From Anthopleura xanthogrammica (lineage: Eukaryota > Cnidaria > Anthozoa > Actiniaria > Actiniidae): a stretch of DNA of 64,000 nt. This document shows, piece after piece, positions 1 through 64,000 of this stretch (the first letter of the stretch is position 1; each line of letters opens with the position of its first letter). The notes beneath the pieces are model-generated. The model was not told where the DNA came from. It saw only the letters and a list, made by a program, of their open reading frames with translations, and ran no database searches. A program made the position numbers and the translations under genes. The stretch spans positions 684,501 through 748,500 of the forward strand of contig OZ025222.1 in NCBI GenBank assembly GCA_964019055.1, in the 5' to 3' direction.

Positions 1-944
1 ACAGTTCTCGCCCTAAAATAACAATGAAAAAAGTAACAATAATCAGCTGATAGTCACATTGTTTTTAAGGATCAAATTTTTCTTTCTATCTTCTTTTTTT
101 CCTTTTTTTCTTTTCCTTCGATCCCAAATACTATCAGGTTTTTTTGAAGTGTTTGTTGCTCACAGCCTGGTGTCGTCTTCTCTCCGCTGTTCTCTTGTAT
201 TAATCTTTCATTGTTAAGCTTAACGCTGATATTTAACACCGCGATAGTTCCATTCATCAAGGCTTGTTTAAAGGAGGTCAATGATGCGCCATTTACCACG
301 GCCCTTCTCTTCATCACTGCTCCATTTCAAGGGCATCGTATTACAAAGAAGTCGAAACAAGCAGTGAAATAACGGGTTATTGAACCTCGAATCTCAGCCA
401 CACACATCTTTTCTTACGATTGTCTTTTTATTTCATTTTTTCCTCACATTTTTGTGTCGTTTCCGCTAAAGTGTCGATATAAGCCGCTCAATCATCTCGT
501 GCTTTTGGACAAACAACTAAACTGATAATCCTTGACGTAGTGGTATTCCTTTCCATTTACAACAGGATATGTTCATGGTATTACTGTCAACCAGTATCTG
601 ATAGAACGTCGATAACAATCCACACGTCGGCAATGACTAAAACATAAGAGATTCAGTTGATTATTCTGGAAGGCTAAGATTCAAGACAAAATCCTTCAGT
701 TGTCTGGCAGTTTGAAGTGCTGGTGTAAGATGTTTGATATACGAGTGTGGTTGAATTGATAACAGGTTTGACAATTATTAAATCTCTTTTTGTCCAGACA
801 ACGTACCATTGGTTCTTGATATTTGGCATAGCGATAATGTTGGCATAATTAAATTTAGAGCTTCTCGCATGTCCGTCTGTGAGGATAAAATCTAGAGCCT
901 GAGAGAAAGTAGGTTCAGTATTTTACTCGAATTGACCTGTCTGT
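1..944. other. No confident gene; weak minus-strand frame
   Basis: I see no supported gene in this stretch. A minus-strand frame at 72-317 codes for 81 hydrophilic residues from a double ATG, and its first 60 or so residues have protein-like composition. It ends in a run of lysines translated from a pyrimidine-rich tract. It could be a first exon of a gene lying to the left of the window, or chance. No splice partner or known motif is visible. Confidence 0.2.
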
Positions 945-1430
945 CATTATTTTTCTTTTCTTTTCTTTTCTTTGTTTGTTCGTTTGTTTCTTTCCTTCAT
1001 CCTTTTCTTTGTTTTTTGTTTGTTTGTTTGTGTTTTCTTTGTTTATTTTTTTCTTTGTTTGTTTGTTTGTTTCTTTCCTTCATACTTTCTTTTTTTTTTC
1101 CCATTCTTTTTTTCTTTCTTCCTTTCTTTCATTTTTTCTTTCATTTTTTCTTTCATTAATTTTTGGATTAATTCTTCTTTTTCTTTTCTTTCTTTACTTG
1201 CCTTCCCTTCTTCCTTCCTTCTTTTAACTGCTTTCTATCTTCCTTTCCTACTTTTTTCTTTTCTTCCTTCTTTCTTTCTTCCTTCTTTCTTTTCTTCTTT
1301 CTTTTCTTCCTTCTTTCTTTTCTTCCTTCTTTCTTTTCTTCCTTTCCTTTCTTTTCTTCCTTTCCTTTCTCCCTGTCTTCCACCCATTCATTTATTCTTT
1401 TTTCATTCTCTCTTCCTCTCTCATCTTTCC
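945..1430. repeat. Pyrimidine-rich low-complexity tract
   Basis: About 490 bases consist almost wholly of T and C with some TTTG, built from drifting TTTC, TTCC and TTTG units. The opposite strand is a pure-purine tract for long stretches, which can favour triplex (H-DNA) structure. All open frames here, phenylalanine-rich on plus and lysine-rich on minus, are products of the composition and are not genes. Confidence 0.9.
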
Positions 1431-1450
1431 TCTGGTCATGCTTGAAATTA

Positions 1451-1785
1451 AACTTGTGTGCAACAGACCATGTTTTTTTCAGTAAGAATGCATGACACAT
1501 GTAGCTCTAACTCTAGGGAATTCCTATTTAAGCTTGTGTGCAACAGACCATGTTTTTTTCAGTAAGAATGCATGACACATGTAGCTCTAACTCTAGGGAA
1601 CTCCTATTTAAGCTAGTGTACAACAGACCATGTTTTTTTCAGTAAGAATGCATGACACATGTAGCTCTAACTCTAGGGAACTCCTATTTAAGCTAGTGTA
1701 CAACAGACCATGTTTTTTTAGTAAGACTGCATGACACATAAGCTCTAACTTTAGGGAACTCCTATTTAAGCTTGTGTACAACAGT
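1451..1785. repeat. 80-bp minisatellite, about 4 copies
   Basis: The unit carries CAACAGACCATGTTTTTT, then CAGTAAGAATGCATGACAC, then CTCTAACTCTAGGGAA. The same phase recurs at about 1453, 1533, 1613, 1693 and 1770, giving three 80-bp steps and one of 77. The first copies are nearly identical and the last is more diverged. No coding frame runs through it. Confidence 0.9.
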
Positions 1786-2039
1786 GGGTTTTGATATGTT
1801 TTTTCTCATGAAATAAGTGCTTCTAGAGGTCTTTACTCACTAAGTACATTAGTGTATCACTCGTTATCAGGCTTCGGTTATCTCTAACCGTTCATATCCT
1901 TTTAAATATACATATCCATCCTTCAATTAATATTTGACTCTGTTCCTCACTGATACAAAAAGCCTGATGAAAAGATGACTTTCTATCGTTTTTTCTTCCT
2001 ACTTTTCTCATTTTCTTCCCTAAATATCGATTTTCAAAC

Positions 2040-2175
2040 TGAGATGGTGGAAGTGTTGACGTCACAGTCACGTGACTTACTTTATCACGTGTTTTTCGTT
2101 GATTGGTTAGTTTAGTCACGTGATATGCGTGAATTTTCACGTCGTGGCCTGCTATTGGCTGATTTGATAACGTGA
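2040..2175. promoter_or_regulatory. Promoter-like cluster: CRE, E-boxes, CCAAT
   Basis: In 135 bases I see a perfect CRE (TGACGTCA, 2057-2064), a palindromic GTCACGTGAC E-box (2067-2076), further CACGTG cores at 2086-2091 and 2117-2122, and two inverted CCAAT boxes (ATTGG at 2102-2106 and 2154-2158). The density is far above the background of this AT-rich region. It lies 1.4 kb upstream of the GPCR gene on the plus strand and may be its promoter, but no transcript start can be seen and the orientation is uncertain. Confidence 0.45.
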
Positions 2176-3613
2176 CTTAGTTTAAAAACCTATTTTAACC
2201 CAATTTTTTAAATATGTTTTTCTTAATTATTATCACGGATATATTGCATCACTTCTCCTTCTAGCTGTTCTAGGTAAAATAAGATTTTTTTCTGTACTTT
2301 TAGACTATAGGTATTGTGTTTGTAGTTAAAACTCTTACCCGAGCGAGCCGTAAGCCGTTTTATCCAACCGGAAAGATTTCTAGATAGCCAAAATGAACAA
2401 GCTTAAAAATGTGTGACAATGATTAGAATCCTTTGTCTTTTTCTTTTAGTTTTTTTTCTTCTTTTTTTTTCTTTTTTTGATGTTAACGTTTCGGTTCACG
2501 ATATTAAAATATTTGACTCTATTTTTCTGTAAATTTTTTCGTGATTCCTCTGACGTATCTGATTTTTTTTCAAAGCAATCTTTTTCCTTCGTTAACACAA
2601 TTATTTATATTGTATTTCCCCAGCTAGGTTTCCTTGTTCTCTCAGTTCAAATCAAATGCCAAACAGTTAATTCCTTCACGCGATATTTGCTTTTAGAGAA
2701 TTTTACTTGATATTAGTCAAAGTATATCCAAGAGATTGGTAATAGATAGTGTTGGCGCATGGTCTGTCGTTGTAACACTTCACTTTAGCTGTCTGATCTT
2801 CTGTAAAGGATTCTCTTAGTTGTCCTCTTATTATAAACCCAAGAGACAAGGATTATAGTGTAAGGAAATGCGCCAAAAGGATTTGAGTTTCTTACGCAGT
2901 GATTGAAATAAGATGCTGGAAAATCCGTCTCGTTTTCAAGAGAAAAACAAAGATTTTCCTTGGCTCTAGGAAACAAAGTTTCCTTTCTGGAAATTTAGAT
3001 AAAGAGGTTTAACAGAAGCTCAAAAGAGTGGATTTCTTGATTATAAAATATAGACAAAGAACGGCGCTGTCAAAATCTAGCCTGCGGCACAGGGAATACG
3101 AAATATACTTTTACTCGCTTGCTGACATGACAAAGGAAGGGTGTATTAACACAAACACAGAGGATTGAAAAACAACGTTTGAGGCCAGTGAATGATTTAA
3201 CACAAAGTTACAAGACGTTCTGCAATTTTCAAGGCTACAAATCTAAATAACACATCAGTAATAAGGAGAAGAAAGTTGGAAATTCAATATCGATCATCAG
3301 AGGTAAAAACGAGTGTTCCAGCGTCATATTGTTAGAGTAATGCAACGTCTTGCATGAGAAAAGGAGGGAAAGGAAGATAATTGAGTTTCTGGAGGAAGAA
3401 AATACTTCAAAAGCTTCAGCAAAGAGCTTAAAATGTAAAACAAATCCTCGTAAACTCCTTTACACATTGTAACTATGCAGCAAAGAGTTCTGTGGCTTCT
3501 TCGAAAAGAACAACAAAAATTCAAAGATTTTAGCAAATTAAGGAATTCAAGAAATGGAAGCAAGAAAATTGGGTTGATAGAGGAGTGTTTTTAGTGAGAA
3601 AATAACTTGTTCA

Positions 3614-4774
3614 ATGCAAGATATCATGCACTCTTCCATCGGTTTGTACATTGCTGTCGGGTTTGCATTACTGGTGGTATTTGCGGGAGTGGTTTTCAAC
3701 ATCTTTATTGTGTTCATAATTTGTAAAACCCCACGAATGAAAGGAGAGAACCATGTCCTGATTGCAAACCTCGCCATTGCAGATCTTCTTCAGTCATTCA
3801 ACATGGTTTTTATGCTTTTATCTTTGTTCAATGGCGGGCGATGGATGTTAAATCATATCGCTTGCCAGATTAATGCTTTTCTCATCATGGAGTTCCTCCT
3901 CGCGGCCATGTTTACCATATGTTCGATAAGCGTGAACCGTTACGCGAAGATCGTGAAACCGCGTTGGTATTCGCGCTTATTTAACGATGATACCATCAGT
4001 AAAATAATCCTGTTGATATGGACTTTGCCCCTGGTGTTTGCCATTCCACCCCTTCTAGGGTGGTCTAAGTATGAATTTGACACAGGCAAGTGTATTTGTT
4101 TTTTCAAGGCAGATCACGTGGGTTCGTACGGTCTGACTGTGGGGGTCGTTACCATGGGGATCAACGTACCAATCATAATGTACTGCTATTTTTGGGTTTT
4201 CAAAGTCGTCGGAGTCCATTCGGGTCGTATGGAAAAAATCCGAACCCGACGAAGCTCCGAACTCTCGTCAAATATTGAAGAAATTCGAATCACTCGGACT
4301 CTTCTAGTTGTCATAGCAACGTTTTTGCTATGTTTCTTGCCTGGGACTCTAGTTGTTGTGATTCAAGTTTCAGTTCCTGGTTCGTTTGTTCCGGCTTGGG
4401 CGGAACTAATGTGTGTGCTGCTAGCGTTCGCAAATCAAGCGATCGACCCTGTTATTTATGGGTTCTTTAATTCACAGTATAGACGAGCTATGACCCAATT
4501 ATGGACCAGACGACAGGCCCGTCAAGGTCAAACTAACGCCTCAGCTACAGAAGCTAATGTACAGAACTCTGTTACCATCCACGGTAGATACTCTGTGGGT
4601 GGTGCTCTTTTGGTGTTGTTTATTGCTACGGAGAATGAGTTACTGAGACATAACGCATCTATGAAGGGTACACCTGTCCCTGGGGTTGCTATGCCGGTTA
4701 TGGGAATGAAACGAAGGAGACAGTCCGCATCTGATCAGCTGAAAGAAGCTTTGAAAGAAGACAGTGAGAGCTAG
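3614..4774 (+). CDS. Intronless class A (rhodopsin-type) GPCR
   Basis: A single open frame of 386 codons encodes a seven-helix receptor for the plasma membrane. Visible class A landmarks are the TM1 Asn (VVFNIFIV), the TM2 Asp (NLAIADLL), the TM3 Cys (HIACQINAF) ending in NRY in place of DRY, the TM4 Trp (LLIW), a Cys in loop 2 (GKCICFF), the TM5 Pro (NVPIIMYCY), CFLPG in TM6 and DPVIYGFF in place of NPxxY in TM7. The PPLLGW motif and overall look resemble the melatonin/opsin side of the family, but the residue at the retinal-lysine position is Phe, so it is not an opsin. The Ser/Thr-rich tail spans roughly residues 290-386. The N-terminus is short with no signal peptide. A second in-frame ATG lies at 3626. 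The ligand cannot be inferred; intronless receptors of this kind are common in anthozoans. Confidence 0.93.
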   Translation: MQDIMHSSIGLYIAVGFALLVVFAGVVFNIFIVFIICKTPRMKGENHVLIANLAIADLLQSFNMVFMLLSLFNGGRWMLNHIACQINAFLIMEFLLAAMFTICSISVNRYAKIVKPRWYSRLFNDDTISKIILLIWTLPLVFAIPPLLGWSKYEFDTGKCICFFKADHVGSYGLTVGVVTMGINVPIIMYCYFWVFKVVGVHSGRMEKIRTRRSSELSSNIEEIRITRTLLVVIATFLLCFLPGTLVVVIQVSVPGSFVPAWAELMCVLLAFANQAIDPVIYGFFNSQYRRAMTQLWTRRQARQGQTNASATEANVQNSVTIHGRYSVGGALLVLFIATENELLRHNASMKGTPVPGVAMPVMGMKRRRQSASDQLKEALKEDSES

Positions 4775-4814
4775 CGGTAGCTGATTGGTCTATTTATAGT
4801 TACTCGTCGTCATC

Positions 4815-5095
4815 AACATCATGCGCCATCATTGTATCATCATCATCATTGTATCATCATCGTGTATCATCATGTATCATCATCGTGTATCATCACCATG
4901 TATCATAATCGTGTATCATCATGTATCATCATCATGTATCATCATCATGTATCATCATCATCATGTATCATCACCATCATCATGTATCATCATCATGTAT
5001 CATCACTATCATGTATCATAATCACCATCATCATGTATCATCATCATCATGTATCATCACCATCATGTATCATAATCACCATCATCACGTATCAT
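4815..5095. repeat. ATC/ATG-rich microsatellite
   Basis: An imperfect array of ATCATC and TGTATCATC units begins about 40 bases after the GPCR stop codon. The histidine/serine-rich frames across it are repeat products. It probably lies in or just past the receptor 3' UTR. Confidence 0.9.
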
Positions 5096-5099
5096 CAAA

Positions 5100-5273
5100 A
5101 TTACTAAAGAAGATTTCGTCTAACTATGAAACGGCCCGGTCACATCCTCATAGCATGCTCAGTCAATGGAAAAAATCCCAAGCACGGTTTTCACACTGTT
5201 ACGTAACCAGCTACCTTTGCAAACTAATATTGGATGATAAGGCAATCAAGTAGCTTTTGCAGACTGATGTCGG

Positions 5274-5309
<36 letters not shown>

Positions 5310-6734
5310 TGATATGGCAATCAAGTAGTGTTTAAAAGAATTTATTCGATTTCTTTCAACTTTATATCTATATATATCTCTAGTATGTTATGATTAATAT
5401 AATATTCAATACTTATAATTTATATCAATCTATCTATGCTTGTTCGAAGCAGTTCAAATATCTGTTATTCTTTACAATAGTTTGTACAAACCGATTGACG
5501 CTAATCGATATATCATCGTAGATTTGACATTCGATTAGCTTCGAAGAAAAACAATCAATATTTCATCGTGTGTCACTCGGTACGAGTTAAAATCTGACAC
5601 TGATTTAACATTGAAATTGACAATAAGTAATCAGTATTCTATCGTGTATCACTATGATACAATATCAAAATCAATATATCGTCGTCCGATCCTCGGGCGT
5701 AATTCAAATTCCGACAATGTATTGATCATTTGATGATAAAAATCGATATATTTTCGTCGGACAATCAAAAAACAAACCATACAATTAGAAAAAGTGCTAT
5801 AATCTAACATTATTTTAGATGTCAGTGAATGAAAACAATCAATACAACTTCGGATATCACTCGGGTCCTAAAATAATCAAAATATTATCGTGTCACAAAA
5901 ATGCACTCTTCTAATTTGTAAGGTTCAACAAAGTTGCATTCATATTTCCTAGATATATCAATCGTACGGTATCCCCAACCCGAACTATCAAATAGCTTCC
6001 AACATCAATGTGTAAGGAAGCTTAACAAACTAAATTATACTCAAATAATCTAATCTATCAGTCTAAAAATTCTATTCAATAGGTGGGCGTACGATGACGA
6101 AATATTTGTTTTGATTGATGGTTATTTTAATTGTCAACCAGAAATCTTTTAGACAATCCAACAAAGCAAAGTGACAAAACCTATTGTTAAAATGGTTGGC
6201 ACTTTAACATCACAATGGCAATTTTTATAAACATTACGTCCGCCTATTGTCCAATCACAATTCTCGAAATTTAATGGCCGAAGAGAATTATGGGTAACGA
6301 TATCACATTCAAATCCGTGTCCAGGATACGGCTATAACAATCAACACGTTTTTGGATTCAAATCTCGGGAGTTACAGTTACAGTTATTATAAATCTGACA
6401 GGTGGAAAAAAAGCCGGAAAGAAATACAAATTCGATTTTGACAGTGTTTTATCTTAGTTGGACAGTTTGATATTGGATTAACTACAGAAGCGATCTAAAC
6501 GTCGTGGGAGACACACCCCCAAGGTAGTCACAAATCAAATTTCATCTGACACTTCGATAAAACAAATAAAATTGTAATTCCCATTTTTTCTTTCTTTCGT
6601 TTTTCGTTTTTCGTCTCGATTCTTCCTCGAGTCGTCATCCATAATACTGATGATTTTTTTTGGTCAATCTAAAACGTATGTTTGGATGTGTGACTCTCTA
6701 AAGATATAAACAAAGCGAACGGTAATTGGTTTAT
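5100..6734. other. Non-coding spacer, AT-rich
   Basis: The stretch between the GPCR and the 3' end of the TP53I11 homologue holds a short (ATA)n run at 5276-5308 and otherwise unremarkable AT-rich DNA. No coding frame, RNA gene or promoter cluster is evident. The 3' UTR of the minus-strand gene should lie just below 6735, but I could not place a poly(A) site with confidence. Confidence 0.6.
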
Positions 6735-9700
6735 TTAGTCCACGTGGTTCCTATCATCGTTACTTTTATTAAAAGGTTTGTCGGGAGTTGGTTTGTTCAT
6801 TTCTCTGAAGGCGAAGTAGTAGAAGACGCTTCCTATGGTTAGGAATCCGTGGATAATGGACAGACCAAGGAGAAACTTGGATTTGTTTGTCATGAATGCC
6901 CAAGTTAGAGCTGAAAAATGAAGAAATTGATAAGTAAAACTATGTGAAATTTACAAACTCATTTGCTCACGGTTAGCCTCATTTCAGTGTCAGAATATTC
7001 ACAAATACCAACGGTAAAGTAAAGAATCATACACAACTTCAACAATACAAACACTTTGAAATTCCATGGACCTTCACTGGAACACATGAATATTCTACAC
7101 GAAAAGAGGCTAACCCTGAGCAACAGAGAACTCGAACCTTGAGTGTTCGGTCCCAGTACTCTTCGAGAAGTTTTGACATTTCTTCCTTAATAAGACACTT
7201 TGCAAGAAACTATTGCGATGGTAATGCAAAGCGACTCCATTATACTCTTTCAAATTGAGGAAAATATTTGCATCCGGGTTCTTTTGCCTCATCTACTGCG
7301 CATGCTTTATACCGCAAACTGGAAAGAACGTGGGCTCTTTTATACTCAAAACTGCGAGCAATGCTCGCTCAGGCGTAGAAAGTTCCTTAATGGGTTTGAG
7401 GTCGTTTTATAATGTAATGCGCATGCTTAACCTTACCGCGGACCGATAAGAATGTAGGCTCTGACAATACTTACAGAATGTAGCGATTCCACTGTAGATA
7501 TACTGCAGCATTAAAGTGTTCCTAAGAGCAAGCATGGAAGTGGGTTCTGTGTACCATGTCGTAGTAATAATAGCTGAAATACAAATATACACTTTGTTTT
7601 AATGATTTCACAAGTATGCACGACGTTTTCTTCACGTCCGAGGAGTAAGACGTGTAGAAACAGGAAGAAGATGTGCGGCGAGTAAACACACGATACGTGT
7701 TAGCATGTTAGTATGAAATGAAATCGAGTAATACACGAAGAACACACGTGCAAAACTCGTGAATTACTTAGGGAGGGAAACGCGAGTATTATCCGTGGGA
7801 TACCCGAAGAAGAGAGACGAGGATAACACGAGTATTATGCGATGGAAACTCGACGATGAGACAGCGAAAGTAAGAGGAAAACCCGACGAAGAAACGAGGG
7901 TAACACGAGTAATATGCAATGGAAACTCGACGAAGAGACGATAAAAACACGAGTAAAATCCGATGAAAACCCGACTAAGAGAGGAGAAAAACGCATCAAA
8001 CAAAGACGAAAGGCACGAGGAATACTCTTCAAAGATACGGTAAAGACAAAAACTCGAAGAGTAATGGAGTAAGACACGACAAGGGCACGATGAAAATACG
8101 ACGAGGAAAACTTACGATAAACACAATAAAAACTGGAATAGTACTTGAGTAATGCACGAAGCATGAAGATACGAGGGACACGAAGAGGACGTAAGGAAAT
8201 CACGTGATGGTTACCACTTACCGAATAAAGCACCAGCTATGATACGACAACACATGTTGCCAATAACAGGATCTGCTTGAGATCCAACGATGGACAGCCA
8301 AGTCCCTGGAAAGACTAACCACTGAAAAAAAAGGATAGGAAAGATGAGGGGAGGTGAGATGAAATGCCGATGAAAGAAGAGAAGAGAAGAGAAGGCAAGG
8401 GAAGAGAAAGAAATGGAAGGGAAGAGGAGAGCAGAGATAGGATGAAATAAGTTTTATAAATACGTGGATGAACGAATGGAGAAATAGAAAGGAGCAAAAA
8501 GTGGAGGAAAGGATAAATCCCAGGAATTTCCTTTCAAGGGAACAATATACGACTACGAACAAAGCATTACTTACCATAACAGCAAATAGAAATAAACAAG
8601 AAGCAATCATAAGTTGCCAAGTCCTAAAAGAAGAATATCTTATTAGTATTCTGTTTCTCAGGTTGCTATTACTCTCTTCTCTTCTCTTCTCTTCTCTTCT
8701 CTTCTCTTCTCTTCTCTTCTCTTCTCTTCTCTTCTCTTCTCTTTCATTGATTACAACTTACTCATATCCCCTCGGTATAACTAGAAGATATGATTCATGT
8801 CGACCAAGAACTTGTAAAACCTGTAACAAAAGAAACAAAAATTTTTAAATATTTTTTTATTAACATTATGATGTCTAATCATTCTTATCGCAATCATCAT
8901 CTTTCTGATGTGTGCTAAGTAAAACTTATACATGATTGAATTTATAGTTGAATAGAGCGCAATTTCGGAATTTATTATTAATATAATAAATAATGATAAT
9001 AATACAATGTTTTCTATAGCGTCAATTCATGTACTTTCAACAACGCTTTACAAATGGATATAAATAATTATTTAGTATTTTGCAAAATCTCAAAATCTCA
9101 AAATCTCTTATATTATTATAATATTATTAATATATTATGACTTATTATATTATTATTATCATTATATTATCATTTTATTATTATTACTATTATTATTAAT
9201 TCTATTTATATCATTACTATTATAATTATTATTAATACTTATTATTTTCATTATAATTATTGTTATCATCATCATTTAACTTTTTCATATTTGTTTTATT
9301 ACTAGTATGTTGTTGTTATTGTTGTCATTGTCATAATAAATATAACATTGAGTCCAAGATAAAAAAAAAATTATTTACATTTTGCTTATATAGAATCACT
9401 ATACGCAAAAAGAATGTTTAATCGCACGATCGAGTAATTTGTTTCCAATTACTGAACAATATACTAATTCTGAACCAATCGGAAGAAGGTGGTTACGATT
9501 TTATAATCATCATTAATGACTGCTGACGCCTTTCCTTACTAAGTGCAATCTAAGCCTCCAGTCGGTGTATAAATATCAGATAAATGTCACTTAACTTAAG
9601 TAAACAAACCTTGTAATAGTCAGATAAGTACACGCTAAACCCTTCTAGCCGCCATCCAATCTAGAGCGTGTTGTCTTATATGATCTTTCCAAGCTTAATT

Positions 9701-12700
9701 GGACGCAACTAATTCAAAAAATATTTTTTGTGTTCTTTCATTGTGATGCTTAAAATAAGCCCTGCAGCAAAGATATTAACCTGACATTTCAAGTAAAGTG
9801 GGCCGAAGATTGATCCCTGTGGCATTCCATTTTTAGCTCTTGAAAACCAGACGTTCTTGATGTATTTTTGACAGACTTAAACACTTATCCAAGTGGGCCT
9901 AATAGTGAGCCTAATAATAGTCTATATTTTAGTCTTCAAAAACAATTCTTAGTAGCCATAAAATAAATTCTGTGCCATTCCAATTTTTCTTTTTTGAAAA
10001 CTAGGCATGAATTTTCCGGTGGACCTAAACTCGAACACTGTGGCACTCCACTTTTATTTTAGCCTTGGAAAAACTACACATTTCTATTTTTCAGTGGTCT
10101 TATGTTTAACCTTGTGGCACTCCAGTTCTTATATTTACCTTCTGAAATAAAAGCAGACACTGATAAGAATTGATTTCTGTTTTGACAGAGGAAAAAGGTA
10201 CGTTGTTGCCAGAACATCTCAAATAAATATATCCGGGGTTAAGTTACAGTGCCTACAAGAAAAACTTCCAGGCACAACAGATAGTCTAAGTGCGATAATG
10301 TCTACAGAGGAGGGGAAAATGAAATTTGAAGCAAACATCGGCCACATTCGGCTAATGATACCACGGTAGTCTGCTACTTTTTGGAATTTTTGCCACTGTT
10401 ATTATTTCTTCTTGTACTGAGCGCAAATGATAACAAAATTGATCTCGACAGTGTGGTAATGAGAAAAGCTATCGCTAATTGTTATTAACATTAATGTGTT
10501 CTCGTGTGACGCAGTGAGAGGAAGGCAGAGGCGAATGAACACAAACACGATTATAGAATGATTATCTTCCTCTTCTAAAACCAAAAAAAGAAAAAATATA
10601 AATCTCGGCTGATTTTTACTAATCAGTTTTTACCAACTGAACTAACACATAAATCTGCTCTGATATGACGAAGTTGAAGTGGAACATCTTCAGCAAACAG
10701 CAACCACTTAAAATGCTTTTTCTGCTATGAATACATTAGAGAATTCATGGATTAGGAAGGAATTGGTGTGGAATGGTGGGTGTTTGAAGTGCCGCACATT
10801 CGTTTGCTTCAATTTAGAAAACTGCAGAGAGCTGAGTAGTTTTGAATGCGAAAAACTTGCGAAAAGCTGTTGATGGATTTAATACCTTTTGAAGGTTAGC
10901 GCGACAAACGACGGCGTTCTTAAAATGAAGCCTCTGGAGATAAAGGCATGAATGGAACACAAAGTGCTTTGTTGTGAGGGACTTTTGCGAAAACTCAAAT
11001 ATATTCAGTTGATGTTTGTTTGTCGGAGGTAATCGTGAAGGTCCCTAACGCGTTCGAAAAGACATTAAGATGAAAAATTGTTAAATGAAATATAGATAAT
11101 AATAAATAGATAAGGATAAAAGATATGACTGCTCTCCAATCTAAGGCGAGATAATTAGCGAAAATCACATATACAATATCAAAATGATTGATAATAACAA
11201 TAATAACAGTAGTAATTAGATAAAAATAAAGGATAAAAGACTGATTTCCACTCTAAGGCGAGACAGAAAGAGAGAGAGAGAAAGAAACTAACTAACGGCA
11301 ACAAAAAAGAAAGATATGATTAGTGTAAAACAGACATACAACAGCTGCAGTCCAACGGATTGATATCTTTTCCTAATCTTCAAAGCCTCAAACTGGGACA
11401 GAACATAAATACGATTTGCTTATGTCAGTGGGATTGTCTTTGAATATCATTTCCCGTACCAAACGTTTTTCACTCATTTTTTACCACCTGGTGTTTCAAA
11501 ATTGAGATCTAAAATACGATCAAGTGGGAGATTTTCATTGAATCTCCCAGACATATCTGAAAACTAATCAGTTCTTGGAAGAAAAGAAAAAAACCCACAT
11601 TCTAATCAATGTTTGAGGATAATTTGTCGTTTCACAATAGATAACAAGAAATCTATAGATTCTACAGCATATAGTGAGCAGCTCAAAACAATATAGACGG
11701 TTTTGCTTTATTTGTGGAGTGTGTGAGCGGTCACCTGTGCGACCCTCTCTACCACCCCCTCGGGCAGAACTATATACTAGTGAGGGGGAGGGGACAGGGG
11801 AAAATGTCTCTTGATTTGAAAACAATTTATTATAAAAATGCCGCGTTTGTCAAACGTACATTGGGACAATTTACCAATCCTCAGTGTTATTAGTATACAC
11901 TTGTTTACCTGCACAAACCAATATTTAGTTTCAAAATGCCTCAATGCAAGAATTCAAACGACAAAACAATGAATATGATAAAAAAATATATAAAACAAAC
12001 TAAAAAAATCAGATGTCTATATGGAATATATTTTATGCTACATATTTTAGCAGATAAAGAGCCGTATTTGTTTATGGCAAAGCTGTTATAAATTATTATT
12101 ATTATTATTATTATTATCCGACCATCATTATAATCATTAAACTATTATTATTATTATCATTATTATCATTAAATTGCGATACTACGATCAGCTCTACTCT
12201 GCCTTAGAGGATCTAGAACAATTAGGAGAACTACAAATATTCAAGAAACAGACTTTGATTTAGATAGATTTCGTGCTAAAATTTAGGTCCTGGAACTTTT
12301 TATATTAGTTTTTTTTTTCCTCCATATATATAAGATTTTTATACATTTTCTATGATTTATGTTATAGTCTTAGGATATATCCTCATGATTTATATATTTC
12401 CTTTTAATATTACATGTAAAAAGATATTTTTTAGTATTAATCCCTTTTTTTTTTAGATTCTATAAATCATTAGTATCTTTATTATTCTTCAAAATCACTG
12501 TTAATATTTTCGTGTCTTTTTTACTATTTTCATTATTATTGTGAAATAAAGTTTATCATCATTATTATTATTATTATCATTAAATTATCATAGTTATTAT
12601 TATTATTATTATTATTATTAATATTATTAGTGCCTTTATTTAACGAGTGTATAACACGAAATAGTGCAGAAAAAAACAAACTTCTGATATTATGTTAAAC

Positions 12701-14853
12701 CTTAGTAACCAGTTGATTTGACAGGTTCTTGAGGGATGAGTGGGTATGTATAGTTTATAGCGAATTCATTTATCTCATCTATACATAAAACCGAGCTGAG
12801 ATCGTGATGTAGATCATAGACTGATTATTATACCTTCGATGGCTCTTTCCCGCCAATTCCCAGCACTTTCCTGCACTTAAAACGACTCTGTGCATCATCA
12901 AAGCTTCTCCTGTGAATAAAGATCAGAATAATAATAAGAATAAGAAAAATTCAATTGAACACCGACTGTGCATGTTCTAATTTAGAAATTAAAGGAAATT
13001 TCATATCATTCTTGATAAAACTAAGATAACCTCAAGGTGCAAAATAGAAAAGATCAATTAATAATTAAAACAGAAGACAATTTGTAAATTACTGTGGCCG
13101 AATTGCTTGATTTTTTGAAATAAAAATCAGTACGGCTAAATCGCGAAACGATATGGTTCTATAAAGCCAAAAACGCTCCTCTTCTCTCCTTTTCTTCTAT
13201 TCTATTCTTTTCTCCCTTCTTTCCTTCCTCCTTTCCTCACGCAAATCCAAAAGCATTGATGATCTGTATTGAATACGAGAATTCCTAACGCCAAAACAAA
13301 AAACGCCATTCGCTGAGAGTGGACAAAAATAACTTATGTCAAAAAAGGATACCAATCAATCTTCCTCACGGAAACAAATTCCCCAGTAAAAGAAATTTAT
13401 TGTGATTTTGGTGCCAAGTTGGCTAAGAGAGTATCCTAATAGACTTGAAACCTTTTTTCTTACATAAGACATGCCTTTTGTCTAAAAACTAAAAGGGGTT
13501 CCACACAGCTCATCATTGGGTCCACCAGTATTCAAACAAAGTGAAAGTAAATATATTTTTAGATACATTTTCAAAAATAACTCGTAAGATTATCCGTACG
13601 TGTTATGATTACAAAAGCCGGCAGAAGTTTATAAAAAATATCTTGAATTGAATAAATATTATTAGACTACTTTTGTTGTTTTCGTTGTGGATTGGTCGTA
13701 TTTGGATTGTTGATTTAGTAATGGATAGCTTTGAGAGTCTTTGTATTTCTTACAAGTTGATGATGAATTCCAGCCAACAGTTTGTCAACGAGAAGACAAT
13801 TCGGAAAGACTTACAGATCGAATAACTGTTTTAAAAAAACCCACAAGATCAAATATATGCAATTGCTGAATACAAAAATACATACATATACATATCACAA
13901 AATTTGATTTAAAAAAATTATTCATAGGAGTCATTTTTAAAAATCCTAGAATTAATTGAGAATTATTTCTTGCCGATCGTTAGCTTTCAAAAGAAAAGAT
14001 TTGTGAACAACATCATTTGACACCTTGAACACAATACTTCTTCTTCCGTGACGATAAATTCAGCATTTTAGGTTCTTTACTTTGGAATGAAAATGAAGGA
14101 TTGCAAAGCTCCTGAGATGATAACACACCACCTGTGCGAAAGTAAAACTATAAGTTTGTCCTACACTAGAGGAAGAAAGCAAGGGATTACTAAGGTTTAC
14201 GGTAAAGCTTTAGATGTATTTAGTGCCGAGGGCACCGAATTGAATAACATGTAGATTTTGTCAGGCAAACAAGTGAACTTGCAGTAGAGCGTGAAAGTTT
14301 TAACTTTAAAAAAACAACCGCCACCATGAATATCATTAAGAGAACTGTTAAACTGATTTATAGAATCGTACGTATGATACAAAGAGAATATATTTCGCGA
14401 TACCGAAGCAATAGAACTTACAAATAACAGATCATTGTTGTTCGCTTAATGTAATCGAAATGTTTGACAGAATTATTTTCATACAATTATGTTTTCCCTC
14501 GAGTTTACCCCATAATTTGTTCAAATATCACGAATCACATCTGTGTTTCGAAACGACATCTACGGGAAATATCAAATCGAGATGCTCAGAATTCCAACTT
14601 GAGGCACATCTGCTTTCGACACATCGTGGGCTCCAAACAACTATATATATATGTAGATAATTCATAGATAATTCTTTACGTATGGACTAAGAAACCTGCT
14701 TGTACGTGTTCATAAAATATTATACATAAGGTTAAGATTTATTGGATTTAGTAGTAAGTGGACTAAGATTTTGTCGGTGAAGAAAATGAGTCCAAACTTG
14801 CCAACTTACTTGTCCGTATGAAGAAGGGTCGATTTTCTGTTCTCTTGAGCCAT
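6735..14853 (-). CDS. TP53I11 (p53-inducible protein 11) homologue
   Basis: Seven minus-strand exons join in matching phases into a 200-residue protein: 14853-14810, 12909-12834, 8820-8762, 8623-8575, 8321-8222, 7573-7475 and 6910-6735 (stop 6737-6735). All have GT donors and AG acceptors. The N-terminal part has CRKVLGIGG followed by [10 protein letters not shown] and ETWQL, matching the RKxLGxGG, SQVLG and VWQ pattern I recall for vertebrate TP53I11 (189 residues in human). Four hydrophobic segments follow at about residues 62-82, 97-117, 127-150 and 154-177, so it is a small four-pass membrane protein. The human protein is linked to p53-induced apoptosis and cell-matrix behaviour, but its biochemistry is unclear. 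The start chosen is ATG at 14853 with MAQENRKST; a second first exon exists at 21.3 kb. The introns hold MITE, RT-relic and (CTCTT)n repeats. Exon joins are inferred by eye and not from transcripts. Confidence 0.85.
6959..7083. repeat. Dispersed repeat, copy 1
   Basis: This intronic segment is closely similar to 20652-20890 over CATTTGCTCA, GCCTCATTTCAG, ACAATACAAACACTTTGAAA and the following CTTCAC. The copy at 20.65 kb has a 125-bp MITE inserted after GGTTAG, and this copy shows the uninterrupted site (GGTTAGCCTC). The family is unnamed to me. Confidence 0.7.
8672..8745. repeat. (CTCTT)n microsatellite in a 138-bp intron
   Basis: About 14 copies of CTCTT fill half of the short intron between the 8820-8762 and 8623-8575 exons of the TP53I11 homologue. 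In the transcript (minus strand) this reads as (AAGAG)n starting soon after the donor site, a purine-rich run of the type that can act as a splicing enhancer. Confidence 0.9.
8840..9780. other. AT-rich intronic DNA
   Basis: This part of the large TP53I11 intron is dominated by TATTAT and ATTATT low-complexity sequence (about 8960-9300). No exon or RNA gene is recognisable. Confidence 0.6.
9780..10140 (-). mobile_element. Degenerate copies of a non-LTR RT motif
   Basis: Read on the minus strand, 9835-9785 encodes [12 protein letters not shown], which matches the G(V/M)PQGSxxGPLLF motif of non-LTR reverse transcriptases. Related fragments occur at about 10050-10025 ([11 protein letters not shown]), 10130-10110 (TGVPQG then stop) and 9990-9970 (IGMAQ). 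No flanking RT domain is intact. I infer a decayed LINE piece that was locally duplicated inside the TP53I11 intron. Confidence 0.5.
10150..12080. other. Intronic DNA without recognised feature
   Basis: I find no exon, RNA gene or mobile element here. A purine run (GAGAGAGAGAAAG) lies near 11270 and short AATAAT clusters near 11095-11210. A minus-strand frame at 11568-11825 has no support beyond being open. Confidence 0.5.
12080..12640. repeat. ATT/ATC-rich tracts, possible LINE tails
   Basis: Runs of ATTATT occur at 12089-12115, about 12140-12170, 12555-12580 and 12597-12625. The segment before 12570 ends in GTGAAATAAAGTTTATCATC and then ATT repeats, which resembles the 3' tails of CR1/L2-type elements with microsatellite ends. 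No reverse transcriptase frame survives. Confidence 0.5.
12910..14809. other. First intron of TP53I11 homologue (short form)
   Basis: No coding exon, RNA gene or repeat array stands out. A minus-strand frame at 14197-14382 lacks matching splice sites or a family signature and is not called. Confidence 0.5.
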
Positions 14854-16714
14854 GTTCGCAAACACACTAAATCCAATTTAAATTAATAGCAAATAATTGT
14901 CCGACGATGGCTGGGTCTTTGAACTATTCATTCAGCATTTGTTGACAGAATCATTCCACATCGCCGTGAATAAAGAGCGACTGGTAGCGACCGAGACGAA
15001 AGCGAAGCAGCGATCGTTGGAAACTACTGCTGTCAAAATGGAAATTATGCTTGATTTCTTTGTTCTTAGCTGTCAATCTTCCAAACAATCAACACTGCTA
15101 ATGCTATTCGCTGTTTCTCTGGATCTAAATTCAAACAGTCTTTCCGCTCGCGAACTTTCTTTCATCGGAGGTCAAACTAGATTGTTTTCGCGTTTGCTTT
15201 TGAACAATAGGAATCTTAAATCTTAATAGTTGATCCCAGAGAGAAAGATCGAACGATCTATGATATCAGCAAACCACGACGCTCAATAATCCGATCAAAC
15301 TCCTTTGATTCCTGTAGAAAAAACCGCTAAGAAACATCCCAGAGAAAAACAGTAAACAATCTAAATATTAAGGGTTACGCAAGTCTAGCGCTCGGTCTAT
15401 GCCAAATAAATTATAGGGGGAAATTTTGGCAAAAAAATGTTCGTTCAGTTTTTCAATATCGTGAACATTTTACGGTTAATTGAAAAAATTATCCACCATG
15501 AAAGTGATGCGAGTTGGAAGGAATTGGTACAGTTTTGGCAGCAGGTTTGATGATTGATTTGAGACCACAACAGTTTAAAAATTCAAGATGTTGATATAAA
15601 TTATAAACTAGGTGAATAAGATTTCAACTTGGTTCAATCAGTGAGTTTGTTTCAATATTTTATGCGAAAATGAAGAAACGAGTGGCTCTCGCCGCCATTA
15701 GTAATCGGATAGCATTCAGTTTCACCTTGATTTCTGCACAGCGTCGCTCATTCCTCCTTATCGAAAGCAAACTCCAAAGATCCCGTTGCCGGTGCTTTTT
15801 CACCGAGTAAAGCAAATGAAATGGTGTGTTTCTATTTCAAGACAATATGGATACATATGATTCGATTTGACATAACATCAATAATTTTTTCCAGAAAGGA
15901 GACAGAACAGCATTACAACCATGGCCAGGGATTACAAAAAAATGCTTAAAATACGAGCCCAGGTTATCTGAATTTCAGTCGAGGTTTGACGTAGACAGAG
16001 CCGAGCGATAATCCACCTCTTTAGGGATCTAGCACCAAGAAAGATTGTTTATGATAAACTCTAGTCTAGCAGTTCAAGGCAAAAAGAGCAAAAGGGAAAA
16101 GATAGCAAGACATTACTACACTACTACAGACTTACTTCAATACTCGTAGCATGTTGGAAAAGAGATGAAGTTCCTCAGTTTTGCAGGCGAAAATTGATGT
16201 TTTTTTCGTGTGTTTTAGACACAAAATTAGCAATCAGCTATTTGAGAGCCTGTGTTTACTCTTTCCACGAGCCTAAAACAGGTTTAGATCTTGATTATGA
16301 ATATTATTCCGGCAAAAACAACGATTAATTCGATTCTGCTCTGTGGTCATCAGCTTAGTCAATTCTGTATAAAAACAGGCGTGAATATGGCGCTTAGAAA
16401 ATCGTTCAAATTTTGATAAATCTTTCCAAATTTTGACCAGAGGTTCTTGGGAGGTTCCTCTTTTCGATGTTTTGCTCATAAATAAATTTCTGGCCTCAGA
16501 GAATTTAAAAATCGTTTTTTTTTTAGCCTATTATATTTTGGTTTTCACAAGCAGGTGAAATCAAACTGCTTGAAGGACCCCGGATGTTTGGACGATAACC
16601 CATAACCCATTGCATGCACTATACGCACTATCATTAACAGAATGTATCAATGTATGTAGATTTCTTGATGTAGTTTTTATAAGGTACTGGTCACCACGCC
16701 AGATATATGAGGAT

Positions 16715-17030
16715 CTCCGGACGGACGGACGGACGGACGGACGGACGGACGGACGGACAGATTGATGAATGTGTGCGCGCAATAACAAGCGAATGGATGG
16801 ACGGAGGAACGAATGGACGAATACTGGACAGTCGGATGGAAGAACCGAGCCAATTGGACGAACATATAAACTGCATAGCATGCAGAAAAAGAGAACTGCG
16901 GAGAAACTTCTCCCCCCTTATCACCCATGAGCCACTACGGCAGCTAATGGAAGGGTTAGCAAACCATCGGACGGACAACCGAAAAAGAAAGAGCGATCTG
17001 GCGGACGAACTGACGGACGGTTAACTGAAC
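16715..17030. repeat. (GGAC)n and degenerate GGAC/GGAT array
   Basis: A pure GGAC run occupies about 16719-16757 and decays into scattered GGACGG, GAATGGATGG and GAACGAATGG units up to about 17020. Overlapping frames on both strands are repeat products. Confidence 0.85.
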
Positions 17031-17529
17031 AGACAAACTTATTGATGACAAGCTTTCTTTCTTCTCGGCCTGTCCTCGGCCTGCAGTGACAACTTTAAAG
17101 ATAATTACTCACGTCCTTTGTCTGTTAAATTCACATCCAGACATCTCACGGACATTAATGACGTCAAGTACCGCTTTAATTCGTCATTGACTTAGCATGA
17201 GCAGTTAGTTTGGTCAGGTTTCAAACACAAGGCGGCGGAGAAAGGTCAAGATTAAAATCATAAGATGATACGTAATGAAGTACAATACAAAAAAATGACA
17301 AAATGTTCTCCAGCATGGTTTTCTTTTGAAGGGCCGCCAATATCGTGACAATCGATCACTGAACAAAATACACTTACTTAGACAGAATAACACAGTATCT
17401 TAAAGTGAAAGCTTTCAACTACTCTAACAACAACAGTTGTACGAATGATTCCAGTCTACGTCGGTTTTAAAGGGTTTGATGATATATGTCCTACTGCCTT
17501 AATCTAATGTCAGAGCATCCATCCAAACC

Positions 17530-17640
17530 GAGTCCGTGCTTCCTTTCGTCCGTTCATTCCATTCCATCCATCCATTCGTACGTTCCTTCGTACGCTCGTT
17601 TGTTCGTCCGTCGTTCCTTCCATTCATTCAAATTCACTCT
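17530..17640. repeat. Complementary TTCG/TTCC/ATCC array
   Basis: CTTTCGTCC, CCATCCATCCATTCG, CGTTCCTTCG and similar units form the approximate complement of the 16.7-17.0 kb array, so the two lie as an inverted microsatellite pair about 600 bases apart. Confidence 0.75.
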
Positions 17641-20600
17641 ATTTCTGCACGCTCCAATTTCACTATGGATAAACTTCGTGGAGGTGCTCACAGAGAGAAA
17701 ACCTTTGGCACAACACGTTTCCTTACCCCTACCCCCTGAAGTCAGCCCTATAGTACCCTAGTTAGTGTAAAAAAATAATCAACAACCAATAATCGAATGA
17801 TTAACCATGGACAACAAATAGCTTTGTTGAAGGCTACTTATTACGCCAAAACAGCTTTCCTTCAACTTGATTTATTCAACTCAACAAAATGTTACGATCG
17901 TGGTGTTTTCTCGACGTAATAAGCCGATTATTTTTCTGGGAAAGTCAAACTATAACTAGTATTAAAAGCAAAATAAAAACTTTTGAAAATCAAATATATT
18001 TTTAGTGAAAGAGAATTGCGTTTGCCCTAATTGCCGTTTTTTTTTACTATTGCCGCCTGTGAGATTGAGAAGAAAATACAACATGAATAATTATGCATAT
18101 CTTTTAGGAATGAAATCTTTCCTTATCAGATGATATTCTCGATATTAAACCCGTTAAAAGCCAAAGCACGAATATGTTTTTTTGGACGATAGTGAATCTA
18201 GCAATGATAAATTGAATTAGAGAGCAGAATTTCTATTTCAAAACCGTGATGAGGTGAATATATTTTCCATAGCCGGTAACCGCGCCAGGTATAAAATACT
18301 TACTTCTTTTTTATGGAATAAAACTACGAATATGATCAGAATTTAATAGAAAAAGCTCTAAAATATAAGATTAATCCAGCGAAAAAAGCCTGAAGTTAAT
18401 CCTGTTTGAATATGTCAATGATATATTAGTGTTAGGCTAGCGAGGAAGGCAATGGGTTCTCGCATTCATTAAGCCAGCATAAGCTTTTTCATGTTATTTG
18501 ACATCAAAAATATTTCAGTTGTTTGACATTCACTCAGAATCAATTCATCTCAGAAAACACTCGCTTGAAATCCATCAGGAAAATCGAATAATAAATGAAA
18601 TGTCCAATCATGAAAATACAATGTTGCATTTTGCGGATCATACATCGAGTTTGAAGCGACATAAATGAGGATTTTTTTGGCGTAAATTTGACAGAAATAA
18701 AAAATGCTCTTTTCTGCCGAGGAACAGTGTACATGTGTAATTTGTTTACTATGCTAATATACAGGGATATTGTCAAAATTATTCCTTCTTGTTACCTTGT
18801 AGAAGAATCTTGCGGCATAGGTATTTCACTCATGTTGCTGAAAAGCTTCTGGATGTAAATCAATAATTCTAGATTTTCAGCTAGAAAACTATCTGACTCT
18901 TTTCACCTCCGTCGTGTTCACATAAACTGTAGACTTCAATATCTCACCAGTAGGCACTGACTTCAGAGTCAAAAGCTTTTGAATCCTTCAAGGACTGCTG
19001 GGACGGTTGAAAAGCTTTCCGTGAATTCGCTCGAGTTTCTAACTCTCTTCAAGAGATTGGAGATGTGGCTTCGAGACAATCTGTAAGCGATATTTCCAAA
19101 CGCGCGAGTCTGGATAACAATGACAATGAAAGTGTACTAAGGATTCGAGAGACCATTAATCTTTGGTAAAAATATGCATTGATCAAAAAGCGATTGTGAT
19201 GCTATATTATCCAAGTCTTATTCAATTCTTGCCTTTCAGGCTTACTTGCCTTTTCAACTACTCAACCTTCTTGGCTTTTCCTTAAAGGGTTCGTGTTATC
19301 TTCCCCCAGAATCCTGTGTAGTTTCTATAAATCTGTATATTCGTTTTTAGCAATATCAGTTAGGTCTGAAGTCTGGCCTTACAACTATTGAATCAAAGGA
19401 TCTTGATATCGAGAGCTGTGATTGGCTGGTCACTTAAATGGCTTTCTCTTTCTGTCTTCATTCGCGTCATTGGAATTTCTTTTAGAGCAACATCAACTCG
19501 AAAGCCTGTCTCAATATAAGACATTCAGATTGCTAGAACTAAAAAGGTCGAGCGGAGGCCGGCTAGCTATCTAGATAGATGCATTCAAATCGAACTCGGC
19601 AACACGAAGTAGACTGACAAGCTTTAAAATTCCCATTTATGAAGACCTCAGCGCGCATTGACCGTTAAAAACGCACAAATATCCCGATAATTTCAAACTG
19701 TCCACATAAAACAGAATAGCGGAAAACGATTACAATCTAATCTTCTGATCTCATACTTTAAGATGTCATTAAAAGTTCATCGAAAGAGCACGCCTTCAAG
19801 GCAATCGCTTTTACTCAAGAAAAAACCTCACAATCTTGGGCAAATTTTACCCGGTTATTTCCTACGGGGATATCAGTTTGTTTCAATGTTACATTAAGAA
19901 AATCTTATAACAAACGAAATAGTGTATTTTTCTGAGTTAATTTGCTGAGAGAGGGTTTTTTTTTTGCGGGGTAAGAACGGCCCGAGGGTCGAATATTCTG
20001 GAGTAATTTTCATTCATTAATATAAATATTGACTACAATTCTGAGCTGCTTTGCAGGGTTTTTGGTCTCAAAGAGACCGATCTAAAACAAAGGAAGCCCA
20101 AGATCTAAAAAATATTGTTTCACAACCAATGACATTCAAACGTCAGTTATAAATATTCTTGCTCTCTGATTGGTGGAAGGAAAAATCAATTAAGTTGGAA
20201 GCCATTTGAGAACTTTTTTAAACTAATGAAATTCCGCGATGGAAATTTACAACAAAACCAGAGAAATTTAAAACGCAAAGTTAATCAAACTAGGAGTTTT
20301 TGTTTGAAGAGTTTTAGGAATAATTTTGACGAAAAATAAGGATGCTTTTATTTCTGAAATTGAAAATATTTTGAAACATCGTTTGGCGTTTTTTTGGTTT
20401 GAATATCAACATGGCTGTCGTGGAGGAAGCACTAGAGCAGAAAGGGAGGACATATTTACGAGCTTTCATTCGCTGTATCCTCTGGGGTGGATCCACCTTG
20501 AACAGTAGCGCATGCAGCTGAAGATGTCGTTGACAGATGATTGACATCTGAGTGTGAATCTTGATCTACTTATGCGCATCGTTTTTGTGCGTCAATTCTG

Positions 20601-20651
20601 CACATGCGCACTCGTAATATATAATTCTGTGACCAGTGAACCAATTTCAGA

Positions 20652-20890
20652 GTCATTTGCTCAGGGTTAGGCCCGGTTTAAAAGTCGAATTTTACATGTG
20701 CCGAATCTAATGCAAATGAACTCAAACAATAGGTTTTGCTCATTTTGCATTACATTTGGCACGTGAAATTCGACGTCTAAATCGGGCCTAAGCCTCATTT
20801 CAGCATCAGAAAATTCACAAACACCAACAGTAAATTAAAGAATGCACAACAATACAAACACTTTGAAATTCAACGGGCCTTCACGGCAAC
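20652..20890. repeat. Dispersed repeat, copy 2 (interrupted by a MITE)
   Basis: This is the second copy of the repeat seen at 6959-7083. Its two halves flank the 125-bp MITE at 20667-20791. Comparison with the uninterrupted copy places the insertion precisely at GGTTA/GCCTC. Confidence 0.7.
20667..20791. mobile_element. MITE, TTAGGCCCGG family, copy 1
   Basis: A 125-bp near-palindrome begins TTAGGCCCGGTTTAAAAGTC and ends with the inverted partner GACGTCTAAATCGGGCCTAA. The arms contain ACATGTGCCGAATCTAATGC and its complement. It has no coding capacity, so it would depend on a transposase supplied elsewhere. A second copy lies at 54482-54609. Confidence 0.85.
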
Positions 20891-21209
20891 GCGTGCCGGA
20901 CCTTCATTTTTACCCCCGTGAGAAGCTAGATCGGCGCATGCTCACAATAATACGAATCATATATTCTCGTGCCCAGTATCATGCAGAGTTTCTCAGTAAT
21001 CAAAACTAATTGAGAAGCTCTGGGTACCAGGATGAATACGAATTATCTCTCCTACAGTGTGAACTCATTATGATCTCCGACATGCAAGTGAACAAGTCTA
21101 AATCACCCACGAGTGCTAGCCTCAGGCTACAAGAGTGCTAGCTTCGCTGTTTATGGTAGACCAAAGGGGAGAATAGAACAGCGCATGCTCAAGGTAAGAA
21201 AAAGGTTAC

Positions 21210-21289
21210 CTTCTAATAGTCATGTCCATAGTACTAGAGGGTGTGTTCAATCTTAAGCTCTCCACTGCCGTGTCATCTTTAGATCCCAT
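21210..21289 (-). CDS. Alternative first exon of the TP53I11 homologue
   Basis: ATG at 21289 opens a 26-codon frame (MGSKDDTAVESLRLNTPSST, then MDMTIR) that ends in AG before a GTAACC donor. The phase (two bases left over) is exactly what the 12909-12834 exon needs, as for the 14853-14810 exon, so both can splice to the same downstream exons. The composition is protein-like, with Ser/Thr residues typical of a cytosolic N-terminus. An out-of-frame ATG lies 5 bases upstream. The link is inferred from phase and orientation only. Confidence 0.55.
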
Positions 21290-21409
21290 GCCATCAAATT
21301 AGAAAACCACGTGTGGACGAGCAGAACTGGGAACTACTGAATTGCAAACTGAAAAAAAGATCAAAGAAAAAATTAAAAATTAGTCGTAGAGATAGCAAAT
21401 ACCGTCCGC

Positions 21410-21545
21410 TCAAACTGCCAATCAGAACGCACTAAAATTCCTAGCTAGGATACCGGAACGGAAAAAAAAGATTCATGATATGGATTTTATCACCTTTACC
21501 TCGCGCGCGCGTTTTGGCGGGAAAGGCAGGTCTTCCCGCCTAAAC
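21410..21545 (-). promoter_or_regulatory. E2F/CCAAT promoter-like segment
   Basis: Upstream (on the minus strand) of the alternative first exon lie TTTTGGCGGGAAA (21512-21524), a canonical E2F site, a second inverted TTCCCGCC (21533-21540), a CG-rich TCGCGCGCGCG run (21501-21511) and GCCAAT near 21417. This fits a promoter for the 21.29-kb exon. The transcription start is unknown. Confidence 0.45.
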
Positions 21546-23800
21546 CACAGGAACCCCATTATGTGCGTCATCGAGGGAACCATTTAGTAGCCTAGAGCTT
21601 TTTTTAATTCTCATATGAGTTTTTCTTAAATATTTTCGTCTTCAAAATTAATAAAACACCACTTGTTTTAAGAGAACCGCCTACACACTTCGCTGGTTGT
21701 TTTTTTTTTTTTTTTTTACGAGAAACAGCTTCGATGTTTCTAGAGCAAGTACACAGTGTACTAAAGGAGTACTCAAGTACATTTACAGCATGTTAGGCAT
21801 ACATTCTACAATAATTGAACCAGACACGCCAACATTATTGAATAAATGAAACTGATAATTGAAATAATGACCGATAAAGAAGAGATTTGTAGCTTACTTC
21901 AAAAAAGAGAGGAGAGGAGCAGAAGAAAAGAGAAGAGAACAAGCGAGAGATTTTACACTATGCAGGTGAACTTGGTTAGTTAGAGCAGTATTTTCCAATA
22001 CTGTAACCAGGAAGCCTAGCTTGATTTCTGCTTATCATAAATTAAATATAGAAAAAAACCTAATAGTTATATTTCGCATAGTTCAAATAGACGTACTGTG
22101 TAATTTCGTTATAAGTTGTATAACAAGTGCACCAATCGTGTCGATTTTTATATAGTTTCTCAGTCGCTGATTAAAATCAAAATACGTTTATAAAACTACA
22201 CCATGATTGTAGCAACTTTTTCAGTATAGTTTTATACATATAAATGTATACTTTCTCCAAAAAAATATATTTTGGCTCAACTTCAAAATAATTTTTCTTT
22301 ATTGTTTAAGTTTTAAGGACAATTTTACCTGGAAATCCTGCGAGAAAAGCTTTTCAAACGTAGACAAGAGATGAAGGACACCAGTTCAACTGCTTTACCC
22401 TGGAAAATCACAGGTGGTAAGATGTGAGAAACTCGTCAGTTGTCAACTGAATTCTTGATTCAAGTACTTTCAGATAAAATCTCTCAACTATAATAAGAGA
22501 AAAAAATCCACCTATAAAACAAGCTTAGAAACGTGACAAAACGTAGGAAAAAATTATGAATATATGAAAAATAAATTATCAAAGTTTTAAATAGCGTAAA
22601 TATTTTTTATTTTTGTCTAATTTTTGTGATAATCATTGACAGCTTTCTTGATCCTTTTGCTTTTATTCTTATGCAAATTTTAGACAAAAAAACTGAACCC
22701 GGAATAAAGAACGAGTGTGGTAAATATATAATGAGTCTAAGAAAAACTCGTTAAATTAATTAATATCCGTGTAATTTGTAACAAGGAAATTTTTGAGTAC
22801 ACGAAAATTAATTGCTGTGGAAAAAAGAAAAAAAAAACCCTTTTAAATGATTTTAATTCCGAAAGTTTTTAGATTAAATGCAATTATCTAAATCATATAT
22901 TTTCGATCATAAAACGAGAGGCCTGAAAATGTTCCTGTTTACAGTAGTAATTATAAATATGTAGAAATGATTTATATACCAATGATATCACTACTCGTTC
23001 TAGACTCTCATGTCAAGAATACAGTCTATTAAAAGCACCAGGAGAAGGCTCTAGAAAGTTAAACATGTGGGTATAGATCTAGAGTATGTTGGGTCTCTCC
23101 CTTGATTCGACGATTTTTCTCCGATTTTCTTCACTTCGCAAAACCTAAGAAGCTAAATATGGTAATGTGCATCAAAGCCCACAAAGCACCCTGGGAAATT
23201 GAGTCCTGCAAAAATGCCGAAATCAAAGAAAATATTGTTGACATACTAGAAAATGTCGAAGAAAAAAATTGTCAGATGATTTTTTTAGAGGCGCCAAAAA
23301 AGCTTAATGACTCGGTTTCTCATCATGTTTCATGCACGTTTGCTATTCCAATTCGATATGTTAGTTAGGCGTGCTCTGACATAGATCAACCCAGACTGTT
23401 GTTTCAGGTTTCGATAAAGTTGATGTTTAGTTTTGTTTAGCGCGCGTTTTATTTTACGTGGATCATATATCGGTAGTCTAAGTATGTAAGGACGACCATT
23501 TTTCTAGGATTATGAACATGGTTGTATTTATGCTCAGAAATGACCAGACCAGAGTTTGCCATTAATAGATATATATCGGCATGATAAAACTCATCAAGGA
23601 CTGGAGGGAAAGATTTAAATCTTTGTTGAATGTATAGGCATTGATATAGGTGTACATAAGTACGTGTGTGATGGGGCTCATATCTCGCATTGATACTGTG
23701 GAGAACGCAGACACTACATGTGATACTGAAAAGGAACTTGGATGTTTGATACTATATATTTGCCGCTGGATACTATATGAGACGTGGGAATTGATAGACA
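21546..23800. other. Spacer with a weak plus-strand frame
   Basis: The stretch holds a poly(T) run (about 21700-21718) and AT-rich DNA. A plus-strand frame at 23102-23368 encodes 88 residues, including a charged segment (NAEIKENIVDILENVEEKN) that looks protein-like. No splice partner, known motif or promoter accompanies it, so I do not call it a gene. Confidence 0.3.
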
Positions 23801-23804
23801 TGTA

Positions 23805-24130
23805 CATTAGATTGGATGAACGAACGAACATACGAGAGAACGAATATTGGATTAATGAATGAACGAACGAACGAATACATGGATGGAGGAACGGATGGAT
23901 GGATGGATGAATGAATGGATAGATGCTTCGAATGGATGGAGGGATAGATGGATGAACGAATGGATGGAGGGATGGATGTACGAATGGATGAACGAATGGA
24001 GGGAGGGATGGGGGGATGGATGTACGAATGGATGAACAAATGGATGAACGAATGGATAGATGCTTCGAATGGATGGAAAAATGGTTGTTATGGATGGAGT
24101 GGTGGATTGGAGGTAGGGTGGATGGATGAA
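23805..24130. repeat. GGAT/GAAT microsatellite array
   Basis: Degenerate GAACGAAC, GGATGGATGG and GAATGGATGG units extend for about 320 bases. The TGCTTCGAATGGATGG phrase appears twice, at about 23925 and 24061, showing a higher-order duplication. The tryptophan/methionine-rich and proline/serine-rich frames are repeat products. Confidence 0.9.
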
Positions 24131-25280
24131 TAAATAAATCATAAATTTAATTTTCTCTTGATTATTAAAGGCAAATCCGTTATCTTAAATACTGAACTTT
24201 AACTGCGTAAAAATAAAGGAATTTCGGAACAAAATGAGTGGGCTGTTTACTCATATTACTAAATCCCACAAGCAGGCTTCACAATCATCAAAAATATGAT
24301 GAAAGCCCTTTTGAATTTGTGAATTAATTGGTAAGATACAACACTTATTGACAAATAACAGCCTGATCTTAAACCAATTAAGCCTGTTAGGAATAATTTT
24401 AAAAGCTTCAATGCGAAATTCCTTTTTTCATCTTCAAATGTTTACGTATTTCATCATGTATATTATAACTGTTTTAAGTGTGTTTAGGATTTGCCACTGA
24501 CAATCGAGACGACGAGAAGAAGGGAGAATGCAAATAAAGACAAAAAGAAAAGGTAAGCTTAATTAGCTAAGAAAGAAAAAAGAAAGCATCGCATCACAAG
24601 AAATCAGTACGAGTGGATAGCGGTGACCATACCTGACTAGAATTCCTAGAAGTCAAAATTCTCTGTCCAAAATTTCCAGATAAGTATTGTGTTCTCTCTA
24701 GAAAGCTCTAGAAGACTCATTCCAGATATACTGACAACTTGAACTCGTAGCGGCTGCGTCACAGCGTCCTTGACTCTAATTTTCGTTAATAAAAACACTA
24801 ATGTCTGATTCATTCGACGATTAAAGGCTGTTACTCATTGCCATATAGACCTCAGAGCTTCTTATGAAGGCGGTCGTCCAAGAGAGGAAAATTATCGAAG
24901 AAGTAGGTTTTTGAATCGTGCAATGTGGTCTTATTCCCTTCCCACGTATCGCCTACTAACATGCTGGTCGATCGAATATTGCCCTTGGCTGTCTGTTAAA
25001 CGCCGACACACAACTAGCGACCCACGGATCAACGTTTTACAGGAAATGGACGATCACATACAGATTATGGCTGCAAGACTGTGCAATAAACGCGGACATG
25101 GGAGAAAAAGAAAAACCGCAGAAGCTGTGTATCTTAACTTAAATATTTATGTGGTAAGTCGTTTTGACACGTTATATATAAGTCTGATAGACAAAATTAT
25201 AATATGTACATTGAAATCGACGTCGGTCATTGTTTTGACAAGCATCATGCAGTGTCTTAACTGCCAGGATGAAATCAACT
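24131..25280 (+). other. Spacer with a possible exon at 25041-25155
   Basis: A short plus-strand stretch after TTTTACAG reads EMDDHIQIMAARLCNKRGHG and continues through a basic RKRKTAEAVYLNLNIYV before a GTAAGT donor near 25155. The composition is protein-like and the splice sites are plausible. No homology or partner exon was recognised. The rest of the stretch shows nothing. Confidence 0.25.
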
Positions 25281-25282
25281 GA

Positions 25283-25307
25283 TGACGTCAACCGTTTCCA
25301 TGGAAAC
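25283..25307. promoter_or_regulatory. CRE plus palindromic RFX X-box
   Basis: TGACGTCA (25283-25290) is followed after three bases by GTTTCCATGGAAAC (25294-25307), the centre of a perfect 20-bp palindrome and an ideal match to the RFX X-box consensus. CRE and X-box side by side is the arrangement used by RFX/CREB co-regulated promoters. The target gene is not evident. Confidence 0.6.
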
Positions 25308-25520
25308 GGTGAGAAAGGAAGTAGTGTTCAAGAATCTTAAATATCTCAAGATCAACATTTTAACGTTATCTTTGAAGTACGTTCGTCGTACGAATTCTTT
25401 TGCCTCAAGAAACTGAGATAAATTATTTTGTTTTTTTGCAAACAAAGTAGGCAATCAATGATGTGTTGTGTTCACATCGATATCTAAAAACGTTTCACGC
25501 TGTTTTAGGCTTAGGTATAT

Positions 25521-25650
25521 AACCAGGCCTGCCTCGTATCTTGGTAACCAGGCCTGATACAAATGCTTGCAAGTCACAGTAACCAGGCCTGAATAAATAA
25601 AATTGGTTGCAGGGGAACCAGGCCTTTCTAATGTCCGAGTAACCAGGCCA
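25521..25650. repeat. Five spaced AACCAGGCC(T) motifs
   Basis: The decamer AACCAGGCCT (last copy AACCAGGCCA) starts at 25521, 25546, 25581, 25616 and 25641. The intervals are 25, 35, 35 and 25 bases, symmetric about the central copy, while the spacer sequences are unrelated. It behaves more like a set of binding sites than a plain tandem repeat. Confidence 0.7.
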
Positions 25651-25659
25651 GGTGCTGAA

Positions 25660-27680
25660 AACATATCAAAACGTTTAGTTCTCTTTCTCATTCGATGCAA
25701 ACCGCTGTTTTTGAAGACCACAGACTCATTTGTACAGGGTTATCCTCGTCTATAAGTCAGCTATTCATAGACACCATTAAAAGTCTGTGAGATTTCAAAA
25801 CAAAACACTGGCATTGTTCAGTTACATTACAGTTGACTTTGCTCTTAAACGAAGCTAAACCTGAACAAATGAGTCCGCAGACAAGGATGACAGCGGTATA
25901 AGCTTACAGAAGAAGTAAAGGTACTATTCCTGGGTTTTGACCTGCTAGCTTGAACGCGCATGCGCATTCAACGATAAGGATGCTGTGTAAGAAATCATTC
26001 AATTTTTATTAGAAAACTGAGGAAACGAATTAAGAATCATTTGTAGTTGTACTCGAGAGTTATGGCGACCTTTGATAATCGTGAGCCTGCGATTCTCCTG
26101 GTTAGCAAAAAAGGAAGAATCCGTGATATGGACTAAATCTCAAACCCAAATGTCAACATTACGAAACTATTAATTAACAGAACTTTGTCTATTTAATTAG
26201 TGAGCAGGGCCTAATACCGCTAAACTATCCGATGAAGCAAAGCTGTCGTAATCTTTTTGACAGACGGGATCAAACCATCATCAAATCCAAAGAAATGAGT
26301 TGATGTTTCCACAATATAAAGCTTGACGTGTTAGACCGAGTTGGTCAACAACTCACCTTGAAAGTAAACACAAATTCTTGATTACAAAAAACTTTGAATT
26401 CAAGATATGTGAAAAAGGAATTGATGTGGATGAGTGATCATTGTGTTAGCGGCTTGGTTTCTTTGTCTTTAGCTCGAGTCGAGGTGAATTTTGAAAGTTT
26501 ATTGGTAGTACATAATTGGAATACTAACTCGGCCTCATAAGCGATAGAAAAACATTTACATAGAAATCTCGTTCGTTAGTGGATGTGTTTAAATTCTGCA
26601 ATTTTACAGCAAAGCAGAGGTTCTCTCCGTATCTTTAAGTTTGTGCTCCTTTTTCAGTGCTCTCTGCTCTCTTTCTTTCTTTCGTTCTCTCTCTCCCTCT
26701 CTCTCTGGCTCTTTTCAAACATGACGAGTGGATCAAAACAGCCCACACTGTCTAAACAAAGCATTCATAATGTTTCGTTCAAACAATATAAGCCGTTTAT
26801 TGAATATTGCTAGAATTCTTTCATCTGTTTTATGTTTAGTCTTTAGAGACCACTAAGAAGTCAAATATTGACTGCAATACTTCTATATTTTGTACTGTAA
26901 AACGAAACAGCAGTTATACCGGACGCTTTCTCTTCTGAGTTTCCTTAATTATTATTTCTATATTGATTCACGGAATATCTGTCCCAAAACATTTCTCTTG
27001 ACCTTCCGTTGTTTTTGTGACCTAAATCACTCGTATGTTCGACTAAATTCGCTGCAAATTTCTTTTTTCTTTCAGTATTTGATATTGCGGCGAGCTGAAA
27101 TGTACGACAAACCCAACATTACTTGTTTCAACTGACTACAAATATAACTGAATAGCTAATTTAAGAAAATAACTCCTAAATATCAAAATAATTAATTCCA
27201 ATATTTTCTAACAGTTCGCTCAGTTAAAATACAAGATGGTGAAGTTTTGTATCGAAAGAAAAAACTGGTACTATTGTCCGGTGGTTAAAACTAGTCCGCT
27301 CAAGTAATGACAATCTTGAAATGTGACCAAGAATTCCAGTTTCTCGACTTACACTTTAGTATGCTTGTTATTATCTTCGAATTCTTTTGTAAAGAGTTCG
27401 CAGTAATAATTAATTCGTATTTAACTTTTCTACATACAGAATTCCAAAGAGTTTTTTTCATCTGTATATACTATTCGACTGTGAGCCAACTGGCATTCCT
27501 ATTTCAAATTTATAAACGAAGAATCTCTGACACTCTCAAGATGGAGGGTTATCTGATGGTTATATTTTGCCCTTACCTTTGATCCTAGAGTAGTAAGACT
27601 CTCCTAAGTTATCTGAGTCGAGCTGGAATAATATTTTGAAACTGTGCTCCAATCAACCAACCAACACAGGGACTCATTCA
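25660..27680. other. Spacer, no confident gene
   Basis: Several short plus-strand frames (26583, 26890, 27307) are open but rich in Phe, Ser and Leu from AT-rich sequence, and have no start context, splice partner or family signature. A TCTCTCTC run lies near 26690. No RNA gene was recognised. Confidence 0.5.
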
Positions 27681-27685
27681 CCTTA

Positions 27686-27866
27686 TCACGTGACTTAACC
27701 TAACCATGACGTCACAGTTGTCGTGGTTACGGTAATGAGGTATCGCCTTCTTTGTTTCAGGAATAAAACGACGAAAAAGCGAAATCATTCTAAACACGAC
27801 TTTCAATTAAATCCTGAATCCAACTTATATAACTTCCTGGCTTGACGTCACTGTTGTCATGGTTAC
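27686..27866. promoter_or_regulatory. Duplicated CRE plus X-box-like modules
   Basis: TCACGTGAC (27686-27694) precedes a first module, TGACGTCA (27707-27714) plus GTTGTCGTGGTTAC (27717-27730). A second module 136 bases later has TGACGTCA (27843-27850) plus GTTGTCATGGTTAC (27853-27866). In both, exactly two bases separate the CRE from the X-box-like element. They resemble the composite at 25283-25307. Confidence 0.5.
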
Positions 27867-27869
27867 GAA

Positions 27870-28380
27870 AAAATCATTGAAAGATGGTGCATTTCTAAAG
27901 AATATTCGAGTCACAAAATGTGCCTGTTTAAGGTTTGATGTGGGTAAGTTCCAAGCCAATTCAGAGAGGTAGTTTGAGACAAGTCGTCAAGCTGAAGCTC
28001 CTGAACTTGTCACTCCTCTCGGAAATGCTTGAAATTTATGAGCTTCATTTTCAAAAAAATATTTGTTTTTGGTATGTTATGCATGTCTCGAGTACTCGAA
28101 CACCGACTACGAACAGCATCGTATATATTACAAGGATTTCATCACGTTGTAACGAGGTCAAAATAACAGAGTACAGACGACAGGAGGGTAAGTTTCTCAC
28201 TAGTTTGTAAAGTGCTTTGAAGAAAATCGCTTAAAATTTGATGCGATCCAAACTTTTCTGGTGTAATCTTTAAGATTCCAATAATTACTTGTTCAAATAT
28301 TTCTTCATATTCAAAGCAGAAAGGTCAGAATTTTAAGATTGTTTCCCGCACCGCTGAATGATAAATAACATGAGCTTGAA
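27870..28380. other. Spacer before the minisatellite
   Basis: A plus-strand frame at 27935-28210 (91 codons) is open and has mixed composition, but no domain, splice partner or homologue was recognised. Nothing else is visible. Confidence 0.35.
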
Positions 28381-28387
28381 GGATAGT

Positions 28388-29216
28388 CGTAACTATGACA
28401 CTTCTGGACGTAGCAGCGTTAACATGGTTAGCAACGGTAACTATGGGGCTGAACTTAGCAACAGTAACTATGGGACTGGAAGTAGCAACGGTAACTATGA
28501 CACTTCTGGACGTAGCAGCGTTAACATGGTTAGCAACGGTAACTATGGGGCTGAACTTAGCAACAGTAACTATGGGGCTGGACATAGAAACGGTAACTAT
28601 GACACTTCTGGACGTAGCAGCGTTAACATGGTTAGCAACGGTAACTATGGGGCTGAACTTAGCAACAGTAACTATGGGGCTGAACTTAGCAACAGTAACT
28701 ATGGGACTGGACATAGCAACGGTAACTATGGGACTGGACATAGAAACGGTAACTATGGGACTGGACATAGAAACGGTAACTATGGGGCTGAACTTAGCAA
28801 CAGTAACTATGGGACTGGACATAGAAACAGTAACTATGGGACTGGACATAGAAACGGTAACTATGGGGTTGAACCTAGCAACAGTAACTATGGGACTGGA
28901 CATAGAAACGGTAACTATGGGGTTGAACCTAGCAACAGTAACTATGGGACTGGACATAGCAACAGTAACTATGGGGTTGAACCTAGCAACAGTAACTATG
29001 GGACTGGACATAGAAACAGTAACTATGGGACTGGACATAGAAACAGTAACTATGGGACTGGACATAGAAACAGTAACTATGGGACTGGACATAGCAACAG
29101 TAACTATGGGACTGGACATAGAAACAGTAACTATGGGACTGGACATAGAAACGGTAACTATGGGGCTGAACTTAGCAACAGTAACTATGGGACTGGACAT
29201 AGAAACGGTAACTATA
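28388..29216. repeat. 27-bp minisatellite, about 830 bp
   Basis: Units of the form GGTAACTATGGGACTGGACA plus TAGAAAC tile the array, with variant phrases (GGGGCTGAACTTAGCAAC, GGGGTTGAACCTAGCAAC). A longer GACACTTCTGGACGTAGCAG phrase occurs three times in the left third as a higher-order unit. Because 27 is divisible by three and the unit lacks stops in several frames, frames of 284-292 codons are open on both strands. One plus frame would give a Gly-Asn-Tyr-rich nonapeptide repeat (GNYGTGHRN), but there is no independent support for translation. Confidence 0.9.
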
Positions 29217-29477
29217 AAATACTACATAATAAGTGATAAAAAATTTTAATTGTATTCATCTAAAAATCTTCACAGAGTCAAATTAGTGCGGGTTATTCTC
29301 TAAAGCGCATCTTTTCCAAGCTACTCTTCTAGTTTCGACTCTCTAAATGTCTTCGCACCATTACTAGACTGGGCAAAGGTCACGTTAAAACTTTAATTTT
29401 TGTGTGTTTTGTCTGAAACTTTTCCTTTTCGATTTAAATTCTTTTAAAAAAATAATGAGAAATGAAGTCACACCATT

Positions 29478-29757
29478 TTCATAATTACGCAGCCCAATCA
29501 ACTTGCTATTATTCGAGTCATCTGAGTTTTCGACAATCAAATATTCAATGGTCTGAGCTAGTAAATTGACGGCAGCCAAGAACCTAGACGTCTTGGGCTG
29601 CGTTGGTCGTGAAATTATGAAAATGGGTTTAACATAGTTGTTTAGCCTTGCAACACAATAGGCCGAGTTCAAACGTCGATCTTCTCATGAGCCGAACCTA
29701 ATGACATCAAAGAAGACCACCTTAATGCGTTCGCCTCATGAAAAGATCAACGTTTGA
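29478..29757. mobile_element. Two adjacent hairpin (MITE-like) elements
   Basis: The first element (about 29478-29625) has arms CCATTTTCATAATT...CAGCCCAA and TTGGGCTG...AATTATGAAAATGG. The second (about 29667-29757) has arms GTTCAAACGTCGATCTTCTC and GAAAAGATCAACGTTTGAAC. Neither has coding capacity. Both look like foldback MITEs, and target duplications are not clear. Confidence 0.55.
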
Positions 29758-29905
29758 ACTGCGCATGCGCATGGGCCTTGGTGCGCATGCAAACTCCATT
29801 GTCGCGCCTTGTGTCAATTAAGACATTGAGTCTGAATATGCAAAAATTCTTGCAACCTTCGGCAAGGGGTTAACTAACCTATCAGCGCGCGATGGTACAG
29901 CTCGT

Positions 29906-29966
29906 CCAATTATAATGCTTGGACGTGGTGACGTCACGTTCACGTTACTTGAAGTGCGTGACGTAA
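29906..29966. promoter_or_regulatory. CRE cluster with CCAAT
   Basis: CCAAT (29906-29910) lies near TGACGTCA (29929-29936) and a variant TGACGTAA (29959-29966). It lies just beyond the 3' end of the RhoGEF gene and could drive an unrecognised transcript. Confidence 0.35.
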
Positions 29967-30168
29967 TATTTCCACGGTCACACCGACTCTCATATGTGCA
30001 AAGTGTTTCTGCTTGCTATTCTAAGTAATAAAAAATTATATTGATTATCTTAGTTCTCAGGGCAATGCGCGTTCACTGCTGCACCAGTAACCCTGGGCAC
30101 TAGGATTATAAAGTCTTGTAAAACTGAATCTCAATTGACTTTAGCGTCTTGAGGATGTGCAGATTCCC

Positions 30169-33100
30169 TTACTTCTTCCTCAAGCTGCAACATAACAAGA
30201 CATGCACCACACGTTAGTATAACATGTCCTGAAGACGATGCAAAATGTTTCTTCGTTTGAGCCCACGTGTTATGCTCTTGATAATAAGATTCTTTGTTTG
30301 AGTTGTATCCATATAATGCGTCTTTAACCCTGAAACACCCTCTGGGCTGATCTAAGTCAGGGCATGGCTAACTCACAGATTAAACCCTGAAACACCCTCT
30401 GGGCTGATCTAAGTCAGGGCATGGCTAACTCACAGATTGAACCCTGAAACAACCTCTGGGCTGATCTAAGTCAGGGCATGGCTAACTCACAGATTAAACC
30501 CTGAAACAACCTCTGGGCTGATCTAAGTCTGGGCATGGCTCACTCACAGATAGAACCTCGAAACAACCTCTCGATCTGGGTTGATCAATGTCAGGGCATG
30601 GCTCACTCACAGATAGAACCTCGAAACAACCTCTCGATCTGGGTTGATCAATGTCAGGGCATGGCTCACTCACAGATAGAACCTCGAAACAACCTCTCGA
30701 TCTGGGTTGATCAATGTCAGGGCATTCATGCGGAGGGAGGAAAACCGGAAAAAAAATCTCAAATCACCACCCTTCACTCCTTAAGTGGAGGGCCAGATTG
30801 GAAAAAAGACAATGTTCTTTATCTGTTTAATAACCCTAATGAAGATTAATTGATTGATTGATTGATTAATTGATCTTAACTAAAATCATCTTGTACATTT
30901 CTAGGGCCCCATTGATAACAGTGTGTGAACACACATTGAAGAGGCAACCCTGTTTAAATTAAGATTATTATTTATTATTACAACTTTCTCACCTGCGCTT
31001 TGGTGTACGGTTTACACCACCACACAACAGTCTTGGCAGAATACACCTCTTTTTAGCCGGTTGATACGGTGAAATGAAGGAGTATAACTGTAGAGAATTA
31101 AATGAATTTAGTCATAATTAGAAAAATCGTAAATAGATGAGAGGGAAAACACTGTACTGAATAGCATGTGACATTATCATCACCAAAGATTACCGTTAAC
31201 CAAATATTTGTCGTTAGATTCTCTGGTTATGTACACCAACATGGCTGCTATGCTTCTATTCTTGATTAGCATGTGACATCATCACCGCCATGTCAGTGTA
31301 CCGTTAACCAAAGATTTCTCGTCATCTTCTCTTGTTATGTACACCAACATGGCTGCCATGCCTCTATTCTTGGTTAGCATGTGACATCATTACCACACTT
31401 TAAAGATTCTATTCAGACTTGTCTTACATTCCTAACGTAAATACGGTTTTGATCAAAGAAATAACAACAACTTACTTGATTTTCTTTTTCGTCAATCTTG
31501 ATCTTCCTCTTCCGACCACGTGTCAACACCCCCGTATAATCGTCCCCAGTCTCCTGCCCATCTGAGCTCTCATCACCACTTGTGTCGCTATCTGAGTATT
31601 CGTACATTGAACCAGCGGGTGTTCCTGAGCTGTCAATCATTGCTTGGCTGTCAGAATCTATCAGTCCACTTGGCGTTTTTGGTTCGTACCTTTTCTCGCC
31701 CTCCTCATCATCGTAATAATCATCATCATCATTACTATCAGCTTCAATAAGATTACTACATTCATCAGATTCACTGTAACGAACAGATTCCCCTGTGTCA
31801 TTGGAGCCATCAAGCACACGCCCTACGCTAGACATATCTGTGACATCATCTTCAGCAGTGGAGGTTCCCGATGCATTCTGGTTCATTTCTGACTCCTGGC
31901 TTGAGGTCAAAGTCCATTGTGGTTTTCTTGTCTTTGGTTCTGGTAGTTTGTTGGTGTATCGTTTTGGAGTGTTTGTTTTCTTGGCTTCATTTTTGATGGC
32001 TTTGTGTCTTATTTCTTTTCTCAGTGGGTAGAGACTGTCTTTGATGAAAGATGCTGGGCTCATACAATCGAAATCTGGTTTCTAAATAGATGAATAAACA
32101 AATGAATGAATGAATGCATGAATACATAAATGAATGGATGCATGAAAGAATAGATCGATGAATGAATGGATGGATGGATGGATTAATGGATGGATGGAAT
32201 GATAGATCGAATGATAGATGAATTGATGGATGGAATGATGGATGAATGAATGAATGGACGAATGATTGACTGATTATCTCACCCATGTACCTCCCCCTCT
32301 CCCTTATGCCTACAAGTTACCATCATCATTTTACCTTGTTTTTCATGTCTTTCGGTGTTCGCAGAATTTTATTCTTCAGCAGGGCAGCTCGCCGCAGTGG
32401 TGTTCCTCTTTTCTCAAAACTTCCATCTCCACGACTCACCCTTCTCAAAGATGCACGACAAACCTTAAGTTTTCTGTAATATTAATAACAATCATCCAAT
32501 CAAAACCCTCCAATAATCACGTGATTGAGGATGACAAAATTTCTAAAACAAAAATCGTTATCATCCAATCAAAACCTCACGAATAATCACATGTTTTACG
32601 CTGCAAACATTTCCCGTCCTCCAGCCCTGAACATACACGCTGTCTTCTTACCCAATGGCGTCTTTGATAGCATTAAACCACGAGGAAGCTTCTAGTTTTG
32701 ACTTGGAGTAGACCAAAAGCGTCTTGTCTTGACATGATATCTGTGTGGGGGGAAAAACTTGCCTTCACATATAACCTTTGATAGAAAATTTCTGGCATAA
32801 TAAACATGGTGCATTGTGGTCTAGCTTGGGTACAAACATCTGTTGTTCATCATTCCTTATATGGTATTTTGAGATAGTGAACACAGTGCATTGTGGTCTA
32901 GCTTGGGTACAAACGTATTCATCATGCCTAATATAGCGTTGTTCGTACCCAAAGTGGACCACATAATGTATCCTGTTCCTCGATTTCAAAAACATGCATG
33001 AAACAAAAAGAGAATAAATCTAATTGGATAAAGCCTTTCCTAATTGGCTGACCAAAATACAGTCTCCTTTAACCAATGAAACACTTCTTTATAACTTTGA

Positions 33101-36100
33101 GAAATGTTTACGTAAACCTCACCACAGGGATCCCAGTACTGACCTTAAAGAGAGACCCAACGTCTGCTGCACCGTCCGTGTCCAGTGAACTACCAAACAT
33201 TTGCTCCACTTCACATTCATTTAACGGGAAAACACGCCGACAAGAGTACGTACTACAAGGTATTCAAAGACATACATTTCAATTTGTTTAAATTTCACTC
33301 AAGCTTTTAAAAAGATATTTTTTTGTCTGCATTTAGTCATGCTTTTTGATCGAACGTTTGTAATTTTTTTCACCAACTTCAACTTTTCTTTTCACAATAA
33401 TTCTCCTTCTAATTAGTTTGACTTCTGTTGGTATACAATAAGTTTTTATTTACGATATATTCTTTGAATGTTCAATGTTTTTTTTGTTCAAGAAATGCCA
33501 GTTAATAACGTTATGTAAATGGCAAAAATGGAATTTTCTAAGAATGTACCTCTGGGTGTAATGTTTTCCTATTTCAGACCACGTGTCATTTTCTAGAGTA
33601 TCATTTCTTTGTTTAACAGTTGCACACGAGAAGACACATGAATATGGATACAACTCAAACAAAGAATCTTATTCTCAAGAGAATGACACGTGGTCTGAAA
33701 TGGGAAAACATTATGTCCAAGGTAAAGAAGGCTATTTGTATTCTGCGATAGGAATATCAATTTGCTTTCGAGGTTACCTTTGATCTCGGTCCATTGCTCC
33801 ACTCTTTTTTGCATAGATGAGAATATCAGAGAAAAGAAAGAACATCCTCTCTTGTGAGCCACGTTTGCATGCCTGAAACAAGCAAAAACTTTTCAGGTCT
33901 GTGTTCTCATACAAGTATATGAGGCAGGTCTAAGTTACTCTATGACATACTCAACTCCACCCCCCCCCCCCCCCCTAGTAGAACAAAAGGTGCTTCCATG
34001 AGGGGAGGGGGAGAGAGAAAATGCAAAATTTAGTCCATTATACCTTGAGTAATGGTCCTTCTTTGATGAAAAATCTACCTATAAAACCAAATGCAAAAAT
34101 AAGTATATTTATGGCATGTTACAGTACATCATATCATTTGTTACCATGCTTCTCACTTGAGTATAAAAAGAGACAGTTTTAAGATGTATATTTTGCTTTC
34201 AGAACTACAATGTTGTTATATATATGTAGTGGCAATTAATGTTGTAATTTACATTGACACAAGTTTCATGCACTTCTTGAGGAAAAAGCCTGGTGTTGAC
34301 AAAGATAATGTCCTTTGCCCCACATCTCAAGAGTCTTGTTTCCATACTCATTAAAGTGATAGTACAGCAAAGGCCTCCCCAAAATTATTAAGATTGATAA
34401 CTGGAGCTGAACCGACTATAAATTTTCTTTATCAGTTATTTACCATTTGATAATTAATTATAATCTACCTGGTGCTAGAATCTTTGGAGCGCCTTCTCCT
34501 GTCAAACTCTTCTGTATCATGAGCATCTTTTGAAAATTTTCATGTTGCCGAATATTGTCATTTATGTGTTCAGCAACTTTTGCAATCTCCTCTGTAGCCT
34601 CTATAGGTAGAACATTTTATTTCTTTAGCAACAAATGTTATATTCAGTATGTGCTATCAAATATGAATGAATGGATGAGATAGGTGGATGAATGGATGGA
34701 TGGGATAGCTAGGTGGATGCATGGACAATCACTTGATTGATGGATTGATAGATGGATGGGTGGATGAAAAATGGATGGATGGATGGATAGATGGATGGTG
34801 GATGGATGGGTGGTTGGACGGATGGTTGGATGGATAGATGGATGTGATAGATGGATGGTTGAAAAATTGATAGATAGATGGGTGGATGCATTGATGGAAG
34901 GATGGATGGATGGCTGGATGGATGGTTGGATGGATGAGTGGGTGGATGGATGGATGCCATCTTACCTTCCAGCTTGCTGAAATCAGGGTAATCTCTTGGT
35001 GTTTTGTTCAAAAGACTCTCAAGTAACAGCTTATACCTAAAATATACGAGAAAAATATTCTTTAATTCATCGATCCTTCTCAGATTCTTTTTTCTGGAAT
35101 TTGAAAATTGTTTTTTACCTTGGTACTCGTTGTACTGGTGTTATAAGCAAAGCTCTCAAGTTCAGTCCCTTACACTCCTCCATAGCTTCTTGTCTCGTAA
35201 CGAAAGACACAAAATCTGATGATTTTTTCTCCCATTCCTTAAAGAGAAATGAGTTGCAGATTTGTTTAGATTTAGTTAGATAGTAGAAACATGAAATTAG
35301 CTGTAATTCCAGCACAATATAGCATGCACGGTGGTTAATTTACAAAGTATACCATACCTGTAACATATTACTCGCACACTCAAAATTATTTGCATATGTG
35401 CTGTACAGTTTGATGAAGGGTGCCATAGCCAGAAAAGCATCACCAACGCCCAGTGTCTCCATGTGATTTAGCAGTTCTTTGTTAATTGCTTCAATGCCTT
35501 CGATGTTGGAAAAGATTGTATTCAGGACACTTTTTGGTAAAATAGTTGCATTTCTGAGCTCTCCTAGGAAGATCTGGAAGATAAGTTGGAAGTCTCTTAC
35601 ATAAAATTTACTGTTATGACAAAATAAAAGGATGTCAATCAATGAAAAAGCTTGTTCGTAAGACTGGAAAATGGTGAAGAACAATAAGTATTTCCGGCCC
35701 AATTTGAATCTGCAGCTAAACTGATTCTTCTAATATTTTATGTCTGGTTTTCAAATATATATCGTAAATATAATTATTGCTTTATTAAGTTTTGAAAAAA
35801 ATACATTTTTTCACAGTTTAATCTTTGTGTTGTTGTTGCTGTTCTGTCCCCCTTGCGTAACAATGACTCTTATCATGAAAAAAAATTATTTCTTTTTTAT
35901 GTGATTGAAATAGCTAGGGCAATAATTAAGATATGACTTTAACTTGGAGTTCCCACAGCATGATCAATTCAAGCTGCGCTTGTGATGATCAAATGTACAG
36001 TGAAATAATCTACTTACAGTTGTCAGGGTGTGTAGCTGTTGCTGGTAAGTCTTTTCTGTAGTGAATATCTCATTAATAACCTTCTTGCGCTTCCTGGCCA

Positions 36101-37196
36101 TTATCTGGGCTTGTAGTATGCCATTCATTTCCTTCGACAAAGCCTGTCCTGTCTGTGACACTTGTAAAGACAGGAACTTCTTGGCACTACGCACTGTAAT
36201 CATGACAAAATAGTGATCAATATATTATTTGTATAAATTTATATGATACAGGACCCCTCTAGATACCAGCTTTTAGCTGAATGAGCCACCCTGTGTAAAT
36301 AAAGGTTACATAACATAACATCAGAAATGCATATATATGTATGTGTATATGTACTCTTATCTCTGACAAACAACTGAACAATATTAACAATTAATGGGAA
36401 TGAAATATTGTGTTTGGCTGAGGTCAATGGGATACTGATTCTGCTCACTTCTGATTGGCTACGGCCATCATGCAGGATTGGTTAACATTCATGTATGAGT
36501 GATCATGAGTAGTCCACTGTATGTCTGCATAGTAATACTGATAATAAAGTATTTACAATGGGAGTTTTTCAAGCGAGCATTCACTTTTCTTTGAGGGGGC
36601 AGAAGAGAGCAGAAAAATAATTTAATAAAATTTTTTTCATTTTTCCAGTTTTCCATGCCAAAAATGGAGGGGAATAGTAAAAGCAACATTCATTCACTAT
36701 GAAGAGAAGTCAGGTTAGTCTATCCCATATAGACTCCCCCCCCCCCCCCCCCACCCCCTCACATATGGTTAACTTCTAGAAACTTCTGGAATGTTCGACA
36801 TCACAATCCGTCTGTCTGGAACGAATGTTTCATCACTCGAATCAAAAATTCTTTTCTTCAACGTACTAATTTGACTAATTTGATTCTTAAACCTCGCTTA
36901 CAAGAAAACCATGTTATGCCTTCAACAGCTCAAAGTAGATTTTACTCGGGATTTGGTCGGGATTTCGAGATATTATATGAGCTTAAGATTAGCTTACAGT
37001 AAGCTCATTTTTCAACTTTCCAACGTTTCTTTATCCGACTTTGAAGATCAATCCTTCGTGATTCGTTAACGATCAATTCTATTGCTAGATTTTGATTGCC
37101 TTTCTATGACGCAAAGCATATTCGCTATCTATGATGAATATACTCACACTTTGCGTTCCTTGTCCTCGAAGGACTGTTGTATCCGATGGACGCCAT
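30169..37196 (-). CDS. DH-PH RhoGEF, ARHGEF39-like
   Basis: Fourteen exons join in consistent phases to 648 residues: 37196-37148, 36193-36018, 35573-35358, 35237-35119, 35036-34966, 34600-34469, 34078-34044, 33872-33778, 33252-33144, 32740-32652, 32473-32335, 32081-31476, 31087-30993 and 30184-30169. Residues about 50-245 form a DH (RhoGEF) domain: [17 protein letters not shown] opens it and [18 protein letters not shown] is its conserved third region. A PH domain follows ([35 protein letters not shown], ending WFNAIKDAI near residue 363). These landmarks and their order agree with human ARHGEF39 (about 335 residues), an activator of Rho GTPases in the cytoplasm. The tail after residue 364 is extra: low complexity, an acidic run (about 524-539) and a basic RGRKRKIKI patch that could be a nuclear signal. 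Exon joins are by eye; orthology is inferred. Confidence 0.88.
30328..30726. repeat. 57/63-bp minisatellite in the last RhoGEF intron
   Basis: Four 57-bp steps start at 30328, 30385, 30442 and 30499 with CCCTGAAACA, CTCTGGGCTGATCTAAGTC and GGGCATGGCTAACTCACAGA. They are followed by a variant starting CCTCGAAACAACCTCTCGAT at 30556, 30619 and 30682 with 63-bp spacing. The same family occurs in the opposite orientation at 39764-40211. Confidence 0.9.
32085..32270. repeat. GAAT/GGAT microsatellite in a RhoGEF intron
   Basis: AATGAATG and GGATGGATGG units fill the intron between the 32473-32335 and 32081-31476 exons, starting within a few bases of the acceptor of the long tail exon. Confidence 0.9.
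33559..33712. mobile_element. MITE, TTTCAGACCACGTG family, copy 1
   Basis: The arms TAATGTTTTCCTATTTCAGA (with CCACGTGTCATT) and AATGACACGTGG (with TCTGAAATGGGAAAACATTA) enclose about 90 bases within a RhoGEF intron. There is no coding capacity. A related copy lies at 42753-42862. Confidence 0.7.
34660..34960. repeat. GGAT-type microsatellite in a RhoGEF intron
   Basis: Degenerate TGGATGGA, TGGATAGATGGATGG and GGTTGGATGG units occupy the intron between the 35036-34966 and 34600-34469 exons, ending within ten bases of the donor at 34965. Frames on both strands are repeat products. Confidence 0.9.
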
Positions 37197-37556
37197 TCCT
37201 CAAAGATTCTTGGTAGGCGGTGCGGAAAAATGCTCTAAAAATCCAAAAATCCGCCTCAGATTAGCAAAAAAAATAGCTCAATAAGTCCAAAAAAGTAAAG
37301 ATCTACTAAAATTAATGTAAGAAATAGTCAAAAAGAGATTGATTTGTGTTTTTTACCTTGTGATCGGCAGAGATCGGCTGCCGGTTTGCTTTTTTACTTT
37401 GTTTTGATGTTCGTTGCAGATTTCAAATTTACCACTCAACGGTAATGGGGAAAACCGCTGGATTGGTCTTGAGCGACAACGAGATAACGTGAGGGGAGGG
37501 GAGGGAGTGGTTTGTACTCGGATAAAGTTTGCATAAATCAGTAAAAATAATATGTA

Positions 37557-37925
37557 CTTATTGACTGAGTGGGAGGTCCGAACGGGAAAATATTTGGCTC
37601 GAGGTCCTGAAGTACGGAACGAGCGCAGCGAGTTCCGTGCCAAGGACCGAGAGCCAAATATTTTCCCGTTCGGACCGACCTTAACTCAGTCAATAAGCAT
37701 TTTATCATATGACCACATATAAAAAATCGATTTCAAAGCGTTTTTAATAAATGCGAATCAAAATGCGTAGTTTTTACATGATTGACGGCAGCGAGTCCGA
37801 ACGGCGAGTCCGAACGGGAAGTTATTACACTTTTCGGAAAAGCGTACTTTTTTTGCTGACGACATTTTCCCCAAAGGTTTTTTTTAGAATCACGCGTACA
37901 GTGAAATACGGTCATATGATAAAAT
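37557..37925. mobile_element. Foldback/MITE-like hairpins
   Basis: A hairpin at 37557-37697 has arms CTTATTGACTGAG...AGGTCCGAACGGGAAAATAT and its complement around a short loop with GAACGAGCGCAGCGAGTTC. It abuts a second inverted pair, ATTTTATCATATGAC (37699-37713) and GTCATATGATAAAAT (37911-37925). GTCCGAACGG also recurs near 37796 and 37808. It is non-coding and about 360 bases upstream of the RhoGEF start codon. Confidence 0.6.
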
Positions 37926-37979
37926 ATAATATTGAATATAAAGAAAGAAATTTAGAACTTTAAATAAATATCTTTTGTT

Positions 37980-38414
37980 GTCGCGTCGCCACGTCTCTGG
38001 AATGCGCTACCTTTACACTTACGCGATGCAGATTCTCTGGCAGCTTTTAAATCACAATTGAAAACCCACCTGTTCATTGAACACTTTGACTAGCGGCGCA
38101 ATCAATTAATTATTTGTACATTTATAATACATACATATCTATACATTATACTATATATTATACTTATATATATATATACGATATATATTGTTACTGTGTC
38201 CTATACTATATATTATACTTTACATCTTATTTATATTATTTAATACATATTATTATACCATATATACATCATATATATATTTTCTTATTATTATTGTAAA
38301 TAGTGTTAGTTTAGTAGTCTATAGTTTACATTAATTTAGTTAAATTGTAATTAGTATTGTAAAGCATAGAGATGTTGTATTATGCTTAATAAATTATTAT
38401 TATTATTATTATTA
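37980..38414 (+). mobile_element. 3' end of a non-LTR (CR1/L2-like) element
   Basis: 37980-38093 reads SPRLWNALPLHLRDADSL then AAFKSQLKTHLFIEHFD and a stop, the typical C-terminal end of CR1/L2-type reverse transcriptase ORFs. A roughly 300-bp AT-rich 3' UTR follows and ends in (ATT)n at about 38390-38414, the usual microsatellite tail. The rest of the element is absent, as expected for 5' truncation. Confidence 0.75.
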
Positions 38415-39120
38415 AATATAAAATTTAGAAATTTAGAACATCATTGATTTGTACAAACATTTTCTTAATTTTTTTTTATTACTATGCTACAATCCTTACT
38501 TATTTTATTGATCCCATTTATTTATTAATTTTTTCTATCATTTCTATATTTTGATATTGTATTTTCTTATTTTTTATTGTCGGCCAAATGTAAGTTTGGC
38601 TTTAGCTGAATTGTTGTGTTTTTCTTTTTGTAAAAATACAAAGTTTATTATTATTATTATTGTTATTATTATTATTATTGTTATTATGATCTATATTTAT
38701 CCATATTACAAATCCATGTGTAAAAATGAAGAGAGAATAAAAACAAGTTCTTTTTTAAGCATTTCTTTAAATTTATTTTTGATCAACCAAAAAAAGGCAT
38801 TCATATTTTTTATACAAATCATTACAAACTTAAGTGAAATTAAGAAGGTTTTTTCTTTTAATTTTCTTAGTAGAATAATAAAAAATAATGGAAAACATTA
38901 ATGATAAATGAAACAAAACTAATATAAACAAGCTTTGATTTCTATCGCAAAGATATTTTCTTGTGTAATAAAAAGCTGGCTATTTTACTAAACTATCTAT
39001 ATGCTATATGAATTAAGATTCCAGCTAATATAACAGTTTATGTTACTAACAACAATAGAGAAAGGTCTGAAAAAATTGTGAGCAGATCACAAGCAGTTGG
39101 TGGGGCTGCTCCCGTAAAAG
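38415..39120. repeat. Second AT-rich LINE-type tail and spacer
   Basis: CGGCCAAATGTAAGTTTGG and GTAAAAATACAAAGTTTATT followed by an ATT run (about 38645-38690) resemble another LINE tail. The remainder is AT-rich with no recognisable gene; an open 116-codon frame at 38551-38901 is a composition effect. Confidence 0.45.
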
Positions 39121-39525
39121 TCCCAGGGGGGGGGGGGGGGGTGACTCCGGGGGTAAAGTATCGGGTATGCTCGTCGGAAATTTTCAAAAATACCCCTAAA
39201 AGATACCGGAAGTTTTTTCAAAAGGGCGTAGCTGGATAAATTTTAACCCTTAAGAGATACCACAAAAATAATACTATTAAAAAATAAAGGCTTTTGAAAT
39301 GTTTTTCCTTGAGTAATAATCTGAGTTTACGCAGGCATACATATTGTGTTATTATGCGATGGGCTAGTTCCTTTTTCAACACCCTAAAAGATACCAGAAA
39401 GTGCTGATTTGATAAACCTCAAATTTAAGACCCTAAAAGATACCAAATCGCTGATTTTTACCCCTAAGAGATACGACGAGCATACCCGATACTTTACCCC
39501 CGGAGTCCCCCCCCCCCCCCCCGGG
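39121..39525. mobile_element. MITE with poly-G/poly-C terminal inverted repeats
   Basis: Arms of about 50 bases, TGACTCCGGGGGTAAAGTAT then CGGGTATGCTCGTCG (39141-39176) and its complement (39474-39508), are bounded by a G run on the left and a C run on the right. The interior has several CCTAAAAGATACC-like repeats. It is non-coding. It lies between the RhoGEF and RNF141 genes. Confidence 0.7.
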
Positions 39526-39763
39526 AAAAGTCGCGATAAATGTACATGTTTCTGGACTGTACTGTATTGTGTGTAGGAATCAAGGGTGAAATATAGTGAT
39601 AACTATAAGAGCACTGGGGTCTCAAAGCAGATTCCTGGACTCTCAATCACATGAGCAAAGTTGTTAGGTTTCTTCTTTGGATCAAAGGTTTTTCTCTCAG
39701 TTTTTGTAGTTTTCCTCCCTGCACAAACCTAACATTGAAATTAAATTCTAATTTGATCTCAGA

Positions 39764-40211
39764 GTTAGCCATGCCCTGACTTAGATCAGCCCAGAGGTTG
39801 TTTCAGGGTTTGATCTGTGAGTTAGCCATGCCCTGACTTACATCAGCCCAGAGGTTGTTTCAGGGTTCAATCTGTGAGTTAGCCGTGCCCTGACTTAGAT
39901 CAGCCCAGAGGTTGTTTCAGGGTTCAATCTGTGAGTTAGCCTTGCCCTGACTTATATCAGCCAAGAGGTTGTTTCAGGGTTCAATCTGTGAGTTAGCCGT
40001 GCCCTGACTTATATCAGCCCAGAGGTTGTTTCAGGGTTCAATCTGTGAGTTAGCCTTGCCCTGACTTATATCAGCCCAGAGGTTGTTTCAAGGTTCGATC
40101 TGTGAGTTAGCCATGCCCTGACTTAGATCAGCCCAGAGGTTGTTTCAGTGTTCGATCTGTGAGTTAGCCATGCCCTGACTTAGATCAGCCCAGAGGTTGT
40201 TTCAGGGTTTC
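39764..40211. repeat. 57-bp minisatellite, inverted relative to 30.3 kb
   Basis: About eight units of TTAGCCATGCCCTGACTTAG, ATCAGCCCAGAGGTTGTTTC and AGGGTT are the reverse complement of the 30328-30726 family at very high similarity. The array lies just beyond the 3' end of the RNF141 homologue. Confidence 0.9.
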
Positions 40212-40407
40212 TTCTCTGAGTTTCAAGAACTGGGCTCTCTAACCATTGATAGTGTTTACTTACAGTATCAATTCTAGATCTGTATTTTCTTTATTGTCAT
40301 ATATTAGAATAATATTTTTCTAATATATATTAACAAAGAATAACTGTGCAATGTTTTATAATAAATTTATGGTTACTAAAATACTTTTATTTATTATTTC
40401 TATTAAG

Positions 40408-43400
40408 TTACGTATGTTCGCCAGCTCCTTCAGCAAGTCCCATGACATAGTTAGCAATTTCCCCTTTGCTAGGAGCATCAGGAATCTCCCATGAGTCTTT
40501 GTTCTTTACTTCATCACGACAGATGGGACACGTGGCGTGTGAAACACTCCTGAAAGAACGGGTGTTACATGTTTCATCATTATACTCAGTCATCACAATC
40601 ATAACCATGGTAATCACCATGGTTTCTGTCATCATCATCATCGTCATCACAACCAACACCAATCATCAAATCATTCAGAATCATCAATTCATCATTATCA
40701 AAATCATTTTCACATTCATCATCATCATTGAACGTCATCATCATTATCACTATCATTACTAGATAATCATCATCTTCACTTTCTTCAGGTCATCATCACT
40801 CATCATATATCATCATTACTGTAATCACCATCATCACTATATATGATCATCACCATCATCACTATGTATCATCACCATCATCACTATGTATCATCACCAT
40901 CTTCACTATGTATCATCACCATCATCACTATGTATCATCACCATCATCACTATGTATCATCATCACCATCTTCACTATGTATCATCACCATCATCACTAT
41001 GTATCATCATCACCATCACTATGTATCATCATCACCATCATCACTTTGTATCATCATCACCATTATCACTATGTATCATCATCACTATCATCACTATGTA
41101 TCATCATCACCATCATCACTATGTATCATCATCACCATCATCACTATGTATCATCACCATCATCTCTATGTATCATCACCACTATCATCACTATGTATCA
41201 TCATCACTATGTATCATCACCATCATCGCTATGTATCATCATCACCATCATATTTCTTTGAAAAGCATTCCTACCATGTATCTATGCAGGTTTTGCAAAA
41301 GGAATGCACACAAGAAAGAATCACTTCTGAGTTCCTTTCCATGCATATACAGCACTCTTCTAAATCACTTTCTTCTGCCATGGCTTCATCAACTCTGAAA
41401 CACAAATAATACCTACTATACCAATGCATTCATCATGTTTAGTAAGCTCAGTGTCGATTGGTTGAACTCAGCTGTAAGCTCAGTGTTGATTGGTTGAACT
41501 CAGCTGTAAGCTCAGTGTTGATTGGTTGAATTCAGCTGTAAGCTTAGTGTTGATTGGTTGAACTCAGCTGTAAGCTCAGTGTTGATTGGTTGAACTCAGC
41601 TGTAAGCTCAGTGTTGATTGGTTGAACTCAGCTGTAAGCTCAGTGTTGATTGGTTGAACTCAGCTGTTAGCACATCATGATTGGTTGAATATACATGCAT
41701 GTACATGCCTACTAAGTACCTTGTAATGATCATTGATGCTGTTAGTGCTTGTCTTGCTTGCTGTAAATCTATTTTTTGGTATGTCTGGAATAGAGGGCAT
41801 TGAACATGAAAGATAAATGGATTAATAGATTGATGAACGAAAAAAAGGAAGGATGAGTGAATAAAAAGAAGGAAGGATGGGTGTGTGAGTGGATGGATGG
41901 ATTGATGAATGGAAGGATGTATGGATGGATGGGTGGGTGGGCAGGTGGGTTGGTGGGTGGATGGTTTGGTGGATGGATGGATAGAGATGGATGGATGAAA
42001 GGAACAAAGGATGGGATGGGTGGATGGCTAAAAGGAATGATAGATGGATGGTTAAATGGATAGGATCAGATCATCTACTACATTTATTGAAGCATTTAAA
42101 TTCTTTTCTCTTCTGATAAGAACCAAGCTAAACTAAAGCACATTTTATTTAAACATGAATATACATACCTCGCCATTCTTGTCAACCTCCTCCCACTGCT
42201 CATCCTCATCTAATGACTTTGTACATCTGACTTGTTTAAGCACATCTCTGTAGACTTTACAAAACTGCCGCAGATCCAGAACCTTTCTTGTCTTGATCAT
42301 GCCACTTGACTTCTCTATCTGAAGTTGAATAATACTTTAGCTGAATTGGCCTTTTGCAACACCCAGTCACGTGAAAAAAATTTGGACTTCCATTATTTCA
42401 AATAATTTTGCAAAATTACTAATATCATATCCAAGACCTTTCACAAAATCATTTTTTTCTCTGAAAAGATACTTTCAATTTCAAGATACGAACAATTTAA
42501 AGTTTGTTTGCCATCCAGCAGAGCCTTCCCCAAGGGACCTTGGGCTGAATTGATTTTTTCTCAAAGTGATATATCAGCATGTGACTGTTTGTTGCAAATG
42601 GCCTATTTTAAGCCAACCCTCATGTCATAATAAGTTTTGGCTCCCAAAAGACTCTGACTTATTATAATTTAATTTTTACCACAATGTCTCTAACTGTGTT
42701 CGTTAATAATGCAGGGTAAAGAAACAGACCTCTTTAGCTTCGTTGTTTGTTGTGCCCATTTCAGACCATGTGATGCCACTCTTGGGAGTTGATTCTTTCA
42801 TACATGTAAATATTTTAACAAAAGAACATTTCTCAAGGGAATGCCATGTGGTCTGAAATGGGCAAATTGCAGACGAAGCTAAAAAGGGCTTCAATCCATT
42901 CATCTTGTAGCTGCTCAATGCACAAGATAAGATTATCTTGTCATTAAAAAACTGAAATTCTAACCCTTTCTATCATATATAGTCACAGGTAGCCCAAGCT
43001 ATGGTTTTGAATATATATAGAGAGAATGTATGACAGATCAAAAAATTTCTTTAAAATAAAATAAATTTCATATTTTATTGTTTCTTTACCGGTATATCAA
43101 TGTTTTATTGCATGTTTTGTGGTTTCCTGACGGTTTGGTTGCATTTTAAGGCGATTTTAGGAAATTTTATCTCCTCTCTAAAGACGAAGTCAAGGTAGGA
43201 ATCTTCAGACTCGGGTACTTTGGTTCAACAGGCCGTAAATCGCCAGAAATCTGTTCCACGGCAAATTTTTCACTGGCTACCCTTCGCCCAATAAATATCC
43301 AACACATCCAATCCGAAAATTGCCATATCGCTTCACTTCTTCCCGTCGAAATTCGCAAATATATACGCTCAACTCAGACAAATTCAACCGCGGACGGATC

Positions 43401-46147
43401 AGTCTCGCCACGGATTCAACGGTTGGTGACAAATCATTGGCTGTGTGGGGGAGGGTACATGACAAACGTTGACCTTTGCCTAGACTAAAAACCGCTCGAT
43501 GACAGCGAGAAACAAGACCAATGTTTAGTTGGACGGAATGTAAAATTCATGCAGAGGAAAACCAGAACGTTTAGAGCTCTATTTCGTTAACATTATCTAG
43601 AAATCTTGACTTATTTATGGTTATATGGATAAGGAATCTTTTATTTCGAGCGGTTTTTAGTCTAGGCAAAGGTCAACGTTTGTCATGTACCCTCCCCCAC
43701 ACAGCCAATGATTTGTCACCAACCGTTGAATCCGTGGCGAGACTGATCCGTCCGCGGTTGAATTTGTCTGAGTTGAGCGTATATATTTGCGAATTTCGAC
43801 GGGAAGAAGTGAAGCGATATGGCAATTTTCGGATTGGATGTGTTGGATATTTATTGGGCGAAGGGTAGCCAGTGAAAAATTTGCCGTGGAACAGATTTCT
43901 GGCGATTTACGGCCTGTTGAACCAAAGTACCCGAGTCTGAAGATTCCTACCTTGACTTCGTCTTTAGAGAGGAGATAAAATTTCCTAAAATCGCCTTAAA
44001 ATGCAACCAAACCGTCAGGAAACCACAAAACATGCAATAAAACATTGATATACCGGTAAAGAAACAATAAAATATGAAATTTATTTTATTTTAAAGAAAT
44101 TTTTTGATCTGTCATACATTCTCTCTATATATATTCAAAACCATAGCTTGGGCTACCTGTGATATAGTCGATTTGTTTATTAATTTTTATGTGAAAAAAA
44201 AACCAACCTTGAAACAGTAAATCCTAACTGTTGCTTTCCATAAATAATTGTGGTCAGATAATTCCTTCACAGTGAATAGTATTTGATGTATGCTGTCTTC
44301 AGAGAAATTTTGCAAACTGAAACAAATATTGAAAACATATTTAAAAATTATTTAAAATTAATAAGTAAGAGTGAGCAAGTCTTTCAAACAAAAAAAGGTA
44401 AAAGTAAGTTGCCTTATTTTACGTCGGTAGCTCATAACAGTCATTGACAAATAAGCTTGAGGCCAAGCACTATCCATCAGTGCTCCGTTTTATGGGTATT
44501 TAAGCTACACAGAAAGGAAAGAAGTTGTAACAAGGATGCAAGGTCACTGGGAATCGAACTCGGACCTCTTGCAATGAAGGCCATGCACTAACCAACTGTG
44601 CCATCCTTGCTACTAAAAACACCAAATGAGTGGGTTTTCTAAGACAGTGGTAGATTAATAAGTACTCCATACAGAAACTCTCATGTAAGAAATACGAAAA
44701 AAAATCACTCATACACCAATTCCGAACATGGCAGATACAAATGGACTACCTGGGTTGGGGGGGGGGGGGGGGGGGCAAAAACGAGGCTAATCAGTCGTCC
44801 GTGATCTGTGATCTTTGTGTTTCTTATTCACTGTTCAAGCTTCATCTTTGTTACTGGTGCTTACATCCATTGAGAATTGTTTTTATGCTTCTAAGCAAAA
44901 TTGCAAGGTTTCCACAGATCATGGACGACTGAAGATATAGCCTCATTTTCACCTCCTCGATCCAAACGGTCTTTTTGTGTCTGCCAGGTTCATAATCAGT
45001 GTATAATATCATCCTTCTTACATTTTGTTAATGTGTTTTACTGTGTCTGAAAAAAATAAGAAAAAAGTCATGTTAATATACATGGATTTCTATACAAAAA
45101 TATTTACAGACTATGGTGCAAAAAAGTACAGCCATTTTATGTAATTACATACTTCTATGCACAGGCGTTTTGCTGCCAAAAGAGCTTTTACTTTATTTAT
45201 TTATTTATATTTATTTATAGTAACTTCCATCTAGTGAACAAGAAAGTTAAAGTAATTAAGTGAACATAATACTAAACACTAAATGAGGGACTAACAGACG
45301 GACTTGTGGTCCCAGCAAGGTCAGTACTCTTTGCCCTTCTTGGTAAGACTGACAGCTTCACATCAAATATTTCAATTTAACGTACAAAGCCCATGCTTTG
45401 AAGTATGCAAAAACATCAAATGAGGTCATACATTTGCATGTCCCTCTGTAAAGCAGTGCATAATTAGACAAACTAACCGTAAACTTCACTGATATACAGT
45501 ACTGCATGTTCAAGGGTTGAATAATCACTGGTATTAAAATGTTTTTAGATATTCCAGTACAGCTGTATACTGTAGTTTTCATTCCCAGGTCCTTTGAATC
45601 ATATTACTACTCAAATTATTTTTCAAAGGTTTTTATTTTTCCACACACAAAAAATCAAAGAATTACAAAAATAGAAATAAGAATGAAGTGGAAAGGTGCA
45701 GGAGGTACAACCCAAGAAGGGTTAATTGGCCATGGGTGTCAATCAATATTTATTTTTTGCAGAGGGAGGAAAATAATAGGATAACCATTTTAACAAACTA
45801 ACATCCTTTAATACTGTTACCTTTGTAAAATATTTCATTGTATAAGTGTTACATAAAAAATTAAAGTTTATTATGAACACCAGACTCTTAACAAAAAGAA
45901 AAAGTCATTTGATTGAGTCCTACGAGGTTTTAAACTTTTCATTTCTCGTACAAAACAATAGAATATTCGGGTTTTTAAAAAGACCAAAAGACCAAAGCCA
46001 TCATATCAAGGAGGATGAAATCATACAATATAAAAAAACATGACATCACTTACCAAGAAGTCCAGGATGGCTTAAAACAGCCAAATCCCGAAGGACTAAA
46101 GCATGGTCTTGAAGAACCTTCGTCGCAAAACTATACTGCTGTCCCAT
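40408..46147 (-). CDS. RNF141: RNF141 homologue (RING E3 ligase)
   Basis: Seven exons join in phase to 234 residues (human protein 230): 46147-46054, 45046-45022, 44316-44208, 42318-42169, 41784-41720, 41394-41275 and 40549-40408. The protein starts MGQQ, the N-myristoylation-type start seen in vertebrate RNF141, and the middle has [20 protein letters not shown], matching the family. A C3HC4 RING spans residues 162-198: CCIC, then [10 protein letters not shown], then CPIC. The tail [17 protein letters not shown] also fits. RNF141 is a predicted membrane-tethered ubiquitin ligase, with a role reported in spermatogenesis. Donors and acceptors are GT/AG; the 44208 donor (GTTGGT) is weak. Nearly every intron carries a different repeat, including a foldback element. 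A CRE (TGACGTCA, near 46690) lies upstream of the start. Confidence 0.93.
40600..41260. repeat. ATCACC/ATCATT microsatellite in RNF141 last intron
   Basis: Degenerate CATCATCATC passes into regular CACTATGTATCATCACCATC units from about 40850. It fills nearly the whole intron and ends about 15 bases before the donor at 41274. Frames of up to 188 codons on the plus strand are repeat products. Confidence 0.9.
41445..41685. repeat. 32-bp minisatellite in an RNF141 intron
   Basis: About seven copies of CTCAGTGTTGATTGGTTGAA followed by CTCAGCTGTAAG at 32-bp spacing, nearly identical, between the 41784-41720 and 41394-41275 exons. Each copy holds an inverted CCAAT (ATTGG). Confidence 0.9.
41815..42065. 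repeat. GGAT/GGGT microsatellite in an RNF141 intron
   Basis: GGATGGATGG, GGTGGGTGGG and GAAGGATG units fill most of the intron between the 42318-42169 and 41784-41720 exons. Confidence 0.9.
42753..42862. mobile_element. MITE, TTTCAGACCACGTG family, copy 2
   Basis: The arms GCCCATTTCAGACCATGTGA and its complement near 42838-42862 are related to those at 33559-33712. It is intronic and non-coding. Confidence 0.6.
42983..44162. mobile_element. Foldback element with 516-bp arms and TATAG duplication
   Basis: Two 516-bp arms (42983-43498 and 43647-44162) are inverted copies, apparently near-identical and without gaps, around a 148-bp loop. The outer ends read TCACAGGTAGCCC and GGGCTACCTGTGA. 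The flanks carry TATAG directly on both sides (42978-42982 and 44163-44167), a 5-bp target-site duplication. The element lies in the 1.9-kb intron between the 44316-44208 and 42318-42169 exons of RNF141, so the pre-mRNA would fold into a long double-stranded hairpin. Short frames (for example 43167-43358 minus and 43787-43978 plus) are identical because of the inversion and show no transposase signature. Confidence 0.9.
44538..44610 (-). mobile_element. tRNA-derived SINE head
   Basis: On the minus strand, 73 bases start GCAAGGATGGCACAGTTGG with an A-box-like TGGCACAGTTGGTTAGTGC, carry a B-box-like GAGTTCGATTCCC, and end GACCTTGC, which pairs with the start. The D stem (GCAC/GTGC) is intact, but the anticodon and T stems are mispaired. 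I therefore call a SINE or pseudo-tRNA and not a functional tRNA. It lies in an RNF141 intron in the sense direction. Confidence 0.6.
44755..44776. repeat. Poly-G run
   Basis: A run of about 20 G interrupted only at its left end lies in an RNF141 intron. Similar poly-C or poly-G runs occur near 33960, 36729, 39125 and 39509. Such runs can form G-quadruplexes and are also prone to assembly error. Confidence 0.8.
45596..45745. repeat. Dispersed repeat with related copy at 47.6 kb
   Basis: TTTCAAAGGTTT, TTTTTCCACA, GTGGAAAGGTGCAGGA and TACAACCCAAGAAGGGTTAA recur in similar order at about 47625-47755 (GTGGAAAGGTACAGGA, TACAACCCACGGGGGTTAA). The pair looks like two diverged copies of one short interspersed element. 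Confidence 0.5.
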
Positions 46148-46560
46148 TACTCCAAAACTGGCTCGATTCAACTGGGATCGGGCATTCTATAACCGTAGAA
46201 AAAGCGATCTTTTTCCCTATTTTTTTCTTGTTTTGTTTTTGGACTCGAGTTCAGCTATCTGAGCCTGCAGTTAATCAGCAGATACAAGCTTTATGACATG
46301 CGGCATTTACCACAGGAAGACCAATGCGAATAATATTTTACCCCCAATTTTTGTGCTATTTATTTGTTATTGTTTTAAAAAATAAAAATTATCGAGATTA
46401 TTTAACCAGTATTATCATTTTTTTACAATTTTATTGAGTTTTAAAAATACTTAAAAAGTTATCTATAAAACGGAGCGTTCAGGAATAGGCTTGGGATACC
46501 TGTGTTTTTTTAGATTCTGCAAGTTTGCACTTTTACTTCCGCTTCGAGTGAACTGATCAT

Positions 46561-46822
46561 ATACTACGCTTCTCAGTTGAGCTTGGAACGACCGAAGTTT
46601 TGTCACCAAGTTTTGTTGTTGAAAAGTACATGTTGTTAGGGTCAAAAGTATTGAGCCGTATAGTGTGGGAAAGTGTGGGAAAAATCCACGATGACGTCAG
46701 TATCATGCTTGATTCCTATTGAATGCTTTTGACGTTGCCCCTGACAACATGTACTTTTCAACGACAAAACTTCGTGACAAAACTTCGGTCGTTCCAAGCT
46801 CAACTGAGAAGCGTAGTAAACG
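46561..46822. repeat. Inverted repeat upstream of RNF141
   Basis: The arms of about 85 bases (46561-46645 and 46740-46822) share CTTCTCAGTTGAGCTTGGAA, CGACCGAAGTTTTGTCA and AGTACATGTTG and their complements, around a spacer of about 95 bases. It lies 400-700 bases upstream of the RNF141 start codon and is probably a MITE. The matching short frames on opposite strands are caused by the inversion. Confidence 0.7.
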
Positions 46823-48290
46823 TTTGCTCGACGTTAGACCAAACTATTTGTGGATTCTTTCCAAAAAACAGCGTTAGATGTGACCTTATCTCAGCCAAGT
46901 GTAGAGGACCTTCTTCTAAGGTTTCTTTCTGCATATTTTCTAAAGGATTTATCAATTTATTTTTGAGTCAAAGATAAGATTAAACAGTACAAGACAACGT
47001 TTGGTAAACGTTTTCTGATCCAAGGATAATCAAGGATTGTGATAAGAATTCTTCTTCACTGGTAAGTAGAAATAAGGCATTCAGGTTGTATATTATTTGG
47101 TTATTTCGAGAGGAAGGGTTGCTTCATACTCTACGTACATTACATTGCTGTTTAGTTCACCCTGTGCTATGAGGATTTTCTCACCACGGCTTTCCTCCCT
47201 TCTGAAAGTTTAACATCTAGCTAGCAGGGATTTCATCATAGTTTTACCTTGTTTGGGTCATGCTTTGGCAAAAAGAGTTTTAATTGAACAATATACAAGT
47301 ACTTTTTAAGGAGAAATGTGAAAGTACTATGATTTCCTTCCTCGATCAAAATTGGGAGAGTCAAAGAGGTTTGATATCTTGTGGAAGAACTTATCTATGG
47401 TTACATCAACCCCAGAGCCTTGTCATTCTTACTGCGCATGCTCGTCGAAATGTCAGAGATTCTGGGAAACCCTAGCACATGGTAGCCAGAATAGTGGCAC
47501 CTGGTATGTAATGCGCATGCTCAAATTCGAATTATCGCTAGAGCGCGCGCTCTGTAAATCAACAGTTTTATATTTTACTTCTGAAAAAAGTCTGTTGTTA
47601 TTGCTTTACAGCTTCACTGCCATTTTATCAAAGGTTTCAAAGGTTTATTTTTCTCCACATAGTACAAAGTTACAAGTTTCAAATTTAAGATACATTAGAG
47701 AACAGTGGAAAGGTACAGGAATTACAACCCACGGGGGTTAATTAAAAGATCCTGCACCTTAATTATGAGATAAAGAAAAAGTTGGTGGCGGACAAGGGAT
47801 GCATAATATAACTAGTACAAAATGAAAATATGTATAATATGTACACGGTAGTTTGAAATAACAGTAATAAAGATATATATTTACAAGTTATTGAAGATGT
47901 AAGATAATTATTTACTGAGAGGTAAGGTATCTTTTGAAATGCTTTCTAAAACTTTTAAGAGTTGGACTATTTTTTATTTCAAGAGGTACCTCATTCCAGC
48001 TTTTGGCTGCCGCGTATTTCACGCCAAACTTACCATAATTTAAGTTTTGACGAGGTAGATAAAAAATTTTATTCGTTTTAGAGCGTGTGTTATAATTATG
48101 AATTAAGTTTATATCTGGTTTTTAGATGTGTTTCTCATTGGATAACATTTAATTATATAAAAAGACACCCTGACAGCTGTGTATATTATAACTTTTCCAA
48201 TAATTGTCCCCAGATCCTGTGTAGTTGTTTGTACGTGGGACAAGATTCTAATTCCACTGGGAAAACTGCTGAACATGGCATCAATATGTT
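46823..48290. other. Spacer between RNF141 and the RNase L-like cluster
   Basis: I see a dispersed repeat copy (47625-47755) and paired TGCGCATGCTC phrases (about 47432 and 47511). Open frames at 47284-47741 have no family signature. No gene is supported. Confidence 0.5.
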
Positions 48291-48299
48291 GTTTGGTTC

Positions 48300-48694
48300 G
48301 ACCCGGAAATCAAATTTTCAGACGACTAACGTCACACTTTGTTTATAATATGCATCACCATATTTGGTATTCTGTCTCCGTCAACAGCTGCTTTTCTTGG
48401 AATTGAAAACTTGTTTGTCTTTCTTAACTTTGCTCTGCATTTGTTGTCAAACGATGTTAAATCTGAAGAAACCATTGCTTTAACATCTTTAACCGTATCT
48501 TTATCGCTTTTTACAACAGCTAGACTGTTGCTGAAGCGAAATTCAAGATGTGAATCGAGTATTTTGTCGTAAAAATGGCGAAACTGAGTTGTGATGAAAT
48601 CGAGGACCGAGGGTCTCTACAGGGTTCTTGCAGAACGTCTTGAATTTATTCAGATATTTGATCTCAAGATTTCTCAAGATTTTATCAGTGAATG
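48300..48694 (+). promoter_or_regulatory. Leader/promoter block of the first RNase L-like gene
   Basis: This block is clearly related to 56108-56499 upstream of the second gene, although the two lie about 1.1 and 1.7 kb before their coding regions. Shared landmarks are TCAAATTTTCAGA, TAATATGCATCACCATATTT, AAAAATGGCGAAA and a terminal GTGAATG before GTAAG, which looks like the donor of a non-coding first exon (48694/48695). The matching acceptor could be TTTTACTTTTAG near 49718. A 77-codon plus frame (48339-48572) and the opposite frame are both open in the two copies. Confidence 0.5.
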
Positions 48695-49828
48695 GTAAGC
48701 TAATTTATCAAAGTTCGAGCTAAAGAATTTCCTGGATAGCAACAATGACAAATACAATATTTTCTTAGCAAATAAATGTTGAGAAATAAGCTTAAAACTT
48801 GAGAATTAATTAGCAAACTAATTATCATACTTAGCAAGCAAGCTTAGTCTTGTGGATGGGTCAGTGATCACATTCAGTCGGATCGCATGGATAAAGACGT
48901 CAAAAAATTCCTCAAAAAAGTTTGGAAAAGTAAAGTGTAATATATACGGGGAGCATTCACACAGACTAAGGAAGATCAGTGCTCTTTCTGAAGTTTGACA
49001 TTCTTAATTCGATAGAAGCGAAGCTTAAAAAAAGCGTAACCAGCCTAAGGGATCATTATGCAGCTCAATTCTGCAGTGTATGGCGTCGAGGGTTGTGATA
49101 AATATTGTATAGCATATCACATCTAAATTTTGAGTTATACGATTCAAAATTTATCAAAAATTCCCCGTTTATATGCATAACTTTACAACTACCTACGACC
49201 ATTTGCGAGGTTTCGTGAGGCGTGACGCGACAAGGTTTTCAAAAGTTTATCGTTGCGCGTATGACGTCACTTTCATTGAATTGCTACCACTGACAGGAAC
49301 GCATTCGTTTAATGGCGGACCGAAAATGCCGAACTTTACAGGCTAAATACAACATCTTCCCGGTCTCGTATCGAAATAAAAGTTTGACAATTAACTATAT
49401 AACATGTCTACTTTTATAAGATATATTCTTTAGGGATAGTGTCATTTTCGTAAGACTAGCACTTTAATGTAGTTGTCCATATTGAATTTGTGCACAAACC
49501 CAAAATACAAGGGTCATCACCACCATCATCATCATTATAACGTCCTAGACTTAATTCATTATAACATATAAAGTAATATATTAATGAAATTATTATTTAT
49601 GATAGTGGTTGCCCTCCAATTCACATGACCTCCCCATCAGACCCATCAGACCATCATGAACCTTTGCAGTAAAAATGGTATTGAATTTATCTAATTTTCT
49701 AATTGCTTTTACTTTTAGACTTAGCTGAACAAAATAAAAGCAATTCCAAGAAGCTTCAATCAAAGTATCCGCAATAATGTATGATTAAGGGTAAACAGAC
49801 GGCTGCATTGCAGACAAGTGCCCACTGC

Positions 49829-52800
49829 ATGATGGCGGAAACAGGTAATCACCAAAATGCTGTTGAGACTGATGTGAAATGGCCTTTGATTCAAGCTGTT
49901 AATAATCATGATAGAAGTGAAGTAGAGAGATTGATCAATGATGAAGGGGTTGATGTCAATGAAGCTGATGCCCAGGGAAATACAGCTTTGCTGTGTGCAG
50001 TCCAGAGTAATGTTGACCTTGATATTATTAAAGCTTTAGTTGAAAAGGGTGGAGCTAAAGTTAATGCTAAAGACCGTTGTGGAAGAACTTCCTTATTCTA
50101 TGCCGTCACAAAATCAACGGAGACAGCTTCATATCTTTTTAAAAATGAAGATTACTTTTCTAATGATTCTGTTGTCTCCAGCATCTTGTCATTTTTTATA
50201 GAGAGCCTTTGTACAAAAAGGCACGATTCTCATCCAACAATTGATGAAGTCTTATCTCTGCTGCAAGGTAAAGGCCTAACGCCCGAAGTACTTGCTAAGT
50301 CAATAGTGAACATCTTGCTGTGCAAAATTCCTCTTCTTTTAACGTCTGCGATTGATGGTCATCGACCCAGAAACTCACAACACCCAATGTTTCATTTGCA
50401 CGGAAAAAGGAAATCGTTTTTAGATATCTTGAAGAAGGTAAGCGGGTGTGATTATCTCGAGAACTATCAAGGGAAGGAAAGCATCAAGGAGGTTTTGGAG
50501 ATGACAGAATATAAGAGAAGTATTTCAGATATTCTCCATTTGCTAAAGGAGCACGGTCCCGACCCCAACTTTGCTGATTCAGATGGCAATACTGCTCTTC
50601 ACTATGCAACTTGTTTACCATGGATGGGCATTCCTCAAGACACTGTCAAGGAAATATATGAAAAGTTACAGAGCTTTGGAGTTCCGTTGAACAAAAAGAA
50701 CCATCTATATGAAACACCCCTCTTGTTCTGCTTGTCTGGAAGCATAGCACATTTAGAAGATGATGTTAAGTCAACAGCAATGAAGACATTGGTGAAAGTC
50801 TGCAAGTTTCTAGTGACACGTGTATCAAGTTTAATCGAAACGTCCCAAAATGGAGAGTCCGTTTTTCACTTGGTCATTAAGCTTTTTCAGCAAGGTTTCG
50901 AAATACCCGATCAAAGAGTTAGAGAGGGTGTTATTGATGAAACAATGAACATTTTGCATTTGTTTAAATGCCCCAAAGTGGGCAACGTTGCTCGGGAAAG
51001 CGCTGGTAATCTCCATAATTCCCCACTTCATGTGTGGGCGTCGTTAGTATTAACGACACCTGTTCAAAATTACACTAGTTTTGTAACTCGAGAGCATTCT
51101 TTTGAGAAACGTTTGGAAGTTATATTGAAACATCTCTTAGAATGTGGTGCAAAAATGAATGGTAGAAACAAGAAGGAAGAAACTGCTCTACATCTGTGCA
51201 ACACTTGGAGTGCAGTGAAGCTCTTAATCCATAATGGTGCAAACACAAACGATAAGGATTCATTGAAACGTCCACCTCTTCTTGTGGCAGCAAGCAAGCA
51301 AACTTTTCTTAGAAATCCTTCTGAGGAAAAGAATCGTTTTTATCCAGATGTCCAAGAGGAAGCAGGCCCTTTTTTTAGAGCTGCTGTTGAAAAGAAACTT
51401 GATCCATGGGCAGTTGACAAATGCCATAAGTCTGTTTTGGGTTTTCTTATTGCATTTGGCATCTATGATCTATCCAAAGCCTTAATCGAGGTTGCTTGTA
51501 GCTTGAAAGAGAAAGAAATCTTTGTTTCTCTGCTGAATGCAATTTGCAAAGATGAATCTCTGCATATGCGTTGGAAAGTTGAGCTTGTTGAAAAGGTTCT
51601 ATCATGTGCAGAGGAAAGGAACATTAATGTAGTTAACGAAGCCTTTGACGTTTGCTGTGAAACTATGATATCACAATTGAGTGGTATGGTTGATGATGAG
51701 CCACCTCCTTCAAATGACGAAACAGCTGAAGAATCAGATGGTATAGTTGATGGGCCACCTACTTCCAACAACGGATCAGTTCTGAAAAATTCTGAAATTG
51801 AAAACACCCTCCATTGCAAGATTGCTAAAATGCTTCGTTCACATGGAGCTGAATTGTCAGGCAAATCCTATGAAACGCTAAAGACGAAATATAACCAAAT
51901 CGAACAAATTCTGGAAAACACCCAAGTTGAAGAACTTGTTCCTTGGACGTCTAGATCAAAAACACATAAAAATACGCTAGACAAAGTTGCTAGGTATCAA
52001 GAGTACCAGGAAATTGGTGAGTCAATTTGTTGCCACAAGGATCCTGCAGCCGGGTCGTTTGGTGCTGATGTTTATGTAGGAATCAACAAGCTGAATAGAA
52101 AAGAAGTGGCCATTAGGCGCATCGATGCGATCAGAGAAAAACAATGCACAGAAAAATTGAAGAATCTCTATGCTCGATTAGACTGTGAGCAAGTAATTCG
52201 TTATTTGTTTCACTTAAAGGATAACGTTGCCGACCGTGTTTACATTGTTTTTGAACTGATGGAGGGTAATCTAGATAACTACTTCAAGGATGCCTTTGAC
52301 CCCAAGAAAGGTACAAGTCTTTGTGGAGATATAGTTAAGGGGTTGAACTATTTGCACGAGCACGAAATCAGCCATTTTCAGGATCATCTTAAGCCAACAA
52401 GCATTTTCTATAAAACACATCCTCAACTGTGCTTGAAAATCACCGACTTTGACCATAGTCAGCCCGAAACGTCTACCTATGTTTCGTTGTCACCAGAAGT
52501 GTTGACGAAGCCTGAAAACCACTCCAAGTCTTCTGACATGTTTTCTTGTGGGTTACTCCTGCATTATATCTTGTCAAAAGGAAAGCATCCATTTTGTCCA
52601 GCTGATTGTACCAACAAAAGTAAATCGGACATCGTTTCCGAAACAGAACGTAACATAATAAAAGTAAAATGGATGACTCTCTTTCTCCTGAAGCCGCTGA
52701 TCTTTCTGAGTGGATGCTTGAAAATGTTAGTTCAAGGAGGCTAACTGGAGAAGAAGTACTTAATCATCCGTTGTTCTGGTCCAAAACGAAAAAGATGGAT

Positions 52801-53199
52801 TTTCTCGCCGCTGTTGGTAATCAACAAGAATTTGAATATCCACGTGCTGGAAGATCAGTTCTTTTGTCTGCTGTTGAGTCTGCATTGGAAGCACAGTTTA
52901 GTACCATAGTGGAGCATGCGGACTGGAATGTCCCAAGTTATGCACACATGCCTGATATTTACAATAAAATGAAAAGAAGAAGAAGGTACAAAACAAACTC
53001 TGTAGTAGAATTAGTTCGCCTTATACGAAATGCTCATGCACACGTATCTGAATTACCAAAGCCAATACAAGATCAGTTGCTGAAACACTTTGTGTTCTTG
53101 GAATATTTTCCAAATCTTGTGATGGAAGTCTACAAGGCTGTAACCACTCATGGATGGGATCAGAGGAGAGAAGAGATAAAGTACGCTATGAAGAAATAA
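49829..53199 (+). CDS. RNase L-like ankyrin-pseudokinase-KEN protein (frame break)
   Basis: The first frame is open from 49781 and ends at 52744. The second (52669-53199) continues the same protein one frame back, so about 1,120 residues are encoded across a break near 52660-52669. I prefer ATG 49829, since TGCATGATG is shared with the paralogue. Order: ankyrin repeats (for example VNEADAQGNTALLCAV, DSDGNTALHYAT, EETALHLC), a linker, then a kinase-like domain (GSFGADVYVG; VAIRR at 52106, so the ATP lysine is Arg; HFQDHLKP at 52373; DFD at 52445). A KEN domain follows, with FWSKTKKMDFLAAVGNQ, then RNAHAH at 53026-53043, which keeps the Arg-Asn and the His used by RNase L and IRE1 for RNA cleavage. 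DFD is also what I recall for human RNase L. The likely role is a ligand-sensing ribonuclease in the cytoplasm; whether it senses 2-5A is unknown. The break may be an assembly error or a pseudogene mutation. Confidence 0.85.
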
Positions 53200-54480
53200 G
53201 AAGGTAACTAAAAAATAATAAATGCATTTTTAATTGATTTAATTTGAAGAGATTATTTTTTGAATCCACAGATCCGCGTACTTATTCCTTTGTCGGAGTT
53301 AATGTTGCGTTCACCAGTCCTCTGCAGTCCGTCTGTCCAAGGTTCCTGTTTTAGCATGGTGATCTTCATTGCAGTCAAAAATAAGCAGAACAATTGGTAC
53401 TTGAATTTTCTTCATAATCATAAACGTCTCATATACATATACATATTATAGTAACCGTCCTCGAATGGAAGACTTGGCCATATTTTTTAGATGATAGTTT
53501 TGTATGTAATCTAGATATATTAGGACTCTTATAGCTTCGGGCCTTAAGTCAGAAGTCAGCTTTAGCTAGAAATGCAGACGATAGCATTACTATAGCCCCT
53601 GTTTTTCACATGAGTATGCCACGAGAAAGCATTGTCTGAAATTCCTTGTGGGAAGAAATATACAATGGCTTTCCTACATTTTGCAATTGATTGGCTGTGG
53701 GACAAATTGAAATAGAGAAATAACGTTATATGTAATATTACTACATGCAAGTAAAAAAAGAATTGTTTTAATATAAAAAGGTAAAATTATAGTAATATAA
53801 AAGTTGATTACTATACTAACCAGGGACTGCGGAGCACCCTAAAAAGTGGTGGGGCTATATAAGAGACTAGTATGGGAAAAAGTGGTGGGGCTAAGATTGA
53901 AAAATATAAGAGACTGGTATGGGAAAAGGGAGAAAGTGGTAGGACTATAACCCTTCCAGGCCCTCCCCCTCCGCTGTCCCTGCTAACTACGCTCTTGACT
54001 GGATATGCCTTGGTGTGGTCAGCTTATTGCAAATAATTGTTTTTAGGGATACATTTTCATATATGATATCATCATATTAAGGAAACCTTGACAGATGTAA
54101 ATAAAACTTATTCAATAATAATATCCTTAATAGTTAATCCTCGTAAAGGTTATTACTTAGTATTACTTAATAGGTTTTAGAAAAGAAGAGTACGCCCAAA
54201 TGTACCTTAGTTTCAGCGTTGTAGTACCGATCAGTGTTAACGTTTTCTAGACATATTATCCGAGAAGTTGCACATAAACATTGATGGCTTTAATCAAGAT
54301 ACTAATTGTAAGGTTAGTCATGTAAACCTCATAAAACAAAGATGATGATGATTATTACATACTAATTTTTAGCTCTTAAAGTTTAAACGTCCAAATATTC
54401 TTTACTAAGAAAATGTCCGTAGACTAGAATAGCAGTTTCGAGACTACTACTATTAGGAGATTAATTTTGATTGATTGATA
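53200..54480. other. Spacer with a short direct repeat
   Basis: At about 53845-53945 the phrase AAAGTGGTGGGGCTA with TATAAGAGACTAGTATGGGA is repeated with small changes. Otherwise there is AT-rich DNA with no recognisable gene. Confidence 0.5.
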
Positions 54481-54481
54481 A

Positions 54482-54609
54482 CTAAGGCCCGGTTTAGACG
54501 TCGAATTTCACTTGTGCTGAATCTATTGCAAATGAGCAAAACCTATTGTTTGAGTTGCTTTGCATTAGATTCGGCACATGTGAAACGCGACGTCTAAATC
54601 GGGCCTTAA
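54482..54609. mobile_element. MITE, TTAGGCCCGG family, copy 2
   Basis: A near-palindrome runs from CTAAGGCCCGGTTTAGACGT to GACGTCTAAATCGGGCCTTA and carries GCAAATGAGCAAAACCTATT in its centre. It matches the 20667-20791 element closely. It lies between the two RNase L-like genes. Confidence 0.85.
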
Positions 54610-54976
54610 ACTCCTGGGTTTAATTTTGACTATAGAGCTTTTAAGTGTGACGTCAATCGTATGGAAAAACGACTTCCGGGTCCAAAACGAAAAGCAGTTC
54701 TATAAACATTTTTCTTACTTTTTCTTCGTGACAGGATTTGTTGTCCAAAGTTCTAATTGTTTCAGTTGGAGGTTAAATCAGTTGCTTACAAGCAGCTGGA
54801 CCCGGAAATACGTTTTATGTGTCACAACTTAAAGACTATATTTTACGTACTTGACTCTAAATAGTGTACTTTTAGACATTTTATAATCACATTTTTTGTC
54901 CTTCGCAAGTATTCATATATGTGTACTTTATCAATCCAATAAAAAGGTTATTAGTACTATTAAGATCATTATTATT

Positions 54977-55137
54977 ACCATTGCCATCACCATCACCATC
55001 ACCATCACCATCACCATCACCATCACCATCACCATCACCATCACCATCACCATCACCATCACCATCACCATCACCATCACCATCACCATCACCATCACCA
55101 TCACCATCACCATCACCATCACCATCACCATCACCAT
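54977..55137. repeat. (CATCAC)n microsatellite, about 25 copies
   Basis: A nearly perfect hexamer array of about 150 bases is flanked by degenerate CATTAC units. All six frames are open across it (for example ITIT, SPSP, MVMV, DGDG repeats); none is a gene. Confidence 0.95.
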
Positions 55138-55139
55138 TA

Positions 55140-56105
55140 CCAACTGCCATTGCCATTACCATTACCATCATCAAAATCATGATTGAAGAAACTGAATACG
55201 CCAAAACAAATTAAACATACTCATCTTACTCATCTTGCATCTATCGACGAAAACATTCATATCTTTTGAAGTTCATCTGCCAAACTACATTCAATGTTTT
55301 TCCCGGCAAACCATTCCCTAACTCGCTACACGTAAGTATTCATTCAAGTTTTCCAATATGTTTGCAGCAAGTTAATACGAAAAAAATTAATCATAAAGCG
55401 CGAATCACACATTGAGAGAAACCTCGGACAAATATTATAAATCCTTGAAAGCACGGACACACAGCAACGCACCCACAACAACGCACATATCAAAGGTTAT
55501 TGCAGACAAAAAAATTCTCAATTTCTTATAAAATTAAAAAATATATAAAAAGTTTAAGTTTTTACAGTTGTGCCAACGCATTCCTGGCCATTTCATAATC
55601 TTAACAGTCTACGACGGATGCTGAATTGATTACGGTTTGGCAATGTTTTTTAATCGATAGAAGACGACTCGATCGTTTTGGGGCATAACTGAGGTCTTCA
55701 TATTTCAATCCTCTTTAGAATAAAATTCTTTGTTTACATCCATCTCGCTCTGTTTAGTTTGATTACATTACATATTCAAAGTCTATTTGAGGTGGCTTTA
55801 TTCTTTTTGACGTAAGTTCATGATCTCTAGTGCGACTGAGCCTATCACGTATCAGCTACGTATCAGTGCATCAACTATGAAATGAAAAAGCCCCATGGAG
55901 CCACTATACCAAGTTATTGACCCGAGTCAACGTCTAATTATAAGCCTCACAATATTCATCGTAGTTAACAGACCATGAATAACAGAGAAACCTGTATTAA
56001 GTAGAAATACAGATACATCCTAAACCTTCTATGTGGGTAGTGAGTGCTAATCCACAATATATCTAAAATTATGAGAAAAGTCTTCAAAAAACTGTTTGTC
56101 CTCTT
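55140..56105. other. Spacer without recognised feature
   Basis: AT-rich DNA; no coding frame, RNA gene, repeat array or promoter cluster stands out. Confidence 0.5.
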
Positions 56106-56107
56106 GG

Positions 56108-56499
56108 TCGACCCGGAAGTCAAATTTTCAGATGACTTATACGTCACACTTTGTTTATAATATGCATCACCATATTTGGTATTCTTTCTGCGTCAACAGC
56201 TTCTTTTCTTGGAATTGCAAAATTGTTTGCCTTTCTTAACTTTGCTCTGCATTTGTTGTTAAACGATGTTAAATCTGATGAAATCGTAACTTTAACATCT
56301 TTAACCGTATCTTTATCGGTTCTTACAACAGTTGGGCTGTTTTTGAAGCGAAATTCAAGATGTAAATGGAACATTTTGTTCTAAAAATGGCGAAAACGTT
56401 GCTGTTAAAATTCATGAAGACCGAGGGACTCTACAGACTTGTAGGATTATTTATTCAGATATAAAAGCTCAAGATTTTTCAAGATTTTAGCGGTGAATG
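56108..56499 (+). promoter_or_regulatory. Leader/promoter block of the second RNase L-like gene
   Basis: This is the paralogous copy of 48300-48694, with the same landmarks and a donor-like GTGAATG/GTAAGT at 56499/56500. It contains a plus frame of 77 codons (56151-56384), the same length as in the first copy. The opposite frame (56374-56144) is hydrophilic and conserved (CRAKLRKANNFAIPRKEAVD, ending RIPNMVMHIINKV). It could be a leader exon plus promoter, or a relic of a divergent exon. Confidence 0.5.
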
Positions 56500-58186
56500 G
56501 TAAGTTACTGATTTATCACAGTTCAAGCTAAACATCGTTAAGTGTATCTTTATCTGTTTTAACAATACTTGTGCACTTGTTCAACCAAATTTAGGAATAT
56601 ATATGAAATCGAGTATTTTTCTGAAAATGGTGACGAAACGGCTTTATGTACATAACAATTATCATCAACGGCAATCATTTTCTCGAGCAAAACCATAAAG
56701 AAGTTAATATAACGGCCTTAAAAAATTAGAAATGACTCCACTAATACGATTTTTGACACAAAATGTTCAAAATTGTCCGTTTCTGGTAAAATTAGTTTTT
56801 TTTACCATCATCTTTTGGTTACAGCCTTCCGTGTTTCTGCGAAGTCGGCACCTTCCAAAAATCTGCGTTTTGGCTTCCGCGAAAAACTCTTACAAACTCA
56901 GACCGCCTAGAATTAATGGATGGTAGCCAAGATGGATCACAGATGTTGATTCAGAAGTATTACTGAATATATTTTAAAATTACACAACCATAGTTAGTGG
57001 AGGGGACTATGAGAAAAACTAATCCCGTAGAAGGTCTAAAATTAACTTACAGCATCTACAAAAAACTGTGGCTCCTTTTTAGAATGCGCGCCGGCTTGCA
57101 TGTGGATATCTTGTTGTAAGTTGACTTAAATATAAGACGGCCATGTAATAAAAAAGTAAAAAGGGGAGAAGGTTTGAATTTTTCGAAGAATGAGACTCGG
57201 AGATGAACATATTGATTTATGTAACTATACACGTATCACATGAGGTCAAGGAAGAAAACTTGCACTCTGAACAATTAAGGGGCAATATTTTGTCGGGCAA
57301 ACGAAATGAAATTGTAATTCTAATTGTCATTGACATTTGGCGGTTGGGAAAATATTTGGTTGCAAATAAATTGCATTTCCACCTATTGCTAATATTTTAT
57401 CAATAGTAATGACCCTTATCTAGGATGCTTAGGCCATTCTTGGGTGATTAAATCCTGCTTTTGTCCTTAGTTTCACATTCTTATAGCAATCTTTTCCCAA
57501 TCGCCAAATTTTTTTTTTCTCAGACAAACGTCTTCCCGTCTGGTATCGAGATTTTGATCGAGGTTCCACGTTCCGTTTCATTTTTGCAATATTAAAAACA
57601 AACTTAAAATCAAATATTTAGTAAATAAACGATTTCGAAAACAAACCAAAAACTTCATTCACGAAACATGGATGCTTACCATTGAAGACATTTACAGTAT
57701 ATTTTGTTAATTTTTTCGTGTTTCCTGGCGTAGTTTTCTCAACCAGTCTTTGCATTTTACTCTCACTTGTTTGTAAAAACCGAGTTTCTTTGTTTTCCGT
57801 GTTTTTTTCTTTTCTTTTTTGACGTTTTTACCTTCTGCTGGACGAATATCACTTCGGACGGGGGATATCGCCTGATACCCGTCCTGCACGTGACCCATTT
57901 GAACCAATGACAGCGCGCGAAAATTCATCGTTGGGTTATAACAAAAAATAAATAGAATCTTCCAACCTCGATAGGAACGAATGAGCTGGTTTGACTGTAA
58001 AATATGTTTTTTCTTAACTTTCAGATAAAATGTTGCTCTCCGTTGTTGGAAGAATATCACTGTAATTCCTTGATGCAAATTTGGCCAACTTAAAGGTTAG
58101 AATGATGTCAACATTTTTGAGTTGTTTGATGAGTAGAAAATGATAAACAGAATAAAACTGTTGCATTGGAAACTATTGCACGTTGC
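56500..58186. other. Putative 5' intron/spacer of the second gene
   Basis: The stretch lies between the leader block and the start codon at 58187. It holds a CACGTGAC E-box (57887-57894) beside CCAAT (57904-57908) and AGCGCGCG, which may be a separate promoter. An acceptor-like CTTTCAG near 58018-58024 could join the leader to the coding exon. No other gene is supported. Confidence 0.4.
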
Positions 58187-61100
58187 ATGATGTCTGGACC
58201 AAGTAATGAACAAAATGTTGTCGAGACTCCCGCGCAGAACGCTTTGATTAAAGCCGTTGAAAACGATGATGTACGCGAAGTAAAAAGATTGATCGATGCT
58301 GGAGTAGCTGTTGATGAGACTGACAACAGAGGCATGAATGCTCTGTTTGAAGCTGTTAGGTGTTGCAATGGAACTCTTGTTCATTTACTGGTTGAGGAAG
58401 GGAAAGCTTTTGTAAATGCAAGAGATCTTTATGGTAGAACTCTGTTGTTTTACGCCATAACACAATCCAAAGAGATTGCAGAGTATCTAATTAAAAATGG
58501 TGCGGATGTTAACCTTAAAGATTTCACCAATAGAAGGGCTTTATCGTTTTTCGTCGAGAACTGCATGCTGAATGAGAATATCCCATTATCGTCTCTAATC
58601 TCTGACAAAGCCAAAGAATTTGAAATGCTCAAAGATCCAAGCGAGGACGTCAATCATAATATCATCAGGTCAATATTGGATATTGTGATCTGCAAACTTC
58701 CACTTATGTGTGCCTCGCCCAAAATTCCCAGTGACAAAATCTGGGAGAACTTCATCACAGCTTTGAAACTGGCCAACACATATTTTGCAGAAACCGACAC
58801 CAAACAAATCCTTGATAATATTTTGAAGGACTGCGAAGAAAAAAAACCCTTGATCAGTGCTATGTGTGATAAGGTGATTGCATTACTAGTTAAGATAGGT
58901 GCCGACCCCAACTTTGCTGATTCAGATGGCAATACTGCTCTTCACTATGCAGCTTGCTTACCTTTTCTGGGTGTCTCTACCAAAGTCATTATGTCCATGT
59001 TTGGTCAGCTTGAAAGGTATGGGCTAACGCTGAACACAAGAAACCATCGAAATGAAACACCCCTCTTGTTCTGCTTGTCTAAAAACATAGGGCATTTAGA
59101 AGAAAACGATAAGTTAACAGCCTTGAAGGCATGCGCATTGGTGGACGTCTGCAAATTTCTAGTATCACGTGGATCAAGTTTAGACGAAACGTCCCAAAAT
59201 GGAGAGTCAGTGTTTCACTTGGTTATTGAAATTTTTCAGCAAGGTTTTAAAATACCTGAGCAAAGAGTTAGAGAGGGTGTTATTGATGAAACAATGAAAA
59301 TTTTGGATTTGTTTTCATATGATCGCTTGATCGAAGGAAATATGGTAAACAAGGGAGATTCTCGGCTTAATTCACCATTGCATAACTGGGCAAAACTAGC
59401 ACCATTCCACCCAGACTGCAGCAGTAATGACTCATTTGAAAAGACTTTAAGAAGGATTTTAGAGCATCTGATGAAATTAGGAGCAACCCTAAATCCCAGA
59501 AATGAAGATGAAGAAACCCCTCTACATAGGTGTAAAACACGGGAGGCTGTCAAGTTATTACTTGCTGAAGGGGCAAACCCAAATGATGTGGATTCATCGG
59601 GACGCTCACCATTAATTGCAGCAGTGAACAACAAAACATATTTGATGAAGCCAGATGCTGATCAAAGTAACAATGAAAGTGTAGTTCGTGCATTGATTGA
59701 TGCTGGTGCTGATGTCAACATAACTGATAATGAGGGGAAAACTCCTTTGTTTCATGCTGCTCAACAAAGTAACAATGAAAGCGTAGTTAGTGCATTGATT
59801 GATGCTGGTGCTGATGTCAACATAACTGATAATGAGGGGAAAACTCCTTTGTTTCATGCTGTTCAACAAAGTAACAATGAAAGTGTGGTTCGTGCATTGA
59901 TTGATGCTGGTACTGATGTCAAAATGACTGATGAAGATGGGAGTACTGCTTTGTTTCAGGCCGTCCAAAGTAACGAGGGTGTTTGTGGATTGCTTGAAAA
60001 GTGGACTACGTTTAACTTGGAAGAAATTGATGGAAAAGCTGCTTTGTTTTATGCTGCTGAAAATGATCGACCTCGGGTAATATGGGAATTATATCTTGAA
60101 GGCCTTGATCTCAACACAACTGATGACGAGGGCAAAACTGCTGTGTTTTATGCTAACAAGTACCACAGTATGGGTGCACTTTGTGAGTTGATTGGTTGTG
60201 ATGCTGAATTTAAATTGGATGAAATTGATGGAAAAGCTGTTTTGTTTTATGCTGCTAAAAATGATAAGGCTTTTGTAGTATGGGAATTGCATCTTAAAGG
60301 CCTTGATCTCAACACGACTGATGACGAGGGCAAAACGGCTGTGTTTTATGCTAACAAGAACCACAGTATGGAAGCACTTTGTGAGTTGATTGGTTGTGAT
60401 GCTGAATGTAACTTGGATGAAATTGATGGAAAAGCTGTTTTGTTTTATGCTGCTAAAAATGATAAGCCTTTTGTAGTATGGGAATTGCATCTTAAAGGCC
60501 TTGATCTCAACACGACTGATGACGAGGGCAAAACGGCTGTGTTTTATGCTAACAAGAACCACAGTATGGAAGCACTTTGTGAGTTGATTGGTTGTGATGC
60601 TGAATGTAACTTGGATGAAATTGATGGAAAAGCTGTTTTGTTTTATGCTGCTAAAAATGATAAGCCTTTTGTAGTATGGGAATTGCATCTTAAAGGCCTT
60701 GATCTCAACACGACTGATGACGAGGGCAAAACGGCTGTGTTTTATGCTAACAAGTACCACAGTATGGAAGCACTTTGTGAGTTGATTGGTTGTGATGCTG
60801 AATTTAAATTGGATGAAATTGATGGAAAAGCTGTTTTGTTTTATGCTGCTAAAAATGATAAGGCTTTTGTAGTATGGGAATTGCATCTTAAAGGCCTTGA
60901 TCTCAACACGACTGATGACGAGGGCAAAACGGCTGTGTTTTATGCTAACAAGAACCACAGTATGGAAGCACTTTGTGAGTTGATTGGTTGTGATGCTGAA
61001 TGTAACTTGGATGAAATTGATGGAAAAGCTGTTTTGTTTTATGCTGCTAAAAATGATAAGCCTGGGGTAGTATGGGAATTGCATCCTAAAGGCCTTGATC

Positions 61101-64000
61101 TCAACACGACTGATGACGAGGGCAAAACGGCTGTGTTTTATGCTAACAAGAACCACAGTATGGAAGCACTTTGTGAGTTGATTGGTTGTGATGCTGAATT
61201 TAAATTGGATAAAATTGATGGAAAAGCTGTTTTGTTTCATGCTGCTAAAAATGATAAGCCTTTTGTAGTATGGGAATTGCATCCTAAAGGCCTTGATCTC
61301 AACACGACTGATGACGAGGGCAAAACGGCTGTGTTTTATGCTAACAAGAACCACAGTATGGAAGCACTTTGTGAGTTGATTGGTTGTGATGCTGAATGTA
61401 ACTTGGATGAAATTGATGGAAAAGCTGTTTTGTTTTATGCTGCTAAAAATGATAAGCCTTTTGTAGTATGTGAATTGCATCTTAAAGGCCTTGATCTCAA
61501 CACGACTGATGACGAGGGCAAAACGGCTGTGTTTTATGCTAACAAGAACCACAGTATGGAAGCACTTTGTGAGTTGATTGGTTGTGATGCTGAATGTAAC
61601 TTGGATGAAATTGATGGAAAAGCTGTTTTGTTTTATGCTGCTAAAAATGATAAGCCTTTTGTAGTATGGGAATTGCATCCTAAAGGCCTTGATCTCAACA
61701 CGACTGATGACGAGGGCAAAACGGCTGTGTTTTATGCTAACAAGAACCACAGTATGGAAGCACTTTGTGAGTTGATTGGTTGTGATGCTGAATGTAACTT
61801 GGATGAAATTGATGGAAAAGCTGTTTTGTTTTATGCTGCTAAAAATGATAAGCCTGGGGTAGTATGGGAATTGCATCCTAAAGGCCTTGATCTCAACACG
61901 ACTGATGACGAGGGCAAAACGGCTGTGTTTTATGCTAACAAGAACCACAGTATGGAAGCACTTTGTGAGTTGATTGGTTGTGATGCTGAATTTAAATTGG
62001 ATAAAATTGATGGAAAAGCTGTTTTGTTTTATGCTGCTAAAAATGATAAGCCTGGGGTAGTATGTGAATTGCATCTTAAAGGCCTTGATCTCAACACGAC
62101 TGATGACGAGGGCAAAACGGCTGTGTTTTATGCTAACAAGAACCACAGTATGGGTGCACTTTGTGAGTTGATTGGTTGTGATGCTGAATTTAAATTGGAT
62201 AAAATTGATGGAAAAGCTGTTTTGTTTTATGCTGCTAAAAATGATACGCCTTTGGTAGTGAGCCCATTATGTGATGCAGGCCTAGACCTTAAGATAACTG
62301 ATGACGAGGGCAAAACGGCTGTGTTTTATGCCGGTAATGATTTCATGGACGCCTTGATGGCAGCTGATGAAATTTTCGTCAATGCAAGAGATCTGTATGG
62401 TAGAACCCCATTGTTTTATGCTCTGGAGAATGACACTACGGAAAAAGCTCGGTATCTGATTGAGAAAGGAGGAAACCTCCAATTAAAAGACAGCTGCAAT
62501 GTAAGCACCTATTCTTTCTTCATCGAAAAATGTATTTCTGCAGGATGGAATGTAGAGTCACGGTTACAATTATTTAAGTCTGGATTATTTCAAGACCAGC
62601 AACGATTGAAAGCGCTGACTCTTGCAACATTGGACATTATCTATTGTCAAGCTCCTCTGTTGTCTGTCAGTGGTTCTCCTCATTTGCCAAAGTCATACAT
62701 GATTTTTAACAAAACAAATGTTTTAGAGGTTTTAACTTTCGTTCGAGCCCAATATTCAAATCAGGATACTGATAAGGTAGAGGACATTGACAACATATCG
62801 TCAATGATAAATGAAAACGAGATCGATGTGCCGCGTATGCTTTCTTTGCTCAACCAACTGGGTGCCAATCCCATCGCTGCTGATTCAGATGGAAATACAG
62901 CTCTTCACTATGCGACCCTTCTACCGCTTCTTGGCGTAACACAAGAAACCGTCATGGATATATTTAAGAAGCTCAGGGAGTTTGGGGAGATATTCAATGT
63001 GAAAAACCACCAGCGTCAATCGCCTCTACAGTTCTGCTTGTCATCAGATACCTGGAAAGTTTTTACTGAAAACAACAAATGGCAGTCGTCGATCAGAGGA
63101 TTGGTAGAGGTCTGTAGATTTTTATTGAGCAATGGATGTAGTATTAATGACACATCACAAGACGGCGAGTCTGTTTTTCATCGAATAATCGCCCTTATCC
63201 AACAGGGTCTCGAACTAAATGATGAAGCCTCAAGAAAGGTTGTTTCACAAGTATTGATGAACATTTTGAAGTTGCTCCCGCTTTCAAAAAACGCAGTTGT
63301 GAACGTTGTGAACAACATTGACAATCTGTTAAACTCACCACTGCACCTTTGGGCATCCATTACGTTAAAATCATCTCAAGATTACACAAGCCCTATGACT
63401 GGAGACAGCACGTTTGTGAACATTTTACAAATAATTTTGCGCCATCTTTTAGAATGTGGAGCAAAACTCAATCCTCGAAATGCGAATGAAGAAACTCCAT
63501 TGCATCTATGCAAAACATGGACCGCTGTGAAGTTGTTGTTAGATGCTGGAGCAACACCAATCCATGTGGATTCATCAGGACGTTCACCTCTTCTTGTTAC
63601 AGCTAAGGAGAACAATTTTCTTAAGAATCCGGATCATTTTTATCCTGATGTTACAGAAGACCCAGAAACATTTTGGAGAAGTGCTCTCGAAAAGGGACTT
63701 GATCCATGGACAGTTGACAAACAGGGCGAGTCTGTTTTGAGTGTTCTTATTAAATCAGAGGCCTATATTCTTGCTAAAGCTTTGGTTGAAGTTGCTTGCA
63801 AGGAAAACTACGCTACGAATGACGTCAAGCTTTCGTTTTTAAATGCCATTTGTAAAGACAAATCCAGGGATACACATTGGAAGACCATTTTGGTTGAAGT
63901 CATCCTAAAGTCAGCTAGCAAGAGCCATCTTTCTGTGGATTCACCACTTCGTCTTTGCTGTAGAAACATTGTTCAATTTGGTATGTTTGATGAAAAGCCA
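58187..64000 (+). CDS. Giant RNase L-like paralogue, ankyrin part (runs off edge)
   Basis: From ATGATG at 58187 the frame is open for 1938 codons to the window edge. Cassette A (residues about 10-490) closely matches the first RNase L-like gene, with shared phrases such as ADSDGNTALHYA, ETSQNGESVFHLV, QRVREGVIDETM and an RSPLIAAV ending. Three 34-residue ankyrin repeats follow (DNA starts 59666, 59768, 59870), then about 12 units of 66 residues, each two ankyrin repeats (DLNTTDDEGKTAVFYANK; LDEIDGKAVLFYAAKND). Cassette B (residues about 1390-1938) is a second copy of the same ankyrin cassette. By comparison with the first gene, the pseudokinase should begin some 80-90 codons past the edge, so a kinase and KEN domain are expected but not seen. 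Probable role: ligand-sensing part of a ribonuclease with an enlarged sensor. No intron or frameshift is visible. Confidence 0.85.
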   Translation, partial: MMSGPSNEQNVVETPAQNALIKAVENDDVREVKRLIDAGVAVDETDNRGMNALFEAVRCCNGTLVHLLVEEGKAFVNARDLYGRTLLFYAITQSKEIAEYLIKNGADVNLKDFTNRRALSFFVENCMLNENIPLSSLISDKAKEFEMLKDPSEDVNHNIIRSILDIVICKLPLMCASPKIPSDKIWENFITALKLANTYFAETDTKQILDNILKDCEEKKPLISAMCDKVIALLVKIGADPNFADSDGNTALHYAACLPFLGVSTKVIMSMFGQLERYGLTLNTRNHRNETPLLFCLSKNIGHLEENDKLTALKACALVDVCKFLVSRGSSLDETSQNGESVFHLVIEIFQQGFKIPEQRVREGVIDETMKILDLFSYDRLIEGNMVNKGDSRLNSPLHNWAKLAPFHPDCSSNDSFEKTLRRILEHLMKLGATLNPRNEDEETPLHRCKTREAVKLLLAEGANPNDVDSSGRSPLIAAVNNKTYLMKPDADQSNNESVVRALIDAGADVNITDNEGKTPLFHAAQQSNNESVVSALIDAGADVNITDNEGKTPLFHAVQQSNNESVVRALIDAGTDVKMTDEDGSTALFQAVQSNEGVCGLLEKWTTFNLEEIDGKAALFYAAENDRPRVIWELYLEGLDLNTTDDEGKTAVFYANKYHSMGALCELIGCDAEFKLDEIDGKAVLFYAAKNDKAFVVWELHLKGLDLNTTDDEGKTAVFYANKNHSMEALCELIGCDAECNLDEIDGKAVLFYAAKNDKPFVVWELHLKGLDLNTTDDEGKTAVFYANKNHSMEALCELIGCDAECNLDEIDGKAVLFYAAKNDKPFVVWELHLKGLDLNTTDDEGKTAVFYANKYHSMEALCELIGCDAEFKLDEIDGKAVLFYAAKNDKAFVVWELHLKGLDLNTTDDEGKTAVFYANKNHSMEALCELIGCDAECNLDEIDGKAVLFYAAKNDKPGVVWELHPKGLDLNTTDDEGKTAVFYANKNHSMEALCELIGCDAEFKLDKIDGKAVLFHAAKNDKPFVVWELHPKGLDLNTTDDEGKTAVFYANKNHSMEALCELIGCDAECNLDEIDGKAVLFYAAKNDKPFVVCELHLKGLDLNTTDDEGKTAVFYANKNHSMEALCELIGCDAECNLDEIDGKAVLFYAAKNDKPFVVWELHPKGLDLNTTDDEGKTAVFYANKNHSMEALCELIGCDAECNLDEIDGKAVLFYAAKNDKPGVVWELHPKGLDLNTTDDEGKTAVFYANKNHSMEALCELIGCDAEFKLDKIDGKAVLFYAAKNDKPGVVCELHLKGLDLNTTDDEGKTAVFYANKNHSMGALCELIGCDAEFKLDKIDGKAVLFYAAKNDTPLVVSPLCDAGLDLKITDDEGKTAVFYAGNDFMDALMAADEIFVNARDLYGRTPLFYALENDTTEKARYLIEKGGNLQLKDSCNVSTYSFFIEKCISAGWNVESRLQLFKSGLFQDQQRLKALTLATLDIIYCQAPLLSVSGSPHLPKSYMIFNKTNVLEVLTFVRAQYSNQDTDKVEDIDNISSMINENEIDVPRMLSLLNQLGANPIAADSDGNTALHYATLLPLLGVTQETVMDIFKKLREFGEIFNVKNHQRQSPLQFCLSSDTWKVFTENNKWQSSIRGLVEVCRFLLSNGCSINDTSQDGESVFHRIIALIQQGLELNDEASRKVVSQVLMNILKLLPLSKNAVVNVVNNIDNLLNSPLHLWASITLKSSQDYTSPMTGDSTFVNILQIILRHLLECGAKLNPRNANEETPLHLCKTWTAVKLLLDAGATPIHVDSSGRSPLLVTAKENNFLKNPDHFYPDVTEDPETFWRSALEKGLDPWTVDKQGESVLSVLIKSEAYILAKALVEVACKENYATNDVKLSFLNAICKDKSRDTHWKTILVEVILKSASKSHLSVDSPLRLCCRNIVQFGMFDEKP
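60065..62345 (+). repeat. 198-bp coding tandem array
   Basis: The phrase starting GAT(AAG/CGA)CC recurs at 60065, 60263, 60461, 60659, 60857, 61055, 61253, 61451, 61649, 61847, 62045 and 62243, exactly 198 bases apart each time. Units differ by few bases (for example CCTTTTGTAGTA versus CCTGGGGTAGTA). The period equals two 33-residue ankyrin repeats, so copy number can change without breaking the frame. Confidence 0.95.

Follow-up and report, generated by a model that had tools for sequence, protein, structure and literature searches.

The locus examined here raises the question of whether a sea anemone, Anthopleura xanthogrammica, carries a ribonuclease that works like vertebrate RNase L. 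A 2018 paper found no RNaseL in cnidarians and reported OAS in them (PMC6307210). A 2021 paper names RNase L and OAS1 homologues among the poly(I:C)-response genes of Nematostella, RNase L only in passing (PMC8476169). Our literature search, outside which subscription papers and preprints fall, found no title or abstract opening describing a cnidarian family of ankyrin-kinase-KEN proteins. Such a family is present in anthozoans, and it is large and little described. For the missing OAS effector, such anthozoan proteins, which have an intact KEN site and the complete domain series of RNase L, are direct candidates.

Domain order and residues of gene 1

On one strand of the window, meaning the whole 64,000-nucleotide stretch that was analyzed, ankyrin repeats are followed by a degenerate protein kinase and then by a KEN ribonuclease domain. 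We call this gene 1 (49832-53199, + strand, as are all features below). Pfam profiles match all three domains (Ank_2, 2.1e-24; Ank_4, 1.3e-23; Pkinase, 4.5e-24; Ribonuc_2-5A, 6.7e-17), in the RNase L order that the original prediction had proposed. In 200 mononucleotide shuffles of 48001-55000, no frame exceeded 167 codons, so the 988-codon open frame of gene 1 is far beyond chance. The domains had been assigned to one gene starting at 49781. It is a single gene with an intronless coding part, but it occupies two overlapping frames rather than one: ORF1 (49781-52744) holds the ankyrins and kinase, and ORF2 (52654-53199) holds the KEN. In tblastn, Met 1 of P0001, the Actinia orthologue, aligns at 49832, which is the more probable start.

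The putative N-terminal sensor region (49832-51925) is an arm of ankyrin (Ank_2, Ank_4) and helical repeats, helical in the model of P0001. A linker, delimited by alignment with P0001 (V-E-E-L-V-P-W-T-S-R-S ... L-D-K-V-A-R, 51926-52051), leads to the N-lobe and most of the C-lobe of the kinase (52052-52656; the Pkinase match covers ORF1 residues 758-953). By sequence and column count, this kinase lacks residues for catalytic competence. Arg replaces the ATP-anchoring Lys (V-A-I-R, 52115-52117) and DFD replaces DFG (52445-52453), both as predicted. Beyond these, the HRD Asp and the catalytic-loop Asn are lost (H-F-Q-D-H-L-K-P-T-S, 52373-52402); the loop of P0001 is alike in kind. The end of the C-lobe, the KEN domain and the stop codon occupy 52669-53199, as supported by the Ribonuc_2-5A match and matches to PDB chains. 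The predicted intact KEN motif R-N-x3-H is there, reading R-N-A-H-A-H (53026-53043). A Tyr at 52987-52989 falls in the column of yeast IRE1 Tyr1043. Directly past the stop, a pattern scan finds a candidate AATAAA poly(A) signal (53217-53222).

No IRE1-type lumenal sensor domain was found by Pfam in gene 1, the N-terminus of which is ankyrin and helical repeats and is modelled as helical. The best 19-residue Kyte-Doolittle mean is 1.82, at residues 153-171, compared with 1.72 in P0001 and 3.06 in a GPCR control. This is above the customary cut-off of 1.6 for a membrane segment, and it coincides with helix 148-166 of the modelled arm. A membrane segment in the gene 1 protein is thus conceivable, at a peak inside a modelled repeat helix.

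Structure prediction had been suggested as a check on the RNase L-type reading, and the model of P0001 (pLDDT 77.1, pTM 0.61) does match the RNase L fold along its length. The modelled arm, residues 21-640, has ten-residue pLDDT means mostly of 80-94, the lowest being 52. RNase L tops the whole-chain fold matches, with Z tied with IRE1 and ankyrin chains, and the kinase-KEN fold matches IRE1. TM-scores from Foldseek against RNase L are low: 0.17-0.21 by query and 0.26-0.32 by target.

The frame change

There is a single frame change in gene 1, between kinase and KEN, in an A-rich stretch at about 52657-52672, as placed by the ORF map and tblastn with P0001. Residues 1-924 of P0001 align in frame 2, ending at 52657, and residues 927-1110 align in frame 1, beginning at 52657. 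P0001 itself (Actinia tenebrosa LOC116308632, 1110 aa) is unbroken across this site. Therefore, the gene 1 copy has been damaged, or else the sequence is in error here. Unless it is an error, the product would consist only of the ankyrin arm and pseudokinase. A spliced intron using the donor-like GTAAAA was rejected; it would be about 30 nt long and, on a by-eye reading, would delete residues conserved in the family.

It is possible to regard this copy as a recent pseudogene, with the KEN removed by the frame change and the pseudokinase motifs a product of decay rather than function. The break between kinase and KEN, the loss of the kinase motifs and a Lys-to-Arg change absent from P0001 are what decay would leave. 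We think this somewhat unlikely, since the frames are open for 987 and then 176 codons with no further lesion, and the KEN keeps its catalytic residues and 66% identity to P0001. Most of the pseudokinase motifs are common to the intact P0001, so those motifs are older than the frame break. The break also sits in an A-rich stretch, and sequencing errors are common in such stretches. Between gene 1 and the neighbouring paralogue, dN/dS is 0.37 (473 codons, dS 1.2), rising to 0.93 in one 50-codon stretch; being a mean over both branches, this value cannot demonstrate ongoing constraint on gene 1 itself.

The anthozoan family and its relation to RNase L and IRE1

Judged by sequence, gene 1 is a member of a large anthozoan ankyrin-kinase-KEN family. 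The closest protein is P0001, at 63% identity in the ankyrin-kinase part and 66% in the KEN. The full architecture of gene 1 is seen in Actinia LOC116308632 and its paralogues and in proteins of Exaiptasia, Actinostola, Dendronephthya and Paramuricea; among the matches listed, all named relatives with it are anthozoan. The 120 matches listed, out of 2228 protein matches, appear from their Pfam lists to be members of this family or fragments of it. Many members carry annotations such as uncharacterized, ankyrin, kinase or IRE1-like protein, and two short family-like entries, P0229 and P0234, carry IRE1 or IRE1-like names from their sources. Shared longest-contig values among 37 hand-picked rows suggest, short of proof, that relatives lie in clusters on one contig: Actinia P0001, P0011, P0124 and P0234 share the value 658,210, and ten other proteins share 656,158. 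Among 80 of 83 viral-contig relatives that were kept, a scan with two sequence patterns found no KEN, a weak negative. Their matches stop at or before query residue 525, and the KEN catalytic motif is at query residues 595-600.

Residues were counted by column in the 126 relatives that reach the KEN, drawn from 144 matched proteins. The kinase motifs are kept in 114 of them, whereas gene 1 has lost them. The ATP-Lys column has K 121 times and R 5 times; gene 1 has R, and P0001 has Lys. Asp at the DFG Gly column occurs in only one relative, P0001, and in gene 1. The KEN catalytic residues are nearly invariant (R 124/126, N 123/126, H 125/126), and gene 1 keeps all three. The KEN Tyr is present in 123 of the 126; the two RNase L rows have F and L instead. 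On a 129-row tree, the kinase-motif state changes at least 8 times, once to DFD. P0001 and gene 1 pair at 100/100 and together fall inside a 10-row set supported at 99/92. Since the pair lies among relatives with intact motifs, its RNase L-like DFD is best read as convergent with that of RNase L. Human and pig RNase L also have DFD, with Q for the HRD Arg, but they keep the HRD Asp and the Asn, both lost from gene 1. The repeated loss of kinase motifs in the family offers a natural experiment for asking why the kinase of RNase L turned into a pseudokinase.

Gene 1 resembles vertebrate RNase L in the order of its ankyrin arm, kinase-fold scaffold and KEN, in having DFD for DFG, and in the KEN R-N-x3-H. 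The differences are a longer ankyrin/helical arm, the probably separate origin of the DFD, the broken frame of the gene 1 copy and the lack of recognizable 2-5A contact residues. For human RNase L we take the contacts to be W60, N65, Q68, K89, F126, E131, Y135 and R155. Mutants at W60, K89, F126, E131 and R155 are named in PMC5927464. The best ungapped register of the gene 1 protein matches 4/8, and 300 shuffles gave 3-5. No aromatic residue occupies the G-x-T position in the three repeats found by pattern. A gapped or unusual 2-5A pocket in the arm may still exist. A 6/8 match of 2-5A-like letters in gene 2 (see below) and some relatives was rejected; it falls in regular 66-residue repeats, and the aromatic, as judged by eye, occupies a different place in the repeat. 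Similarity of the linker to that of RNase L was also judged too weak to count as evidence. The linker-only score is 11.45, and 2 of 100 column shuffles scored higher, at 13.14; the whole segment gives a probability of 89 and an E of 2.2e-6, but it includes the kinase start. The original prediction is confirmed in part as an observation, and its interpretation is likewise supported in part.

IRE1, not RNase L, is the closer match in sequence for the kinase and KEN core. The KEN frame of gene 1 matches IRE1 chains 2rio (3.8e-17) and 9n88 (3.1e-8) ahead of RNase L chains 4o1o (2.2e-5) and 4oau (0.0021). P0001 likewise matches IRE1 3fbv (7.8e-23) and 6xdb (7.9e-22) ahead of RNase L 4o1o (1.8e-11). 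We take 2rio and 3fbv to be yeast IRE1, 6xdb human IRE1, 4oau human RNase L and 4o1o pig RNase L. The very long branch of RNase L (3.66) is a caveat to these scores. The family also shares with IRE1 the Tyr that the two RNase L rows lack. However, gene 1 differs from IRE1 in having an ankyrin arm where IRE1 has its lumenal sensor, and in its dead kinase. A kinase-KEN tree had been suggested as a check, and ours contain two rows each of IRE1 and RNase L, from PDB alignments, and no cnidarian IRE1. The best tree separates the two IRE1 rows as a pair from RNase L plus the anthozoan family (99/95); with two IRE1 rows and none from a cnidarian, this split is a weak test. The family is monophyletic to the exclusion of RNase L (98/97). 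AU tests fail to reject RNase L grouped with one or the other IRE1 (p 0.169 and 0.156), leaving the alternatives unseparated. Whether RNase L and the anthozoan family had one ankyrin-KEN ancestor is not settled by these trees.

Two histories may be considered. The family may have arisen independently, in an anthozoan ancestor, by the joining of ankyrin repeats to a kinase-KEN core of the IRE1 type, and may serve stress or symbiont sensing and not antiviral defence. We regard this as a real possibility, if short of an even chance. The IRE1-nearer scores, the motifs retained in 114 of 126 relatives and the anthozoan confinement of the named full-architecture relatives listed all favor it. The best tree, weak test that it is, goes against it, as does the lack of a lumenal sensor in gene 1. 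The Nematostella report suggests an antiviral link, through an RNase L that may or may not belong to this family (PMC8476169). At the other extreme, gene 1 would be a true RNase L orthologue, activated by 2-5A in an ancestral OAS-RNase L pathway that predates the cnidarian/bilaterian split. The identical domain order, the top place of RNase L among whole-chain folds (despite the tie in Z), the 99/95 split, the weak linker similarity and OAS reported in cnidarians (PMC6307210, PMC8476169) speak for such orthology. We consider it quite unlikely given the AU tests, the very long RNase L branch and the 4/8 contacts. The retained kinase motifs of most relatives, compared with the Q and DFD of human and pig RNase L, also count against it.

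Proposed function and a second family member

Our preferred reading, to which we give a probability of about 60%, is that gene 1 is, or was, the gene for a ligand-controlled ribonuclease of the cytosol that works like RNase L and belongs to a duplicating anthozoan family. By analogy with RNase L and IRE1, the ankyrin arm would sense a signal, and the kinase-fold scaffold, a pseudokinase in gene 1, would relay it through back-to-back dimerization. The paired KEN domains would then form an active RNA-cutting site, degrading the RNA of a cell under infection or stress, presumably as part of immunity. The family would duplicate side by side, most paralogues keeping the kinase motifs that the gene 1 lineage lost. 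We count in favor the ordered domains, the intact P0001, the conserved KEN R/N/H, the fold match, the dN/dS of 0.37 and the naming of RNase L and OAS1 homologues in the poly(I:C) response of Nematostella (PMC8476169). Against it we count the frame change, the absent 2-5A residues, the IRE1-nearer scores, the low TM-scores and the hydropathy peak. Since the contacts of human RNase L are unrecognizable, another nucleotide or a protein is more likely to be the activator than canonical 2-5A. It can be asked experimentally whether anthozoan members bind 2-5A or another OAS/cGAS-like product, and whether they cut RNA.

The antiviral program of Nematostella, of the same animal class, includes OAS1 and RNase L homologues (PMC8476169, PMC13319465), and PMC8476169 names them among poly(I:C)-response genes; that RNase L homologue may or may not be a member of the present family. 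A wider proposal, which we think unlikely, is that anthozoans hold a tandem-expanded ribonuclease arsenal with arms tuned to separate pathogen or second-messenger signals. It would be a counterpart, possibly ancestral, of OAS-RNase L, with the kinase as a second output in most members and DFD evolved twice.

A second family member, gene 2 (58190-64000, open frame 58133-64000), begins 5 kb downstream of gene 1 and has no stop before the window end. Any kinase or KEN it has would lie past that end. It consists of an ankyrin module like that of gene 1, three 34-aa repeats, about twelve 66-aa repeats and a second ankyrin module (Ank_2, 1.1e-140). In the DNA, the repeats appear as 102 bp x3.0 and 198 bp x11.7, with 96% matches. 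P0004 is 67% identical over its own residues 1-1009 and P0128 61% over its residues 1-1145. Among 237 proteins compared, the second ankyrin module is nearest to P0172 (71%) and P0004 (69%). In the tree, P0004 groups with Paramuricea, an octocoral.

Domains and reading frame of gene 1

The ankyrin-kinase-KEN gene of the window (gene 1, 49832-53199, plus strand) combines coding sequence for ankyrin repeats, for a protein kinase fold and for a KEN ribonuclease domain, which carries its R-N-x3-H residues. The original prediction placed these in one gene in the order of RNase L. Domains and order hold up in Pfam, where all three profiles matched (Ank_2 2.1e-24, Pkinase 4.5e-24 and, for KEN, Ribonuc_2-5A 6.7e-17), but a single open frame was not found. 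No intron was seen within the coding part. An open-frame scan puts the ankyrins and kinase in one plus-strand frame (49778-52744, 988 codons open) and KEN in another (52654-53199), with a single frame change at about 52657-52672. When the region was shuffled 200 times at the mononucleotide level, no open frame exceeded 167 codons. An AATAAA lies beyond the stop, at 53217 on the same strand. If the frame change is real, KEN is not made from this copy. The Actinia tenebrosa orthologue (LOC116308632, P0001, 1110 aa) reads uninterrupted across the site, and we consider it rather unlikely that gene 1 is a damaged gene.

Averaged over 19 residues, hydropathy peaks at 1.82 in the gene 1 protein and at 1.72 in P0001, both above the customary cut-off of 1.6; the window's own GPCR reaches 3.06. 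In the predicted structure of P0001, the hydrophobic stretch (148-166) forms one of the arm's helices. The gene 1 protein would be cytosolic, by analogy with RNase L.

A large anthozoan family with a nested pseudokinase

The first protein search scored 7989 proteins, 863 of them at E<=0.001; among the matches listed (the best 120 of the 863), P0001 is the top one, with 63% identity to the ankyrin-kinase part over 965 columns and 66% to the KEN part over 181. Two further searches, one using the KEN part (52 proteins) and the other an alignment (best 120 of 2228), gave, among the matches listed, ankyrin-kinase-KEN proteins from Actinia, Exaiptasia, Actinostola, Dendronephthya and Paramuricea. 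When 237 proteins were compared, a kinase-KEN query matched 144, reaching KEN in 126 and not in 18; of the 126, 124 have the catalytic R, 123 the N and 125 the H. Judged from sequence, the RNase L-type architecture is real in this anthozoan-like genome. The existence of a large related family, most of whose members have uninformative names in the databases, goes some way to explain the surprise expressed at meeting it in an invertebrate.

A literature search over titles and abstract beginnings found no description of this family. The available excerpts report OAS in three anthozoans with "no hits" for RNaseL (PMC6307210), RNase L and OAS1 homologues among Nematostella poly(I:C)-response genes (PMC8476169), and OAS1 in RLRb-positive cells, with RNase L mentioned solely as an example from vertebrates (PMC13319465). 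The excerpt of PMC3710099 describes KEN fused to kinase, some with ankyrins, and lineage expansions in Oikopleura and monocots, cnidarians not being mentioned there; that of PMC2852836 does not mention invertebrate RNase L.

The kinase of gene 1 has lost the ATP Lys, HRD Asp, Asn and DFG Gly; the Arg replacing the lysine and the DFD, both predicted, are seen in the motif columns. P0001 has the same losses except the ATP Lys. Of the 126 relatives, 12 differ at K, HRD-D, N, DFG-D or DFG-G, and P0001 alone has D at the DFG-G column; in the same alignment this D is otherwise confined to gene 1 and the two RNase L rows (human and pig). Degenerate kinase motifs with KEN R, N and H intact recur in P0176, P0178, P0179, P0182, P0186 and P0140, and further in P0150, P0032, P0039, P0189 and P0227.

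In a 70-row tree (65 family members, gene 1, two RNase Ls and two IRE1s; 434 columns), gene 1 and P0001 form a pair (100/100) nested in a 10-row set (99/92) whose other eight members retain the kinase motifs. The pair remains at 100 in a 129-row tree (126 family members, gene 1 and two IRE1s; quick method, SH-aLRT only) with nine kinase motif columns blanked; there support drops to 66 for the 12-row set around the pair and is 92 for the next set out (92 rows). On that tree the kinase state changed at least eight times, the window lineage counted, and DFD once. KEN by itself groups gene 1 with P0001 and P0124 (96/92). Since gene 1 and P0001 are nested among motif-keeping members, the sequences indicate that this RNase L-like pseudokinase arose inside the anthozoan family.

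The kinase-KEN trees and p-AU values are compatible with more than one placement of RNase L relative to the family. The cost of forcing gene 1 and P0001 to join RNase L is 11.35 log units (p-AU 0.069), or 6.87 on KEN alone (p 0.228); placing them with the IRE1s, apart from their own family, costs 18.48 (p 0.040). Joining RNase L to one or the other IRE1 costs 4.82 (p 0.169) or 4.93 (p 0.156). Because the RNase L branch is 3.66 changes per column, long-branch effects are expected.

2-5A residues and the likely mode of action

Eight human RNase L residues, which we take to be those contacting 2-5A, were scored in ungapped registers. The gene 1 protein has at most four in any register, and 300 shuffled controls reached three in 124 cases, four in 160 and five in 16. 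None of its three pattern-found repeats has an aromatic at the G-x-T site, the position held by W60 and F126 in human RNase L; some relatives have one. Because the human residues match no better than shuffles and the aromatics are absent, the sequence does not support canonical 2-5A binding by the gene 1 protein, which may have a different ligand pocket. Gene 2, the neighbouring family member, and several relatives have six of eight 2-5A-like residues, which accompany regular 66-residue repeats, have the aromatic, as judged by eye, elsewhere in the repeat, and are not taken as evidence. An excerpt of PMC5927464 names RNase L mutants W60, K89, F126, E131 and R155 and suggests that mouse and human residues differ in part.

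In plan the gene 1 product would work like RNase L. Going by RNase L and IRE1, the ankyrin arm would be the sensor, the kinase fold would bring about back-to-back dimerisation, and the paired KENs would cleave RNA. We do not file gene 1 as RNase L, since the 2-5A residues were looked for and not found.

Gene 2 and the surrounding window

Gene 2 (58190-64000, plus strand), recognised from its open frame and relatives, is a very long ankyrin gene, open to the window end with no intron seen; any kinase and KEN it has would lie beyond. Its first ankyrin module is gene-1-like (43% to P0001). Three 34-residue repeats are followed by about twelve nearly identical 66-residue repeats (198 bp, 96% matches), and the second module is 71% identical to P0172. 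The gene looks like two ankyrin modules joined together. Over 473 aligned codons, genes 1 and 2 are 48% identical; a simple Nei-Gojobori script gives dN 0.44, dS 1.2 and a ratio of 0.37, with saturation of synonymous sites in places. Between 50480-50929 and about 58808-59278, dS falls to 0.3-0.6 (ratios 0.93, 0.62 and 0.37), and part of this patch reaches 80% DNA identity over 420 columns, suggesting gene conversion. Four Actinia members with the same longest-contig size, 658,210, hint that the family clusters elsewhere too.

Upstream of genes 1 and 2 are segments 78% identical to each other (48501-48724 and 56313-56532), either part of the duplicated unit or a dispersed repeat. They overlap similar reverse-strand open frames (48332-48616 and 56144-56380) with no Pfam match. 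The window also holds a rhodopsin-class GPCR in a single open frame (3614-4774; 7tm_1 1.1e-43) and, on the minus strand, an open frame matching the RhoGEF domain (35340-35729; 3.2e-13), probably an exon. Satellite arrays of 57 bp lie at 30326-30697 (6.3 copies) and 39762-40209 (7.9 copies), their units looking by eye like mutual reverse complements; three more arrays have units of 80 bp (1448-1784), 27 bp (28429-29215) and 32 bp (41442-41689).
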